From: Brachyhypopomus gauderio
Lineage: Eukaryota; Chordata; Actinopteri; Gymnotiformes; Hypopomidae
Reading direction: 5' to 3'
DNA: 64,000 nt
NCBI RefSeq assembly: GCF_052324685.1
Contig: NW_027506901.1
Coordinates: forward strand, 566,001-630,000
The notes under the pieces are model-generated. The model saw nothing but the letters and a program-made list of their open reading frames with translations. It did not search any database and was not told the origin of the DNA. Of the stretch, positions 1 to 64,000 are shown in pieces. The translations under genes were made by a program, and so were the position numbers. Positions within the stretch are counted from its first letter, which is position 1. Every line of letters begins with the position of its first letter.

Positions 1-249
1 ACGCTAGCTGTCGTTAGCATACCACCGCTAGCTAGCTTCGATTCAGTCCTTTGACGTCCTCATTTATATATTCCGCTTTCGAGAACCACGGAGCTGTGAA
101 AACTTATTTTGTGTGGAAACTTATTTTGCTTAACAAGTTATCTAGTACAAATGTTATTATTTATTGCATTTCTAAAGCTATACTGTTGTCTCGGTTTTTT
201 TCTTTATTACTGCCATACAGCCACAGGAACTCATGTTTTGGTGAGGGGT

Positions 250-1015
250 ATTGAAATGACATCACTTCAGGTACCCCTCCATAAGATCCATCTAGACTCT
301 AAACTGGTTTCCGGTGACGTTGTAGATGGGGTGCGGCCGTCACTTCCCGTGGCTGGAGTTTCTTTTATTTTGGGCAATGATTTAGCTGGGGGAAAGGTGT
401 GGGGCAGTACTGAAGTAGTCTCATTGCCTATTGTAGGGTCTGCACCTGAGCTGCCACAACCATATGACCAGTGTTCACAAAAATATCCTTATGTTTTCCT
501 TTCGTGTGCTGTGACTCGTGCTATGGCTAGGCGTGGGGGTCTTGGTGCAGATGTATCTTTAGAGGACACTTTTGTTGCTAGACCAGAAATAGTAGACTGG
601 AGTCTGGAGTCCTTCACAGTTACCTGTAGCTGTAGACAGTCCTGTAGAGGGCAGTGAAGTTTCCGAACTGCCGGATGAGTCCAATATGGCTCCTTTTGTG
701 GCAGAAGGGAGCAAAGACCAGCTTCTGTTAGCAGGGGTGGGTTCTGAAGAGGAGGACAGTTCTTTGTCTGATCTATTTGAGGTGTCTCGGGAAGAGCTGA
801 TCCGAGAACAGTTAGCTGATTCCACCCTTCAATCCTTGTTTGCTTTGGCCGCAATAAGAGATGAAGCATGTGACTCAAAACCGGGATATTACTTGCAAGG
901 TGGGTTGTTGTGTAGACGATGGATTTTCAGGTGTGACACATTTACCAACACTGTGTTACAGGTAGTAGTACCCTGTAAATTCAGGGTAAACGCAGGTTCT
1001 TTTGGCCCAGGCTAA
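250..1015 (+). pseudogene. Gmr1-like protease-region and pre-integrase fragment
   Basis: A stretch around 330-420 reads RPSLPVAGVSFILGNDLAGG, the conserved segment just after the aspartic protease of this gypsy lineage. From 686 a second frame carries the region leading to integrase (REELIREQLADSTLQSL, then GYYLQGGLLCRRW). The two pieces are in different frames, so there is at least one frameshift near 650-690. No complete protease active site (DTG/DSG) is visible, because the start lies upstream or is degraded. The fragment is probably not translated today. Confidence 0.65.
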
Positions 1016-1020
1016 AGCAG

Positions 1021-1892
1021 GATGTGTCCGTTTTTGTTAGAACGTGTCATGTCTGCCAATTAACTGGCAAGCCTAACCAGAAGATTCCTGTGGCTCCATT
1101 ATGTCCAATCCCATGTTGTCTCTAGTCCCTTTGAGCATCTGCTTGTTGACTGTGTGGGACCACTGCCTCGATCCAAGAGTGGGGATGGTCGTATCTGTTG
1201 ACTGTAATGTGCCAGTCTACGTGTTATCCTGCAGCTTACCCTCTCAGATCGATTACAGCAAAATCTGTGCTTAAAGCACTCACTAGTTTTATATCTATTT
1301 TTGGCATTCCCAAAGTCATTCAAAGTAATCAAGGCTCTAATTTCACGTCAAGACAGTTCACTAGGGCTTTAAGTCAGCTAAAAACCAAACATAATATTTC
1401 AAGTGCTTATCATCCTCAAAGTCAGGGTGCCTTGGAATGCTTCCACCAGACCCTGAAATCTCTTCTAAGATCTTATTGCGTTGAGCTTGGGGTTGATTGG
1501 GAGGAAGGTTTACCTTGGTTACTCTTAGCTATTAGAGAGGTTGTGCAGGAGCGCACTGGTTTTAGCCCTAATGAACTTGTCTTTGGACATACAGTGAGGG
1601 GGCCAACAGTTGTTTTAGCTGATGAGTGGAGTGCTACAAAGGTTCCAGTCAATGTCTTGAATTATGTCTCTGGTTTCAGGTATAGTCTGTATGAGGCTAG
1701 AGCGGCTGCCAGGCGCAGGTTGGGGAAGGTACAGTCTAAAATGCAGAGTTTATTTAACTGTAAAGCGGAACATCTGCAGTTTAAACTTGGTGACCAGGTG
1801 TTGGCGCTGTGACCAGTCCATTTCAGGATAAGTTTAGTGGCCCTTATGAAATCATTAAGTGTCTCCCTGATTATAATTATTTGCTGAGTACT
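1021..1892 (+). pseudogene. Gmr1-like integrase, frameshifted, catalytic Asp changed to Asn
   Basis: The zinc-binding end (RTCHVCQLTGKPNQK) begins at about 1042 and the first catalytic Asp is in LLVDCVGPLP near 1145. The main open frame, 1198-1812, carries the rest of the core. The usual SDQG motif reads SNQG at about 1324-1335, so the second catalytic Asp is Asn (codon AAT). The catalytic Glu is kept in PQSQGALECF. Two frameshifts lie between 1105 and 1210. The C-terminal part reaches YNYLLST at about 1890, where a LINE interrupts it. Its continuation (short segment at 5084-5116, then CHINLLKPYF from 6121) lies beyond the LINE and a hAT insert. Inactive by both frame and active-site criteria. 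Confidence 0.8.
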
Positions 1893-2579
1893 CAATCAAT
1901 CAATCAAATTTTATTTATATAGCACTTTTTACAACAGTTGTTGTCACAAAGCAGCTTTACAAGTGCCGAGTCCTAGCCCCCAGTGAGCAAGCCAAGGGCG
2001 ACAGTGGCAAGGAAAAACTCCCTAGTTTTTTGCATGAGGAAGAAACCTTGAGAGGAACCAAGACTCAGAGAGGGAACCCATCCTCCTCTGGCCGACACCG
2101 GTCACCATGACAACAACAACAATTTAGACAGAAAGAAATAAAGAAAAGGAAAAGATGTAGTATTGTCCATCATGGTGTAGGCTTACCGGTCAGGCAGTAG
2201 GTGGCTGGCACTGGATAACTCGCTTGCTTCTCCTCATCTCATTTTTCCTCGAGCAGGCGGGCAGCCATGTGGAGAAAATAAAACAGGGAAAATTAGCTCT
2301 GTATGAGGACATATACAGGACAGATGAAATTAAACACATTTCTGGAGTGTGGCAGCAACTCCGGCATTAAGTTAAACTATTACAGCCTAGCTTAAAAGGC
2401 AGAACCAGAAGGTAACATAGGCTTGGGGGCATTCTGAGACAATGGCATCCATCCACTGCACTGTCAACAAACTTGAGTGACCACGAGCAGTGACAGGACG
2501 ACAGCACCAGCGCCCCAGTCTACCATAAAACCCTTCGTCTATGAACCCCTAGATCTGTACCTTTATCTAAGGGGGGATG

Positions 2580-3668
2580 TTAATTATCAAACGCTAAACC
2601 AAATAGGTGGGTTTTCAACCTAGACTTAAAGATTGTGACTGTGTCAGAGTCCCGTACGCATTTTGGAAGGTTGTTCCAAAGTTCCTGGAGGTATTCAGGA
2701 GAAAGCCCGTGCAGTGCTTTATATGTTAATAATAGAATTTTAAAGTCAATACGGAATTTTACTGGGAGCCAATGCAGGGCTGATAGGACTGGTCTAATAT
2801 GCTGAAATTTTCTAGTTCTGGTCAGAACTCTGGCTGCGGCATTTTGAACTATTTGAAGTTTATTTAGATTCCTATTTGAACATCCTGGCAGTAGTGAATT
2901 GCAGTAGTCTAATCTAGAGCTAATAAAGGCATGCACCAATTTTTCTGCATCATCCTGTGATAATGCATTTCTTAATTTGACAATGTTGCGGAGATGTAGA
3001 AATGCTATCCTAGTAGTATTATCTATGTATTTATCAAATGATAGGTCGGAGTCAAGTATGACGCCTAGGTTTTTGGCTACTGTGCCAGGTGTAATGGGAT
3101 AGTCTGCAAGATTAAGCATTAAATTTGGATTTTTTTGTCTTGCGGCCTTAGGGCCCACAAGGAGAACTTCCGTTTTGTCCTCATTTAGTTGGAGGAAATT
3201 TAGAGACATCCAGCATTTAATATCTCTTACACAGGCCTCAATTTTTCCTAAACTGAGTTTGTCATCAGGTTTGGCTGATATGTAAAGTTGAGTGTCATCT
3301 GCATAGCAGTGAAAATTGACACCATGTTTGTTTATAACTGTGCCCAATGGTAGCATATATAATGTAAATAATAGTGGTCCTAAGATGGAGCCTTGCGGGA
3401 CCCCATATTTAACTATTGTACGTTTGGATGGAATATCATTGAGCTCTACAAACTGATAGCAATTTGTTAAGTAAGAATAAAACCATGAAAGGGCTGTGCC
3501 AGAGACTCCAACCCAGCGTTCTAACCTTTCTAGCAAGATCCTATGATCAATTGTGTCGAATGCTGCACTAAGATCAAGAAGCACTAACAGTGATACATAG
3601 CCTTGATCTGAAGCAAGGAGGAGATCATTTGTTACTTTAACTAATGCTGTTTCAGTACTTTTTCCTTG
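2580..3668 (-). pseudogene. L2 ORF2 reverse transcriptase domain
   Basis: The long open part (3584-2580) holds [13 protein letters not shown] (RT motif A with Asp), YGVPQGSILGPLLF (motif B), [10 protein letters not shown] (catalytic ADD) and the C-terminal region with LDYCNSLLPG, QNAAARVL and SRLKTHLFGLAF, ending at a stop. Upstream, the frame continues to about 3668 and then breaks where the finger region should be. The protein would copy L2 RNA at nicked target DNA, but this copy lacks a continuous link to its endonuclease. Confidence 0.85.
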
Positions 3669-4566
3669 TGATAGGTATTAAAAAGGTCTTAAAAGTCATT
3701 GAATTTGAGATTTAAAAATGTGCAGATACCCTGGGTAGTACAATTTAAGGAAGAAATTATTTTCTCTAATTCTGATTGTGGGAGTGGATGAAAAGCATCA
3801 AGTTTTTCTCCCGGTATGTAATTTAAATCAATATCAGCCAAACCAGATGACATACCAGTTGTATTGCTAATAAAGGGTTTTATATTTTGTCTAATATTCT
3901 CTATTTTATTATCAAAGAAATCTATAAATACATTACTAGTGAGGTTTACTGGAATCTGAGGTTCTGTGCCTGCTTGATTTTTTTGTAAGTTTAGAAATAG
4001 TATTAAAAAGAAATCTAGGGTTGTTTTTATTTTTCTCTATCAGTGAGGCTAAGTATGCTGAGCGTGCTTTAGTGAGTGCCCGTTTGTAGTCAATAATGCT
4101 ATCCTTCCAGGCACAGTGGAATACTTCCAATTTAGTGGATCGCCATTTCTGCTCTAATTTACGTGCTATTTGTTTTAAGTTTCTAGTTTGGTCAGTGTAC
4201 CACGGGGCAAACTTTTTGATCTAGCTTTTTTATATTTTAATGGAACTACTATATCTAGAGCTGATCTGCAGGTATTCTCTAAGCAGTCGGTTAGACTATC
4301 TAACTCTTCTGGATCGGATGGCGAGTGGGCTAAAGCAGTTAAGTCAGGGAGGGTTTCAATAAACTGTGTTGCTGTTGATGAAATTATCGAGCGCTTTATA
4401 CACTGCCGAGGAGACGGGCGGGTATTTATGTTAAGATGAATCTCACATTGGACTAAATAGTGATCGGAGATTGCTACGGTTTGCGGAAGTATATTTATAT
4501 TATCTACGTCGATACCCAGCGTTAAGATTAGATCTAGGGTATGATTTCGATAATGTGTAGGTCCTA

Positions 4567-5077
4567 CTACGTTTTAATGCCGACAGAGTTCAATACAGAG
4601 GTAAAAGCCCTTGTCAGTGGATCCTCCGCATTATCAAAGTGTATGTTAAAGTCTCCTACTATTATTATTTTGTCACTACATACTGCTAAATTTGCTGCAA
4701 AATCGGTGAAATCGTTTAAGAAATCTGGGTAAGGCCCTGGTGGTCTGTATACATTAGTTAGGGGAAATGTACTTATATTTTCAGATGGACTAATTACATT
4801 AATAGATTGCATCTCAAATGAGTTTGAGATATCTAAGTACTTCTGATGAATTTCTAAACAATCACGATAAATTTTACATATTCCTCCTCCTCTGCCTGAC
4901 AATCTAGGTCTATGTATATAACTATATCCCACAGGAGTGGCTTCGTTTAGAGTTAAATAATCACCAGATTGAATCCACGTTTCAGTTAGACATAGAATAT
5001 CAATTTTCTGGTCTGTTATAAGTTCATTCATAAAAACTGCTTTCGAGTTGAGCGATCGAATATTGATTAATCCAATC
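4567..5077 (-). pseudogene. L2 ORF2 apurinic-type endonuclease fragment
   Basis: The minus-strand frame reads NIRSLNSKA, then DILCLTETW, HRPRLSGRGGGICKIY, YRPPGPYPDF and IVGDFNIHFDN, the ordered motifs of the LINE APE endonuclease. The catalytic ETW and GDFN boxes are visible. The sequence starts at the truncation point and decays after the GDFN box. Between this and the RT (about 4566-3670) weak L2 linker sequence remains, for example a KARSAYLASLIEKNKNNPRF segment near 4060. Confidence 0.8.
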
Positions 5078-5116
5078 AGTATTCCTGATCGGCGTAAAAA
5101 GGGGCAAGTTTGTCAC

Positions 5117-6117
5117 CAGTGGCGGACTTAGCAATTTGGGGGCTCAAGGCGAATTTAGCTAGGGGGCCCATCAACATTAATATGCGATAAATAAGTTAAG
5201 TCAGGTTCACACTACACGATTTTCGGCTGGTTTTTCAGTCGCCGACTGTTTTTGTAGATCGCCGACAGAAACCTGTGGTCGGAGGCAAATCGGCGATCAC
5301 TCGGCGCTCACTCAGTCGTGTAGTGTGAACTGCTGAAAGACGCTCGCCGAGTGGTCGCCGACTCATCGCAGACGACCGGCAGATATCTAGCATGTTTAAT
5401 ATGTAGCATGTTTAATATGTAGCATGTTTAATATCTAGCTCAGTCGGCGACTGAGTCACCAGCAGCGTCTAGCTACAGCCAATGGGAACGCGGAGAGAGA
5501 ACCGCGGCACCGCTGAAGATATCTCTGAAGAATGTACAAAAACTTTCAAGAATGCTTTCAAAACAGTTACCCAGCAAACACACAAAAACCTCACCTTTCT
5601 TACAACTTTATTACAACACTGTGTTTAAGTTATTGTGACAGCACTGGAGAAATAGTGCAATTGATTGTATCTATGTTCACTGCAACGGAGAGATGAAATA
5701 ATTCTGGAAATTTGGGACTATGGAGTGTTTAAACAGTAAAAAAAAAATAATAATAATAATAACAACGAAAATGTGGAGTACATGTACATTGTTTTTTCTT
5801 CTACGTGGTGTTTGCTGGTTCTCGCGAGAGTTTCGTTTTCGTGTTCGTGTTTTTGGACGGCAGCCAGACGAGTCAGCGATTCCCCAGTCGTGTAATTCGT
5901 GAGCCCGCGTCGCAGATCAGTCATGTAGTATGAAAGCCACAACAACTGAAAGACTCGCGATTACAGCACAACCAGTCGTGTAGTGCGAACGGCACAAAAA
6001 CCGGACGACTGAAAAGTCGTGTAGTGTGAACCTGGCTTTAGCTAGACAAGGGGGCCCTACTGTGGGAGGGGCCCAAGGCAATTGCCTAGCAACGCCTCTA
6101 TGCAAAGACCGCCTCTG
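5117..6117. mobile_element. Non-autonomous hAT element with perfect 8-bp TSD
   Basis: The ends are CAGTGGCGGACTT on the left and, read from the right, CAGAGGCGGTCTT. The flanks carry the same octamer TTTGTCAC (5109-5116 and 6118-6125). An 8-bp duplication with CAG-type termini is the hAT signature. The duplicated octamer lies inside the integrase C-terminal region of the gypsy element (codons for CH of CHINLLKPYF). No transposase is encoded. Confidence 0.9.
5199..6037. mobile_element. PIF/Harbinger-like MITE nested in the hAT element
   Basis: The termini are AGTCAGGTTCACACTACACG and, from the other end, AGCCAGGTTCACACTACACG, each flanked by TTA (5196-5198 and 6038-6040). A 3-bp TWA duplication fits PIF/Harbinger. 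The inside repeats GTCGTGTAGTGTGAAC-like words several times (near 5320, 5890, 5970) and has no transposase. The superfamily call is an inference from TSD length and terminus type. Confidence 0.75.
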
Positions 6118-6120
6118 TTT

Positions 6121-6890
6121 GTCACATAAATCTCTTAAAGCCTTACTTCCCATCTGTTTTGCCAGCATCTGGTGGATTGGCTCCTGTTGTGCCTGAGGGC
6201 TCTAAGGAGGGTGAGTCCGCTGTGGTGAGGGATTGCTGTCTGAGTATTGTCAGTAAAGAAGTAGATGAAGGTGTTAGTGGACCACCATATGAAATTGTGG
6301 TCGGGCGCCTTCAGAACTCTGAGGTTCTAGCCTTCTTGTCTCTGTATCTTTCCCACCTCTCTAATGAGGAGAAGGACAATATTGTTGGCCTCATTAGTGC
6401 ATTTCCATCTCTCTTTCCCGATATCCCAACTCGTACCAACTCGTACCCAACTCGTAACAATATCGTTGAGCACGATATTGATGTGGCTGGGGCATCCCCC
6501 ATTAAACAACATGCCTACCGTGTAAATCCAAAGGTCAGAAATGCCCAATCAACTTTCCAAAGGCTTGTTAATCGTGTTTTAGCAGGTATGAGAGGGTGTG
6601 ATGCTTACCTGGATGATCTGGTAATCTATAGCACCACCTGGAGTGATCATGTGAGTAATATAAGAGAACTGTTTACCCGTCTTTCGGAAGCCAATCTGAC
6701 AATTAATTTAGCTAAATGCGAGTTTGGGAAGGCCAGAGTTACATATCTGGGTAAGGTTGTTGGAGGTGGACAGGTTCGGCCTGTCGAAGCAAAGGTTGAG
6801 GCCATCTGTAATTTTCCTGTGCCAAGAAACTGTCGGGAACTCCGGAGGTTTTTGGGAATGGCTGGTTATTACAGGGCTTTTTGTAACTAA
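6121..6890 (+). pseudogene. Gmr1-like reverse transcriptase, internally deleted
   Basis: From 6121 the frame continues the integrase tail (CHINLLKPYF) and a linker, then enters RT at SPIKQHAYRVNP near 6500. It jumps directly to NAQSTFQRLVNRVLAG, so the RT fingers and palm A, which should contain the LDLKSGY-type catalytic Asp, are deleted in frame. The YLDDL catalytic box at about 6606-6620 and the downstream LTRLSEANLTINLAKCEF and LGMAGYYRAFC segments are intact. A TAA at 6888-6890 then stops the frame. Non-functional polymerase. Confidence 0.85.
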
Positions 6891-7415
6891 ACAGAACTTG
6901 CTTCTGTTGTTGCATCTTTAACCAACCTTCTCAGTCCTAAGGCACAGTTTCAGTGGTCCAGTAATTGTCAGGAACCCTTTGATAATGCAAAATGTCTTTT
7001 AGCTACTGCTCCGGTGTTGCAGGCCCCAAACTTTAACTCTCCCTTTTGTTTGGCTGTAGATGCCAGTGAGCATGGTGCTGGTGCTGTGTTGATGCAGAGT
7101 GACTTGGGTGGGGTAGAGCATCCAGTATGCTACTACTCTAAGAAATTTAATAGTCACCAACGAGCTTACTCCACTGTGGAACGAGAGGCTCTTGTCCTGA
7201 TTCTTGCTGTGCAACATTTTGAAGTTTATTTGGGGTCTTCATTGGTCCCCATAACTGTTTACACTGATCACAACCCACTGGTTTTTATTGATAAAATGAG
7301 AAACCAGAATCAACGCATCATGCGGTGGAGTTTAATTCTCCAGTGTTACCCGCTCCTAATTCAGCACATCAGGGGTAGGGATAATGTAATAGCTGATGCA
7401 TTGTCCCGAGTTTAG
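6891..7415 (+). pseudogene. Gmr1-like RNase H / connection region
   Basis: This continues in the same frame as the RT after the in-frame TAA. It carries the connection segment (SPKAQFQWSSNCQEPFDNAK) and the RNase H core: VDASEHGAGAVLMQ (first Asp), TVEREALVLILAVQHFE (Glu), VYTDHNPL (Asp) and IADALSRV at the end. This is the normal C-terminus of a Gmr1-type polyprotein, consistent with no integrase following it. Confidence 0.85.
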
Positions 7416-7575
7416 GAATCGTTTATTTTTGTTTTTGTTTTTTCCTCTTAGACATATTTTCTTTCTCCTAGGCGCCAGGATTAAGGAAGGTGTGTTTCTG
7501 AAGGGAACACAAGTGGTCTTTTATTTAGGATTTTGTTGAGCTTGGTTTGTACCAACCCTCTTTTAGGGAGGGAGG

Positions 7576-7902
7576 TGTTACAACCCCATGGGTACTAGTC
7601 TGTCAGTGCACGGGCAGGGCTGGGTCTGATTGGTCTAATTAGATCATTGAGAACACCTTGGTGGTATTGTTTATAAGGAGGGGCTCTTTCTTTCTGGGGG
7701 GGGCATTTATTTTCTTTGTTTGGGCACGTTGTGTTGGGCTTCTTGATTGCTCCTCTCTCTCTCCTATTTAAGCACTACTACTCAACCTACATCTCTCTCT
7801 CTCTCCTATTTTTGAATTGACTTATTAAAAATTTCTTCGAGAATTGAACCGTTGTTGTTCCCTTCTTATGTTGCGGTGTGTGGACGAGCTCAGGCCGTAA
7901 CA
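7576..7902 (+). repeat. 3' LTR of the Gmr1-like element
   Basis: The repeat starts TGTTACAACC and ends CCGTAACA, giving TGTTAC/GTAACA terminal inverted hexamers. A purine tract (AGGGAGGGAGG, 7565-7575) immediately precedes it, as expected for the polypurine tract. A TATTTAAG box occurs near 7767 and a pyrimidine-rich CTCTCTCTCC segment is repeated. Between RNase H (7415) and the tract lies about 150 bp of non-coding sequence. The 5' LTR is outside the window, so LTR-LTR divergence cannot be read. Confidence 0.8.
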
Positions 7903-7911
7903 CACCGCAAT

Positions 7912-8126
7912 CGAAATGTGTCCTCTGCTTTTACCCATCTGTGCAATTGGAACACACACACAAACACACTAGTGATTACTAGGGGGCTGTGGTGCACACG
8001 TGCCCAGAGCGGTGGGCAGCCCTAGCCCGGCACCCGGGGAGCAGTTGGGGTTTGGTGCCTTGCTCAAGGGCACCTCAGTCAAGGCCTCACAAGGTCACAA
8101 GATCAGTTCCCTACCACCAGACCATG
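7912..8126 (+). repeat. Dispersed fish repeat (GGTGGGCAGCC...GGTGCCTTGCTCAAGGGC type)
   Basis: The sequence from 7912 contains TTTACCCATCTGTGCAAT, an ACACAC run, GGGGGCTGTGGTGCACACG, then GCGGTGGGCAGCC and GGTGCCTTGCTCAAGGGCAC. Its first part reappears in inverted orientation at 36955-37372. It is a widespread type of fish interspersed repeat; its class is not resolved here. Confidence 0.6.
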
Positions 8127-8232
8127 ACTGTAGTGGTGTACAGTCACACTGTAGTGGTGTACACACTGTAGTGGTGTAGAGTCACACTGTAGTGGTGTAG
8201 AGTCACACTGTAGCGGTGTAGAGTCACACTGT
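8126..8232. repeat. Short tandem repeat, about 20-22-bp unit
   Basis: Five imperfect copies of a unit containing CACACTGTAGTGGTGTAGAG. It lies 3' of the first C1q gene. Confidence 0.75.
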
Positions 8233-8239
8233 GTAGCTG

Positions 8240-8780
8240 GCTGGGTCTCAGCCTTCATCCACACTGCGAGTTCTGGTCCTCTTACGGGTAATATTAACAT
8301 TTACTCAATTACTCAATTTCCATGAAGGCATTTATATAAAGAACTTTACCCAATACTTGCATAGATTACATAGTTAAATTTTTTGCAAATTGTTTTGGTT
8401 ATTTTTGCTTGTTTGTTGTGCAGAGAGGACAAGTGTGAGCTACAGTAGTCCATGAGAAAGCGCTGATCATACTACAATGACCAAACAGCTCATCAAAACA
8501 GTACTGCGCATGCTAACAGAGTTAGCTATATAGCAGACAAACCAACTATTTAGCCTGATATCTTTAATCAGCTATTATAACACAGCACTGTAAACTTCTG
8601 CTAATGGGCCAGGTGGTAATATGCATAGAATAATGACTCTTTGTTTATAATGCAACAGGATTATGCAACATCGGTAGTAACAATAGTTGTATTTTCAATG
8701 TAAAAGCAAAAAATAATAGATTGCAAAATGTAAGATCAGTATAAAAATCCAATCAAAAATAACATTTGACAAACTCACAA
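8240..8780. other. 3' flank of C1q gene 1
   Basis: AT-rich non-coding DNA. From about 8595 it resembles the stretch starting near 14875, so the C1q segmental duplication extends beyond the stop codon. No other feature seen. Confidence 0.5.
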
Positions 8781-11640
8781 TCAATTAGTAAAGATGAGGT
8801 GTCCACTAAAAGTATTGCCCTTGAAACCACACGCAGACAAGTAATAGGAGGCAGGTAAACGAGTGTTAACAACATCTCCTTTCTGCAGCTGCAGGGTAAG
8901 ACCACCAGCAATGTATTTGTAATTATTACCATAGTTATTATAACCATATCCATATAAGAAGAGCAGCTTCTCATTGTTCTTGTACAAATTAACACCTGAA
9001 TAATAGCCATAAGTCGCTGAACAGGTGGTGAACCTGACGTAGTAGACTCCTCTGACTGGAGCGGTCAACATTCCTGAAATAAGACACACAAATCAGGTAC
9101 TTTTCCACTTATAAATAATATCATAATGAACCATTAACTGCAGAATGTGCAAATTAACTGAATCATGAAGTTGATTCATAGTCAACTGCTAGAAAATCTG
9201 CCTAAAATGATAATTTACTGCCAGTAGTCTAGAGAACATTTATCTGTTTATTTTCTTTTTTAGTAGGAGAGTGTGATTCTTTCCTCAGGCATAAACGAAT
9301 GCGTTCAGTAATTTTCTAGAGGTATTAACCAATGATAGTGTAGAGGAGCAGAGAGAATAATTTCATTGGTCAAAATCCAATCATTTTTCCTGATTGGCTG
9401 ACAACTTGTCAGTGAGCCAGCACACGAGGATGTTTGCAGCGGTGCAGAGGGAATCTGAGCGAGAACAGAGTAAATATGACTGAAAGATGGACACGTGTGC
9501 GTGGTGTGTGAATCATGCTTTCATATTCAAAAATGTGTTCTTGACTAGTGGCAGTTAATCAACACCATACATACCATACTTCACTGGTTTTTAGTGTAAC
9601 TGAGCAAATAACATACTCACAACTCATGTCTGCATGTCATAACCCAAACTCCACTTCCCAGAACCCCACACTGCTAACCACACCTTCCAATCCCATAATT
9701 CCTTCCAGTTCTGATTCTTAACGTCACCTGTTTTGTGTTTTCCCACTAGTCTGATTAAAGTCTGGTCTTTCCACTCGTCTGTGGTTTACTATGTGTTTCC
9801 ACATTGTTGTTTTACGTCTTTTGTCATCAATCTGTTTCTGTTCTTTGCTATAATTGTCTGTTCTGTTTGCTGTGTTTCTGTCCATCCATGTTGAGATGAA
9901 CACCTGGTTTTGGATTGTCTTTCTGTATATGAACCAGCCATATACTCTAGAAAAACTGCTCTTTATAAATATTAGTCCAGAAACACTGGAATGTTGAATT
10001 ATTACTCCAGAAATGCTGCACTGATGAATTATTACTCCAGAAATACTGCACAGTTGAATTATTACTCCAGAAATACTACAGAGTTGAACTATTACTCCAG
10101 AAATACTGCACAGTAGTAATTATTACTCCAGCCTGACTGCAGTGTTTTCCAGTGCCATGGCTACATCTGTGGTACACTGATGGTTCTGATCGCTCCTGAT
10201 CTGATGTGTAGACATGTTGTGAGTACCTGTACTTGGGCTGTAAGCTCCTCCAACATTTGTGATGACCACAGAGTAGACCACATTGGTGATGCTGTTCAAA
10301 GATCCCAAACTTCCATCCAGAGCCGCTGAGAATGCCACCTTGGGTCTGTCTACAGAGTCCAACACCATCAGTGACACAGAACACATGGACTTGTACAACT
10401 CTTCTCCTAGTGGGTTCACCAGTGAGGGGTTTACAGTTTACCTATGTTTGCTCTCTTCAGATAGTCCACATCACTTTCACTAGTAGCCAGTCTGGCATTA
10501 AGGGCTGTTGAGGAACATAATTGAGGATGATAAGTGAACATGAGGGGGAGTTTGTATGCTGTAGGGAGTCCTGCAGTCGTCAGTGTCAGGTTGGATCTGT
10601 GCTTATTTACCTGCACTTGTTTTCTTCAGTATCATTACTTGATTCTTACTGGCGTCTAGTGCAGTCTTTGTTGCTGTTCATTAAGCCATAATGAGAAACC
10701 AAAAATATTAACATGTGAATTATATGGTAATAATAACAAAACACATAAAGGGGACTCTCACAGACAGGTAGAACAGAGCAGTGTTGGTAAAATGCCCAAC
10801 AGAATCACTCTGCTCACAGCTGTGGGGACACTAGAGTAGAAGAGATAAATAGGGAGGAAATTAAGAAGGAGCAGGTGTGTGATTGGTAAGGGGGCGTGGC
10901 TGTGAGGTGTGATTGGTGGATTCCTGGCTGAGTGTTGACTGAGGCATGACAATCGTATTTATTTACCCGTTTTCTGTTTCTTCAGGATTTTAACTTCACC
11001 CTCAGAGGCTGCTAACCTGTCCTTCACAGCAGACATCTCAGCTGTCTGTGCTGAAAGAAGGAAAACAAATCTGATCACTGGGGAAAACTCACCAAATATT
11101 TAAACGTTTTATAAAAGCAACATGTACATTTGTATGATCTACACCCCATGTTGTGTTTTTTGTTAGATAAGCTCTGTCCATGAACACATAATTCCATTAC
11201 CTGAAATCTCTTTATTCAAGGTCTCCACTTTATTCTCCATTTGTTTGGTCTGTTTGATCCGTTGGGCAATTTTGCTCTTCAGGGCTGGCAAAGAATTTAT
11301 CATTGAACTCAAACCATGAACTCAAATGTTTCAGTTATTTAAGACAAAATTGGAAAACCAAAAAATATCTAAATCTTTAGTTGGTGAATAGTTACTGTTG
11401 TTATATATCTGAACATCCAAACAGAAAAAGCACCAAATCACTCTTACCCGTGTTTTCCTGCTGCACGTATTTCATCTCCGTCTTCAGCTCCACCAGAGCG
11501 GTTCCTTGCTGGTACACAGTGTCTTTAAGCTGCTTCAACTCAGTAGGGAAGTTTGTTGGATTTGAAGCTTCAGCACTTTCAGCTTCCTGCAGGCTGTTGT
11601 GGACCAGCAGCAGTAGAGTTACAACAGCACTTCTCTTCAT
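8781..11640 (-). CDS. Secreted collagen-less C1q-domain protein, paralogue 1 (7 exons, 294 aa)
   Basis: Exons in coding order: 11640-11448, 11284-11201, 11050-10967, 10655-10611, 10504-10442, 10349-10227 and 9073-8781. They total 885 nt. Every junction is GT/AG and phase 1. Exon 1 encodes a signal peptide ([20 protein letters not shown]) and the start of a helical stalk. Exons 2-5 encode short heptad-rich pieces (for example AEMSAVKDRLAASEGEVK) in place of a collagen Gly-X-Y stalk. Exons 6-7 encode the C1q domain from about residue 158 (PKVAFSAAL, VVYSVVITNVGGAY, then TAPVRGVYYVRF, GGLTLQLQKGD and NTFSGHLIF). Secreted C1q-domain proteins trimerise and act as soluble pattern-recognition or signalling ligands; the role here is inferred. 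The start is the ATG before KRS. An upstream in-frame GTG is not a credible start. It is a tandem duplicate of the gene at 15066-17224. Confidence 0.85.
9972..10135. repeat. Intronic minisatellite between the two C1q-domain exons (gene 1)
   Basis: About five copies of a roughly 30-bp unit containing ATTACTCCAGAAATACTGCA lie in the last intron of C1q gene 1, next to the 3' side of exon 6. The same array is longer in gene 2. Confidence 0.85.
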
Positions 11641-11680
11641 CTTGACCACCTCTCTCAGTGTGTGGAGATAAACTGCTCTT

Positions 11681-11686
11681 CTTATA
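11681..11686 (-). promoter_or_regulatory. TATA box of C1q gene 1
   Basis: TATAAG on the minus strand in the context GGTGTATAAGAAGAGCAG, about 40 bp upstream of the ATG at 11640. The same box at the same distance precedes the other two C1q genes (17265-17270 and 33595-33600). The several hundred bases upstream are also conserved among the three, which supports a duplicated promoter. Confidence 0.65.
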
Positions 11687-11689
11687 CAC

Positions 11690-12393
11690 CTACTGAGATG
11701 AGCAGTTCTCAGATCTTACCATGATGAGGCCACTCACACTTCCTCCTTTGTTCCACTGCCAAATAAGGCAGTGATGCTTCTTACCACATTTGCTTTCCTA
11801 CAGGAGGAACCCTGAAGTGGAGGAGTCCACCTGTTTGATCCTGCAGCTTCTAGGAGGTCACTGGTCTTCAAATGTCTTCTTTCTTTGCAGAAGGTTTAGT
11901 AACATCCATAAGTCTCATTAAGCTATGAATCTAACCCTCTGCAGTATGCTTGCAATTATTTTGTGAAGCATCAACATCATTTATGTTTAAGAAACACCTT
12001 TGTGTAACCTTTCCTCTTTGTCAAATCTTACTAAAATTCAGTATGTTATCAGCATGAGGTTCATCTAATGCTGTGTCAGTTATCTTAATTGCAAAATTGT
12101 ATCTTGGGTGTTATTAAATGTATGTGAATAATTTCAAAGGCCTTAAAGATTTCCAAAACATTCTAATAAATGAGAACACCAGAGATAACAATAATAGTTA
12201 TCATTGAATCATAATTAGTCAATAGTATATCTGAATGATGTGTTGTGTGTTTCATTTCATGGTTGTATTGAGCAATCTTTGTGCTGCTCTGACAATGATG
12301 AGATGAGGAATCTTATCTGCATCACAACTTCATACCAACTCATTTCACAGGTCAGTGTTAACGTACTGTTGCTCAAGATGACCACATTACTTG
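11690..12393 (-). other. Duplicated upstream region of C1q gene 1
   Basis: No coding signal. The segment matches the upstream regions of gene 2 (17275-17635) and, inverted, gene 3 (32860-33590). It includes TTTGCAGAAGGTTTAGTAAC and GCTTAATGAGACTTA-type words. Conserved across the three copies because of segmental duplication. Confidence 0.6.
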
Positions 12394-12467
12394 TTACATA
12401 ATACATAGTGCAATTATGCAAGCGTTCAACACACCACCACCAATAACTGCACAAATACCAACGATAC
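12394..12467 (-). pseudogene. Membrane-segment exon relic, copy 1
   Basis: After a minus-strand TGCAG acceptor, a phase-1 reading gives GIVGICAVIGGGVLNACIIA and then a stop 24 codons in. This is a glycine- and aliphatic-rich stretch typical of a transmembrane exon. Related copies lie at 18269-18366 and 32660-32850, each upstream of a C1q gene in the same orientation. It is probably the 3' end of a neighbouring gene carried along in the duplications. The parent gene is not recognised. Confidence 0.4.
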
Positions 12468-12519
12468 CTGCACAAGGTCAGAAGGATCAGGGGATAATAG
12501 ATGGTCTAGTACAGTGGAA

Positions 12520-13263
12520 GTCCACACTCAACACTCTCATTATTACTAACGTGTTCTTATGTTTTGATGATTCATCTCAGTGGTTCTCAGTCTACTACAC
12601 ATATCAGAACTTCCCATGTTTACACCTGATCCAGCTAACAGACTAATGAACAACCTGTCCAGGTTGAGAAGGATATGTTCAACCAGAGAGAACTACATCC
12701 AGGAAATGGTCCAGTGAACCCACTCACCTAAACAAGCCGTGCTGTGTGTTCAGTACTGATGGTGCTGATTTTATGACTAACTCTGGACTCTAAAAATGAG
12801 CCTGTACTACAGTGTAATCCTCCATAACAGTGATATAAGTAGAGTGACGTGAGTGACATGTTAAAGAAGGCTGATCTGAGTCTGATAGAGAAGACCTGGC
12901 TTTGGTCAAGGTGAATATATCGTCTGGCATAATTTTGTCTTGTGTGTAGCTGCTCAGATTTGAAAACCATTTCACGAAGCTCCTGAAACACAGGTGCTCC
13001 TTCCCGAGGAGGTTTGGAGCTCTTAAGTGTGTGCTGAACTGGGCAACTGGCATGCTATGTGATTCAGCACTCAGTGGTCCTGATCTGTGAGATTTGCATG
13101 GTCTAATGGCAGAGCTGTTGTTCCCACAGACATTCTACAATAATCACAATTACAGCAGACCAAGGCAGAAATGTCTTGAACATATTCATAGTAAAGATTC
13201 AGTCCTCTGACTGTGGCACATTTAAAGTCGTAGAGCTACATTATGGCCCCTTCTACCGCGTGT
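12520..13263. other. Intergenic DNA, no gene recognised
   Basis: There is a minus-strand open stretch at 13053-12790 and a second frame at 12991-12728, but neither has recognisable motifs or matches the duplicated C1q blocks. Confidence 0.4.
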
Positions 13264-14012
13264 CAGAGACAGGAACTCGAGTGAGTGACTCGGGTCAACG
13301 TCAAACTTAAGTGGCCTACAAAAAGACTTCAGACTTGACTTGAAACTCGTCCCTAATGACTCAAGACTCTACCTCATCCAAAATAACTCGTGGACAATAA
13401 AACTCAGTTGGTTATCTGTGTGCAAGTTATAAAAAAATAGTTTCCTTGTGTTTGTTTTGACATTATTGCTTATACTTGTTTTGGTGATTTGGGACGCAAC
13501 CCTTTTGCTCGTGACGTATCAACATTGTTTAGCAAGAAATCAGAGAGAAATGTCAAATGTAAACAAACGAGGTTGCCATGGCTATGGCTGGAGTACCATA
13601 CTTTAGCAGTAGGGACAAAACTGAAGGAACAACATGTAAAGAATGTGGGAAATTGACGACACTGGAACACCACATCAAACTTCATAAGCACCTAAAACAC
13701 ACCCAGATAGCTTTGTTTAGTTTACGTTAGACATTTAGCCATCATTACGTTTTTTTGGTAAAATAAAGTTTAAATGTCATTCTAGGATGGGAGTTTACAT
13801 TTTTTGATAATTCGCAACGGTTTTGGCCATATGAGACTCAGATAATATGCACAAGTGGCTGATAATGGTGGATGGTAGGTACAATAGGAGCTACCAAGGT
13901 AGTAAATAAAATAGTTATTTTCCAACTCCTAAGTCCTTAAACCTATCCTGGTCTTGACTTAAGACTTAAGTTAGACTCTAGCCTAAAGACTTGTGACTTT
14001 TGAACATCTCTG
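13264..14012 (+). mobile_element. Degenerate hAT-like element with a zinc-finger relic
   Basis: The termini are CAGAGACAGGAACTCGAGT on the left and CAGAGATGTTCAAAAGTCAC read from the right. The body near the ends is rich in ACTTAAG/GACTCGAG-type words, as in the intact hAT element at 42839-44124. On the plus strand near 13575-13700 a frame reads CKECGKLTTLEHHIKLHKH, resembling the Cys/His part of a hAT BED-type finger. No clear 8-bp TSD is visible. Confidence 0.55.
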
Positions 14013-14159
14013 GTGTCAACTAACCTATAGGCTAAAATAAATTTGTATCTGGATTTTGTTGTGTAAGAAAAGGATTCTTCTTCTTCTTATAATAAAATCA
14101 CTTTTTGATCTGGAATGAAGATCATGTTTGTTTCAGTCTTTTGTCTTTTTTCTTTGGGA

Positions 14160-14380
14160 CCTTTGGCTCCTTTGACATATTAAACCATCATCCTCTCTGT
14201 TGTCTCCAGATTGGTGTGACTGGATCTGCATTCAAATGGTTCCAATCCTATCTGGTCGGTTGAATCTATCAGGTAACGTGGAGAGGATTCACATCCAATC
14301 CATGTAGACTCTCTCCCCGTGTGCCCCAGGGCTCAGTACTAGAAACTGTTCTCTTCTCTATGTAAGCCCAATTACTTCTC
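14160..14380 (+). pseudogene. LINE reverse-transcriptase relic
   Basis: Plus-strand frames give FDILNHH, then GVTGSAFKWFQSYLVG and SPRVPQGSVLETVLFS, which correspond to the RT stretch between motif A and motif B of L2/CR1-like LINEs. The piece is short, frameshifted and isolated. Confidence 0.7.
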
Positions 14381-14384
14381 TCCT

Positions 14385-14870
14385 TCCCTTCTGTACAGGA
14401 ACTCCCTGCCCTCTCCATCACCTCACAGAAGTTCTCCCCCTGACCCTGAGACACTCCTTGTGGTTCACCCCTCTCCCCTCACTGTACCAATTCTCTTATC
14501 TCTCTCACTCACACACACACACACACACACACACACTGAGGTTGAGTAAAAGGCTGTGGACACCAACACTCTGTACATCTCCTGGAGTTCGTCCAATTCC
14601 TCTACATGTTCCTAGTGCAGCACTGATTCACTCTCACTGCTCTCAACACCATTCATACAGATTCCTCCCAATACACAGTGTGCTCAGACTGTTCTTTACA
14701 TATTTTTTGCACTTTCACTGTAACACATTTACCTATAAGTCTATTTTCTTAGTACATTAGCAAACATGAAAACATTTTGGAAATGATTAGACATATTTCC
14801 AGTGTTTTTATAGTTTGTTTTGATTCTGTTATGAGTACCTTTGGATTTAAACTTGGAATCACACAGTAAA
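14385..14870. other. Non-coding spacer with a (CA)n microsatellite
   Basis: A perfect CA run occupies about 14508-14536. The rest shows no coding or repeat signal that I can name. Confidence 0.5.
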
Positions 14871-15065
14871 TCTGCCATTAGACCAGAAGGTGGTAATCTG
14901 CATATTTAAAATAATGAGACTTCATTTATTATACAACCGGATCAGATCATTTATTTTAAATGTCTTTTCCGAGCCAGAAGTACAGAATGGAAAACAAATT
15001 GCCAAAAATAAGATCAGTATTAAAGTTTTAAGATGATTTGATACCAAAAATATCAACCAAAGAAC

Positions 15066-17224
15066 TCACATAGTAAAGATTAGGAAGCCACTAAAAGTGT
15101 TTCGATAGGTGTCCGTTTCATACAGCATATATCCTTGAGGTAAGCGTATGTGAACTAAATCTCCAGGCTCCAGTTGCAGTGTCAGGCCACCAGTGATGTA
15201 TCGGACATAGCCATCGGAATTATATTCATAAAGGTTCAGCAGCTTATCTTGGTTCTTGTACAGAAAAACACCTGAATTATAACCAGAATTTCCTGAGCAA
15301 CTGGTGAACCTGAAGTAGTAGACTCCTCTGACAGGAGCTGTAAACATTCCTGAAATAAGACAAACATCTTTTACACTAATGCACTTATAAATAATTATAG
15401 AATGAACAAGGCTATGAACTGCTGATTCGTTCAAACATCAGATTGAGTCATAATTAACCACTAGAAATCTAATATTCTAGCTTTGAAATTTGGAGTTTCA
15501 TTCTGCATATGAACCAGCCTTATATTCCAAAAATACTCCAGAAATACTGCACAGTTGAATTATTACTCCAGAAATACTGCAGTTGAATTATTACTCCAGA
15601 AATACTGCAGTTGAATTATTACTCCAGAAATACTACACAGTTGAATGATTACTCCGGAAATACTGCAGTTGAATGATTACTCCAGAAATACTACACAGTT
15701 GAACTATTACTCCAGAAATACTGCACAGTTGAATTATTACTCCAGCCTGACTGCAGTGTTTTCCAGTGCCATGGCTGCATCTGTGGTACACTGATGGTTC
15801 TGATTGCTCCTGATCTGATATGTAGACATGTTGTGAGTACCTGTATTTGGGCTGTAAGCTCCTCCAACATTTGTGATGACCACAGAGTAGACCACATTGG
15901 TGATGCTGTTCAAAGATCCCAAACTTGCAGCCAGAGCCGCTGAGAACGCCACCTTGGGTCTGTCTACAGAGTCCAACACCATCAGTGACACAGAACACAT
16001 GGACTTGTACAACTCTTCTCCTAGTGGGTTCACCAGTGAGGGGTTTAAAGTTTACCTATGTCTTTCTTTAGGCTGTCCACATCACTTTCACTAGTAGCCA
16101 GTCTGGCATTTAGGGCTGTTGAGGAACATAATTGAGGATGATAAGTGAACATGAGGGTGAGTTTGTATGCTGTAGGGAGTCCTGCAGTCATCAGTGTCAG
16201 GTTGGATCTGTGCTCATTTACCTGCACTTGTTTTCTTCAGTATCATTACTTCATTCTTACTGGCGTCTAGTGCAGTCTTTGTTGCTGTTCATGAAGCCAT
16301 AATGAGAAACCAAAAATATTAACATATGAATTATATGGTAATAATAACAAAACACATAAAGGGGACTCTCACAGACAGGTAGAACAGAGCAGTGTTGGTA
16401 AAATGCCCAACAGAATCACTCTGCTCACAGCTGTGGGGACACTAAAGTAGAAGAGATAAATAGGGAGAAAATTAAGAAGGAACAGGTGTAGGTGATAATT
16501 AATAAGCAGGTGATTGGTAAGTGTTGACTGAGGCATGACAATCATAATTATTTACCTGCATTCTGTTTCTTCAGCCTTTTGACTTCACCTTCAGAGGCTG
16601 CTAACCTGTCCTTCACAGCAGACATCTCAGCTGTCTGTGCTGAAAGAAGGAAAACAAATCTGTTTACTGGGGAAAACTCAGCAAATATTTAAACGTTGTA
16701 CATGTACATGCAATATGTACATTTGTATAATCTACACCTCGTGTGTTTTTTGTTAAGATAAACTCTGTCCATGAACACCATTACCTGAAATCTCTTTATT
16801 CAAGATCTCCACTTTATTCTCCATTTGTTTGCTTCTCTTGTTCTGTTGGGCCATTTTGGTCTTCAGGGCTGGCAAAGAATTTATCACTGAACTCAAACCA
16901 TGAACTCAAATGTTTCAGTTGTTTAAGACAAAATTGGAAAACCAAAAAATATAAAAATCTTTAGTTGGTGAATAGTTACTGTTGTTATATATCTGAACAA
17001 TCAAACAGAAAAAGCACCAAATCACTCTTACCCGTGTTCTCCTGCTGCACGTATTTCATCTCCGTCTTCAGCTCCACCAGAGCGGTTCCTTGCTGGTACA
17101 CAGTGTCTCTAAGCTGCTTCAACTCAGTAGGGAGGTTTGTTGGCTTTAAAGCTTCAGCACTTTCAGCTTCCTGCAGGCTGTTGTGGACCAGCAGCAGTAG
17201 AGTTACAACAGCACTTCTCTTCAT
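15066..17224 (-). CDS. Secreted collagen-less C1q-domain protein, paralogue 2 (7 exons, 290 aa)
   Basis: Exons in coding order: 17224-17032, 16868-16785, 16639-16556, 16266-16222, 16115-16056, 15963-15841 and 15349-15066. They total 873 nt, with GT/AG phase-1 junctions throughout. The architecture is the same as paralogue 1: signal peptide [16 protein letters not shown], four short coiled-coil exons, then a two-exon C1q domain (PKVAFSAAL, NSITNVVYSVVITNVGGAY; then [43 protein letters not shown]). The 5' exons are nearly identical to paralogue 1. The C-terminal exon is clearly diverged, for example in the tip loops around YLYEYNSDGYVRY versus YGYGYNNYGNNY. The predicted product is an oligomeric secreted C1q ligand; its partner is unknown. 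It lies directly downstream of paralogue 1's upstream region, in head-to-tail tandem. Confidence 0.85.
15528..15742. repeat. Intronic minisatellite between the C1q-domain exons (gene 2), expanded
   Basis: About eight copies of the ATTACTCCAGAAATACTGCA-type unit sit in the same intron position as in gene 1, but with more units and internal length variants. Confidence 0.85.
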
Positions 17225-17264
17225 CTTGACCACCTCTCTCAGTGTGTGGAGATAAACTGCTCTT

Positions 17265-17270
17265 CTTATA
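17265..17270 (-). promoter_or_regulatory. TATA box of C1q gene 2
   Basis: TATAAG on the minus strand, about 40 bp upstream of the ATG at 17224, in the same GTGTATAAGAAGAGCAG context as gene 1. Confidence 0.65.
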
Positions 17271-17636
17271 CACCTACTGAGATGAGCAGTTCTCAGATCT
17301 TACCATGATGAGGCCACTCACACTTCCTCCTTTGTTCCACTGCCAAATAAGGCAGTGATGCTTCTTACCACATTTGCTTTCCTACAGGAGGAACCCTGAA
17401 GTGGAGGAGTCCACCTGTTTGATCCTGCAGCTTCTAGGAGGTCACTGCTCTTCAAATGTCTTCTTTCTTTGCAGAAGGTTTAGTAACGTCCATAAGTCTC
17501 ATTAAGCTATGAATCTAACCCTCTGCAGTACACTTGCAGTTTCATGCGTGAAGCATCAACATCATTTATGTTTAAGAAACACCTTTGCGTAACCTTTCCT
17601 CTTTGTCAAACCTTACTAAAATTCAGTATGTTATTT

Positions 17637-18225
17637 AGGGGTGACCTGCAATAGTCGCTGATTTGACTATAGTCAACTATACCGCTAGTCGACTATGAAC
17701 GTCATAGTCGAATGTACCATTCTAACTGCATGGGGGTGCCCAAGGATGCTGCTAAGCATTAGTTGTTACATGAAATGTCTTTGTTTTAAACGTTGTTTTT
17801 GTTTGAACCAAAGTTATGGTCGCACATATCCTAGGAGGCGGGATGTAAACTAGAAACGAGCTTGAGCAAAGCTCTGTTGTGCGCTTTGATCAACGCAAAA
17901 TGTCAGACATCAACGACAGATATGATTCCGCAGAAGAGGAGGCACTTGTTCACTTCCTACTCCAAGCTGAATAACTTAGAAATCCATAAGAAATCCATAT
18001 GATGCATGGTGAAAGTAGACCCCAAGTGACACAAGATTACAAAGACAAAAGTGTTCGTGGACATGAACTCTTGAATTTCTGGACACGAAATTTACAAAAG
18101 CTCTTAATGTTTTGTTTTGGTTTTCATCATATTTTGATCATTGCACATTCATGTCTGTATATAAAAGTGTTTTCTCATGCAACTTTGAAGGCTTTTAAGT
18201 AAAAATACATAATTAAATTTGAAAA
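17637..18225 (+). mobile_element. hAT-like 5' fragment inserted upstream of C1q gene 2
   Basis: Alignment by eye with the gene-1 upstream region breaks at 17636 (after CAGTATGTTATT) and resumes near 18226. The insert begins TAGGGGTGACCTGCAATAG and contains repeated GTCGACTAT-like words. It also has a short plus-strand frame MSDINDRYDSAEEEALVHF (about 17900-17970) ending in a stop, which looks like a transposon 5' coding start. Confidence 0.5.
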
Positions 18226-18268
18226 TGGCGAGATGAGGATTGTAATCTGCACCAACTCATGCTGTTGC

Positions 18269-18366
18269 TCAAGACAACCACATTTCATGTTCAATAATAC
18301 ACAGTGCAATTACGCAAATGTTCATTGACACACCACCATCAAAAATTGCACCAATACCAACAATAC
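18269..18366 (-). pseudogene. Membrane-segment exon relic, copy 2
   Basis: After a TGCAG acceptor, the phase-1 frame reads GIVGIGAIFDGGVSMNICVI and ends at a stop 32 codons in. It corresponds to the relics at 12394-12467 and 32660-32850. A second hydrophobic minus-strand stretch (LSALCFLLLFSLSFGGSVLV, near 18600-18540) lies just upstream and could belong to the same lost gene. I do not recognise the protein. Confidence 0.4.
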
Positions 18367-18737
18367 CTGCACAAGATTAGAGGGGTCAGTGGACAATATC
18401 TAAAGTTGAAGTGCACACTCACGCCCCTCATTATTACTAACATATATTTTGCAGCTATAGTCACTGTCTAAACCAACAACTTTAATTTTAGCTTAAATGT
18501 GTTTTTCCACAAGCTATCCAAAGTGTTCTCTCTTTTGTAGGTGAAGAACACAAGGACAGACCCACCAAAGCTGAGACTGAACAACAGTAGAAAACATAAG
18601 GCAGAAAGAGGCATCCCACACACATGTGCCCAGTAGTTGTTGAACTTGTGAGCATACCACAGCACCCTCCCTCAACAGGATGCAGTAAGAATCAATCTAG
18701 CAGACATCAAGAGAGGTTCTGAAGTATGAAGAGATGG

Positions 18738-18862
18738 TCAGCTCTAGACCCTGACAGACCCAGGTCTACAGCTCCTGGTCCTGACATGGTCCAGACCCAC
18801 AGTTTCAGCTGCAGACCCTGACATGGTCCAGACCTACAGCTCTAGACCCTGACATGGTCCAG
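18738..18862. repeat. Short tandem repeat, about 30-bp unit
   Basis: Four imperfect copies built around CTAGACCCTGACATGGTCCAG. Confidence 0.8.
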
Positions 18863-19691
18863 GGGGCTGAGGTACTAGCACTATCAATCAATCAATCAAA
18901 GTTTATTTGTATAGCGCTTTTAACAACTCAAGTTGTCGCAAAGCAGCTTTACAGGATTTACAAGGTTAACAATACTATGGGTCCAGAACCCTAATGAGCA
19001 AGCCAAGGGCGACAGTGGCGAGGAAAAACTCCCTATGATGGTGGGGAATAGGAAGAAACCTCGGGAGAACCAAGACTCAAAAGGGAACCCATCCTCCATT
19101 GGGCGGCCCGTTAACACACAAATACACAAGTCACACACAATTCACACAATCAGACTAGGTAAAAGGTAGAACTGAAAGTTCTGGGTTTTGATATTGTCAC
19201 TGTAAATGTCTGTTGATGAACGCCAGGCTTTCATTCCGTGTCGGAGCAGTGATGCTGGTATTGTAGGCTCCGACTGCAGTGTTACTCCCCAGGTGAACCC
19301 CGGCATCAGCACATCCACCGGCAGCCAGACCATCCCCCAGGTGCCTGCAGGTGCCTGTATCCAATCGTCTTGGGTAGAGCCATGCAAGAAGATAGATAAT
19401 ACAGACTGAGTGGACATGAATTTAAACCACCATGGATTTAAATGTACATAGCTCACGTGCCAGTGATGAGCATGTGGCTCCGGCAGACTAATCTATAGCA
19501 GCATAACTAAAGGGAGGGGTTCAGAGGTGACCACAGGCATGAGGGCTCACTGAGACATTGCTTTCCAGCCAAGTCATAGTCACAAATAGAGTGATGCCAA
19601 GACACAGCTGGATGACAGCATCAACATCTCAGATCACCAGAAATCTCAACGTCTGGGGGTCCCCAAGCCCCTACACCTTACAAGGGGAATG

Positions 19692-21729
19692 TTAGCTGAA
19701 GGCTTGATTAAACAGGTGAGTCTTAAGTCTAGATTTAAAGATTGGAACTGTGTCAGAATCTGGAAGGCTATTCCATAATTGAGGGGCTTTAAAAGAGAAA
19801 GCTCTGCCTCCGGCTGTAGTTTTACAAATTTTTGGAACTAGGAGAAATCCAGCATTTTGGGAGCGCAAAGGGCGAGATGGGTTGTAGTAATCAATGAGTT
19901 CACTCAGATATTGTGGGGCAAGACCATTTAACGCCTTATAGGTTAACAGGAGAACTTTAAATTCAATGCGATATTTAATCGGCAGCCAGTGTAGTGCGGC
20001 GAGAGTGGGACTAATATGATCGAATTTCCTGGCCTTGGTTAGAACTCTAGCTGCGGCATTTTGTACAAGTTGTAGCTTCTTTATGGACTGTTTAGAGCAT
20101 CCAATTAGAAGACTATTACAGTAGTCCAATCTCGATGAGACAAAAACATGAACTAGCTTCTCTGCATCAGCTAATGAAAGTAAGTGTCTCAGCTTGGCGA
20201 TATTACGTAAATGCCTCCTGCCTAACCGGATGCATACATCATGATGGACATTATTACATATTTTTCCTTTTCTTTCTCTTCTTTCTGTCTAAATTGTTGT
20301 TGTTGTTGTCATGGTGACCGGTGTCGGCCAGAGGAGGATGGGTTCCCCCCCTGAGTCTTGGTTCCTCTCAAGGTTTCTTCCTCATGCAAAAAACTAGGGA
20401 GTTTTTCCTTGCCACTGTCGCCTTTGGCTTGCTCACTGGGGACTAGGACTCGGCACTTGTAAAGCTGCTTTGTGACAACAACTGTTGTAAAAAGCGCTAT
20501 ATAAATAAAATTTGATTGATTGATTGAAATGGAAAAAGGCAGCCTTAGTGACATTGCATACATGTCCGTCAAATGAAAGATCAGAATCAATAGTGACACC
20601 TAAACTTTTTGCAGTAGATTTTGGTGTTACTGAAAAACCATCTAGGGTAAGGGGAATATCAGCCCAATTGCTTCTAACAGCTTTAGGCCCAAGAATCAGT
20701 ACCTCAGTCTTGTCAGAATTTAGTTTAAGAAAATTAGACGCCATCCAGTTTTTAATATCCTGGACGCAGTTCTCAATCTTGAGTTGTGGTGGTATCATCT
20801 GGATTAGAAGATATATACAACTGAGTATCATCTGCATAGCAATGGAAGCTAATACCATGCCTACGAATGATAGTGCCCAGTGGTAGCATATATAATGAGA
20901 ATAATATGGGGCCCAGTACAGATCCTTGTGGGACACCATACTTTACTTTAGAATGCTCAGAGCATTCGTTATTTACTAGCACAAATTGGTAACGATCTGT
21001 CAGGTAGGACCTGAACCAGGAGAGTGCTTGACCTCTTATGCCAATGAGTGTCTCCAGTCTATTAAGTAGAATATTATGATCAATGGTGTCAAAAGCAGCA
21101 CTGAGGTCTAGCAGTATGAGAAACGAAATGTGTCCTTTATCAGAGGATATTAAGAGATCATTCAGTACTTTAGTTAGTGCTGTTTCAGTGCTGTGATGAG
21201 CTCTAAATCCAGACTGAAATAACTCTAAGACATGTTCTGTCTGTAAGAAGGAAGAGAGTTGTGAAGAAACTACTTTCTCTAAAATTTTGGATATGAATAA
21301 CAGATTAGAAATTGGCCTATAGTTGGACAGTTCTTGGGGGTTAAGACCAGGTTTTTTAATTAGCGGCTTGATGACTGCAAGTTTAAATGAACTGGGAACG
21401 TAGCCCAGGCTCAGAGAATAATTTATTATAGTAAGCAACGGTTCTACATTGCTGTGCAGTAATTCTTTAAGTAGTTGGGTTGGTACAGCATCTAGTATGC
21501 ATGTGGAGGGTTTAGCAGATTTCACCAGTGAAATAAGCTCCTCACGACCAATTGGGGAGAAGGACTCTAACAGGGCATCAGAGCTGACCAGACAGCTGTC
21601 AAGGTGCATTGGCATGTTGACAGGCTCTGAGATAGCACAACTAATGTTTTCCCTAATTTTATCAATCTTATCATTAAAGAATTTCATAAAATTGTTACTG
21701 CTACACTCTAGTGCAGGGGTCTCCAACAC
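19692..21729 (-). pseudogene. L2 ORF2 reverse transcriptase (copy 2), split
   Basis: The N-terminal RT part (21729-20773) includes [58 protein letters not shown] and [10 protein letters not shown]. It shifts frame at about 20800 and continues to about 20528. There a 0.29-kb L2 3' tail in the opposite orientation interrupts it. The C-terminal part (20235-19692) has LDYCNSLLIG, QNAAARVLTKARKF and SRLKTHLFNQAFS before the stop. All catalytic RT motifs are present, but the protein is broken. Confidence 0.85.
20240..20527 (+). mobile_element. Truncated L2 3' tail inserted in the opposite orientation
   Basis: The segment runs from CATGATGGACATTATTACAT through GTCATGGTGACCGGTG and AACTAGGGAGTTTTTCC to the ATTGATTGATTGA end. 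It is the reverse complement of the 3' UTR seen in L2 copy 1 (about 1893-2175). It interrupts the RT frame of the host LINE. Confidence 0.85.
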
Positions 21730-22254
21730 GTCGCTCGCGAGCTACCAGTAGCTCGCCACCCCTTTCCGAGTAGCTCGCCAAAGGGCCAATGAATTACATA
21801 TAAATTTGTAAACCTAATTGGTCCCATCGAGAAATCTACTTAAATTTATGTCCAATCAAAATTCACAGTTGTCCCTCCCCTTCTAACACTAAATGATTAT
21901 TCGCCAATTATACAACAGTTAGTTCACAATCCGACTGGTTGAGAAGTGTTCTAACCCTGCAGATATGTGTGATAACAGCACGGTATTCTCATTCTCTGTA
22001 TCACTCTGCGGACGCGTTGTCAAGTAATGGCATGTACATATATTCACGATAACACACTCCCTCTCGTGTTCTATTGCTCAATTAACTGTCAATCAAAAAG
22101 TTAGGCTACCATCAATATTGAATAAACCAGGGGTCACTCACGTCATGAGTCGCCCGCGGGCTTGTTTTAAAAATAGCTCACTATAGTGCCATGCACCAAA
22201 GCGCTGCATCGTCTTCCCGCTTAGCAATTGACACTCGCACACGCAACTTTCGTA
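21714..22254. mobile_element. hAT-like dispersed repeat X, copy 1
   Basis: It begins CAGGGGTCTCCAACACGTCG and matches the sequence from 63248 over more than 400 bp (for example AATGAATTACATATAAATTT and CACTCCCTCTCGTGTTCTAT). The host LINE frame is interrupted at the CAGGGG end. The right edge merges with a short inverted repeat at 22254-22290, so the boundary is uncertain. Confidence 0.65.
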
Positions 22255-22916
22255 TTGACATATCCAGTTTAGAATTGCTAAACTGGATATGTCAATACCA
22301 AATGACAAGACCAAGTCTAAAGAATGAATGCTAAAAAGAGTCACACAGATTTTCAAAATGGATATTAAAATCACCCACTATAATCACCTTATCGGCTGAT
22401 AGCACTACATGAGACAGGAAGTCTGAAAATTCCTGCAAGAACTCAGAGTATGAACCAGGGGGGCGGTAAATAGTAATTAACATAAATGACTGACACTTTG
22501 TTGCTTGTTAAATTTGAAACATTTGATACAGTGAGGATGAGGTGTTCAAAAGAATTAAACTTGAAGCCAAATTTTTGAGAAATGCCTATATCAGAGTCAT
22601 ATATTGTGGCGACCCCACCTCCTCGACCATTTGGACGGGGGTTATGGACATATCTATAGCCAGAGGGAGAAGCTTCATTTAGGGCCATATAGTCGTCTGG
22701 TCGGGTCCAGGTTTCCGTCAAGCAAAGCATGCATAGATTATGATCGGTAATCATTTCATTAACAAGCAATGCTTTAGATGACAGGGATCTAATATTTAGT
22801 AGTCCTAGTTTCAGATTTAAACCGCTCTCTGAGGGAGCATAGTTGAATTTAACATTGATTAAATTTTGTCTACTAACTTTAGGAGAATTATTTTTTGGTA
22901 CTCGAGGAACAGACAC
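22255..22916 (-). pseudogene. L2 ORF2 endonuclease (copy 2), rearranged
   Basis: The frame from 22916 reads LGLLNIRSLSSKALLVNEM, CLTETWTRPDDYMALNEA and PNGRGGGVATIY, the first APE blocks. After 22443 it is disrupted. VGDFNIHFEN appears near 22380 and LDLVLSFGIDISSL near 22280 in other frames. This shows several small deletions or rearrangements between endonuclease blocks. Confidence 0.75.
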
Positions 22917-23012
22917 AGTTTCAATCTGATGTGGCCTAGGTGACGTCTCTTTGCAGCTTGCAAACAGTCGGTTTAGCCTGTTTGTCTGCTGCCTGGCCTC
23001 GGCTCTGGTTTG

Positions 23013-23389
23013 TCAATCCCCATTAACTACACCTACACTACCAATATTAAGCCTAGCAGATATGCTACAAGAAATGAGAGCAGCACCCTCCCAAGAGGGG
23101 TGAATGCCGTCTCGCTTCAAAAGGCCAGGCCTGCCCTCAAAACGTGTCCAATTATCTATATAACCCACTTTGTTATCTGAGCACCATTTAGACATCCAGC
23201 GGTGCAACGCCCATAACCTGCTGTAGGTTTCAGCGCCACGCCGAACTGGAATGGGACCAGAGCATATTACGGCATCTGACATCGTCCCCGCTAACTCGCA
23301 CAGCTCTTTAACATTATCCTTGGTGATCTCAGACTGTCTCAATCCCACATCATTGGTGCCGACGTGTATGACTATCTTAGAATATTTAC
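23013..23389 (-). pseudogene. L2 ORF1 esterase (SGNH-type) C-terminal part
   Basis: The minus frame reads SKIVIHVGTNDVGLR (block with Gly/Asn), AVICSGPIPVRRG, WALHRWMSKWCSDN and RDGIHPSWEGAALIS. The Asp-x-x-His pair of SGNH hydrolases is visible as DGIH. It ends at a stop at 23013. ORF1 esterases are known from L2/CR1-type LINEs. This half is separated from the N-terminal half by two hAT insertions. Confidence 0.8.
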
Positions 23390-24411
23390 AGGGGTGATAG
23401 AGGGGAAAATTCCTGAGCCTGAACTTTTTCTGAGCGCGGGGTGTGTGTGTGTGTGTGTATGGAATGTTAGTGTACCATATTTAGAATATTTAATAATTAA
23501 TATTTAAATAAATTAATAATAAATAAGTCAGGTAATCATTATAGTGAAATAAAAAACAAATTTCTATTAATATTCTGAGAAAATGCTGTATGCATGATTA
23601 ATTATTTCTTCATTACTGTTAGTAAATTATAGGATACCAGACAACTCAAAGAAATTATGCAAATAAATTTTAAAAGAATTACAAGTATTATGATTATAGT
23701 TAGTTTTTATATATAAAATTTAATAAATTTAATAAATATTTTGTGTTGGTTTATTAGGACATACATTTTGTGCTTTTGTTCATGTATTACACCTTATGCC
23801 GTAAGGCGGCCAGGATGAACCAGATCGTCTGACTACCTGTACCGGCTCAAAAAAAACACTCTTATATTTCTGAAAAAAATTTAACTTAAAATCAGAATAA
23901 AGATAAAATACTGAATTTATCTTGTATCTACCTCTGAAGCTCTTCTGATGTCTGAAATACAGGCGGTCCCCGGGTTACGACGTTGATCCGTCGTAAATCG
24001 ATTTTCGGTGTAAATCGGAACATACGTATATACTGTACGTAAATAACGTACTATACGCAGTTATCCTATCCTAAAGCTAGCCTTTTGGCAAATACCTTTA
24101 TCCATAGCTGCGTTTAACTAATCCTGACGCCGCGCACACCAAACACCAAGTTCCTTTTACGACGCAGAACCACTTGGGTCCAAACGAGGCTTTATACAGT
24201 AAATGGGAGATGTGTAGTAACCACGAAAAATCGTAACTTGGGAACCTCGTAAGGATCGTAAGGATCATATTTCGGCCTCAAAACAGATAGCATGCGCGTG
24301 CGTGTTTATCATTATGATTTGACGGATTTCCCCCCCCCCTCAAATTTTTTTTTCTCGCGGACGTGTCGGTACGCCGGAATTCCGGCGTGGCGCCTGAAAA
24401 CTATCAGGCCT
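23390..24411. mobile_element. Non-autonomous hAT element in L2 ORF1
   Basis: The ends are AGGGGTGATAG on the left and, read from the right, AGGCCTGATAG. The flanking octamers are ATATTTAC (23382-23389) and GTATTTAC (24412-24419), 7 of 8 matching. Removing it joins the esterase frame (KRKY to SKIVIHVG) cleanly. The interior includes a TG microsatellite (about 23438-23458) and a GGCGGTCCCCGGGTTACGAC repeat piece near 23963. There is no transposase. Confidence 0.75.
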
Positions 24412-25248
24412 GTATTTACGTTTAGCCAGCACCTTTAAATTAGCCCTAATGTCAGGCGCTCTAGCCCCCGGGATACACTTGACTATGGCCGCTGGTCAGT
24501 GTTGGGGAGTAACGAATTACATGTAACGACGTTACGTAATTTAATTACAAAAAAAGTGTAACTGTAATTCGTTACAGTTACAATGAGAAAATATGTAATT
24601 CAGTTACAGTTACTTCTGGAAAAATTAAGAATTACAATTTTAGTTACATTTTTAAAATATAAACAAAAACCTTTGCGAAATATTTAATGATATTTTTATT
24701 GCTTTGCGCCCTATATCACCGTTTCCCGCTTGTTTCTGTGCTGGAGCAGCAAGCGCGCGGTTCAGTTTCAGCTCAAGCAGCAATGACAGACGCCTTCACT
24801 GGACATTTAAGGAGCATTTGTTTTGTTTTCGTGTTGTCAATAAATGTGAACCATGTGCCACCATCAGCAACTATTTGTGATTATGCCAAGCCTTTGTGTA
24901 AATTTCGGAGTTTGGAGGTTTATTTCCGATCAGAAGGGTTGCCACCTAGGTCTGACAAAAAACAAGGACACTCTGTCATACGCGAACGTAAATTGTTGAC
25001 GGGGGGTGGCGAACGTAAAATGGACACAGCGAGAAAAAACAGACGGATTTAAAGTGTGCAGAAACAGTCTAAATAGTCGTTTGAACTAACTTAGTGAAAA
25101 CCGGGACATTAAATGATTTTTTTTGCCGGGACCGAATATTAAAAAGAAGGAAAACCGGGACAGCGAAGTGAAAACCGGGACGGTTGCAACCCTAGAAGGC
25201 AACCAGTATTGAGGTTGTAAGCGAGCTAACAACAAGGTATGCTGAGCG

Positions 25249-25309
<61 letters not shown>

Positions 25310-26898
25310 GGTTTCCATAGTTCGCTACCTGCTAGGCTAGCTACTACCGTTCACTTGAATGTGTTTGTTCTTTAGCATGCTAGCTTGATTTACAGGCTAA
25401 CCAAATTAGCTGTTTAAAGTCCTAAAAAGGTATTCGCTGGAGTCATACATGACTATTAGACAATGACAGACGGTATCAAATGAATATTTATGACTGCTTG
25501 GTGTTGGAAAAACGTTTGTCGATGTGTATGACACGACCTAGCCTACCCAATTGGTATCATTGGACCTATCTTAGACCTACCGTTCGACAAGCCACACATT
25601 TAAATGAAATTTGTATGAAGTAATGAAATGCAGTTTGGTATCTAATCAAGTGCAACACGTGCAGATTGTATAGAATGCAGTATTTAGAGATACAATGCAG
25701 TTATTTACAGCTAGTGTAAGTAAAGCTGGTTAATAGATATGTGCAGAGTAGATAAATTACCTAGGGAAATGCATGTGTGTGTAATGTAGTTATGGCAGTA
25801 CAATGCACAGGGCAAAGAAAAATATATGATATAAATAAATGAGATAAATACAGATGGAATCATACAGATAATATACAGATTATCCTATACCACTGTAGAT
25901 AGGGCTATACAGATGTGGATTGAAGAGGAACACTGTTCAGATTTTGTGTGGATGGTAAGGTATGGATAGAGAAGGAAATAATGGTCTTTGGGAAGAGTTC
26001 AATAAGGTGACCGCTGTGGGAAAGAAGTGGTTTCTGAACCTGCTTGTGTTAGTCTGCAAACTGTGAAAATGGTAGAGCCTGGGGGAGGAGCAGAAAAGAG
26101 TATGGCCCGATGACAGTAGTCTGAGAATCTTACATGCCTGGTGCAGGCATCTCTTCTTGTGGACCTCCTGTGATTGCCTGTCAGCAATTCCCTCTCAGCT
26201 TAGTACTCATTTAAGTTTCACACTGTCAGTTCTCAAAAATTAAATGTTGATCATGGGTCAATACTCATTTAAACCTTAAAGTAATCAAAAAGTAATCCAA
26301 AAGTAATTAGTTACATTACTTTTCAAAAGTAATCAGAAAAGTTACACTACAATTACATTTTAAACAAGGTAACTTGTAACTGTAACGAATAACTTTTTTA
26401 AAGTAACTTACCCAACACTGCCGCTGGTGTCTCTAAACTAGTTGCTACGTTCACGTGTCGGAGTTGTGAGTCTCCTATCACCAGAGCTCTTTTAACAGGT
26501 CGCTCAGTCGGTGTATTACTGAGTGGGGCAAACCTGTTTGACACGGGAACCTGAGAAGAACGGTGCTCAGCCCTACGGTTATGCCGCCGAGACGTCACCC
26601 ATTCGCCCCGCTGCAAGGGCTCTAATGCCGGAGCTGAGGGCTCGCTAGCTACGGCTGTGCAACCCGGGCCTGCTACGCTATCTATGCTAGCTGCGCTAGC
26701 CGCTACGCTAGCTGTGCTAGCTGCTACAAACTCTCTAGGACTTTCTAAAGCCCGGATGCGCTCCTCTAAAAGCGAAATCTTCTCCGTCATACTAATAACT
26801 AACCTACACTTCACACAAATATAATTATTATCACTACTGACGGAAGAAGAGTAGCTATACATGCCACACTCAACACAAGCAACAAGCGACTCAGACAT
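24412..26898 (-). pseudogene. L2 ORF1 N-terminal part: zinc motif, coiled coil, esterase block I
   Basis: The open part 26898-26421 starts MSESLVACVECGMYSYSSS and has a CxxC...CxxC motif (CVEC and CVKC), a short coiled coil (ISLLEERIRALES), a low-complexity Ala/Ser region and the SGNH block I ALVIGDSQLRHVNV. After the hAT insert the frame continues at 24496-24412 (CIPGARAPDIRANLKVLAKR). Together with 23389-23013 this is one ORF1 split by two hAT elements. The range includes the nested hAT at 24497-26420. Confidence 0.8.
24497..26420. mobile_element. hAT element with perfect 8-bp TSD CCGCTGGT
   Basis: The ends are CAGTGTTGGGGAGTAACG and, from the right, CAGTGTTGGGTAAGTTACTT. The identical octamer CCGCTGGT flanks it at 24489-24496 and 26421-26428. 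Subterminal AATTACAGTTACA-type repeats are dense at both ends. The interior holds a smaller repeat with GGGTTGC/GCAACCC ends (about 24939-25193) and a long CA microsatellite (25250-25307). No transposase frame is recognisable. Confidence 0.9.
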
Positions 26899-27179
26899 GA
26901 TGAAATACTTAGCTTCGGTTAAGATGTCAATGTTGAAGATGTTTCCAGTCGAAGAGAGTAGTCAACTGTCTTGATAGTGGAAGCACTACCTGTAATAGTT
27001 GTCTAGGGAGGCAAAAAGTAAAGATTAGTACGTAAACAGATTATCACACTTTAGAGAAACAATCAAAATTCGCTCCGCAACAGCGTCGGCAGGAAGCAGC
27101 GTCGGCAGGAAGCCGACTAGAACTGAGGTGTAAGTGCAGTGCCTGGCCACTGTATTAGGAAGAGTAACACCAAACACTC

Positions 27180-27319
27180 ACTGCTGAGCTGACAGTGGTC
27201 TGACGGGGGTGAGTAGTTAATGAAGGATCAGAGCTCACTCTGTCTGATGGGGGTGAGTAGTTAATGATCAGAACTCACTCCGCCTGATGGGGGGTGAGTA
27301 GTTAATGAAGGATCAGAGC
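27180..27319. repeat. Start of the large minisatellite, left of the hAT insertion
   Basis: About three units of the same GATCAGAGCTCACTC...GGTGAGTAGTTAATG repeat found at 28492-32537. They are separated from the main array by the hAT element at 27320-28491. Confidence 0.9.
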
Positions 27320-28491
27320 TAGGGGTGCACGATATGGACTAGAATTACGATGTGCCACAACATTGTTGGATATCCCGATATCGATGTGAACCACGATAAA
27401 TTAAGATTAAAATACAGAGATGTAGTGTCTCTCTGAACAGCAGCACGTTAATTAGTTTTTTTTACTGTGTAATGAATCCAGAATAATTCCAAATATTTTG
27501 CAGGTTTATTCAACAATAGATTCAATCTAGGCTTATACTTTCACGAGTGACCGTAGCGCGACTCCGCACACCTCGCGTAAACCTCCGCGAACGACGGAAG
27601 CGTTTAATCTTGCCGTGTCACATTCTTTGCAGTGTTGTCCGAAACGATATGTAGGCCTAGTAGTATAGAAAAAACACCCCTCAAATACAGGGGAATGAAC
27701 ATTTACCTGACCAATTTTAATGTTGCTTTGTGTATCAGGTTTGAAAAGTGCTGGAATTTAGGCTAAAGTACTTGAAATTGTAACTACTTCGTTTCACAAC
27801 AAACATCTGTCTGACTGAACAGTTCTCTTGTAATTACATTAACAAATACGAGCCTCTTGTAATTCCAGGACGAAACATGAAAGAACGTGAAGACGTTAAG
27901 ATTGGGCGTTTTGAAAATAAACAACCATTAAATAATGTGATTAAAAAAGCGAATTATTTCGAATCATTTAGCGTATATGTATAAATATTTAACTCAATTA
28001 AGTTTAACGAGCTGGGAATTATTGAAATGGACCTTGAAAGTGACGTACAAGTGCTTTAATTCCACCTTGTATAGGTGTATGAACCCGGCAAACATGACTG
28101 TTCTCATTGCGCTGAGACGCGGCGCGCGCGAACTTACAAAATTTGAGAGGTGCACGACCTCGTGAATCGACAGCGCGCGAGACCATCGCGCACGGGCGAA
28201 GCCACCGTGATTACGTTATTTTCGCCTTGCGGACCCTCGCGCTGCATCAAGTGTAAACCAGGCTTAAACCAAATCGCGTGTCTGATGAGCGTGTTCACCT
28301 CACTCTGCCTCTTGCCTACTTACGTCACGTGATCATAGTCTGCAGCGCGAATAGCTCCCTCTATTGCTGGACGAGGATAATGCAATTTGAGTTTGCTGTT
28401 ATTCAAGGAGTTATCGTGGCTCTTTCGATGTGTTTATCGTGAAACTTCACATCGCGATAACGATAAAAATACGATTCATCGTGCAGCCCTA
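27320..28491. mobile_element. hAT element inserted in the minisatellite
   Basis: The ends are TAGGGGTGCACGATATGG and, from the right, TAGGGCTGCACGATGAATCG. The flanking octamer is ATCAGAGC on both sides (27312-27319 and 28492-28499). Since ATCAGAGC is also part of each minisatellite unit, the duplication is expected by repeat identity as well as by transposition; the termini make the transposon call. It carries a nested GGTTTATACTT-terminus element at 27530-28264. Confidence 0.8.
27530..28264 (+). mobile_element. GGTTTATACTT-terminus MITE-like family Y, copy 1
   Basis: It starts GGCTTATACTTTCACGAGTG and ends CAAGTGTAAACCAGGC, that is, inverted copies of a GCCTGGTTTAYACTT terminus. It shares long internal words (GAAATGGACCTTGAAAGTG, GAGGTGCACGACCTC) with copies at 40430, 54752 and 56571. 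No coding capacity. The superfamily is not resolved. Confidence 0.65.
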
Positions 28492-31400
28492 ATCAGAGCT
28501 CACTCCGTCTGATGTGGGGTGAGTAGTTAATGAAGGATCAGAGCTCACTCCGTCTGATGGGGGGTGAGTAGTTAATGATCAGAGCTCACTCCATCTGATT
28601 GGTGTGAGTAGTTAATGATCAGAGCTCACTCCATGTGATGGGGGGTGAGTAGTTAATGAAGGATCAGAGCTCACTCCGTCTGATGGGGGTTGAGTAGTTA
28701 ATGATCAGAGCTCACTCCGTCTGATGGGGGTGAGTAGTTAATGATCAGAGCTCACTCCGTCTGAGGGGGGGTGAGTAGTTAATGAAAGATCAGAGCTCAC
28801 ACCGTCTGATGGGGGGTGAGTAGTTAATGAAGGATCAGGGCTCACTCCGTCTGATGGGGGGTGAGTAGTTAATGAAGGATCAGGGCTCACTCCATCTGAT
28901 GGGGGGTGAGTAGTTAATGAAGGATCAGAGCTCACTCCGTCTGACAGGGGGTGAGTAGTTAATGATCAGAGCTCACTCCGTCTGATGGGGGTGAGTACTT
29001 AATGATCAGAGCTCACTCCGTCTGATGGGGGGTGAGTAGTTAATGAAGGATCAGAGCTCACACCGTCTGATGGGGGGTGAGTAGTTAATGAAGGATCAGA
29101 GCTCACTCCGTCTGATGGGGGGTGAGTAGTTAATGAAGGATCAGAGCTCACACCGTCTGATGGGGGGTGAGTAGTTAATGAAGGATCAGAGCTCACACCG
29201 TCTGATGGGGTGAGTAGTTAATGATCAGAGCTCACTCCGTCTGATGGGGGTGAGAGTAGTTAATGATCAGAGCTCACCCCGTCTGATGGGGGGTGAGTAG
29301 TTAATGAAGGATCAGAGCTCACACCGTCTGATGGGGGGTGAGTAGTTAATGAAGGATCAGAGCTCACTCCGTCTGATGGGGGGTGAGTAGTTAATGAAGG
29401 ATCAGAGCTCACACCGTCTGATGGGGTGTGAGTAGTTAATGAAGGATCAGAGCTCACACCGTCTGATGGGGGTGAGTAGTTAATGATCAGAGCTCACTCC
29501 GTCTGACGGGGTGAGTAGTTAATGATCAGAGCTCACTCCGTCTGAGGGGGGGTGAGTAGTTAATGAAGGATCAGAGCTCACACCGTCTGATGGGGGGTGA
29601 GTAGTTAATGAAGGATCAGAGCTCACTCCGTCTGACAGGGGGTGAGTAGTTAATGATCAGAGCTCACTCCGTCTGATGGGGGGTGAGTAGTTAAAGATCA
29701 GAGCTCACCCCGTCTGATGGGGGGTGAGTAGTTAATGAAGGATCAGAGCTCACACCGTCTGATGGGGGGGAGTAGTTAATGAAGGATCAGAGCTCACTCC
29801 GTCTGATGGGGGGTGAGTAGTTAATGAAGGATCAGAGCTCACACCGTCTGATGGGATGTGAGTAGTTAATGAAGGATCAGAGCTCACACCGTCTGATGGG
29901 GGTGAGTAGTTAATGATCAGAGCTCACTCCGTCTGACGGGGTGAGTAGTTAATGATCAGAGCTCACACCGTCTGATGGGGGGTGAGTAGTTAATGAAGGA
30001 TCAGAGCTAACTCCGTCTGATGGGGGGTGAGTAGTTAATGAAGGATCAGAGCTCACTCCGTCTGATGGGGGGTGAGTAGTTAATGAAGGATCAGAGCTCA
30101 CACCGTCTGATGGGGGGTGAGTAGTTAATGATCAGAGCTCACACCGTCTGATGGGGGGTGAGTAGTTAATGAAGGATCAGAGCTCACACCGTCTGATGGG
30201 GGTGAGTAGTTAATGATCAGAGCTCACTCCGTCTGACAGGGGGTGAGTAGTTAATAATCAGAGCTCACTCCATGTGATGGGGGTGAGAGTAGTTAATGAT
30301 CAGAGCTCACCCCGTCTGATGTGGGGTGAGTAGTTAATGAAGGATCAGAGCTCACCCCGTCTGATGGGGGGTGAGTAGTTAATGAAGGATCAGAGCTCAC
30401 TCCGTCTGAGGGGGGGTGAGTAGTTAATGATCAGAGCTCACACTGTCTGATGGGGGGTGAGTAGTTAATGAAGGATCAGAGCTCACTCCGTCTGATGGGG
30501 GTGAGTAGTTAATGAAGGATCAGAGCTCACACCGTCTGATGGGGGGTGAGTAGTTAATGAAGGATCAGAGCTAACTCCGTCTGATGGGGGGTGAGTAGTT
30601 AATGAAGGATCAGAGCTCACACCGTCTGATGGGGGGTGAGTAGTTAATGAAGGATCAGAGCTAACTCCGTCTGATGGGGGGTGAGTAGTTAATGAAGGAT
30701 CAGAGCTCACACCGTCTGATGGGGGGTGAGTAGTTAATGAAGGATCAGAGCTCACACCGTCTGATGGGGGGTGAGTAGTTAATGAAGGATCAGAGCTCAC
30801 ACCGTCTGATGGGGGTGAGTAGTTAATGATCAGAGCTCACTCCGTCTGACAGGGGGTGAGTAGTTAATAATCAGAGCTCACTCCATGTGATGGGGGTGAG
30901 AGTAGTTAATGATCAGAGCTCACCCCGTCTGATGTGGGGTGAGTAGTTAATGAAGGATCAGAGCTCACCCCGTCTGATGGGGGGTGAGTAGTTAATGAAG
31001 GATCAGAGCTCACTCCGTCTGAGGGGGGGTGAGTAGTTAATGATCAGAGCTCACACTGTCTGATGTGGGGTGAGTAGTTAATGAAGGATCAGAGCTCACC
31101 CCGTCTGATGGGGGGTGAGTAGTTAATGAAGGATCAGAGCTCACTCCGTCTGAGGGGGGGTGAGTAGTTAATGATCAGAGCTCACACTGTCTGATGGGGG
31201 GTGAGTAGTTAATGAAGGATCAGAGCTCACTCCGTCTGATGGGGGGTGAGTAGTTAATGAAGGATCAGAGCTCACTCCGTCTGATGGGGGGTGAGTAGTT
31301 AATGAAGGATCAGAGCTCACACCGTCTGATGGGGGGTGAGTAGTTAATGAAGGATCAGAGCTCACTCCGTCTGATGGGGGTTGAGTAGTTAATGATCAGA

Positions 31401-32537
31401 GCTCACTCCGTCTGATGGGGGGTGAGTAGTTAATGATCAGCTCACCCCGTCTGATGGGGGGTGAGTAGTTAATGAAGGATCAGAGCTCACCCCGTCTGAT
31501 GTGGGGTGAGTAGTTAATGAAGGATCAGAGCTAACTCCGTCTGATGGGGGGTGAGTAGTTAATGAAGGATCAGAGCTCACACCGTCTGATGGGGGGTGAG
31601 TAGTTAATGAAGGATCAGAGCTCACACCGTCTGATGGGGGGTGAGTAGTTAATGAAGGATCAGAGCTCACACCGTCTGATGGGGGTGAGTAGTTAATGAT
31701 CAGAGCTCACTCCGTCTGACAGGGGGTGAGTAGTTAATAATCAGAGCTCACTCCATGTGATGGGGGTGAGAGTAGTTAATGATCAGAGCTCACCCCGTCT
31801 GATGTGGGGTGAGTAGTTAATGAAGGATCAGAGCTCACCCCGTCTGATGGGGGGTGAGTAGTTAATGAAGGATCAGAGCTCACTCCGTCTGAGGGGGGGT
31901 GAGTAGTTAATGATCAGAGCTCACACTGTCTGATGGGGGGTGAGTAGTTAATGAAGGATCAGAGCTCACTCCGTCTGATGGGGGGTGAGTAGTTAATGAA
32001 GGATCAGAGCTCACTCCGTCTGATGGGGGGTGAGTAGTTAATGATCAGAGCTCACTCCGTCTGATGGGGGGTGAGTAGTTAATGATCAGAGCTCACCCCG
32101 TCTGATGGGGGGTGAGTAGTTAATGAAGGATCAGAGCTCACCCCGTCTGATGTGGGGTGAGTAGTTAATGAAGGATCAGAGCTCACTTCGTCTGATGGGG
32201 GGTGAGTAGTTAATGATCAGAGCTCACTCCGTCTGATGGGGGTGAGTAGTTAATGATCAGAGCTCACTCCGTCTGATGGGGGGTGAGTAGTTAATGATCA
32301 GACTTCACCCTGTCTGATGGGGGGTGAGTAGTTAATGAAGGATCAGAGCTCACTCTGTCTGACGGGGGTGAGTAGTTAATGATCAGACCTCACCCCGTCT
32401 GATGGGGGGTGAGTAGTTAATGAAGGATCAGAGCTCACACCGTCTGATGGGGGGTGAGTAGTTAATGATCAGAGCTCACCCCGTCTGATGGGGGGTGAGT
32501 AGTTAAGGATCAGAGCTCACTCCATCTGACGGGGGTG
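28492..32537. repeat. Large minisatellite (45-bp and about 38-bp unit classes), over 4 kb
   Basis: About 95 tandem units. The long form is 45 bp and contains GATCAGAGCTCACTCCGTC, TGATGGGGGGTGAGTAG and TTAATGAAG. The short form lacks the GAAG-containing segment, so AATGATCAGAGC joins directly. Variants (CACACC, CACCCC, CATGTGATG, GACAGGGGG) recur in blocks of several units, so higher-order duplications built the array. The 45-bp length keeps all frames open, giving spurious repeated peptides (SSDPSLTTHPPSDGV on the minus strand). I do not consider it a gene. Confidence 0.95.
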
Positions 32538-32659
32538 AACAGGGCAAATACACTGTAAGATGTTCTTAGTGAAGCAGTGTAGGTGTAAGATACATGTTAG
32601 CGATGAGTGTGGACTTCAACTTTTCTAGATCTTCCACTGATCCTTCTGACCTTGTGCAG

Positions 32660-32850
32660 GTATCGTTGGCATTGGTGCAGTTATTGGTGGAGTTGTGTTG
32701 ATGTATTATGTAACAAGAAATGTGGTCGTCTTGAGCAACAGTATGTTAACACTGACCTGTGAAATGAGTTGGTATGAAGTTGTGATGCAGATAAGATTCC
32801 TCATCTCATCATTGTCAGAGCTGCACAAAGATTGCTCAATACAACCATGA
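32660..32850 (+). pseudogene. Membrane-segment exon relic, copy 3
   Basis: After a TGTGCAG acceptor, a phase-1 frame reads GIVGIGAVIGGVVLMYYVTR and stays open for 62 codons to a TGA at 32848-32850. It is the counterpart of the relics upstream of C1q genes 1 and 2 and has the same orientation relative to its C1q gene. The hydrophobic glycine-rich start resembles a transmembrane exon of an Ig-type or MHC-type membrane protein, but the parent gene is not identified and the later residues may be non-coding. Confidence 0.45.
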
Positions 32851-33214
32851 AATGAAACACAGAACACATCTGAAAATCATTCACAGTAACTATTGACTAA
32901 TTATGATTCAATTATAACTATTACTCTTATCTCTGGTGTTCCCATTTATTAGAATGTTTTGGAAATCTTTGAAATTATTCACATACATTTAATAATATGC
33001 AAGATACAATTTTGCAATTAAGATAACTCACACAGCATGTAGATAAACCTCATGCTGATAACATACTGAATTTTTGTAAGATCTGACCAAGAGGAAAGGT
33101 TACACAAAGGTGTTTCATAAACATAAATGATGTTGATGCTTCACGCATGAAACTGCAAGTGTACTGCAGAGGGATAGATTCATAGCTTAATGAGACTTAC
33201 GGACGTTACTAAAC

Positions 33215-33382
33215 GTTACATGTGCAATAACCATAACTGTTTACAACTACATACATTGCATATATATTTATACTCTTTATTTATTTCTCTTGTATACCTG
33301 TATTTTATATATGGAACTATTCTCTGCTGCTGTAACAATGCAAATTTCCCCGCTGAGGGATTAATAAAGGATTATCTTATCT
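33215..33382 (+). mobile_element. LINE/retroposon 3' fragment in the C1q gene 3 upstream region
   Basis: The insert GTTACATGTGCAATAACC...GGATTATCTTATCT interrupts sequence conserved with the other two C1q upstream regions. Flanking TAAAC pentamers (33210-33214, 33383-33387) are a possible TSD. It contains TTTCCCCGCTGAGGGATTAA and an ATAAAGGATTATC end, a common fish retroposon 3' end. Confidence 0.65.
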
Positions 33383-33594
33383 TAAACCTTCTGCAAAGAA
33401 AGAAGACATTTGAAGACCAGTGACCTCCTAGAAGCTGCAGGATCAAACAGGTGGACTCCTCCACTTCAGGGTTCCTCCTGTAGGAAAGCAAATGTGGTAA
33501 GAAGCATCACTGCCTTATTTGGCAGTGTAACAAAGGAGGAAGTGTGAGTGGCCTCATCATGGTAAGATCTGAGAACTGCTCATCTCAGTAGGTG

Positions 33595-33600
33595 TATAAG
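33595..33600 (+). promoter_or_regulatory. TATA box of C1q gene 3
   Basis: TATAAG in GGTGTATAAGAAGAGCAG, about 40 bp before the ATG at 33641. The arrangement is the same in the two minus-strand paralogues. Confidence 0.65.
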
Positions 33601-33640
33601 AAGAGCAGTTTATCTCCACACACTGAGAGAGGTGGTCAAG

Positions 33641-36600
33641 ATGAAGAGAAGTGCTGTTGTAACTCTACTGCTGCTGGTCCACAACAGCCTGCAGGAAGCT
33701 GAAAGTGCTGAAGCTTTAAAGCCAACAAACCTCCCTACTGAGTTGAAGCAGCTTAGAGACACTGTGTACCAGCAAGGAACCGCTCTGATGGAGCTGAAGA
33801 CGGAGATGAAATACATGCAGCAGGAAAACACGGGTAAGAGTGATTTGTGTTGTTGTCTCTTACTACAGTACAATTGGCATAAGGAACTGTCAATATGGAG
33901 TATGACAATGAAGGTGTGGCCTGTCTGAAAAGATCGGGTTTGTTTTTTAGCTCTGCTTTATAAATAAAAATGCTATTTCAGTCTTGTTAGCTTCACTGCT
34001 AGCTTGACTGAGGTGGGGTTGCTGATTGGCAGGTCATCAAGGGCATCCACCGACATCATCCTGGTGGTGGGGGGGGGGGGGGGGGGGGGTGTCAGTTAGC
34101 TGGATAGAATTGGAGGTGGCCAACACCTGGAGAAAACTGGGTAAAACTGGGTTAAACTGGGCTAAACTGGGCTTTAACAGTGTGTGTGGGTGTGTGCCTC
34201 ATGCTCTAATTATTTTGTCAAGTGAGCTCAAGCAATATTATTAAGTTATTGATAACTTCCACTTTTTTTTTTAGATTTGAAGACCAAATTGACAAGACAG
34301 ATAAAAAAAATCAAAGCACTTGAGACTAAGATGGAAACCATGAACAAAGATATTTCAGGTAATGAAAGTAGATACTCAATTCAATAAATGTTTAAATGTG
34401 TACATAATGTAAAAACTGGACAATAGTAACATATCTAGACTCTAAATCACACTCATTCAAATCTCTTAAAACACTTTTTTTTATCAAGGTGGAAGGAAAA
34501 ACACACACTAACGCACCAGTCTGACATCCATTTTTTTTAAACATTCTATTTCAAATAAACTTACTGGATTGTAATGTGTATTTGTTTTGGATCTAAAGGA
34601 ATTCCACCTGGTTGGAGTTCTCTATTCTGTTGTTTAAAGTATGCATTACTACTGTGTAATACAGAGGCTTGTGTGTTCCATAGAATAGAGTGAACAGTGA
34701 AATACAGTTCAGCATTTCTTCATTAAGGCAGCAATTAGGAAAAAAAACTACATGTGAAAAACAAAACAGTATAGTATACTTCAAAATATTTAAGGAATAT
34801 TTACAATATAAGACAATATAAAATATGAAATATACACTCACCCGCCACTTTATTAGGTACACCTTGCTAGTACCGGGTTGGACCCCCTTTTGCCTTCAGA
34901 ACTGCCTTAATCCTTCATGGAAGATTCAACAAGCTACTGGAAACATTCCTCAGAGAGTCTGGTCCATATCTGAGATGATTTGCGCTTTATGACATGGCGT
35001 GTTATCCTGATGGTAGTATCCATCAGAAGATGGGTACACTGTGGTCATAAAGGGATGGACATGGTCAGCAACAATACTCAGGTAGGCTGTGGTGTTGACA
35101 TGATGCTCAACTGGTACTACTGGTACTAAAGAGATGGTCTTCTGCATGCCTCGGTTGTAACGACTGGTTATTTGAGTTGCTCTTCCCGTTCTATCAGCTC
35201 AAACCAGTCTGGCCATTCTACTCTGATCTCTGGCATCAACAAGGCATTTGCACCCACAGAACTGCTGCTCACTGGATATTTTCTCTTTTTTGGACCATTC
35301 TCTGTAAACCCTAGAGATAGTTGTGTGTGAAAATCCCAGTAGATCAGCAGTTTATGCAATACTCAGACCAGCCCGTCTGGCACCAACAACCATAACACGT
35401 TCAAAGTCACTTAAATCACCTTTCTTCCCCATTCTGATGCTCGGTTTAAACTGCAGCAGATTGTATTGTCTACATGCCTGAATGTTTTGAGTTGCTGCTA
35501 TGTGATTGGCTGATTCAACATTTACGTTAATGAGTAGTTGGAGAGGTGTACCTATTAATGTGGCCGGTACGTGTACATACAAATACAGTATATGGCACAG
35601 GTCTCAAACTCCAGGCCCACAGGCCAAATGTGGCCCGCTGTGTCATTTTATGTGGCCCATGAGAGCTTAAAAAGCCTAACTGTCCAAAAGTGCAGTGACC
35701 AAAAACTACATTTCCCACAATTATACTACCTGCAAAGTGATGGCATCTCGACACTGCAGTGTTTCCATATAGATGCAATTTTCACAATAAGTGTAATTAA
35801 GAAATATAAATAATGTCCAGGAAAAGAAACACTGAAGCAGATAGAAGGGTGTTTCATGAAAGATGCGAAAGTGAATAAATGTTTGTGCTTCAAGGAGAAA
35901 AAACTATATGTCTTTTGTGTTATGAAGCGGTGGCGTTTATCAAAAAGTACAATCAACGTCGGCATTTTGAGACCAAACACGGAGCTAAGTATGCCAAAAT
36001 TAGACATCAAGAAAAACAACAAATTGCCAAAGAATTAAAAGGCAAACTGCGATCACAACACAATGTATTCGTGAAAGCCACTACCAAAACCACAAATCAT
36101 GCAGCAATAAAAGCTAGCTTTATTGTAGCCCGCGCTTAAAGTCTTTTTCAGGGGAAGCATTTTTGAAGCACAATTGCTATTTTCACAGTTATTTAATATT
36201 TCAAGTTTTGAACAAAGTAAATGTGATATCCTTGATGTTATTTTTCTTTATTCACTTGGATAAAGATAGTAATGTGGGTTTCATAACCTAACAAATTAAA
36301 AGGATTTATGTTATAATAACAGAGCAACAAGCAAACATTTTTTTTACATCTATTACTTGAATAAGTAATAGATTCAGAGGTATTTAACATTAAGGAGTAG
36401 GTACATTTATAAGTTTCATATGGCCCTCTGTGGGCAACGATTATACTGATGTGGCCCGCGGTGAAAATGAGTTTGACAGCCCTGGTATGAGTTTGACACT
36501 CCTGGTATATGGACTAGGAGATAACGTAATTAACGTGACATGTACAACACGGCCTGCTGTGTGATACAGAGGCTGGTGTGTTCCATGCTTTGCTGTGTCC

Positions 36601-37240
36601 AGCATCTCTGGTTCTGTTTCTTTAGAACAGTCATCAGCCAATCAGGGTGAAGTGGAGAAACTGAAGAAAACAACTGCAGGTGAAACACGAAACATTAACA
36701 AATGAACAAAGCTGAGCACCACAAACCCCATGATTCTCATTCACGAAACATTAACAAATGAACAAAGCTGAGCACCACAAACCCCATGATTCTCATTCAC
36801 GTGTCAAATTTGTTTTAAATTTATAACAGCTCTGGCCAAAAGGCTTACTGTCAGTGAGGGCACTGTGAAGAAAATGAGGAAATTCATAGGTAAGACAACA
36901 ACCAAACGAGCACTTCCTCCATTTCACCTGTAGATGGTGTGGTTACTGATCTTGGTGGTCTGGGAACCGATCCTGTAACCGGAGGGTCGTGGGTTTCCTG
37001 ACCATAACTGAAGTGCCTTTAAAGCACTTAAACCCCAACTACTCCCCGGGTGACGGGCGCATGTGTGTGTGTGTGTGTATACCACAGTCCCCAAGTGATC
37101 ACTAGTGTGTGTGTGTGTGTGTGTGTGTGTACCACAGCCCCCGGGTGATCACTAGTGTGTGTGTGTGTGTGTGTGTGTGTACCACAGCCCCCGGGTGATC
37201 ACTAGTGTGTGTGTGTGTGTACCACAGCCCCCGGGTGATC

Positions 37241-37288
<48 letters not shown>

Positions 37289-38325
37289 CACAGCCCCCGG
37301 GTGATCACTGCTCAAACACAGTGTTTTCACTGTACAGATGGGTAAATGCGGAGGACTAATTTTGATTGGGGTGTAAATCACAATTGGCAAAAATGGCAAT
37401 TTACTGGTAACTGACCTTGGCCTCTTCTGTGTGTTCTCAGAGAAACCACAGGTGGCATTTTCAGCAACACTGTCTGGCTCTGTTGGACCACTCAATTCTC
37501 TGACCACCCTGATTTACAGTAAAGTCTTCACCAACATTGGCGACAGTTACAACTCGGCTACAGGTACAAACAGGAACAAGTCACGTACTACTTTATGAAT
37601 TAACATACAGCAAACATGAACAAAACAAGTAACAATTATTGAACAGGGGTGGGTTTCCCGAAACGTTTGTAGCGCTAAGTACTTCGTAACCTCGTATGAA
37701 ACGTACGAGGTTAAGAAGTACTTAGCACTACGAACGTTTCGGGAAACCCACCCCAGACTAGTTACAACGCAGCACCTGTTTAACATCTACAAATCTGTAA
37801 TCAACTCTATATGATGATCAAGTAAGTCTTGTGGTAAACACATCAAATACAGCATTCCCTAAGAGTCAACATGTTCTTCTAAAACATGACAGACTAACCG
37901 TCATTGGTAAAAACATCAAGAACAGTAAAAACTTTTGAAGAAATAGTATAATGTCGGACTGAAGGAATAATACTAATGTTGTTAATGAAAATGAATGTCC
38001 TCTATATACCTGTAACTCTGCGTGTCTCACCACAGGGGTCTTCACAGCCCCGGCTGCAGGCGTGTACTATTTCAGATTCACCGCCTGTGGAGGTTCCATT
38101 GGGCATTACTCCGGCGTTAGCATGTACAGAAACCAGGAGAGGCTGACAAACCTATATGAGTACAACAACAGTGGCTACGTCCAGTATATCTCTGGTGGTC
38201 TCACATTGCAGCTGGACAAAGGAGACACGGTGGACATGCGCATTCAAAGCAGCCACAAGCTTTACGACGACTCCTACAATCGCAACACCTTTAGCGGGTT
38301 TCTGCTCTTCCCAACGGCTGCCTGA
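33641..38325 (+). CDS. Secreted collagen-less C1q-domain protein, paralogue 3 (6 exons, 267 aa)
   Basis: Exons: 33641-33833, 34275-34358, 36626-36679, 36830-36889, 37441-37563 and 38036-38325. They total 804 nt, with GT/AG phase-1 junctions throughout. Exon 1 encodes the signal peptide ([16 protein letters not shown]) and stalk start. Exons 2-4 are short helical pieces ([45 protein letters not shown]). Exons 5-6 encode the C1q domain from about residue 132 ([19 protein letters not shown], then [44 protein letters not shown]), ending AA-stop. It has one coiled-coil exon fewer than paralogues 1 and 2 and a more divergent C-terminal half. Introns 2-5 have been enlarged by a Tc1-like and a hAT element, a GT-rich repeat and a palindromic MITE. 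It lies inverted with respect to the other two. Confidence 0.85.
34071..34089 (+). repeat. Poly-G run in C1q gene 3 intron 1
   Basis: About 19 consecutive G with only short interruptions nearby. It could form G-quadruplex structure and is a likely assembly-sensitive spot. Confidence 0.7.
34831..35578 (-). mobile_element. Tc1/mariner-like element relic in C1q gene 3 intron 2
   Basis: The inverted ends are TACACTCACCCGCCACTTTA on the left and, from the right, TGTACACGTACCGGCCACAT. Both continue into a TAGGTACACC-type box and are flanked by TA. On the minus strand, pieces of a Tc1-type transposase are readable: [20 protein letters not shown] (N-terminal helix-turn-helix), a second DNA-binding part near 35340-35170, and [20 protein letters not shown] (second catalytic Asp) near 35030-34970. 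The central region with the first Asp is deleted and frames are broken. Confidence 0.75.
35596..36504 (+). mobile_element. hAT (Charlie-like) relic in C1q gene 3 intron 2
   Basis: The flanking octamer is GTATATGG on both sides (35588-35595, 36505-36512). The ends are CACAGGTCTCAAACTCC and, from the right, CAGGAGTGTCAAACTC. Inside, 35879-36139 encodes [20 protein letters not shown] and [14 protein letters not shown], the N-terminal Cys/His finger of GTF2IRD2/ZBED5-like hAT transposases. It then stops, with the rest of the transposase deleted. A partial second terminus (GAGTTTGACAGCCCTGG) precedes the right end. Confidence 0.8.
36684..36802. repeat. 56-bp direct duplication in C1q gene 3 intron 3
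   Basis: Two nearly perfect head-to-tail copies of a segment beginning CGAAACATTAACAAATGAAC and ending TGATTCTCATTCAC. Confidence 0.85.
36955..37372 (-). repeat. Dispersed fish repeat with (GT)n blocks, in intron 4 of C1q gene 3
   Basis: Four to five cassettes of a GT run followed by ACCACAGCCCCCGGGTGATC, ending with ACAGATGGGTAAATGCGGAG. It is the inverted counterpart of the repeat at 7912-8126. The GT-run cassettes have been tandemly amplified. Confidence 0.75.
37646..37754. mobile_element. 109-bp near-perfect palindrome (fold-back MITE) in the last intron of C1q gene 3
   Basis: The left arm starts GGGGTGGGTTTCCCGAAACG and the right arm is its reverse complement, ending CGTTTCGGGAAACCCACCCC. 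The two arms pair over nearly their full length around a centre near ATGAAACGTACGAG. Too short for coding. Structure typical of a fold-back MITE. Confidence 0.8.
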
Positions 38326-38390
38326 CCACTGAAATGTGAAGCAGGATCCCACATTACAAAAATATCACCTCTCAATCTGTGAAGAAATCT

Positions 38391-38396
38391 AATAAA
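38391..38396 (+). terminator. Polyadenylation signal of C1q gene 3
   Basis: AATAAA, 66 bp downstream of the stop codon at 38323-38325. It is the first match after the coding region. Confidence 0.6.
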
Positions 38397-38399
38397 CAC

Positions 38400-38975
38400 T
38401 GTGGGAATTTTATTAAGTTTAATTAAAGATCATCATGATGTTGATTATAAGCTTAACTATGCATTAATAAAGTAAATGGTTAACTAATATTGTTCTGCAG
38501 AAAACTAGATTGTGGGGTGAATGAAAGTACAAGAAAATAGTTGAGCTAGGACATGGTGTTACTGGCAGAGCACACACTCTCTTTCTGATAAGGTAGCAGG
38601 TGTGAGTATCTATTGTGGGGGCTACTCTCATGGAGACAAAAGACTCTGTGAGAACTTAGTTTAGTCAGAGCTGCATTTGGCGTGATACAGATAGTTTGTG
38701 TGTGCTTGTGCTGCTCCCCAAAGATCTTTGTAAGCTTTAATAAATGTTTCAAGGTTAAAAGACTGAACTCTGGTGTTTATTTTACATTAAACGATCACGC
38801 TGCAACACCTACCTGCAAAAAATGTTTGGTGCTTTGTCGACAGAAAGAATCTGAATGGAGCCTTGTGTTATTCAGACAGGCTTACTGCAAGACTACCTAG
38901 ACACACGAGGTCTTGCGGTCAGAGATGATGGTAAATGCAAAGTTATCAGTTATAAAAACGTTCAGCAGCACGTGA
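38400..38975. other. 3' flank of C1q gene 3
   Basis: Non-coding, AT-rich, with no motif I recognise. Confidence 0.4.
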
Positions 38976-38983
38976 GCTGGGAC

Positions 38984-40144
38984 TAGGCCTGTGTTGAAAA
39001 AAATCGATTTTCCGATTCAGAATCGATTCGCATAAGATGATCTGATTATCGATTCGTACGTCCAAAGATCGATTTTTTTGTGAACTTTTACCCCCGCCTC
39101 GTCACTGAATTCACGCAGGCGTGCTCGGTCTAACTAACTGTAAAACAACATGGCGTCGGACAGTGACGGTAACGACGATAGTCAAATCGGCAATCTAAAC
39201 AGAAGGACAGTTTATCCAGTGTCAGTGACTATTTACAGTTAGTCCATGTCACTGACAGTTTACCCAGTGTTTTTACAGTTTAAAAAAGTTAAAAATGCTC
39301 TTGTAACGTTGGGCGCAAGGCGATGGACGAGACAGAATCCTTTGCACTTTCCAAATCGTTACGTTTATTACATTTACCGAAGCGCAGACAGCGCACATAA
39401 AACACGTTTACATAGAACATGTGTGACTCAAACAACGAGCACAGGACGCTGCGCGAATGCACAATAAGTAGACAAACCACACAAACCCCACGTGATGACG
39501 AGACGAGCCACAGGTGAGGATTATCACAAGACGCACCTGCACCCACGGAGATACACAGACGCAGACAAGTAGACGCAGACAACGTTAACACGCCCAACAG
39601 GGAGGGGTCGGGGACCGTAACGTGAGAGTTCTGTTCTTATAATCTCACTTTAAAGAAAAATACACGTTTACATTTTATAATTTCAGTTTATTAAGTGTGA
39701 GCACTTTTAAAATAAAAATGCATTTGGTAGCAACAGCTTTTGGGTGACTTCTTAATTATTTCAATCATAATAATAATGCACTGGTTAGTGTCCCAGTAGG
39801 AGTCCACTGTTGCAAATAGACACCTCAAAGATGTCCTCTGTTTATTGTCCTGGATTACCTTTCTTGAAGGTAGATTTATGATTACCCTTTTCACCAGTGT
39901 TCCAGCCATCAGTAACTACCAACTACCAGTAACTATTTGCTGATTAATATTGATATAATACTAGTTTTAACATGTTGCTTCTGTACATAGTCAGGAAACA
40001 GCTCAAATAAATACATTTTTAATAACACTAAAGCCCGAATTGGATCAAATCAATTAAATCGGATTAAATCGAAATAAATCGATTCTTAATCTTCAGAATC
40101 GGAATCGGATCGATTCTTGGAATTTGAATCGATACCCAGCCCTA
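38984..40144. mobile_element. hAT element with perfect 8-bp TSD GCTGGGAC
   Basis: The ends are TAGGCCTGTGTTGAAAAAAA and, from the right, TAGGGCTGGGTATCGATTC. GCTGGGAC occurs at 38976-38983 and 40145-40152. Both subterminal regions are full of ATCGATT/GAATCG words. There is no transposase, so it is non-autonomous. Confidence 0.9.
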
Positions 40145-40429
40145 GCTGGGACTCAATTTAGGTGTTCCAGCGCCCCTAAACAATCAGCTAGTGCAGACCT
40201 GGGCAAACTACGGCCCGCGGGCCACATCCGGCCCGTTGTGCGTCCCTGTCCGGCCCACGAGAGGCCAATCATAAATTTAACAAATATCTATGTCGTGCGT
40301 GCAATACAACTGTGACGTTTTTATTTTGAAAGCGCTATGTTTTTGTTAATTCCGTGTGGATGTACGTGCTTGTGTGTGAGCTGTGCAAGAAACACTAAGT
40401 GATCAGCGACAAGTTAAGGCAAAATCACT

Positions 40430-40752
40430 TTCGCGAGTGAACGTAGCGCGCGACTCCGCACCCCTCGCACAAACCCCCACAAACGGCGGAACATTTACGT
40501 AACAAATTATAATTGTGAATTGTGTTCCAGGTTTGAAAAGTGCTGGAATGTTGGCTAAAGTACTTGAAAATGCTTGAAATTGTAACTGTATTTCGATTCA
40601 CAACAAATAGCTGACTGTACAGGGGGTATTCTAGAAAGCGGATTCAGTGAAGAAACTGGGTAAGTAAACTCAGAGTTAACGAAAACTCAGGGTTTTCCGT
40701 TCCAGAAACCGAGAGAGAACCTGAGTCAGCTGGGAAATATTGAAATGGACCT
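40430..40752 (+). mobile_element. Family Y MITE-like element, left part (copy 2)
   Basis: ACTTTCGCGAGTGAACGTAG through GGTTTGAAAAGTGCTGGAAT and GAAATGGACCTTGAAAGTG parallels copy 1 at 27530. A smaller repeat (GTATTCTAGAAAGCGGATTC, 40624-40735) interrupts it, and the LINE at 40762 then cuts it off. Its right end may be the Y terminus at 47450-47533, which has the expected orientation. Confidence 0.6.
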
Positions 40753-40765
40753 TGAAAGTGCCATA

Positions 40766-40803
<38 letters not shown>

Positions 40804-40942
40804 TTCCATTTGTATAGCGCCTTTCAAGATGCTCAAGGACGCTTTCCAGATGCAAAAACCAAAATACGCAAACAAACAATACAAAAAAAATACAAAAAAC
40901 AGGCAACACCAATACAAACAGATTAAATAAATTGAAGCCGGG

Positions 40943-42460
40943 CTAGGATGAAGAGTTTAGGTGAAAATATTGAGAAAACAGGTGAGTTTTTAGCTGTGTT
41001 TTGAATGAATTGAGAGATGAAGAGAGACGGAGGGATGGCAGGAGAGAGTTCCAAAGTGTTGGGGCAGCCACACTGAATGATCGACCCCCCATAGTGCTTA
41101 ACTTATACCTAGGAACAACAAGGAGCCCGGTGTCAGAGGAATGCAGTCTACGTGGTGGGACATAATGGTGGAGGAGGTTGGCCAGATATAAGGGTGCCGC
41201 ACCAGCGAGTGTTTTAAATGTAAGCACTAGGAGTTTATACTGGATACGCAGGTGTACAGGGAGCCAGTGGAGACGTTCTAATACTGGTGTTATATGCTCG
41301 TATTTTCTGGTTTGAGATAAAAATACTGAAGGGGTCGAAGGGATTTAGAGGGAAGCCCATAGAGGAGAGAGTTACAGTAATCTAACTTTGAGGTAATGAG
41401 TGCATGCACCAGGATCTCAGCAGATTTTGGAGAAAGATGTGGGCAGAGGCGGGAGATATTGCGAAGTTGTAAAAAGGCAGATTTACTAAGTGAGCGTATA
41501 TGTGGTTCAAACGACAGAAATGGATCAAACAAGACTCCGAGGTTACGGGCTGTAGGTGATGAGTCAATTTGAGTATCATCAACAGAGAGGGATGTATTGG
41601 CAAGGGACTGGACCACAGATTTAGTATCGATGACAAGATACTCGGTCTTATGAGCATTTAATTGGAGGAAGTTGGAGCGCAACCATAGGTTGAGTTCTCT
41701 GATACACTTGGTAATGGATGGAGGTGGGAAGGGGCCAGATGGTTTAAAACTAATATAAAGCTGGGTGTCATCAGCATAGAAATGAAAGTTTAACCCATAT
41801 TGGCGTATCAAGTTACCAAGAGGCAGAATATAGATGGTAAATAGCAGTGGACCAAGTACAGAGCCCTGGGGGACACCGTGAGAAAGAGGGGATAGGTCTG
41901 ATTTGCAGTTACCCAGTCGAATGAATTGACATCTGTTTGATAAATAGGAAGTGAACCAGGAAATGACTACCAAAGAGACCTAAATCACCAAGCCGTGAGA
42001 GGAGAGTTGTATGATTAACAGTGTCAAAGGCAGCAGTAAGATCAAGGAGTAGAAGAATGGATGCGTAGCCTTTGTCAGAAGAAAGAAGATCATTAAGTAC
42101 GTAAATGAGTGATGTCTGTGCTATGCTGAGCACGGAAACCAGACTGAAAGATCTCGAAGAGATCATTAGAAGACATGAACTGGAGTAACTGGGAGGCAAC
42201 AACACATTCTAGAATTTTTGATAGAAATGGGAGGTTTGATATCAGTCTATAATTGCTTAAAATTGTAGTGTCCAAATTCTGTTTTTTGATAACTGGGGTT
42301 ATGGCAGATGTTTTTAACTCTACAGGAATGTGTCCAGAGGTGAGAGAGAGATTAACTATATGACAGATAGTGGGAGCAAGTGAAGAAACGCCCTGTTTGA
42401 GCAGAAATGTAGGGACAGGATCCAGGATTGAGGTGGTTGACTTGGCGCTGGTGAGATGTC
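40943..42460 (-). pseudogene. LINE (second family) reverse transcriptase
   Basis: Reading from 42460 down: HLTSAKSTTS, LDTTILSNYRLISNLPFLSK, FQSGFRAQHSTD, LLDLTAAFDTVNH (motif A), [14 protein letters not shown] (motif B), [15 protein letters not shown] (catalytic ADD), LITSKLDYCNSLLYG and a C-terminal SVAAPTLWNSLLPSLR...FKTQLKTHLF ending at 40943. Frames switch at about 42100, 41980 and 41300, so it is a pseudogene. Confidence 0.8.
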
Positions 42461-42463
42461 TGG

Positions 42464-45092
42464 TGTAGGGGTTTCACCTACTAATCCTTTAAAGTAGATA
42501 TAATTTGTTTGCCTTAATTATTAATCAGTCTCATTAATTTAGAATCAGTCTCATATTCTAATTATACCAGAACCATAACATTTAGTTATTAACTAAGGGT
42601 AATTAATGGTTTGGTATCTGAAGGATTTAACTATGAATTCTTTGGAGGTTTTGGCAACAACCACTTTTGAATGACATCAACACAGACAATTTGGTGAAAA
42701 TAAATGATACATTTATTTAAAACCAACTATTCTAAAACAAACGGCATCAACAAGGATCAGTATATTTACAGTGAAGACTGGGTATCTATTGTGTGTGTGT
42801 GTGTGTGTAAAAAGGGGAGGAGAGTAGTGTGCGCGCGCCAGAGATGGGAGTAAGTCACACATGTGCAAGTCATAAGCAAGTCTCAAGTCTTAACCTTCAA
42901 GTCTCGAGCAAGTCCCAAGTCACTGTGGAAAAATTCAAGCAAGTCAAGTCAAGTCCCTGCTATAAGTCAAGCAAGTCTCAAGTCAAGTCATTCAAATTAT
43001 TATGCCCTAACTCCAGTTTCCATATTTAAATCACGTAAAAGACATCTTATCATGAAGAGCTGAATTTTATTTTCAATATTGAGAAGTACTGTTAGTATAG
43101 TATTGAGTTGGTTATGGCTCGTTGCTGGGGGTGGTTGCAGTTGTATAGCGACACAGTACTTGATTTGATGAACTGAGAGATCGGAGGCTGGTTAACATCA
43201 AAAGTTGCTTTGGTATGGATGTATTCTTCATATCTGTAGAAAATGGAAGAGGGAGAAAGAATAGATTTAGCCCACATTATTAACTTCATTGCATAGTTGA
43301 TCACTGAAAATGTAAACTGTGACCAAAATAGATCCTCATTTGCACTCCTAAATGCATTAGTCATATTCTCATACAGTGAGATTCCAGACTGATTTTGAGC
43401 TCTACAAGCTCACTTAATTAAACTGATTTCTAGTGAACATCATTGGTATCAGTTGAATGTGGAACAGAATGCATTGCTTGTTATTACTAAATGGATTTAA
43501 CTTTACTGGCAGACATTGATAACAAAACGAGAGAAAGAAAAGACATTATGTAGTAATGTATATTCATTTAGCTTTTTTGCTAATGTTCTGTAAGCCAGTG
43601 ATTAGCGTTAGCTTAACAGACACAGTCACTTACCTCTCTTTGTGGGATTTGAAGTGGCTAATGAAGTTTGAAGTTGTTGTGGTCGTGTCGCTGATTTTGG
43701 TACTGCAAACCCTGCACGTTGCTGTTCGCTTTTTGTTCTTCTCATCGACTACATACTCCTTAAATCCAAATTTCACTATTTTAGGAGTAGCCGCGTCCAT
43801 GATAAGAGCAATCATCAACTCTGTTGGTCTGCCGCGTTCTGATGGGTTGCCAGGTTTATGCGCATTACGCGCAACAATCGTCAATTTTTTAAAAAAGAAA
43901 TTCAAATATATATATGTATCATCTCAGTATGTACAAACACAAACATTTAATAAAAAATACAAGTCATTTCGAGTCGTCTGACCCAAGTCTAAGTCAAGTC
44001 TCAAGTCATGAATACCAAGTCAAAGTCAAGTCGAGTCTTGTTAATCAAGCAAGTCTCAAGTCCCTAAAATCGCGACTCGAGTCCGACTCGAGTCGAGTCA
44101 TGTGACTCGAGTCCCCCATCTCTGGCGCGCGCGCTTGTGCGCATGTGAGGAGGCGGAGTTGTAATCTCAGTTCTCCTATAGAGAACAAAGCAACTAAAAT
44201 GGCGCCGACTTTAAACGGTAGAGCAGCGCGACTGTGTTAATGAGCTCAGCTGGTTTATTCCAACATGGTCAGAACAAAAAGTAATGGAGCTGGCTTAATA
44301 ACTAAAAATTAATGTGGTGTGTCTGAGGATGGGGAAGACTACAAGTTGTCCATTAATTAGATAAATAAAAACATGAAGAGATTGCATGCAAGGTGGAGAA
44401 CTTTGTGTGTACAAATCAATGAGGATTATGAAAATAAAGTTAAGCACATTCGGAATGTATTAACAGAAAACTTAGTTAACTCTACAGTTCAAATAACTTT
44501 GCCTTTTGATAAACTATGCCCAGCGGTAAGAGTCTCACGTGTTGAGTGTTTTGGGTGGTTTCCTCGTCCTCCCTGAATTCTCCTGGAATTAGGAGGGAAT
44601 TTCCACCGCCAGCTCCTCGTTGATTAAAAGCGACGTCGTCCAGGTGTGCTGGGGAATCGTCCAGGAATGAGAGTCTCGTTCACGGTTTAACGACAGGGAG
44701 TTGATCGCCTTTGTTTCAGTCCGTGTGGCCGCGTTAACAAGCTTGATTGAAGTAGTTCGGTGAATCTGTCATCACGGTAACGTTGATCGGTTGCTGGTTA
44801 GATTACACCGTAACTCGGGCTCGTTAATTAAATAGTACGACTTTCAGCTGTTTGCTGTTAGTCGTTGCAAAGTTCGCGTGTTCTCAAAGAAAAACCGGAG
44901 AGAGAGAAATGGCGGAGCCTCTCTTTAATAGGTCTAACCTCGGTGTCAGTCAAACCAGAGAGAGATTGATGAATGGCTGTTCAGGGTATTTAAACACCTG
45001 AACTGTAGACACACCCTTACTTCCGTCAAAGCAAGCTTGTTCAATGTGTTGCCAGTGGTACTGCCACCTGCTGGTTTAGCATGGTACCTACA
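42464..45092. mobile_element. LTR-like insert (probable solo LTR), TGTAGG...CCTACA, 4-bp TSD
   Basis: It starts TGTAGGGGTTTCACC and ends ATGGTACCTACA, with CTGG directly outside both ends (42460-42463, 45093-45096). Removing it restores the LINE reading frame exactly. Without the hAT nested in it, it is about 1.33 kb. TG...CA ends, a 4-bp duplication and a TATTTAAAC box near 44990 suggest a solo LTR of a retrovirus-like element. No coding domains are present. Orientation and family are not established. Confidence 0.65.
42839..44124 (-). mobile_element. hAT element with BED-finger relic and TSD GCGCGCGC
   Basis: The ends are CAGAGATGGGAGTAAGTCAC and, from the right, CAGAGATGGGGGACTCGAGT. GCGCGCGC flanks it at 42831-42838 and 44125-44132. 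Subterminal regions are strings of AAGTC/CAAGTCAAGTC words. On the minus strand, 43905-43630 encodes a BED-type finger (KRTATCRVCSTKISDTTTTT, then NFISHFKSHK) with an upstream KFGFKEYVVDEKNKK. The rest of the transposase is gone. Confidence 0.9.
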
Positions 45093-45096
45093 CTGG

Positions 45097-46476
45097 CTAT
45101 AAGATCAGAGTTAACTAATGAAAAGGAGGAGAGAGACTGAGGAGAGGGCAGGGTAGTAGTCAATGAGGAAGAGGAGAGAGAGGAATTGTGTGACTGGTGC
45201 TTCAACAAAACCTGATAAATAAGGGACACTTTCTGATTAAAGAAATTAAGAAATTCATTGCACCGATCAGTTGTGGGGGAAGGGGACAATGATGAGGGAC
45301 GCAGAAGGTTATTAACAATCTTGAAAAGTCGCTTGGGGTCAGAGCCAGCACTGTTTATTGCTGATGTGTAGTGAAGTGTACGGGCTTTATTTAAAGCATC
45401 CTTATATTTGGCCAAGTGATCCATATATGCCTGGTAGTGAACAGATAGATGAGTTTTCCTATATAGACGCTCAAGGCGCCTACCAGTGGTTTTCTGGGCA
45501 CGAAGTTCAGCAGTAAACCAGGGTGATGAGTGAGAGGAGGGCACAAGTCGTGTTTTAACAGGTGCTAGAGTATTGAGAGTATCAGTAAGGGACTGGTTGT
45601 ATACAGCGACAGCATCGTCAATATTGTGAATAGAAGTGATGAGGGGAAATTTAGTGGATTCCAGGGCAGAGAAAAATGTAGTTGAAACAATGGATGAAAG
45701 ACTACGGTAAGACTACGGTAAGTGACAGATGATTTAGTGGAGTGGAGTTCAGTGTGTAGTGCAATATGTGATGTAATGAGCAGGTGATCCGATATAGCAA
45801 TGTCATGACCAGATACATTTGTGATAGTTCCAGGTGAGGAACAGATTAAGTCTAAAGTATGTCCATGCTTATGTGTTGGGAAGTTGACATGCTGTTGTAA
45901 CTCAAAACTGTCCAGTAATGATAAAAAATCTGTGGAGCTGGAAGAAACTGAGTCAATGTGTATGTTAAAGTCTCCGAGGACAACCAATGAACTTGAAAGA
46001 GAGCTAACAACAGTTAGTACTTCGCCAAATTCTAGAATGAACTCCGAGAGTGAGCTGTTGGGAGGACGGTAGACAAGTAATAGTGTAGAAGAGCTGTGTC
46101 CAGATATTTTGAGAGCCATGCACTCAAAATGAACTGTTTCCTGCAATGCACACACACTAATGTTAATTTTGCTGTTGAATAAAATAGCTAAACCTCCACC
46201 ACGACCACCCTGTCTGGGGGCAGAGAGATTTTTGAAGCCAGGTGGAGTAGCTGCATTTAGCTGGTAGTAATCATCAGGTGTTTGCCAGGTTTCAGTTAAA
46301 AGAAAAATGTCCAGTTGATGTTGTTTGATCAGATCATTAATAAATGCAGCTTTATCAGTCATGGAACGACAGTTGAACAGAGCCAGGTTTAGGGAACGAG
46401 GTTGAACAGATGAACGGTGGACAGCAGTAACCAGAGTCTTGGACCGGGTGATTTCTTTTAGAGCGCTGAGATCCAC
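45097..46476 (-). pseudogene. LINE (second family) endonuclease and linker
   Basis: The frame from 46476 contains LNLALFNCRSMTDKAAFIND, DIFLLTETWQTPDDYYQL, PRQGGRGGGLAILF, LLVYRPPNSSLSEF, LVVLGDFNIHID, HGHTLDLICS and ISDHLLITSHIAL, the full ordered set of APE endonuclease motifs. The linker (45544-45097) has SPWFTAELRAQKTTGRRLER and DPKRLFKIVNNLL. A frameshift near 45600 separates the two. Confidence 0.85.
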
Positions 46477-46759
46477 GCCATAATGGGACCCTGGTGAACC
46501 GATTTTGGAACGCCGGACCGAACTGGAGATAACCGGAATACTGGATGCAGATGATTGTTGGTAATAGTGGTGATGTCTGGGACCACGATGGATATACCGG
46601 GGTCGTCGAGCGATACCAGCAGAGAAACATTTGCTGTAGGTGGTGGAGTCAAGCCGAGATGTAGAGCGCGGGTTATAAAGTCACTATGGCATTAGCCAAT
46701 AAACTACTACAGAAGTGCTTTAAAGCTAGGTTCAGGCATGAAAATGGGTCAGGGGTTAA

Positions 46760-46930
46760 AAAGGTGACAAGACCGGGGGGGGCGGGGCATGTGACATCAA
46801 GGGGATACGGCGACGGGGCGTTGACATGTGGGGGGGGGGGGGGGGGTTTGACATGTGACGTCATGGGTATACTGCGACGGGGGGGGTTGGGGGTGGCTGC
46901 TGCTGTACGGGGATACAGCGACAGGTGATG
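46760..46930 (+). repeat. G-rich imperfect tandem repeat
   Basis: Units containing GACATGTG, a G run of 7-18 bases and ATACGGCGACGG or ATACTGCGACGG recur three to four times. The longest G run lies at about 46832-46848. Confidence 0.6.
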
Positions 46931-46942
46931 CCAAATATTGCT

Positions 46943-47234
46943 CGTAAGGTGACATCATGTAAAAAATATAATAACGCGTGGCCACGACTTACTAACGCAT
47001 GCGAACGACTTACTAACGCGTGCGAACAAGATAATTAAGTATTACTTTATATAAAGCCAGGTTTACCTTCCTTGGGCAGTCAGTTCGCGAACATCCCTGG
47101 GATCTGCTTGCTTTGCTGTGAAAAAATAAACTTTGTTGCCGCGTGTGAAAGGCGACATTAGTATCTCGTTCCCACACGTTAATAAGTCGTGGCCACGCGT
47201 TATTTATTTATTTTTTACATGATGTCACCTTACG
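46943..47234. mobile_element. MITE with about 50-bp inverted ends
   Basis: The left end is CGTAAGGTGACATCATGTAA and the right end its reverse complement. The arms also share AACGCGTGGCCACGACTTA. Inside are TATATAAAGCC and AATAAACTTTG words. There is no coding capacity. Confidence 0.7.
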
Positions 47235-47449
47235 GGCTCCGTAAAATATAGTAAAATCCATAAAAAAAAATTTTTTTGACTGTCATGTCAATGGATTCAA
47301 TGTAAACGCAATCCGTAAACGCAAGAAGCCGCTCTCGCCATTCCGGGTGGCTCAGTCAAAACCATTACGTCTTAATGAACCAATAAATACATCAGCGGCG
47401 AAAATGAGTGTAAAAATACCAGGGTTCACGTGTTTTTATTTTCTAACAT

Positions 47450-48062
47450 GGGCCCTCGCACAGGGGCGGAGCCACCGCGATTACGTCATTTTCGGACCCT
47501 CGTGCCGGTCGTGACGCGTCAAGTATAAACCAAGTTTGACACGGCTCAGGGATGACCTCACACGCAGCGCCGTGCGCAGTGCCGTAGTGCCTGTACATTT
47601 AAATTTTAATGGTCCAATGAAGGTAATTTAAAAACCAGGACATTTCCTCACTTAAAAAACAAAAAAAACCCGGGACGCCCGGGACAAGACGTGAAATACG
47701 GACATGTCCCAGGAAATACAGACGTTTGGTCATCCTACTTAAAGGCCATACTGTAGCTCCCTTATCCCATTATTGTATTTGTCCCAGTTTTCCTGTTAAT
47801 TGGAGACACTGACACAGCTTGAGCTGACTGTTTGTTGTGATTTGGTGCTGTATAAATAAAATTTAATTGAATTGTTTTGCAACGTGAACTTTGAAGAAAA
47901 TTATTATTTTCTTTCTTCTTCTCTGCAGATTGACAGTGCTGTCATAGCACTGATGGATGATGCAGCTCTTGCAAATTACATCCCTTCCTATGGAGACCGC
48001 ATTGCCATCTTCAATTTCTGCAAAAGCAAGCAACCACTCTCACAGAGAAAACAAGGACTTTT
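47450..48062 (+). repeat. Left inverted arm of the HECT/DDE element
   Basis: It pairs with 54223-54836. Read in order it holds a family-Y terminus (to 47533), TTTGACACGGCTCAGGGATG, CCGGGACGCCCGGGACAAG, a GTCATCCTAC word at about 47729-47738, a retroposon-like tail (GTGCTGTATAAATAAAATTT, about 47847-47866), a CTCTGCAG splice acceptor at 47921-47928 and the first about 134 coding bases. The non-coding 475-plus bp differ from the other arm by only one substitution and an A-run length by eye. The coding part shows about a dozen differences. Confidence 0.85.
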
Positions 48063-49704
48063 ACAAAAACTTCGTGAAAAAATGCAAAACAGAAAGGAAG
48101 GTCCCAAGGAGAACACTTCACATGCAGACACACGAACAAGACAGACAAAGAAGCCAAAGACATCAAGAAATGTTGAAATAGGATGGATACATCATGATGG
48201 AAAAATAACCAAACAGGTGAGGGCAAAGCAGGGAGGTGGCACCAGAAAAATTCAAATGGCCACTGATGCAGGATTGAAGGATATTCTTCAGCAAGGCAAG
48301 ATTTTCTTTTTCCCTGATGGAGTGTCTCCTAAAGGATGTGAAACTGATTTTGAGTTTGAGGTCTGGGACTTTAAACAGAACCACCTTACTGATGACACTT
48401 GCCAGTCTATTGGTGATATGTATGAAGCAGCAAGGCTGACAATGTTACGCTTCTACATTGCAACAAAGCCAAAATATGTTGAAGAAGAGGCCAGTGAGAC
48501 ATCTGAAGTGATGTTTGTCTCTGCAAGCAGTGGCAGTGAAATTAATCCAACAGAAGTGGCAGAAGTCTTAGGTACTTTTCAAGGAGACCACCATCCTTTA
48601 GAAATTTCAGATGATTCAGAGATAACCTTTGGTCCCACTTTTGATGCTGAAGAAGGTACAGAGGACACATTAATCTATGAAGGTTTTCTTGTACCCCTCA
48701 GTCCAGCTAATCCAGAGGATGTAGTAACAATCATTGTACATCATGCTAACATTTTACATAACATGATTACTGCTTTCTGTGATGCAGAGATTTTGACTAA
48801 AACACTGAATGTGAAACGCATACTTCCAGACAATACAGAAGAAGCAGGTAGAGGATCAGGAGTACTGAGAGATGTACTCAGCTGCTTCTGGCAAGAATTC
48901 TATGAGCGATGCACCCTTGGTGCAACAGTTAAAGTGCCATTCATTCGCCATGATTTTTCTGCTGAAAAATGGAAGGCAACTGGCAGAATACTTCTGAAAG
49001 GTTACCAAGACTGTCAGTATTTTCCAACCAAACTTGCTATCCCTTTTCTTGAACAAGTGCTTTTCAACTGTGTTTACAGTGATCTTAAAGTGCATTTTCT
49101 GCAGTTTGTGAGCAGCCAAGAATGTGAAGTTTTGGTGCAAGCAGTAAGTGATTTCACTGCAGTTGACATGGATGATCTTGTGGAAGTTCTTGACAATTAT
49201 GGATGTAGGAAAATAATCACAGCTGAGACTCTTCCAACAATCCTTGATGAAATAGCACATAAGGAGCTTGTCTAAAAACCAATGTTTGTTATTGACTGTT
49301 GGAGGGAAATCACCCATCCCCACCTTGCCCTCACTCCAGAGACACTGACTAAGTTGTTCTCGGACCTGCAGCCAACTTCAAAAAAAGTCTGCCAACTTCT
49401 GAAATTTTCTGTTGATTTGACACCAAAGCAAAAGGAAGTGGTAAATCATCTGAAACGATTCATCAGAGAGTTGGATGACATTAAACTTCAGAAATTTCTG
49501 CGATTCTGCACTGGATCAGATCTTGTAGTGACAGACAGTATATATGTGGAGTTTCAAGCTATGACAGAGTTTACAAGAAGACCAGTTGGACACACGTGCG
49601 GGAAGATTCTGCAAATAGCTGACAGCTATGAAAACTTCCCAGATTTCCGTTCTGAATTTAATGCAGTTCTGGAAAGCAATGTCTGGGTAATGGACATTGT
49701 ATAG
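47929..49704 (+). pseudogene. HECT-type E3 ubiquitin-ligase-like protein with SAM-like N-terminus, one in-frame stop
   Basis: The frame follows a CTCTGCAG acceptor at 47928. The N-terminus (IDSAVIALMDDAALANYIPS, then YGDRIAIFNFC) resembles a SAM-like helix bundle. A middle segment has EIGWIHHDGKITKQVRAKQG and GGTRKIQMATD. From about 48830 the sequence is HECT-like (EEAGRGSGVLRDVLSCFWQE, PFIRHDFSAEKWKATGRILL). The C-lobe after 49282 ends PVGHTCGKILQIADSYENFP, with the His-Thr-Cys of the HECT active site at 49591-49599, and stops at 49704. A single in-frame TAA at 49273-49275 separates the lobes, so this copy would make a protein without the catalytic Cys. G2/M-phase-specific E3-like HECT proteins are multiplied in fish genomes, and this belongs to that type. 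No upstream exon 1 is visible on the left side. Polyadenylation-like AATAAA words occur at 50444 and 50880. Confidence 0.75.
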
Positions 49705-51020
49705 ACTCTCACAGGAACAGCAATTCACTACATATTTGAGCTCTATACAAAACACTCCTTCTTGTTCTTTTATAATTAGAAAGAAGTTACCATATTTGTG
49801 TCAGAAGCCCAGTTTTGGCTACAAATCTTCCAGTCTCTTTTATTATCCAGTTTCACGATAAACTGGTACAGTCACAAAACAAAATGAACTGGCACACTGT
49901 CCGTTACCAAAGCTAAAGCTATTTTCACCTAATCCAAGTTCTCCAGTTGCATAACAGAAACCTTGAGCAACAACAAAAATTGTGCTCATTAGAGATGTAT
50001 GCAATATAAAGAAAATGTTCTTTCATGTTTTCTTTAATGCACCCAGTGAAATATTTTTTTTGTTAAGTTGTGTGAAAGTTTACATCACATTACATCACAT
50101 TTATCTATTTTGCGCAAAGCCAAATACTTTTGTAAGGACTAATTTATTCTGATGTTCTATTGTAAGCATTATAGGCAGTTGTTAGACACTGTTTTGCTAG
50201 TTGCCAACTGGAATTTGCATAATTTTGCACATTTGCATTAGTCATGCTTGTGATATTTTGCTTTATATGCCCTTGTTAGTTTAAAAGATCAAAGGTTGGT
50301 ATTTGCTGTTGGATGTTCAAGTACCACATAAGCACACATTTGTGAACGCACATGTTTTTAGAATATATTCATGTATTTCCACTGTTTTCTTAAATGGTGT
50401 GTTGTTTCTAAACATTCATCCAAGAAAATGCTGCAAACTGCAAAATAAATAGAGTTTTAAAGACATTTACTGATTGTCATTGCACAGACACTATACAGTG
50501 CAGTGTCCAAGGGCTGTGATTATTCTTTCATTCTTATGCCATCATTCTTACGTCATTCTTATACAAAATTTCCATGTTCTCTAGTATTAGTTTCAAGACT
50601 AAAAATAATGTCCTTGTTACCTATGGAAATTTTGGACATTTTTATTGTATGCATGTTCTTAAACATTAGCACTTAACAACAGCTGACTCTTGAGGAATTT
50701 CTAATGCAATTGCCAGTGTTTGTGATCTTGTACACTAAGTCTGATGCATGACACAAGGCTGTATGAGATCTACACGTTATTTTTAAAAGTAGTGCTATTC
50801 TTGTTACAGGACATAGTTTTAGAGAGTTTGCTCTGTCTTCTTGGATTTACAATAACAATGTTTCTTGCAAAATATTTTCAATAAAATGTTACTTTTACCA
50901 CTACATTTATATTGTAGTTCTGAGTCTTTTGATAAAGTTCAGTATCCATTTGAACCATATCCATATCCTGACCTTGAGCCTTCACTGCTTTTGTCTTACA
51001 TGTAGCATTGCTTGCAGAAG
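49705..51020 (+). other. 3' non-coding region of the HECT-like gene
   Basis: AT-rich, with no frame of note. AATAAA at 50444-50449 and 50880-50885 are candidate poly(A) signals. An imperfect TACATCACATTACATCACAT direct repeat occurs near 50080. Confidence 0.5.
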
Positions 51021-51650
51021 TAGATTATTTTCTAAAGTTATATACCAAATTAAAGGGTATGTTGGTAGATTATTTTCTAAAGTTATATACCAGATTAAAG
51101 GGTATGTTAGTAGATTATTTTCTAAAGTTATATACCAAATTAAAGGGTATGTTAGTAGATTATTTTCTAAAGTTATATACCAAATTAAAGGGTATGTTAG
51201 TAGATTATTTTCTAAAGTTATATACCAGATTAAAGGGTATGTTGGTAGATTATTTTCTAAAGTTATATACCAAATTAAAGGGTATGTTAGTAGATTATTT
51301 TCTAAAGTTATATACCAAATTAAAGGGTATGTTAGTAGATTATTTTCTAAAGTTATATACCAGATTAAAGGGTATGTTGGTAGATTATTTTCTAAAGTTA
51401 TATACCAGATTAAAGGGTATGTTAGTAGATTATTTTCTAAAGTTATATACCAAATTAAAGGGTATGTTAGTAGATTATTTTCTAAAGTTATATACCAAAT
51501 TAAAGGGTATGTTGGTAGATTATTTTCTAAAGTTATATACCAAATTAAAGGGTATGTTAGTAGATTATTTTCTAAAGTTATATACCAGATTAAAGGGTAT
51601 GTTGGTAGATTATTTTCTAAAGTTATATACCAAATTAAAGGGTATGTTGG
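51021..51650. repeat. Perfect-length tandem array: 14 units of 45 bp
   Basis: Each unit starts GTAGATTATTTTCTAAAGTT and is exactly 45 bp. Units differ at only two positions (CCAAAT/CCAGAT and GTTA/GTTG before the next unit). The 15-codon periodicity leaves frames open on both strands (VDYFLKLYTKLKGML plus, LPTYPLIWYITLENN minus), but there is no start context or homology, so I treat it as non-coding. It sits between the two convergent genes of the HECT/DDE element. Confidence 0.95.
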
Positions 51651-51659
51651 TGACCGTTG

Positions 51660-52434
51660 CAGCCACTGTTCTGTCAAATTGGTGCTGGTATACCATGAAT
51701 AAAAATTTAACTTTCGGCTGTAGGTCTTTTAATTGTATGAATCATGTTAGATTAATTAGCTTTGTACATGACAGCTCATACTGCATCAGTTTGGAAATGA
51801 CTGAAAATGGAAAATCCAAAATCTTACAATAACATTACAGTACAAAGATGATGGTAAAAGGTGATGGTTCTTCACATGGGTAACCATGCCTATCTTCATT
51901 TTATTTCTACTAAAAGCCCAAAATATGTAACAGCTTGATATATTAACAATGATGTGTTTATATAAATGTTTATATAAATATATTTGGGTCTATATGTAGT
52001 TTAGACCCAAAAATGTGGAGTACATGCATCTATGATTTACAGAAACATATAATGATAAAATAATTTCCTATTGTTCCTGGCTAGCAACCCAGGCACCAGG
52101 ACTACACGTGACAACAGAAACACAATTAACAGAGCTATTTTATTCTTCTAATGGCAGATAGGTTTTATACATTCACAAAATAATTGGATATCCACCATAC
52201 TGTATTGGTTTTACTATTAGACTAAAATGATCTGCTATAAGCACTCTGAATTTACATTTTTTTTTAAGTATTCACAGAATGACATGAAAAGAATGACATG
52301 GCAAGCCTGTTTGCTTGTACCCAAAATGCATTTATCTGGAAAACGTCTTACACTAACTGCAACACAACACAATAGGGTACTTGTAAGACATGGCAACAGT
52401 TATTAAATCATGTGATCAAGACAAACTGCAATAT
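51660..52434. other. Non-coding spacer between the array and the transposase gene
   Basis: AT-rich, no motif recognised. AATAAA on the minus strand at 52435-52440 is the likely poly(A) signal of the transposase gene. Confidence 0.5.
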
Positions 52435-52478
52435 TTTATTTATATTTGCACATGTAAATAGTGGATGTGTGCCATTTC

Positions 52479-54181
52479 TTAAATACTATGGAGTATTTCT
52501 TCTCTTAACCTGATATACAGGTCAGCTGCAGCAAGTGGGTCTACTGGGGCATCCCATTCATTTTCTACCATAAGTAGACAACAAAGTTCAAAGACAGTTT
52601 CATCACAGGGAAATCGACCTTTTGGAGTGTACTCTTCCATACAAACAGTGAGCTCCTCCATGTGAATAGGTTTCAGTCTGTCCTCAGCACTGTGCAGCTC
52701 TGGGAATGAGTACATCATGATTGGCCGGCGCGGTGCAGCACCACCACTTGATCTTGGTCGAATTTTGTGCGAGTTCCATGTGTTCACAACTTCATCAAGT
52801 TCATCCTACAAAGAAAGTAGCGCAGAATAAAAGAATAAAACAAATTGTGCACCAATAACTCTTGCCAAAGTTAAGGCTTATGAAGTCATCAATAGACAGC
52901 AGGAATTTTCATTCAAATGACCTCTAATCAATCTAAAAACAAGCAGTAACTACAAAGTAGCACTTTCACCAGTCAGCAATCACCAATAAGTGTAACAATT
53001 TATTCTGGGTGTTCAGTAATTCCACAAACTATTTTCATGATAACTTCACTAATTCAGAACACTGCTTTCTGCCCAAAACGAGGGCTGTACATTTTCAGGG
53101 AACCAGATTCTCCAGTAATTTAAACTATGTGGAAGAAAACTAATTTGCTCCATGCACCTGTCCTGAGAAAGTTGCAGTTAATATAACTGATATTTATCCA
53201 TTTTGCTTCTACTTATCCTTTTAAATGAAAAAAAAAACAAGATTTTTCATGTCAAAGAAAGATTTTATAATTACTAATAACACTACTATATTGATTTACA
53301 ATATACAATGTCTACAACTGAGACATTACAGAGGATGAGGAAGCTTTTACCTGAACAAGATTAAGAAAGCAGAACTGGATAAGACTTTTGTCCAAAAAGT
53401 CTCCCGTGAAGTGACCATCATCCTGAAATGTTTTAAATAAATTCATCCAGAACTGTGCACTCTGTTTGCGGAGGGTAGCCCACCATCCTTCAATGCGCTG
53501 GTTGGCTGTACTTGTTCCATATAAGAAACTTCTCTGCCCTGCAAAACTGTCTGTGTGATTTCTACGCAAAAACATTTGCATTTGTTCTACACAACCATTT
53601 TCTGTGCCCCTGTCAGCACGTACTCTCTCTGGACATCCATTCATGCATGAAACTTTTCAAAAAGTAACTTGCAACCAATTTAGGGTCACTGTTTGTGATA
53701 TAGGCCTCCAGCCATAAACATAGCGGCTAAAACCATCTATGCAACCATTGATGGCAATGCCATAGGGTTTTAATTTGTCATAGCCATCCATATGCCAAAG
53801 CGCATTTGGTCCTCTGCAGCTGTACTGACGTCTTCTCAAGCGTCGAGCTCGTCTTAATTCCACACCTTGTGGATCAACCAATTTGATAATGCGTCTTATG
53901 GTATCTTGTGACACAACAAATCCACGTTGAACTGCACGAAGATGTAGCCAACGATAACCTTGCATCTGGCCACTGGTCATGATTTCTTGTTGAACAAAGG
54001 CCAGTACTTCTTGCAGGTCTGTCTGATTCTTTCTTCTAAAGAGCCCTAGTCTTTTACAAATTCTCTTTAGGGTACGCACACTTATAAGTATCTGATTATT
54101 ATCAGCTAAAATTGCAAGTATTTCTTTGTTACTGAAAGACAGTCTGAAGTACAATCGAATTAAGTCATCTAACTCTGACAT
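52479..54181 (-). pseudogene. Integrase-type DDE transposase, 3 exons, frame-damaged
   Basis: Exon A starts at the ATG at 54181 (MSELDDLIRL). It has a helix-turn-helix-rich N-terminus (SNKEILAILADNN, SVRTLKRICKRLGLF), an RWLHLRAVQRGF segment and a basic RRARRLRRRQY patch. The first catalytic Asp is at about residue 132 (HMDGYDKLKPYGIAINGCID). Exon A/B continues to a GT donor after LNLVQ at 53351, with the second Asp in ERVRADRGTENG and Glu in NQRIEGWWATLRK, about 40 residues apart. The last exon (52806-52479) follows a TTTGTAG acceptor and ends HSI-stop. Between 53710 and 53645 the recognisable protein (ITNSDPKLVASYF) is in another frame with compensating shifts, and a TGA lies in the main frame. 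The copy is therefore broken between the first two catalytic residues. The core resembles IS3/retroviral integrases. Confidence 0.75.
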
Positions 54182-54222
54182 TGTAGGCACCGTTTTTGTC
54201 ACTCCAGGGTCCAGCCTTTCAC

Positions 54223-54836
54223 AAAAGTCTTTGTTTTCTTTGTGAGAGTGGTTGTTTGCTTTAGCAGAAATTGAAGATGGCAATGCGGTCTCCATAGGAG
54301 GGGACGGAATTTGCAAGAGCCGTGTCATCAATCAGTGCTATGACAGCATTGTCAATCTGCAGAGAAGAAGAAAGAAAATAATAATTTTCTTCAAAGTTCA
54401 CGTTGCAAAACAATTCAATTAAATTTTATTTATACAGCACCAAATCACAACAAACAGTCAGCTCAAGCTGTGTCAGTGTCTCCAATTAACAGGAAAACTG
54501 GGACAAATACAATAATGGGATAAGGGAGCTACAGTATGGCCTTTAAGTAGGATGACCAAACGTCTGTATTTCCTGGGACATGTCCGTATTTCACGTCTTG
54601 TCCCGGGCGTCCCGGGTTTTTTTTTGTTTTTTAAGTGAGGAAATGTCCTGGTTTTTAAATTACCTTCATTGGACCATTAAAATTTAAATGTACAGGCACT
54701 ACGGCACTGCGCACGGCGCTGCGTGTGAGGTCATCCCTGAGCCGCGTCAAACTTGGTTTATACTTGACGCGTCACGACCGGCACGAGGGTCCGAAAATGA
54801 CGTAATCGCGGTGGCTCCGCCCCTGTGCGAGGGCCC
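54223..54836 (-). repeat. Right inverted arm of the HECT/DDE element
   Basis: Reverse complement of 47450-48062. It includes the same CTCTGCAG acceptor (coding starts at 54356) and a SAM-like coding start (IDNAVIALIDDTALANSVPS, then YGDRIAIFNFC). Here that is followed at once by a stop (TAA where the left arm has AAA). The transposase ATG lies 42 bp further on, outside the arm. Confidence 0.85.
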
Positions 54837-55098
54837 CGCGCGCTGTCGCTTCGCGAGGTCATGCACCTCTCGAATTTTGTAACTTCGATTTTTAACGGTC
54901 ATAATTCATGCTTCAGTGGGGCAGCCCTGTTCTTAATCACAATGTAGACAGCGTGACTGTCAGTACGCAAGAAACATGCAACATGCAACCCCCCCCCTCC
55001 AAGGCGTGTGTACAATACGCCCGGTACAGTTCGCGCAGGGTCGCGCAAGGTGGGCGGAGTCACGCGCTACAGTCATTCGCGAAAGTATAAACCAGGCT
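54752..55098 (-). mobile_element. Family Y MITE-like element, copy 3
   Basis: Begins TTGGTTTATACTTGACGCG and ends GCGAAAGTATAAACCAGGCT. It contains GACGTAATCGCGGTGGCTCC and GAGGTCATGCACCTCTCG. Its first 85 bp form the outer end of the right inverted arm. Confidence 0.65.
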
Positions 55099-55099
55099 T

Positions 55100-55459
55100 C
55101 ATTCCCAGTAGCGAACCGGTGAAATTCTCAGCCCGGTGCAGCGCGAGGCTGCTGACTAGAACTGTGCTGAGACTTAGGCTAGCATAGACTATAAATTGTG
55201 ATTTCAGTCTTGAACAGTCTTAAACTGATATTGGCTGGCGGCTAGCGCTCATAACATGCTGCTTAATTTCCGTAGTAAACGTACTCGGTTCAAACTGAAA
55301 AGAAGTACAATAATACTCAAAAACCCGTAAATTCACCGACTTTGATGTAATGTGAGACGTTGCCTATTTGGCTAACATTATAAGCTAACAAACATGCTAA
55401 CAAGTAACGGTTACTTGCTGAGAAAAAGTGCCAGCCGACAAACTGTCTTTGTTACTCAC
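55100..55459. other. Intron-like spacer upstream of the right arm
   Basis: No coding frames. GCTAGC-type and GCTAACA-rich words, otherwise plain. Confidence 0.4.
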
Positions 55460-55474
55460 CTTCTGCTCTTCCAT
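55460..55474 (-). CDS. Candidate first exon (MEEQK) for a SAM-like gene reading into the right arm
   Basis: ATGGAAGAGCAGAAG is followed directly by GTGAGT. This phase-0 donor matches the phase-0 acceptor at 54356 (CTCTGCAG, then ATTGAC). Together they would give a start for the SAM-like N-terminus, which lacks its own ATG at that position. It is present only upstream of the right arm; nothing equivalent is seen left of 47450. Weak but specific evidence. Confidence 0.35.
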
Positions 55475-55619
55475 TATTGAAATGCTGTCTTCTGGCACCC
55501 CGCCCCCACGTAGAAACTCGCTTAAATCAGAGACTTTCCGTCCACAGGTTGGTTCACCAACTGCACGCCTCTACATGTCTGTCGGTCTCTGGTCATTAAG
55601 CTGATGACTTCCAAGTACC

Positions 55620-55850
55620 CACAATTGTGAGATTAAAGTCAGAATTGTGAGATTAAAGTCAGAATTGTGAGAAAAAAGTCAGAATTCTGAGATTAAAGTC
55701 AGAATTCTGAGATTAATGTCAGAATTCTGAGAATAAAGTCAGAATTGTGAGATTAAAGTCAGAATTGTGAGAAAAAAAGTCCGAATTGTGAGAATAAAGT
55801 CAGAATTGTGAGAAAAAATTCAGAATTCTGACTTTAATCTCAGAATTCTG
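55620..55850. repeat. 20-bp tandem repeat
   Basis: About eleven copies of a unit containing GTGAGATTAAAGTCAGAATT, with an inverted partial copy (CTGACTTTAATCTCAGAATT) at the right end, so the array can fold back. Confidence 0.85.
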
Positions 55851-55860
55851 GCTGCCCTTT

Positions 55861-56560
55861 TTTTTCCAATACTCCATTTATTTATTTTTTTATAGTGGCC
55901 CTAATCCTCTTCCGTAAGTTACAACTACAGACACACTAGAAAAAAAAATCTTGTTTCTTATTTTATGTCACCGTTAACTACACGGGGTTGACGCGAACTT
56001 AATAGGCCCATCTATCTACCTATTTATCACAAGAGCTTGTGGTTAGATCTGACAGTGTTCAACGCTGTAGCGAACGGCAGTAACTTTGTTTTACCGCAAA
56101 ATATGAAAACGATTGAAACCATTAATATCCCAATTAAATCCACCCAATTAAAAATGTACGATCTAGTAAATGTAGTGGTAAATGTACGATCTGGTAAATG
56201 TAGTGGTAAATATACGCTCTTCTGCCTTGTCCCCGGTGTAGCACTAGGTCCTGCTTCTCGTCCCGCTTAGCAGTAAATGAATAACATGAATGAAGAACGT
56301 TCGTATGATTGAAACGCTATTTGGCCTCTATGAAGGTTCTGGGCGGAAACTGCTGGCCACTGTCATTGAAATTGCCAATTTCGGAAGTGCTCTGTTTGCT
56401 TTAAGTCAATATGATAATTAAAATATATACATATAATCTCCCGACCCCCCCCCCCCCCCCCCAACAAAAAACTCATCGGATCTACACGATTCACGTAGGT
56501 CACCCTTTTCAACTTCAAAACGGCGAATTTCGCCGAAAGGTGACAGATTATCATGCCTGT
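55861..56560. other. Non-coding interval with a poly-C run
   Basis: A C run of about 17 occurs near 56445-56462, and a short direct repeat (GTAAATGTAGTGGTAAAT) near 56165-56210. No gene. Confidence 0.5.
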
Positions 56561-56570
56561 AGGTTTAATC

Positions 56571-57203
56571 CTGGTTTATACTTGACGCGGGGGTCCGCGC
56601 GGCGAAAATGACGTAATCGCTGTGGCTCTGCCCGTGCGCGAGTGCCTCGCGTGCTGTTGATTCGCGAGGTCGTGCACCTCTCGAATTTTGTAACTTCGCG
56701 CACACGCCGCGCCTCAGCGCGATGGACAAAGTCATGTTTGCAGGGTTCATACACCTTTATAAGGTGGAATTAAAGCATTTGTACGTCACTTTCAAGGTCC
56801 ATTTCAATATTTCCCAGCACGTTAAACTTAAGTTAAATATTTATACATATACTCGAAATGATTCAAAATAATTCGCTTTTTTATCACATTATTTAATGGT
56901 TGTTTAAAGTCTTCATGTTCTCTCATGTTTCGTCCTGGAATTAAAAGAGGCTCGTATTTGTTAATGTAATACAAGAAAACTGTTTATTCAGATGGTTATT
57001 TGTTGTGAAACGAAGTAGTTACAATTTCAAACATTTTCAAGTATTTAGCCTAAATTCCAGCACTTTACAAATCTGAAACACAAAGCAACATTAAAATTGG
57101 TCAGGTAAATGTTCCTTCCATTGTTTTTGAGGGGTGTTTCTTTATACTAACACACACCGTTTCGGAGAACACTACACAGAATGTGACGCGGCAAGTATAA
57201 ACG
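56571..57203 (-). mobile_element. Family Y MITE-like element, copy 4
   Basis: Begins CTGGTTTATACTTGACGCGG and ends GACGCGGCAAGTATAAACG. Internally it matches copy 1 in reverse over several hundred bases (CACTTTCAAGGTCCATTTC, GAGGTCGTGCACCTCTCG, GGTCAGGTAAATGTTCC). Confidence 0.7.
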
Positions 57204-57343
57204 CCTCCACTGTTTGCGGAAGTATGTGCGAAGTGGGCGGGGCCAGCGTAATGACGTCATTTTCGTTTGTGTGGCCCTCTGACACAATTCAGGTTTCTCA
57301 TGTGGCCCCTTGTAAAAATTAATTGCCCACCCCTGAGCTAGTG

Positions 57344-57604
57344 TGTTATGGATCCATAGTGGCTGTAGATTAAAATGTAAAAGTAGTTCCTGTAGTGTTG
57401 GACAGGAAGTGAAGTTTAAACAGCGATGTTGATTGCTCATGTCAGACTTTGTTCTTATAAAAATCCAGGTTGCTACTGTAAAACAAGTGAAACAAAAGAC
57501 CATGAACAGCGTAATAAACCACAATGAACAGGGCTGATTGCCTAAAGGACTTGGTATGAACTTCATCATCAAATAGATGCTGAAACGGGTGGGTTTACAC
57601 ATAC
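57344..57604. other. Interval right of the 17-kb hAT block
   Basis: A minus-strand open frame contains a hydrophobic stretch (SLWFITLFMVFCFTCFTVAT) but overlaps the hAT terminus and has no other support, so I do not call it a gene. Near 57580-57604 the GGGTGGGTTTACAC words belong to the following hAT relic. Confidence 0.4.
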
Positions 57605-57730
57605 CGCAATTTTACGGGTGGGTATCAATCAATCAATCAAAGTTTATTTGTATAGCGCTTTTAACAACTCAAGTTGTCGCAAAGCAGCTTTACAGGGTTT
57701 ACAAGGTTAACAATACTATGGGTCCAGAAC
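57605..57730 (-). mobile_element. L2 3'-end fragment
   Basis: An ATCA tail followed by AGTTTATTTGTATAGCGCTT and CTCAAGTTGTCGCAAAGCAG, nearly identical to the 3' end of L2 copy 2 (18883-18980). Only about 125 bp long. It interrupts GGGTGGGT/GGGTATGCGGGCGGGT-rich hAT sequence. Confidence 0.85.
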
Positions 57731-57765
57731 GGGTATGCGGGCGGGTAAGTTAAATACGGGAGGGT

Positions 57766-58113
57766 ATGCGGGCGGGTAAGTTAAAGAGACCCCATTTCGC
57801 CCTATCTGATCATTTGTCTGATGTTGAGGATTCCAGCGAAGAGACTGAGTCAAACGAGAATGTAGTTTCAGCATACATCGAACTCAAGCCACCTAAGGAT
57901 GAATCGTTCAATGTTCTTTTGTGGTGGAAAGAACACCAAGACGATTTCCCCAACCTGGCAACAATTGCCCGAAGTGTCCTCTCAATCCCCGCATCCAGCG
58001 CTGCGAGTGAGAGAGATTTTTCCTCCACTGGTTTTGTGATCCAAGAGCGCAGAACGCAGCTCAAACCTGGGACTGTGGACGATATACTGTTCCTGCACAG
58101 TAACCTAGGATAG
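57766..58113 (+). pseudogene. hAT transposase C-terminal dimerisation domain relic
   Basis: The plus frame ends with NVLLWWKEHQDDFPNLATIA, RSVLSIPASSAASERDFSST and GFVIQERRTQLKPGTVDDIL, the classic hAT C-terminal dimerisation signature, then a stop. An acidic stretch (SDVEDSSEETESNENV) precedes it. The rest of the transposase is absent. The flanks rich in GGGTGGGTAC/GCGGGCGGGT (57580-57780 and 58370-58500) look like the subterminal repeats of the same element. Confidence 0.85.
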
Positions 58114-58720
58114 ATTTGTGAACCTGTGCAATTTTATTTAGTTGTTATACTGGCATTTGTTCCCTCTCGTTTTGCATTGTGTTATGGCAATGGTTGGCTA
58201 CATAAATTTTCTTGCATTTTACCAGTTGCTACTTTTAGATAGGAATACTGTTCCTGCACAGCAACCTTAGATTTTAATTTGTGTTGTACTGACGTTTTTT
58301 CAGAGGCGCATCGAAAAATAAAGTACTCTATAGGAATACTTTCGATTTGTGTGATTTTTCACGGGCACGGTTGGGTAACAGGTAGAATATTAACAAGTCC
58401 AGGCGGGTACGGATTTAACGTTGAAATAGCCACGGGTTCGCAGGTGGGTGGGTGCTGTACTCTGCGGATATGGGTGGGTACAGGCCTCGGGCCTGGTCTG
58501 ATGGGGAAGAGAAGGAAGTAGATGGCAACATTATAAAGTCAGACATACCTGCTGGTGAGACCTGCTGGTGAGACCTGCTGCTTGCTGCTTTGCCTCCTGG
58601 TGGCCAGAGGTGTGCACTGCAGCCCTGAATATGGCACTAAGACACCAACAACTTTTCAAACAAAAGCTGCCATGTTTCTGTCAACCTCAAAAAACTCATT
58701 AGAAATCATGAACTTACCAA
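58114..58720. other. 3' part of the hAT relic and flank
   Basis: Subterminal GGGCGGGTAC and GGGTGGGTGC words up to about 58495 (GGCCTCGGGCCTG). From 58550, a GACCTGCTGGTGA triplicate and a short frame MRPAGETCCLLLCLLVARGV, which I regard as chance. Confidence 0.4.
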
Positions 58721-59240
58721 GAACTAGGTCTGCCACGATTAGTCGATGTCGATTATTAAAATAGTGCTTCCACGGCAGCACAACCGCGATGTACGAGCAC
58801 CTGAAGCATGTTGTGGCTGATATTGACAATGATGAAGAGGGACTGTCATCTCTGTAATCTAAACTGCTAGTTAGCTGCTAAAATTAGCATAAACAGATCG
58901 ATAACTTAGTACTTACTCATAGTGATAACTGTAAAAGTTAACATTAGCGATAGCGATTTGTTTCATTAGCCTTAGCACACATTCATGTGTTTTCTGTAAC
59001 GCCAGTGAGACCAAAACTTTATTTTTGTGAATAATTCCTTAGTTTCAGGTACCTACCTAATTTGATTTAAATGTAGCTAAGTTTGATGGCAGAGACAAAC
59101 GAAAGAAAGAAAAAATTATTATTTGTTGCAACAAGCAAGCTGCATATTTCATTAAAGATTTATTGAACTATGATATGAATTGTTTTTATTTTTAGTTTTT
59201 TTTTTAGAAGAAAAATGCTTAAAAGGGGCAAGAGAGACGA
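58721..59240. mobile_element. hAT-like terminal fragment and AT-rich flank
   Basis: Starts TAGGTCTGCCACGATTAGTC, with ATGTCGATTATTAAAATAG following, a hAT-type terminus. It may be the left end of the transposase relic at 61912-63178. No coding. Confidence 0.4.
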
Positions 59241-59249
59241 TGTCGGACG

Positions 59250-59397
59250 GTCTGGTGGATCTACACAGGAGATACGTCGACCGTGTGGTGGATCTACACA
59301 GGAGATACGTCGACCGTGTGGTGGATCTACACAGGAGATATGTCGACCGTGTGGTGGATCTACATAGCAGATACGTCGACCGTGTGGTGGATCTCAG
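59250..59397. repeat. 33-bp tandem repeat, about 4.5 units
   Basis: Each unit contains GTGGTGGATCTACACAGGAG and ATACGTCGACCGT. The 33-bp period keeps frames open (VVDLHRRYVDR), but there is no other coding support. Confidence 0.85.
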
Positions 59398-59664
59398 GAC
59401 AGATGACGACTGATGGGTAGATTTTAGAGCAGATGATTTCTACCCTTTCTGGACCTAGCAGACAAATGTCCAACACACACACAACCTTCTCCCTCTCTAA
59501 TGCAGGTGCAGAGCTTAATAACACCTCTGGAGAGAGGAGGGAGAGAGAGAGAGAAGAGGAGTGAGGGGGTGACAGAGGGAGAGAGACAGAGGGAGAGAGA
59601 CAGAGGAAGTGAGGGGGAGACAAAGAGAGACAGGGTGAGTGTAAAAAGTGGACAAATGTTTATA

Positions 59665-60320
59665 CAGTGGTACCTCGAGATACGAGTTTAATCCGTTCCT
59701 GACCCGTGCTCGTATCTCGAACTGCTCGGTTCTCGAAGCAATTTAACAATGTAAAGTATTGTAATTGGTTCCGGTCCTTAAAAAAGTCACAAAATTAGCG
59801 TAAATGTGGAAAAAAGACATGTTCTTTATTAATAAAGGCACACGCAACATGTATAATTAAACAATAAAATAAATGTAGGAGAAATAGTTATTACAGTACT
59901 ACAAAAAACGTTTGTAGTATTGAAATACTGTACTGTATACACCGTACATACTGTTACTCGTTGCAAAGCACACGTGCGAATGGTTGTGATGACCGGGTAC
60001 AGGAGTCGACCTGACCAACACCTCAAGAATTTAAAAAACGCTATTGGCTGCTAGAACGTGCTAAATGACGTCATCTCCGCACATACAGGTATGTTTGTGT
60101 TTTTGAACCTAAGGTTGTGGGGGAGGGAGAGAAAGAAAAGTGTGAGTGTGTCTTTGAGCTGATTAATGATTTCTTTTTTTCCATATAGTACTCTACTGCC
60201 ACCTAGTGGTTCATGCTCGTATCTCGAGCGTGCACTCGGGTGTCGAACAGAAATTTTGTCTCGGTGCTCGTATCTTGGATTGCTCGTATATAGAGCAGCT
60301 CGTATCTCGAGGTACCACTG
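59665..60320. mobile_element. Mariner/Tc1-type MITE with TA target site
   Basis: The ends are CAGTGGTACCTCGAGATACG and, from the right, CAGTGGTACCTCGAGATACG, flanked by TA at 59663-59664 and 60321-60322. Subterminal TGCTCGTATCTCGA-type repeats are present on both sides. No transposase. Confidence 0.85.
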
Positions 60321-60397
60321 TATAGTCTATAGCTGTACAGATGAACAGGGCTCCTACATAAACAATGTCACACACACACACGCACACACACGCACAC

Positions 60398-60565
60398 CTG
60401 GGGATGTGTAGCCACCAGTGCTCGGAGCACAAATGCCACCCAATGAAAGGAATGACATCAGTGTGTTGTCACAGAGACCAGGACCTGGTATTCCAAGAGC
60501 ACGAGGATCGTCAGAGGAATAAATGGGGAGACAGACAGCATCAAGTGCAGCCTGCTGATTAAGGC
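60398..60565 (-). CDS. Candidate coding exon of an unidentified gene (downstream exon)
   Basis: A minus-strand CTCATCAG acceptor is followed by 168 bp without a stop in one frame (LNQQAALDAVCLPIYSSDDP, then LCDNTLMSFLSLGGICAPST) and a CCCCAG/GTGTGC donor. The intron phase is 1 at both ends, and 168 is a multiple of 3. It matches in phase the exon at 61096-61301 upstream. I do not recognise the protein. The donor lies against a CA/GT microsatellite, which could mimic a splice site. Confidence 0.35.
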
Positions 60566-61095
60566 CTGATGAGAGAGACAGAGAGAGAGAGACAGGGGAA
60601 ATGTATTCTAATAAAAGCAACTAACCGTACCGTTCCCTAAGCGAACATGCCCTACGCTAAATGACCATTCCATATTCTAACCTACCTTCACCACATCCTA
60701 CCCTAACCAACCATTCCCTTACCTGACTATACCCTCCCCTAACCTACCATTCCCTTACCTGACTATACCCTCCCCTAACCTACCATTCCCTTACCTGACT
60801 ATACCCTCCCCTAACCAACCATTCCCTTAACTGACTATATCCTCCGCTAACCTACCATTCCCTTAACTGACTATACCCTCCCCTAACCTACCTTGACCAT
60901 AGCATACTCTAACTGACTATACCGTGCCCTAAATGACCACACCCTACTCTACCCTGACTCCAGACCCTACCCTGGACCCCTCCCTACCCTGGACTCTACC
61001 CTACCCTGGACTCTACCCTACCCTGGACCCTACCCTACCCTGGACCCTACCCCACCCTGGACCCTACCCCACCCTGGTGCAGCTGTTTTTCTTAC
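60566..61095. repeat. Tandem repeats (36-bp and 18-bp units) in the putative intron
   Basis: At 60700-60900 about five copies of a 36-bp unit with TACCATTCCCTTACCTGACT and ATACCCTCCCCTAACC. At 60950-61075 an 18-bp unit with CTACCCTACCCTGGACTC. CCCTAA-like words recall telomere repeats but the periodicity is different. Confidence 0.75.
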
Positions 61096-61301
61096 CCAGG
61101 ATTGTGAGTGTGAAGTATCCCGAGAAGTCGACTGGTGTATGTTTCTCCATGACTTTGTTTGATGGAAAATCTGGACTCCATGTCGAGGGGCTGAGGTTAA
61201 TTCTATGGAGAAGGTTGTCTCGATCATCAAAGCTGAACCTTTCTGGAATGCTCTCACGATCCAGAGGGCCACAGCGAACATGACTGACCACATGGTGATC
61301 C
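61096..61301 (-). CDS. Candidate coding exon of an unidentified gene (upstream exon)
   Basis: The minus frame reads HHVVSHVRCGPLDRESIPER, FSFDDRDNLLHRINLSPSTW and SPDFPSNKVMEKHTPVDFSG, then YFTLTIL, and meets a consensus CTGG/GTAAGA donor in phase 1. The residue composition is that of a real extracellular protein and unlike the surrounding repeats. The upstream boundary is uncertain; a second frame is also open with a hydrophobic stretch. The family is not recognised. Confidence 0.45.
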
Positions 61302-61911
61302 AGTAAGGCCCAAACACTGCTCTCCCATGATGCCCTGTTGTCTGAGAGGCCAGAAATGACACTCAGATCACGTGCTGCTGAAAATGTTAATGTTCACACT
61401 TACATTGGAAAGGTGTCTCACTGGACCAAATGACAGTTCATGATTTGAACCTTAAACTAAGTAACATGGAAAAACAGAAAAGACTAAAAGCTGGATACAG
61501 CTTCCTGTAATGGCACCAGGTCATAAATTAAAAGATCTGAATGTGGACTACACTAAACGGCTCGGAAATCTGGCCTTTTCTGTGCAGCGATGTGTGTAAC
61601 TAAACAGATACACATTTTATTCACACAGACTGCTGTGGGAGTGAGTGCAGGTTGAAGAGTGAACCTGCTGTTTGGGGTGACTGCACCACAGTCGCTTGGT
61701 TGGAATGATCAGCACTCTCTTCATCCTCACACACAGCCTCTTCATCATCCTGATTTGCTAGCCTCTCTTGTCTTTGGAAAACAAAAAAATAGGTGTGAAA
61801 ATAAACAGAAACACATGCAGTATTGAGTGCATAACTATATATATATATATATATAATACCTAAATAAAGTTTTAAATCTTGAATTCCGATAAGTATGCAT
61901 TGAGTTGTAAA
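61302..61911. other. Interval with a possible hAT linker relic
   Basis: On the minus strand near 61775-61625 an open stretch reads NQDDEEAVCEDEESADHSNQ and QSPQTAGSLFNLHS, which could be the acidic linker between hAT transposase blocks. An AT microsatellite occurs at 61837-61855. Confidence 0.4.
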
Positions 61912-63178
61912 TTAAAAGAATCCGGTTTGATCTGAAGCCGTTGAGAACGTCCTCTGCATGTGCTGTAGTGCAGTAGTGCACGGATGCAGTGCCGTGCTCT
62001 CTAGTAGATGATCATGTTCTCCGGTGAACCTGCTCCAGATGTCTTCCAGAAAGGCTCTCTTGATATTAGCCACGTTAGCAGAGTCTTCCTCGCTGGGCTC
62101 CATACTCTGTTCTGAGTGACACCGTGGGGGGTTTCCATCTGACAACACCGTCTGGTGGCTGTTTTAGTAACTAAATCTGATCACTGATGTCTGATCTGTC
62201 CAAAGTGTCGATTTCACAGGCGTTTCTACGTATTTCTGTACTCACGAGAGCCGCTGTTAGGGCTGCTTGTTGTTCAAGATCAAATTCAGGCGTTTCTAGC
62301 GAGTTATTCCACCGTATCACCACATCCACGATGAGTTTGTGCTGTGGGATCTGTAGCAGTTTCTGTTTAGCCCCGAGAACAGTGGTGGCACTTCGGAGGA
62401 GGAAGGACAACCCAGTCGACTGAGGCGGTTCACACTGGACCTGCTTCAGAAGTTGTGATGATCTTTCTAGCTCCCATGTTGAAACAGACGATTTGAATAC
62501 CTCAGCTATTGGTAAAGAGGGCGAGTTTAGAGTAGCTGGCCATTTCACTCCATTATAATGATAGTTTCAGCCCTCCAAGTCCACCCATCCATGATGGGAG
62601 ACTGTACTTGGGCTCCAACGTGTTAACTACAAGTAAAAATCCATCATTATCGACAACAGAAAATGGCCTCATGTCCTTTGCAATAAAAATGCCAATGCAT
62701 TTGTTATTTCTTGGGCTCTTGTACTAGGCTAAGAGAGGCAGCACTCTGTAGATATCTGGCCTTTGAGGACTTCCTTTCTCGTAGGCAGTGGCTGTAGCTT
62801 TTCACTGTGATTGTGCTGCAAATGCTTCATCATATTTGTTATGTTAGCTGTTGTATAGGCCATGGTGCTCCTGCAATGTTTGCAAATTGTTTTGGTCTTG
62901 TCAGTTACCTTGTTGCCGTCATTGTTTCGAGAAACCGAAATGTAGCCACACGTCAGATTTAAAAGATAACGGAGCATCCTCTATCTCTAATTCAACAGTT
63001 TCCATTGTAGAGCTGTTAACGAGGCAAAATACTCCGGTATATGGGAGCATGACGTGGGTACAATCGATTAGATTGCATCATAAGCAGAACACACTTGATA
63101 TCGTCCACTTCCACAATAGACATCACTACATTTTTGTATCGCGATGTATCGTATCGCGATGCATCATTACACCCCTAA
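61912..63178 (-). pseudogene. hAT transposase (ZBED-like) relic
   Basis: Reading on the minus strand from a TAGGGGTGTAATGATGCATC terminus at about 63176: a BED finger (TKTICKHCRSTMAYTTANIT, then NMMKHLQHNH) at 62977-62729; a middle block (KQKLLQIPQHKLIVDVVIRW, NNSLETPEFDLEQQAALTAA) at 62548-62171; and a later block (SANVANIKRAFLEDIWSRFT) at 62148-61912. These follow the order of ZBED1-like hAT transposases, with frameshifts and missing parts between blocks. Confidence 0.8.
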
Positions 63179-63247
63179 AATAAACAAACTATGTTACAAA
63201 AAAATCTTCATGTTCTGGTTCAGGGAGAAGCATTCTACTGTCTAGAC

Positions 63248-63752
63248 CAGGGGTCTCCAACACGTCGCTCGCGAGCTACCAGTAGCCAAAGGGCCAATGA
63301 ATTACATATAAATTTGTAAACCTAATTGGTCCCATCGAGAAATCTACTTAAATTTATGTCCAATCAAAATTCACAGTTGTCCCTCCCCTTCTAACACTAA
63401 ATGATCATTCGCCAATTATACAACAGTTAGTTCACAATCCGACTGGTTGAGAAGTGTTCTAACCCTGCAGATATGTGTGTAACAGCACGGTATTCTCGTT
63501 CTCTGTATCACTCCGCGGACGCGTTGTCAAGTAACGGCATGTACATATATTCACGATAACACACTCCCTCTCGTGTTCTATTGCTCAATTAGCTGTCAAT
63601 CAAAAAGTTAGGCTGCCGTCAATATTGAATAAACCAGGGGTCACCCACGTCATGAGTCGCCATGTCATGTTTTTGCTACTATTATAGATTGTCCGCGGTT
63701 GCTAGCGGTCTTCCCACTTAGCAATTGATACTCGCACACCCAACTTTCGTTC
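63248..63752. mobile_element. hAT-like dispersed repeat X, copy 2
   Basis: Begins CAGGGGTCTCCAACACGTCG. It matches 21714-22254 except for a small deletion after GAGCTACCAGTAGC and scattered changes. The match ends around CAACTTTCGT (63740-63750). No coding. Confidence 0.7.
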
Positions 63753-64000
63753 GCCCCCCCCCCACATCTTGTTCTGAGTTAATACTTTTCTCAATCTTAC
63801 GTTGTTCCTTGGTCGGTTTTCCTGCGTTTGGGAGAAGCCATGCGGTCACTAGGGGGCGCTGTGTGCAACATCTCTCTCTGTTCTACAGGACCAGTATCTG
63901 GGGCGGAGACAGAACCTCTGGCCACATCTGCAGTGCCACTTTCCAACTGCAGTAAAAAAAAATAAAAATGAACAGACACATTAACCTTGAATCTCCTCCT
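63753..64000 (+). other. Right edge of the window
   Basis: A poly-C run, then AT/GC mixed DNA. A CTGTTCTACAG acceptor-like site at 63880-63890 is followed by a short open frame (PVSGAETEPLATSAVPLSNC) and a stop near an A-rich tract. Too little to call an exon. Confidence 0.3.

Follow-up and report, generated by a model that had tools for sequence, protein, structure and literature searches.

Two convergent genes between terminal inverted repeats

The 64-kb stretch of DNA analyzed here (the window) contains two convergent genes, one encoding a HECT-type protein and the other a DDE transposase, enclosed by inverted arms (Table 1). An inverted-repeat search of the window paired 47450–47674 with 54612–54836 (225 nt, 99%) and 47654–48062 with 54223–54631 (409 nt, 97%). 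The first-pass annotation had described arms of about 613 bp around two convergent genes; both arms and convergence were recovered, but each arm is no more than a portion of a terminal repeat; the right repeat continues to 55916, and the left breaks off at 47450. This right terminus, together with the ends seen in full-length copies from other parts of the genome (see below), shows that the arms are not the entire terminal repeats of the element in the window.

Table 1. Features of the window copy (positions are those of the window)
Feature	Position	Strand	Remarks
Left terminal inverted repeat, surviving inner part	47450–48062	+	Lacks the outer part, which would hold the terminus and first HECT exon
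Main HECT exon	47929–49704	+	Second half of SAM-like region, linker, HECT domain
45-bp minisatellite, 14 copies	51019–51648		Between the two gene ends
Transposase exon 2	52479–52805	-	After GT-AG intron 53344–52806
Transposase exon 1	53345–54181	-	Helical N-terminus; D-D-E core: HMDG, RADRG, NQRIEGWW
Second SAM-like exon, copy in right repeat	54223–54356	-	Just upstream of transposase start; earlier stop here
Right terminal inverted repeat	54223–55916	-	Ends in GGCCCTAATCCTCTTCCGTA at 55916
First SAM-like exon, copy inside right terminal repeat	55460–55528	-	62/69 aligned bases identical to C7 exon
20-bp tandem repeats, 11 copies	55623–55847	-	Near terminus
Transposon terminus TACGGAAGAGGATTAGGGCCAC	55895–55916	-	Pattern search

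Allowing up to two mismatches, the terminus pattern matched the genome at 58 sites, 29 on each strand, while a reversed-pattern control gave none. No match was found between 46000–47460 and four other loci (L045, L046, L047 and L050). The segments 47450–47583 (left) and 54703–55189 (right) were without a match in C7, the cleanest full-length copy; part of them resembles another interspersed repeat. The 20-bp tandem repeats also lie near the ends of full-length copies and are possible transposase-binding sites, and the 45-bp minisatellite is longer in the window copy than in the copies compared. An Rfam scan of the window gave no match. By itself, the window copy is truncated, with arms rich in repeats, and both of its genes are broken.

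The main HECT exon is interrupted by a single in-frame TAA (49273–49275). The piece following this stop matches the Pfam HECT profile (24.0 bits; cut-off 23.9) and carries the HTC catalytic cysteine codon at 49597–49599, bearing out the HECT-like C-terminus with an HTC motif noticed at first pass; the piece preceding the stop matched no Pfam family above cut-off. The predicted fold of the HECT region, with a mean pLDDT of 37, is of no use as evidence.

Transposase exon 1 contains one in-frame TGA (53659–53657), and both of its halves match Pfam rva_4 (42.2 and 38.5 bits; cut-off 26), whereas exon 2 had no Pfam match. The DDE core of the earlier description is thereby confirmed, but the N-terminal helix-turn-helix region scored below cut-off (HTH_21, 15.2 bits against 28.1). 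The true start of the protein is most likely MSELDD at 54181; what the original list of reading frames gave as the start of the DDE frame is an out-of-frame reading of the SAM-like exon.

Full-length copies and genome-wide pairing

Six full-length copies were found elsewhere in the genome. Eleven of their twelve ends conform to TACGG...CCGTA, one right end reading CCGTG, and every copy encloses the same two convergent genes, HECT-type with a SAM-like start and integrase-type DDE. Direct repeats flank five copies, of 6 bp at four (ctaggt, gcaatg, aattca, catatg) and 7 bp at one (ctgtgtg), while the sixth sits in a TA repeat in which the duplication is ambiguous. The terminal inverted repeats of C7 are about 1.77 kb long and 99.7% identical to each other; identity within a copy is lower elsewhere (C11, 96%; C27, 98%). 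Five full-length copies compared with one another were 98.5–99.3% alike. The first-pass annotation had proposed a two-gene transposon bearing the ligase and had asked whether intact copies retain the gene pair within the same arms, with a target-site duplication at each; these copies uphold the proposal, with direct repeats at five of the six.

The transposase encoded by full-length copies comprises 386 residues, is of the integrase type (rva_4, 117.8 bits) and has the spacing D-58-D-40-E in the intact C7 copy. Its frame is open in all six copies and the main HECT frame (609 codons) in four. An uninterrupted frame for the entire predicted ligase is present only in C3, C7 and C11, because C1 has its first HECT exon out of frame and an exact search of C5 failed to locate that exon. 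In C7, the ligase has 616 residues, starts with the SAM-like region and matches Pfam HECT modestly (26.1 bits against a cut-off of 23.9). Searches against solved structures gave nothing significant for the transposase or the ligase, the best of six ligase matches being RAD4 (E 0.36), with the HECT protein HUWE1 at E 0.67. Neither protein had relatives among viral contigs.

In a second family, represented by L065, both genes are intact. Its ligase is 42% identical to that of the first family and scores 18.8 bits against Pfam HECT, below the cut-off of 23.9; the HTC motif and the last ten residues are nonetheless identical, and an intron interrupts the SAM-like region at the same place in both families. 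The SAM-like call of the first-pass annotation needs correction, as Pfam gives at best a weak match to SAM_3 (E 0.16), confined to the second family, and none in the first. A PDB match to this region (8fje, E 2.9e-5) lacks a single significant stretch, looks repetitive and was judged to be due to chance. A SAM-like frame of 70 residues lies upstream of the transposase. Fusion of the two is unlikely, since in each of the six full-length copies the SAM-like frame of the right repeat ends ahead of the transposase ATG, and inspection by eye revealed no plausible splice that would join them.

The window copy alone might be taken for a chance nesting, in which a host HECT gene or retrocopy came to lie beside an unrelated transposase and the arms arose by local inverted duplication; its truncation, its repeat-rich arms and its two broken genes have just that look. 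However, the six full-length copies share both ends and both genes, and the pairing extends well beyond them. In this one genome, taking a transposase within 12 kb of a HECT locus as a pair, a protein search found a nearest DDE locus at 41 of 53 HECT loci, convergent in all 41 cases (0.19 expected), and a Pfam search did so at 35 of 82, again always convergent (0.37 expected); the Pfam result held when all loci were taken in. Since two loci are common to both sets, convergent HECT-DDE loci total 74. The other 12 HECT loci of the protein search lack a DDE locus within 12 kb, and three further DDE neighbours within that distance, none of them the nearest, are divergent (C24, C26 and C8). The pairing is not due to chance and, because it recurs in divergent families, chance nesting, to which we assign a very small probability, is refuted as an explanation of the window copy.

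Judged by its sequence, the copy in the window belongs to a family of DNA transposons but is truncated and decayed: it lacks its left end, and its right limit lies at 55916. Very probably, it represents a dead, left-truncated transposon of the IS3EU/GingerRoot type, which would normally carry a convergent IS3/IS481-like DDE transposase and HECT-type ligase.

Apparent constraint on the ligase and its possible role

Between C7 and the window copy, dN/dS is 0.23 for the HECT gene (18 synonymous and 16 non-synonymous changes) and 0.16 for the DDE gene (5.5 and 3.5), with rough binomial P values for constraint of 4e-5 and 0.004, respectively. Both genes thus look constrained between subfamilies. 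Among recent copies, ligase dN/dS lies between 0.45 and 0.94, as expected after insertion, and lends no support to constraint. These latter values would also suit a passenger ligase, acquired a single time in the ancestor of the families and of no benefit to the element, as would the 58 of 120 DDE loci that had no HECT partner by either search and the excess of open DDE over open HECT frames in full-length copies (six against four). Such a passenger is nevertheless distinctly unlikely, given the constraint between subfamilies and given that catalytic motif, C-terminus and intron position are all conserved across families whose ligases are only 42% identical.

The HECT-type protein is likely a ubiquitin ligase. 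Alternatively, the HECT fold could have been reused without ligase activity in a DNA- or protein-binding partner of the transposase, a reading in line with the weak overall Pfam match, which misses the N-terminal part of HECT. We consider this unlikely, as both families examined in full retain the HTC motif, and at many paired loci the Pfam match spans the profile's C-terminal end, the site of the cysteine.

We suggest that the transposase would bind the TACGG ends and the 20-bp repeats next to them and then move the element by a 6-bp staggered cut. A single promoter sequence probably drives both genes in this family, because both begin within the long repeat, each in a different copy of it. 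The ligase would transfer ubiquitin, via the HTC cysteine, to a protein that limits the element, with the SAM-like N-terminus serving as an interaction module. As its target we tentatively put first a host factor that silences or restricts the element or repairs its breaks, and second, with still more reserve, the transposase itself or the stable strand-transfer complex that persists after its action; the remaining probability falls to some other target or a non-catalytic role.

We lean, without strong conviction, towards a joint reading in which the HECT ligase is an old, core part of IS3EU-type transposons in this animal lineage, controlling a host or transposase protein; in which many fish "G2/M-phase-specific E3-like" genes would then be transposon genes and not a host family; and in which the terminal repeats here would supply the two genes with a common promoter and a common SAM-like leader. 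Many viruses manipulate the protein-degradation system of their host, and the fact that families of transposons have kept a ubiquitin ligase of their own while diverging suggests that certain DNA transposons do so as well. Both the substrate of the ligase and its need for transposition thereby become testable. Among the fish genes annotated as HECT ligases there may be some that belong to transposons and, if so, gene counts and claims of gene-family expansion in fish would be affected.

Relation to known systems

In their ends, repeat length and transposase, the present elements fit the known IS3EU/GingerRoot superfamily. In PMC10045372, this superfamily is described as having TA..TA ends, usually 6-bp target duplications and an IS3/IS481-like DDE transposase, and the family in the window agrees in its TA..TA termini, mostly 6-bp duplications and IS3/IS481-like transposase. 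Lack of a zinc-binding integrase (HHCC) domain upstream of the core is a further trait of the superfamily, and none was listed for the transposase of either family in Pfam scans with E up to 1. The present family is set apart by terminal repeats of about 1.77 kb that contain protein-coding exons. In PMC10045372 the superfamily is characterized by transposase, ends and target duplications, and the words HECT and ubiquitin occur nowhere in that paper.

TET-bearing fungal IS3EU elements likewise have a second gene opposed in direction to the transposase. According to PMC12730594, a rust-fungus set ends in TAYGG..CCRTA with 6-bp target duplications, but the opposed gene encodes an alpha-kinase, with a TET/JBP gene in between, and neither HECT nor ubiquitin occurs in that paper. 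Similarity of the DDE core to prokaryotic IS481 and IS3 transposases is detectable (NCBIfam, E 2e-10 and 4e-9), in both cases below the curated cut-offs; unlike those, the present element is larger and eukaryotic, with an intron and a second gene.

A search of published papers for IS3EU and HECT together found none, and none of the matches listed described a HECT-bearing DNA transposon; PMC13179497 proved irrelevant, since the string "hect" matched there only in the name of a photographer. Judged against the literature searched, only the ligase is new, and to that extent the label "undescribed" of the first-pass annotation holds; the transposon type was already known. PMC5638112 names G2E3 as one of the blastx matches obtained with unclassified Cottus repeat elements, and the G2E3 or G2/M-phase-specific E3-like name also occurs in PMC5549377. 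By their description, G2E3 genes, too, are HECT-type ligases, but they are annotated as genes; unlike them, relatives of the present ligase mostly (41/53 loci) adjoin a transposase.

The window copy and its full-length relatives

The first-pass annotation had described two convergent genes, a HECT-type ligase gene and a DDE transposase gene, enclosed by inverted arms, and both the arms and the gene arrangement were recovered in the window (see table). The window copy is an incomplete element: the right terminus alone is present, the outer part of the left side has been lost together with its terminus and the first exon of the HECT gene, and each gene contains one in-frame stop. DNA to the left of 47450 did not match any of the four related loci tested. 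Segments 47450-47583 (left) and 54703-55189 (right) have no counterpart in the C7 copy, our reference intact element, and part of their sequence resembles another interspersed repeat. A minisatellite situated between the ends of both genes is shorter in the other copies compared.

Features of the window copy and its surroundings, in window coordinates
Feature	Position	Strand	Remarks
Inverted arms, first block	47450-47674 with 54612-54836		99% identity
Inverted arms, second block	47654-48062 with 54223-54631		97% identity
HECT exon	47929-49704	+	last part matches Pfam HECT, 24.0 bits (cut-off 23.9)
In-frame stop in HECT exon	49273-49275		TAA
Transposase gene, two exons		-	core matches Pfam rva_4, integrase core
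In-frame stop in transposase	53659-53657		TGA
Right terminus	55916
Minisatellite	51019-51648		45-bp unit, 14 copies, 97%
Frames resembling LINE reverse transcriptase or endonuclease	2580-3584, 20773-21729, 45565-46476	-	by eye

Searching the left arm against the 796.5-Mb genome from which the window comes (840 contigs) yielded at least 53 matches (40 of 2673 candidates scored), and among the matches listed, paired arms occurred on at least seven contigs other than the window's. Six full-length copies, named C1, C3, C5, C7, C11 and C27 after their contigs, have the terminus TACGGAAGAGGATTAGGGCC in common at both ends, with one right end deviating by a single base; a copy on C108 has the right terminus only, as in the window. 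The pairing proposed in the first-pass annotation recurs here, as all six copies keep both genes between the same ends. It had also asked whether each copy has a target-site duplication, and direct repeats flank five of the six: four are bordered by 6-bp direct repeats (ctaggt, gcaatg, aattca, catatg) and C27 by a 7-bp repeat (ctgtgtg), and no clear repeat was seen around C11, which is inserted in a TA repeat. The C7 copy spans 9072 bp, with terminal repeats (1-1769 and 7300-9072) that are 99.7% identical. Excluding the interrupted C5, the full-length copies show 98.5-99.3% mutual identity, so that a recent spread of the family is probable. C5 harbors, in its left terminal repeat, a long BEL/Pao-type frame (C5:35882862-35888849, minus; 1863-7850 of the fetched locus L051); scanning two pieces of this frame revealed Peptidase_A17, RVT_1, integrase and DUF5641 domains.

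Genome-wide, the 22-base terminus gave 29 + 29 matches at no more than two mismatches, and a control gave 0. Facing terminus pairs at C5:29710184-29710359 (176 bp) and C18:10265058-10265235 (178 bp) are, judged by their termini, miniature derivatives of the window's family.

All six full-length copies have an open transposase frame of 340 codons. The main HECT frame, of 609 codons, is open in four of them (C1, C3, C7 and C11); in C5 and C27 it is broken. Each terminal repeat carries two SAM-like exons, the first followed by the second. The first exon, MSDLNEFLRGRGVPEDSISIMEEQK, is identical in the left repeat of C3 and in C7, C11 and C27, differs by two residues in the right repeat of C3, is frame-shifted in both repeats of C1, and was not found in C5 by exact search. 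In the left repeat, the two exons form the start of the HECT protein, which is 616 aa long in C7; with the first exon included, the complete predicted ligase has an open frame in C3, C7 and C11. In the right repeat, they give rise to a 70-residue frame in C3, C7, C11 and C27, which in C7 stops 37 bases upstream of the transposase ATG; this SAM-like frame, seen for example at the fetched locus L042, may serve as a leader, encode a small protein or have a regulatory function.

Gene pairing across the genome

A transposase protein search returned at least 141 matches (139 of 314 candidates scored), merged into at least 120 loci. The ligase protein search returned at least 90 (74 of 132 candidates scored), six of which comprised the right-repeat SAM-like exon only and were dropped; the other 84 merged into at least 53 loci. 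All pairing counts are lower bounds. At 41 of the 53 ligase loci listed, the nearest transposase lay within 12 kb, convergent in every case (chance expectation, 0.19), and the remaining 12 had no transposase within this distance. When all neighbours were counted and the Pfam rva_4 loci listed were included, three more pairs emerged, all divergent (C24, C26 and C8). The Pfam HECT profile gave at least 138 matches (129 of 242 candidates scored) at no fewer than 82 loci, a set that presumably includes many normal HECT genes of the host. A transposase was nearby at 35 of the 82, always convergent and at most 5.1 kb away (0.37 expected), a count that was unchanged on re-checking with all transposase protein-search loci. 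With two loci common to both tests, at least 74 distinct convergent loci were obtained in total.

Among the matches listed, identity to the query is about 43-53% for transposases of those other families that match better, and about 31-44% for the longer of the ligase matches, values which indicate that the pairing spans divergent families. Both convergent genes are intact in a second, divergent family, represented by locus L065 (C11:23374550-23379300). Its ligase, which scores 18.8 with Pfam HECT, below the cut-off, is 42% identical to that of C7; the two proteins agree fully in the HTC motif and in their last ten residues, and an intron splits the SAM-like region at the same place in both. 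The 76 bases retrieved ahead of the L065 transposase ATG contain no SAM-like exon, so that the shared SAM-like leader may be peculiar to the family of the window copy, with the ligase itself common to both.

Counting against the pairing, 58 of the 120 transposase loci listed had no HECT partner by either search; these may represent fragments, ligase-less families or loci with ligases too divergent to see.

A group of eight rva_4 loci (C4:1786197, C13:10780885, C438:35182, C116:58632, C5:34412794, C64:70761, C108:406045 and C3:3614275) each contain one in-frame TGA and have no HECT within 12 kb among the matches listed; they may form a family without the ligase, or have an intron or stop in common. 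A ninth such locus, C8:2640094, is separated by 4.7 kb from a HECT locus, which is paired with a closer transposase of its own. Four consecutive HECT loci at C15:12803139-12876199 (minus), with no transposase within 12 kb, are possibly a host gene cluster.

Coding constraint and proposed working

Between C7 and the window copy, dN/dS is 0.23 for the ligase (18 synonymous and 16 non-synonymous changes) and 0.16 for the transposase (5.5 and 3.5); a rough binomial test, taking 79% of sites as non-synonymous, gave 4e-5 and 0.004, respectively. In other copies of the window's subfamily, the ligase ratio was 0.25-0.26 (two copies) and the transposase ratio 0.26 (one copy), although these ratios probably involve many changes in common with the window copy and are not independent tests. 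Recent copies, with very few changes, gave 0.45-0.94 for the ligase and 0-0.52 for the transposase, as expected of post-insertion drift.

DDE transposases move an element by its ends. Based on this knowledge of the enzyme class and on the target duplications, the transposase would act at the TACGG ends to move the element. The conserved cysteine motif and C-terminus, together with the apparent constraint on the gene, make it probable that catalysis by the ligase matters. We infer a role for the ligase in which its candidate targets are either host factors that limit the element or the transposase with its complexes. The SAM-like N-terminus named in the first-pass annotation is a putative domain and a plausible interaction module; its best Pfam match was SAM_3 at E 0.16, in the second family only. 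Structure prediction for the window's HECT region gave no useful structure.

Relation to known elements

The transposase shows similarity to those of IS481 and IS3, with scores that stay under both curated cut-offs. Among the literature matches listed, no HECT-bearing DNA transposon was described, and no paper naming IS3EU and HECT together was found; Repbase entries may already note the ligase. Hints come from other fish: in Cottus, G2E3 is named as one of the matches obtained with repeat elements that are unclassified (PMC5638112), and a carp-hybrid BAC contains a G2/M-phase-specific E3-like gene with two uncharacterised genes (PMC5549377); neither report tests a ligase/transposase pairing.

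As described, IS3EU has TA..TA termini, target duplications of usually 6 bp and no HHCC motif (PMC10045372), and a rust-fungus set ends in TAYGG..CCRTA (PMC12730594). Judged by these descriptions, the present element fits in termini, duplication length, HHCC absence and rust-fungus ends. Fungal TET-bearing IS3EU elements carry an alpha-kinase gene opposite the transposase (PMC12730594), and the opposed ligase gene of the present element therefore has a parallel within the superfamily.
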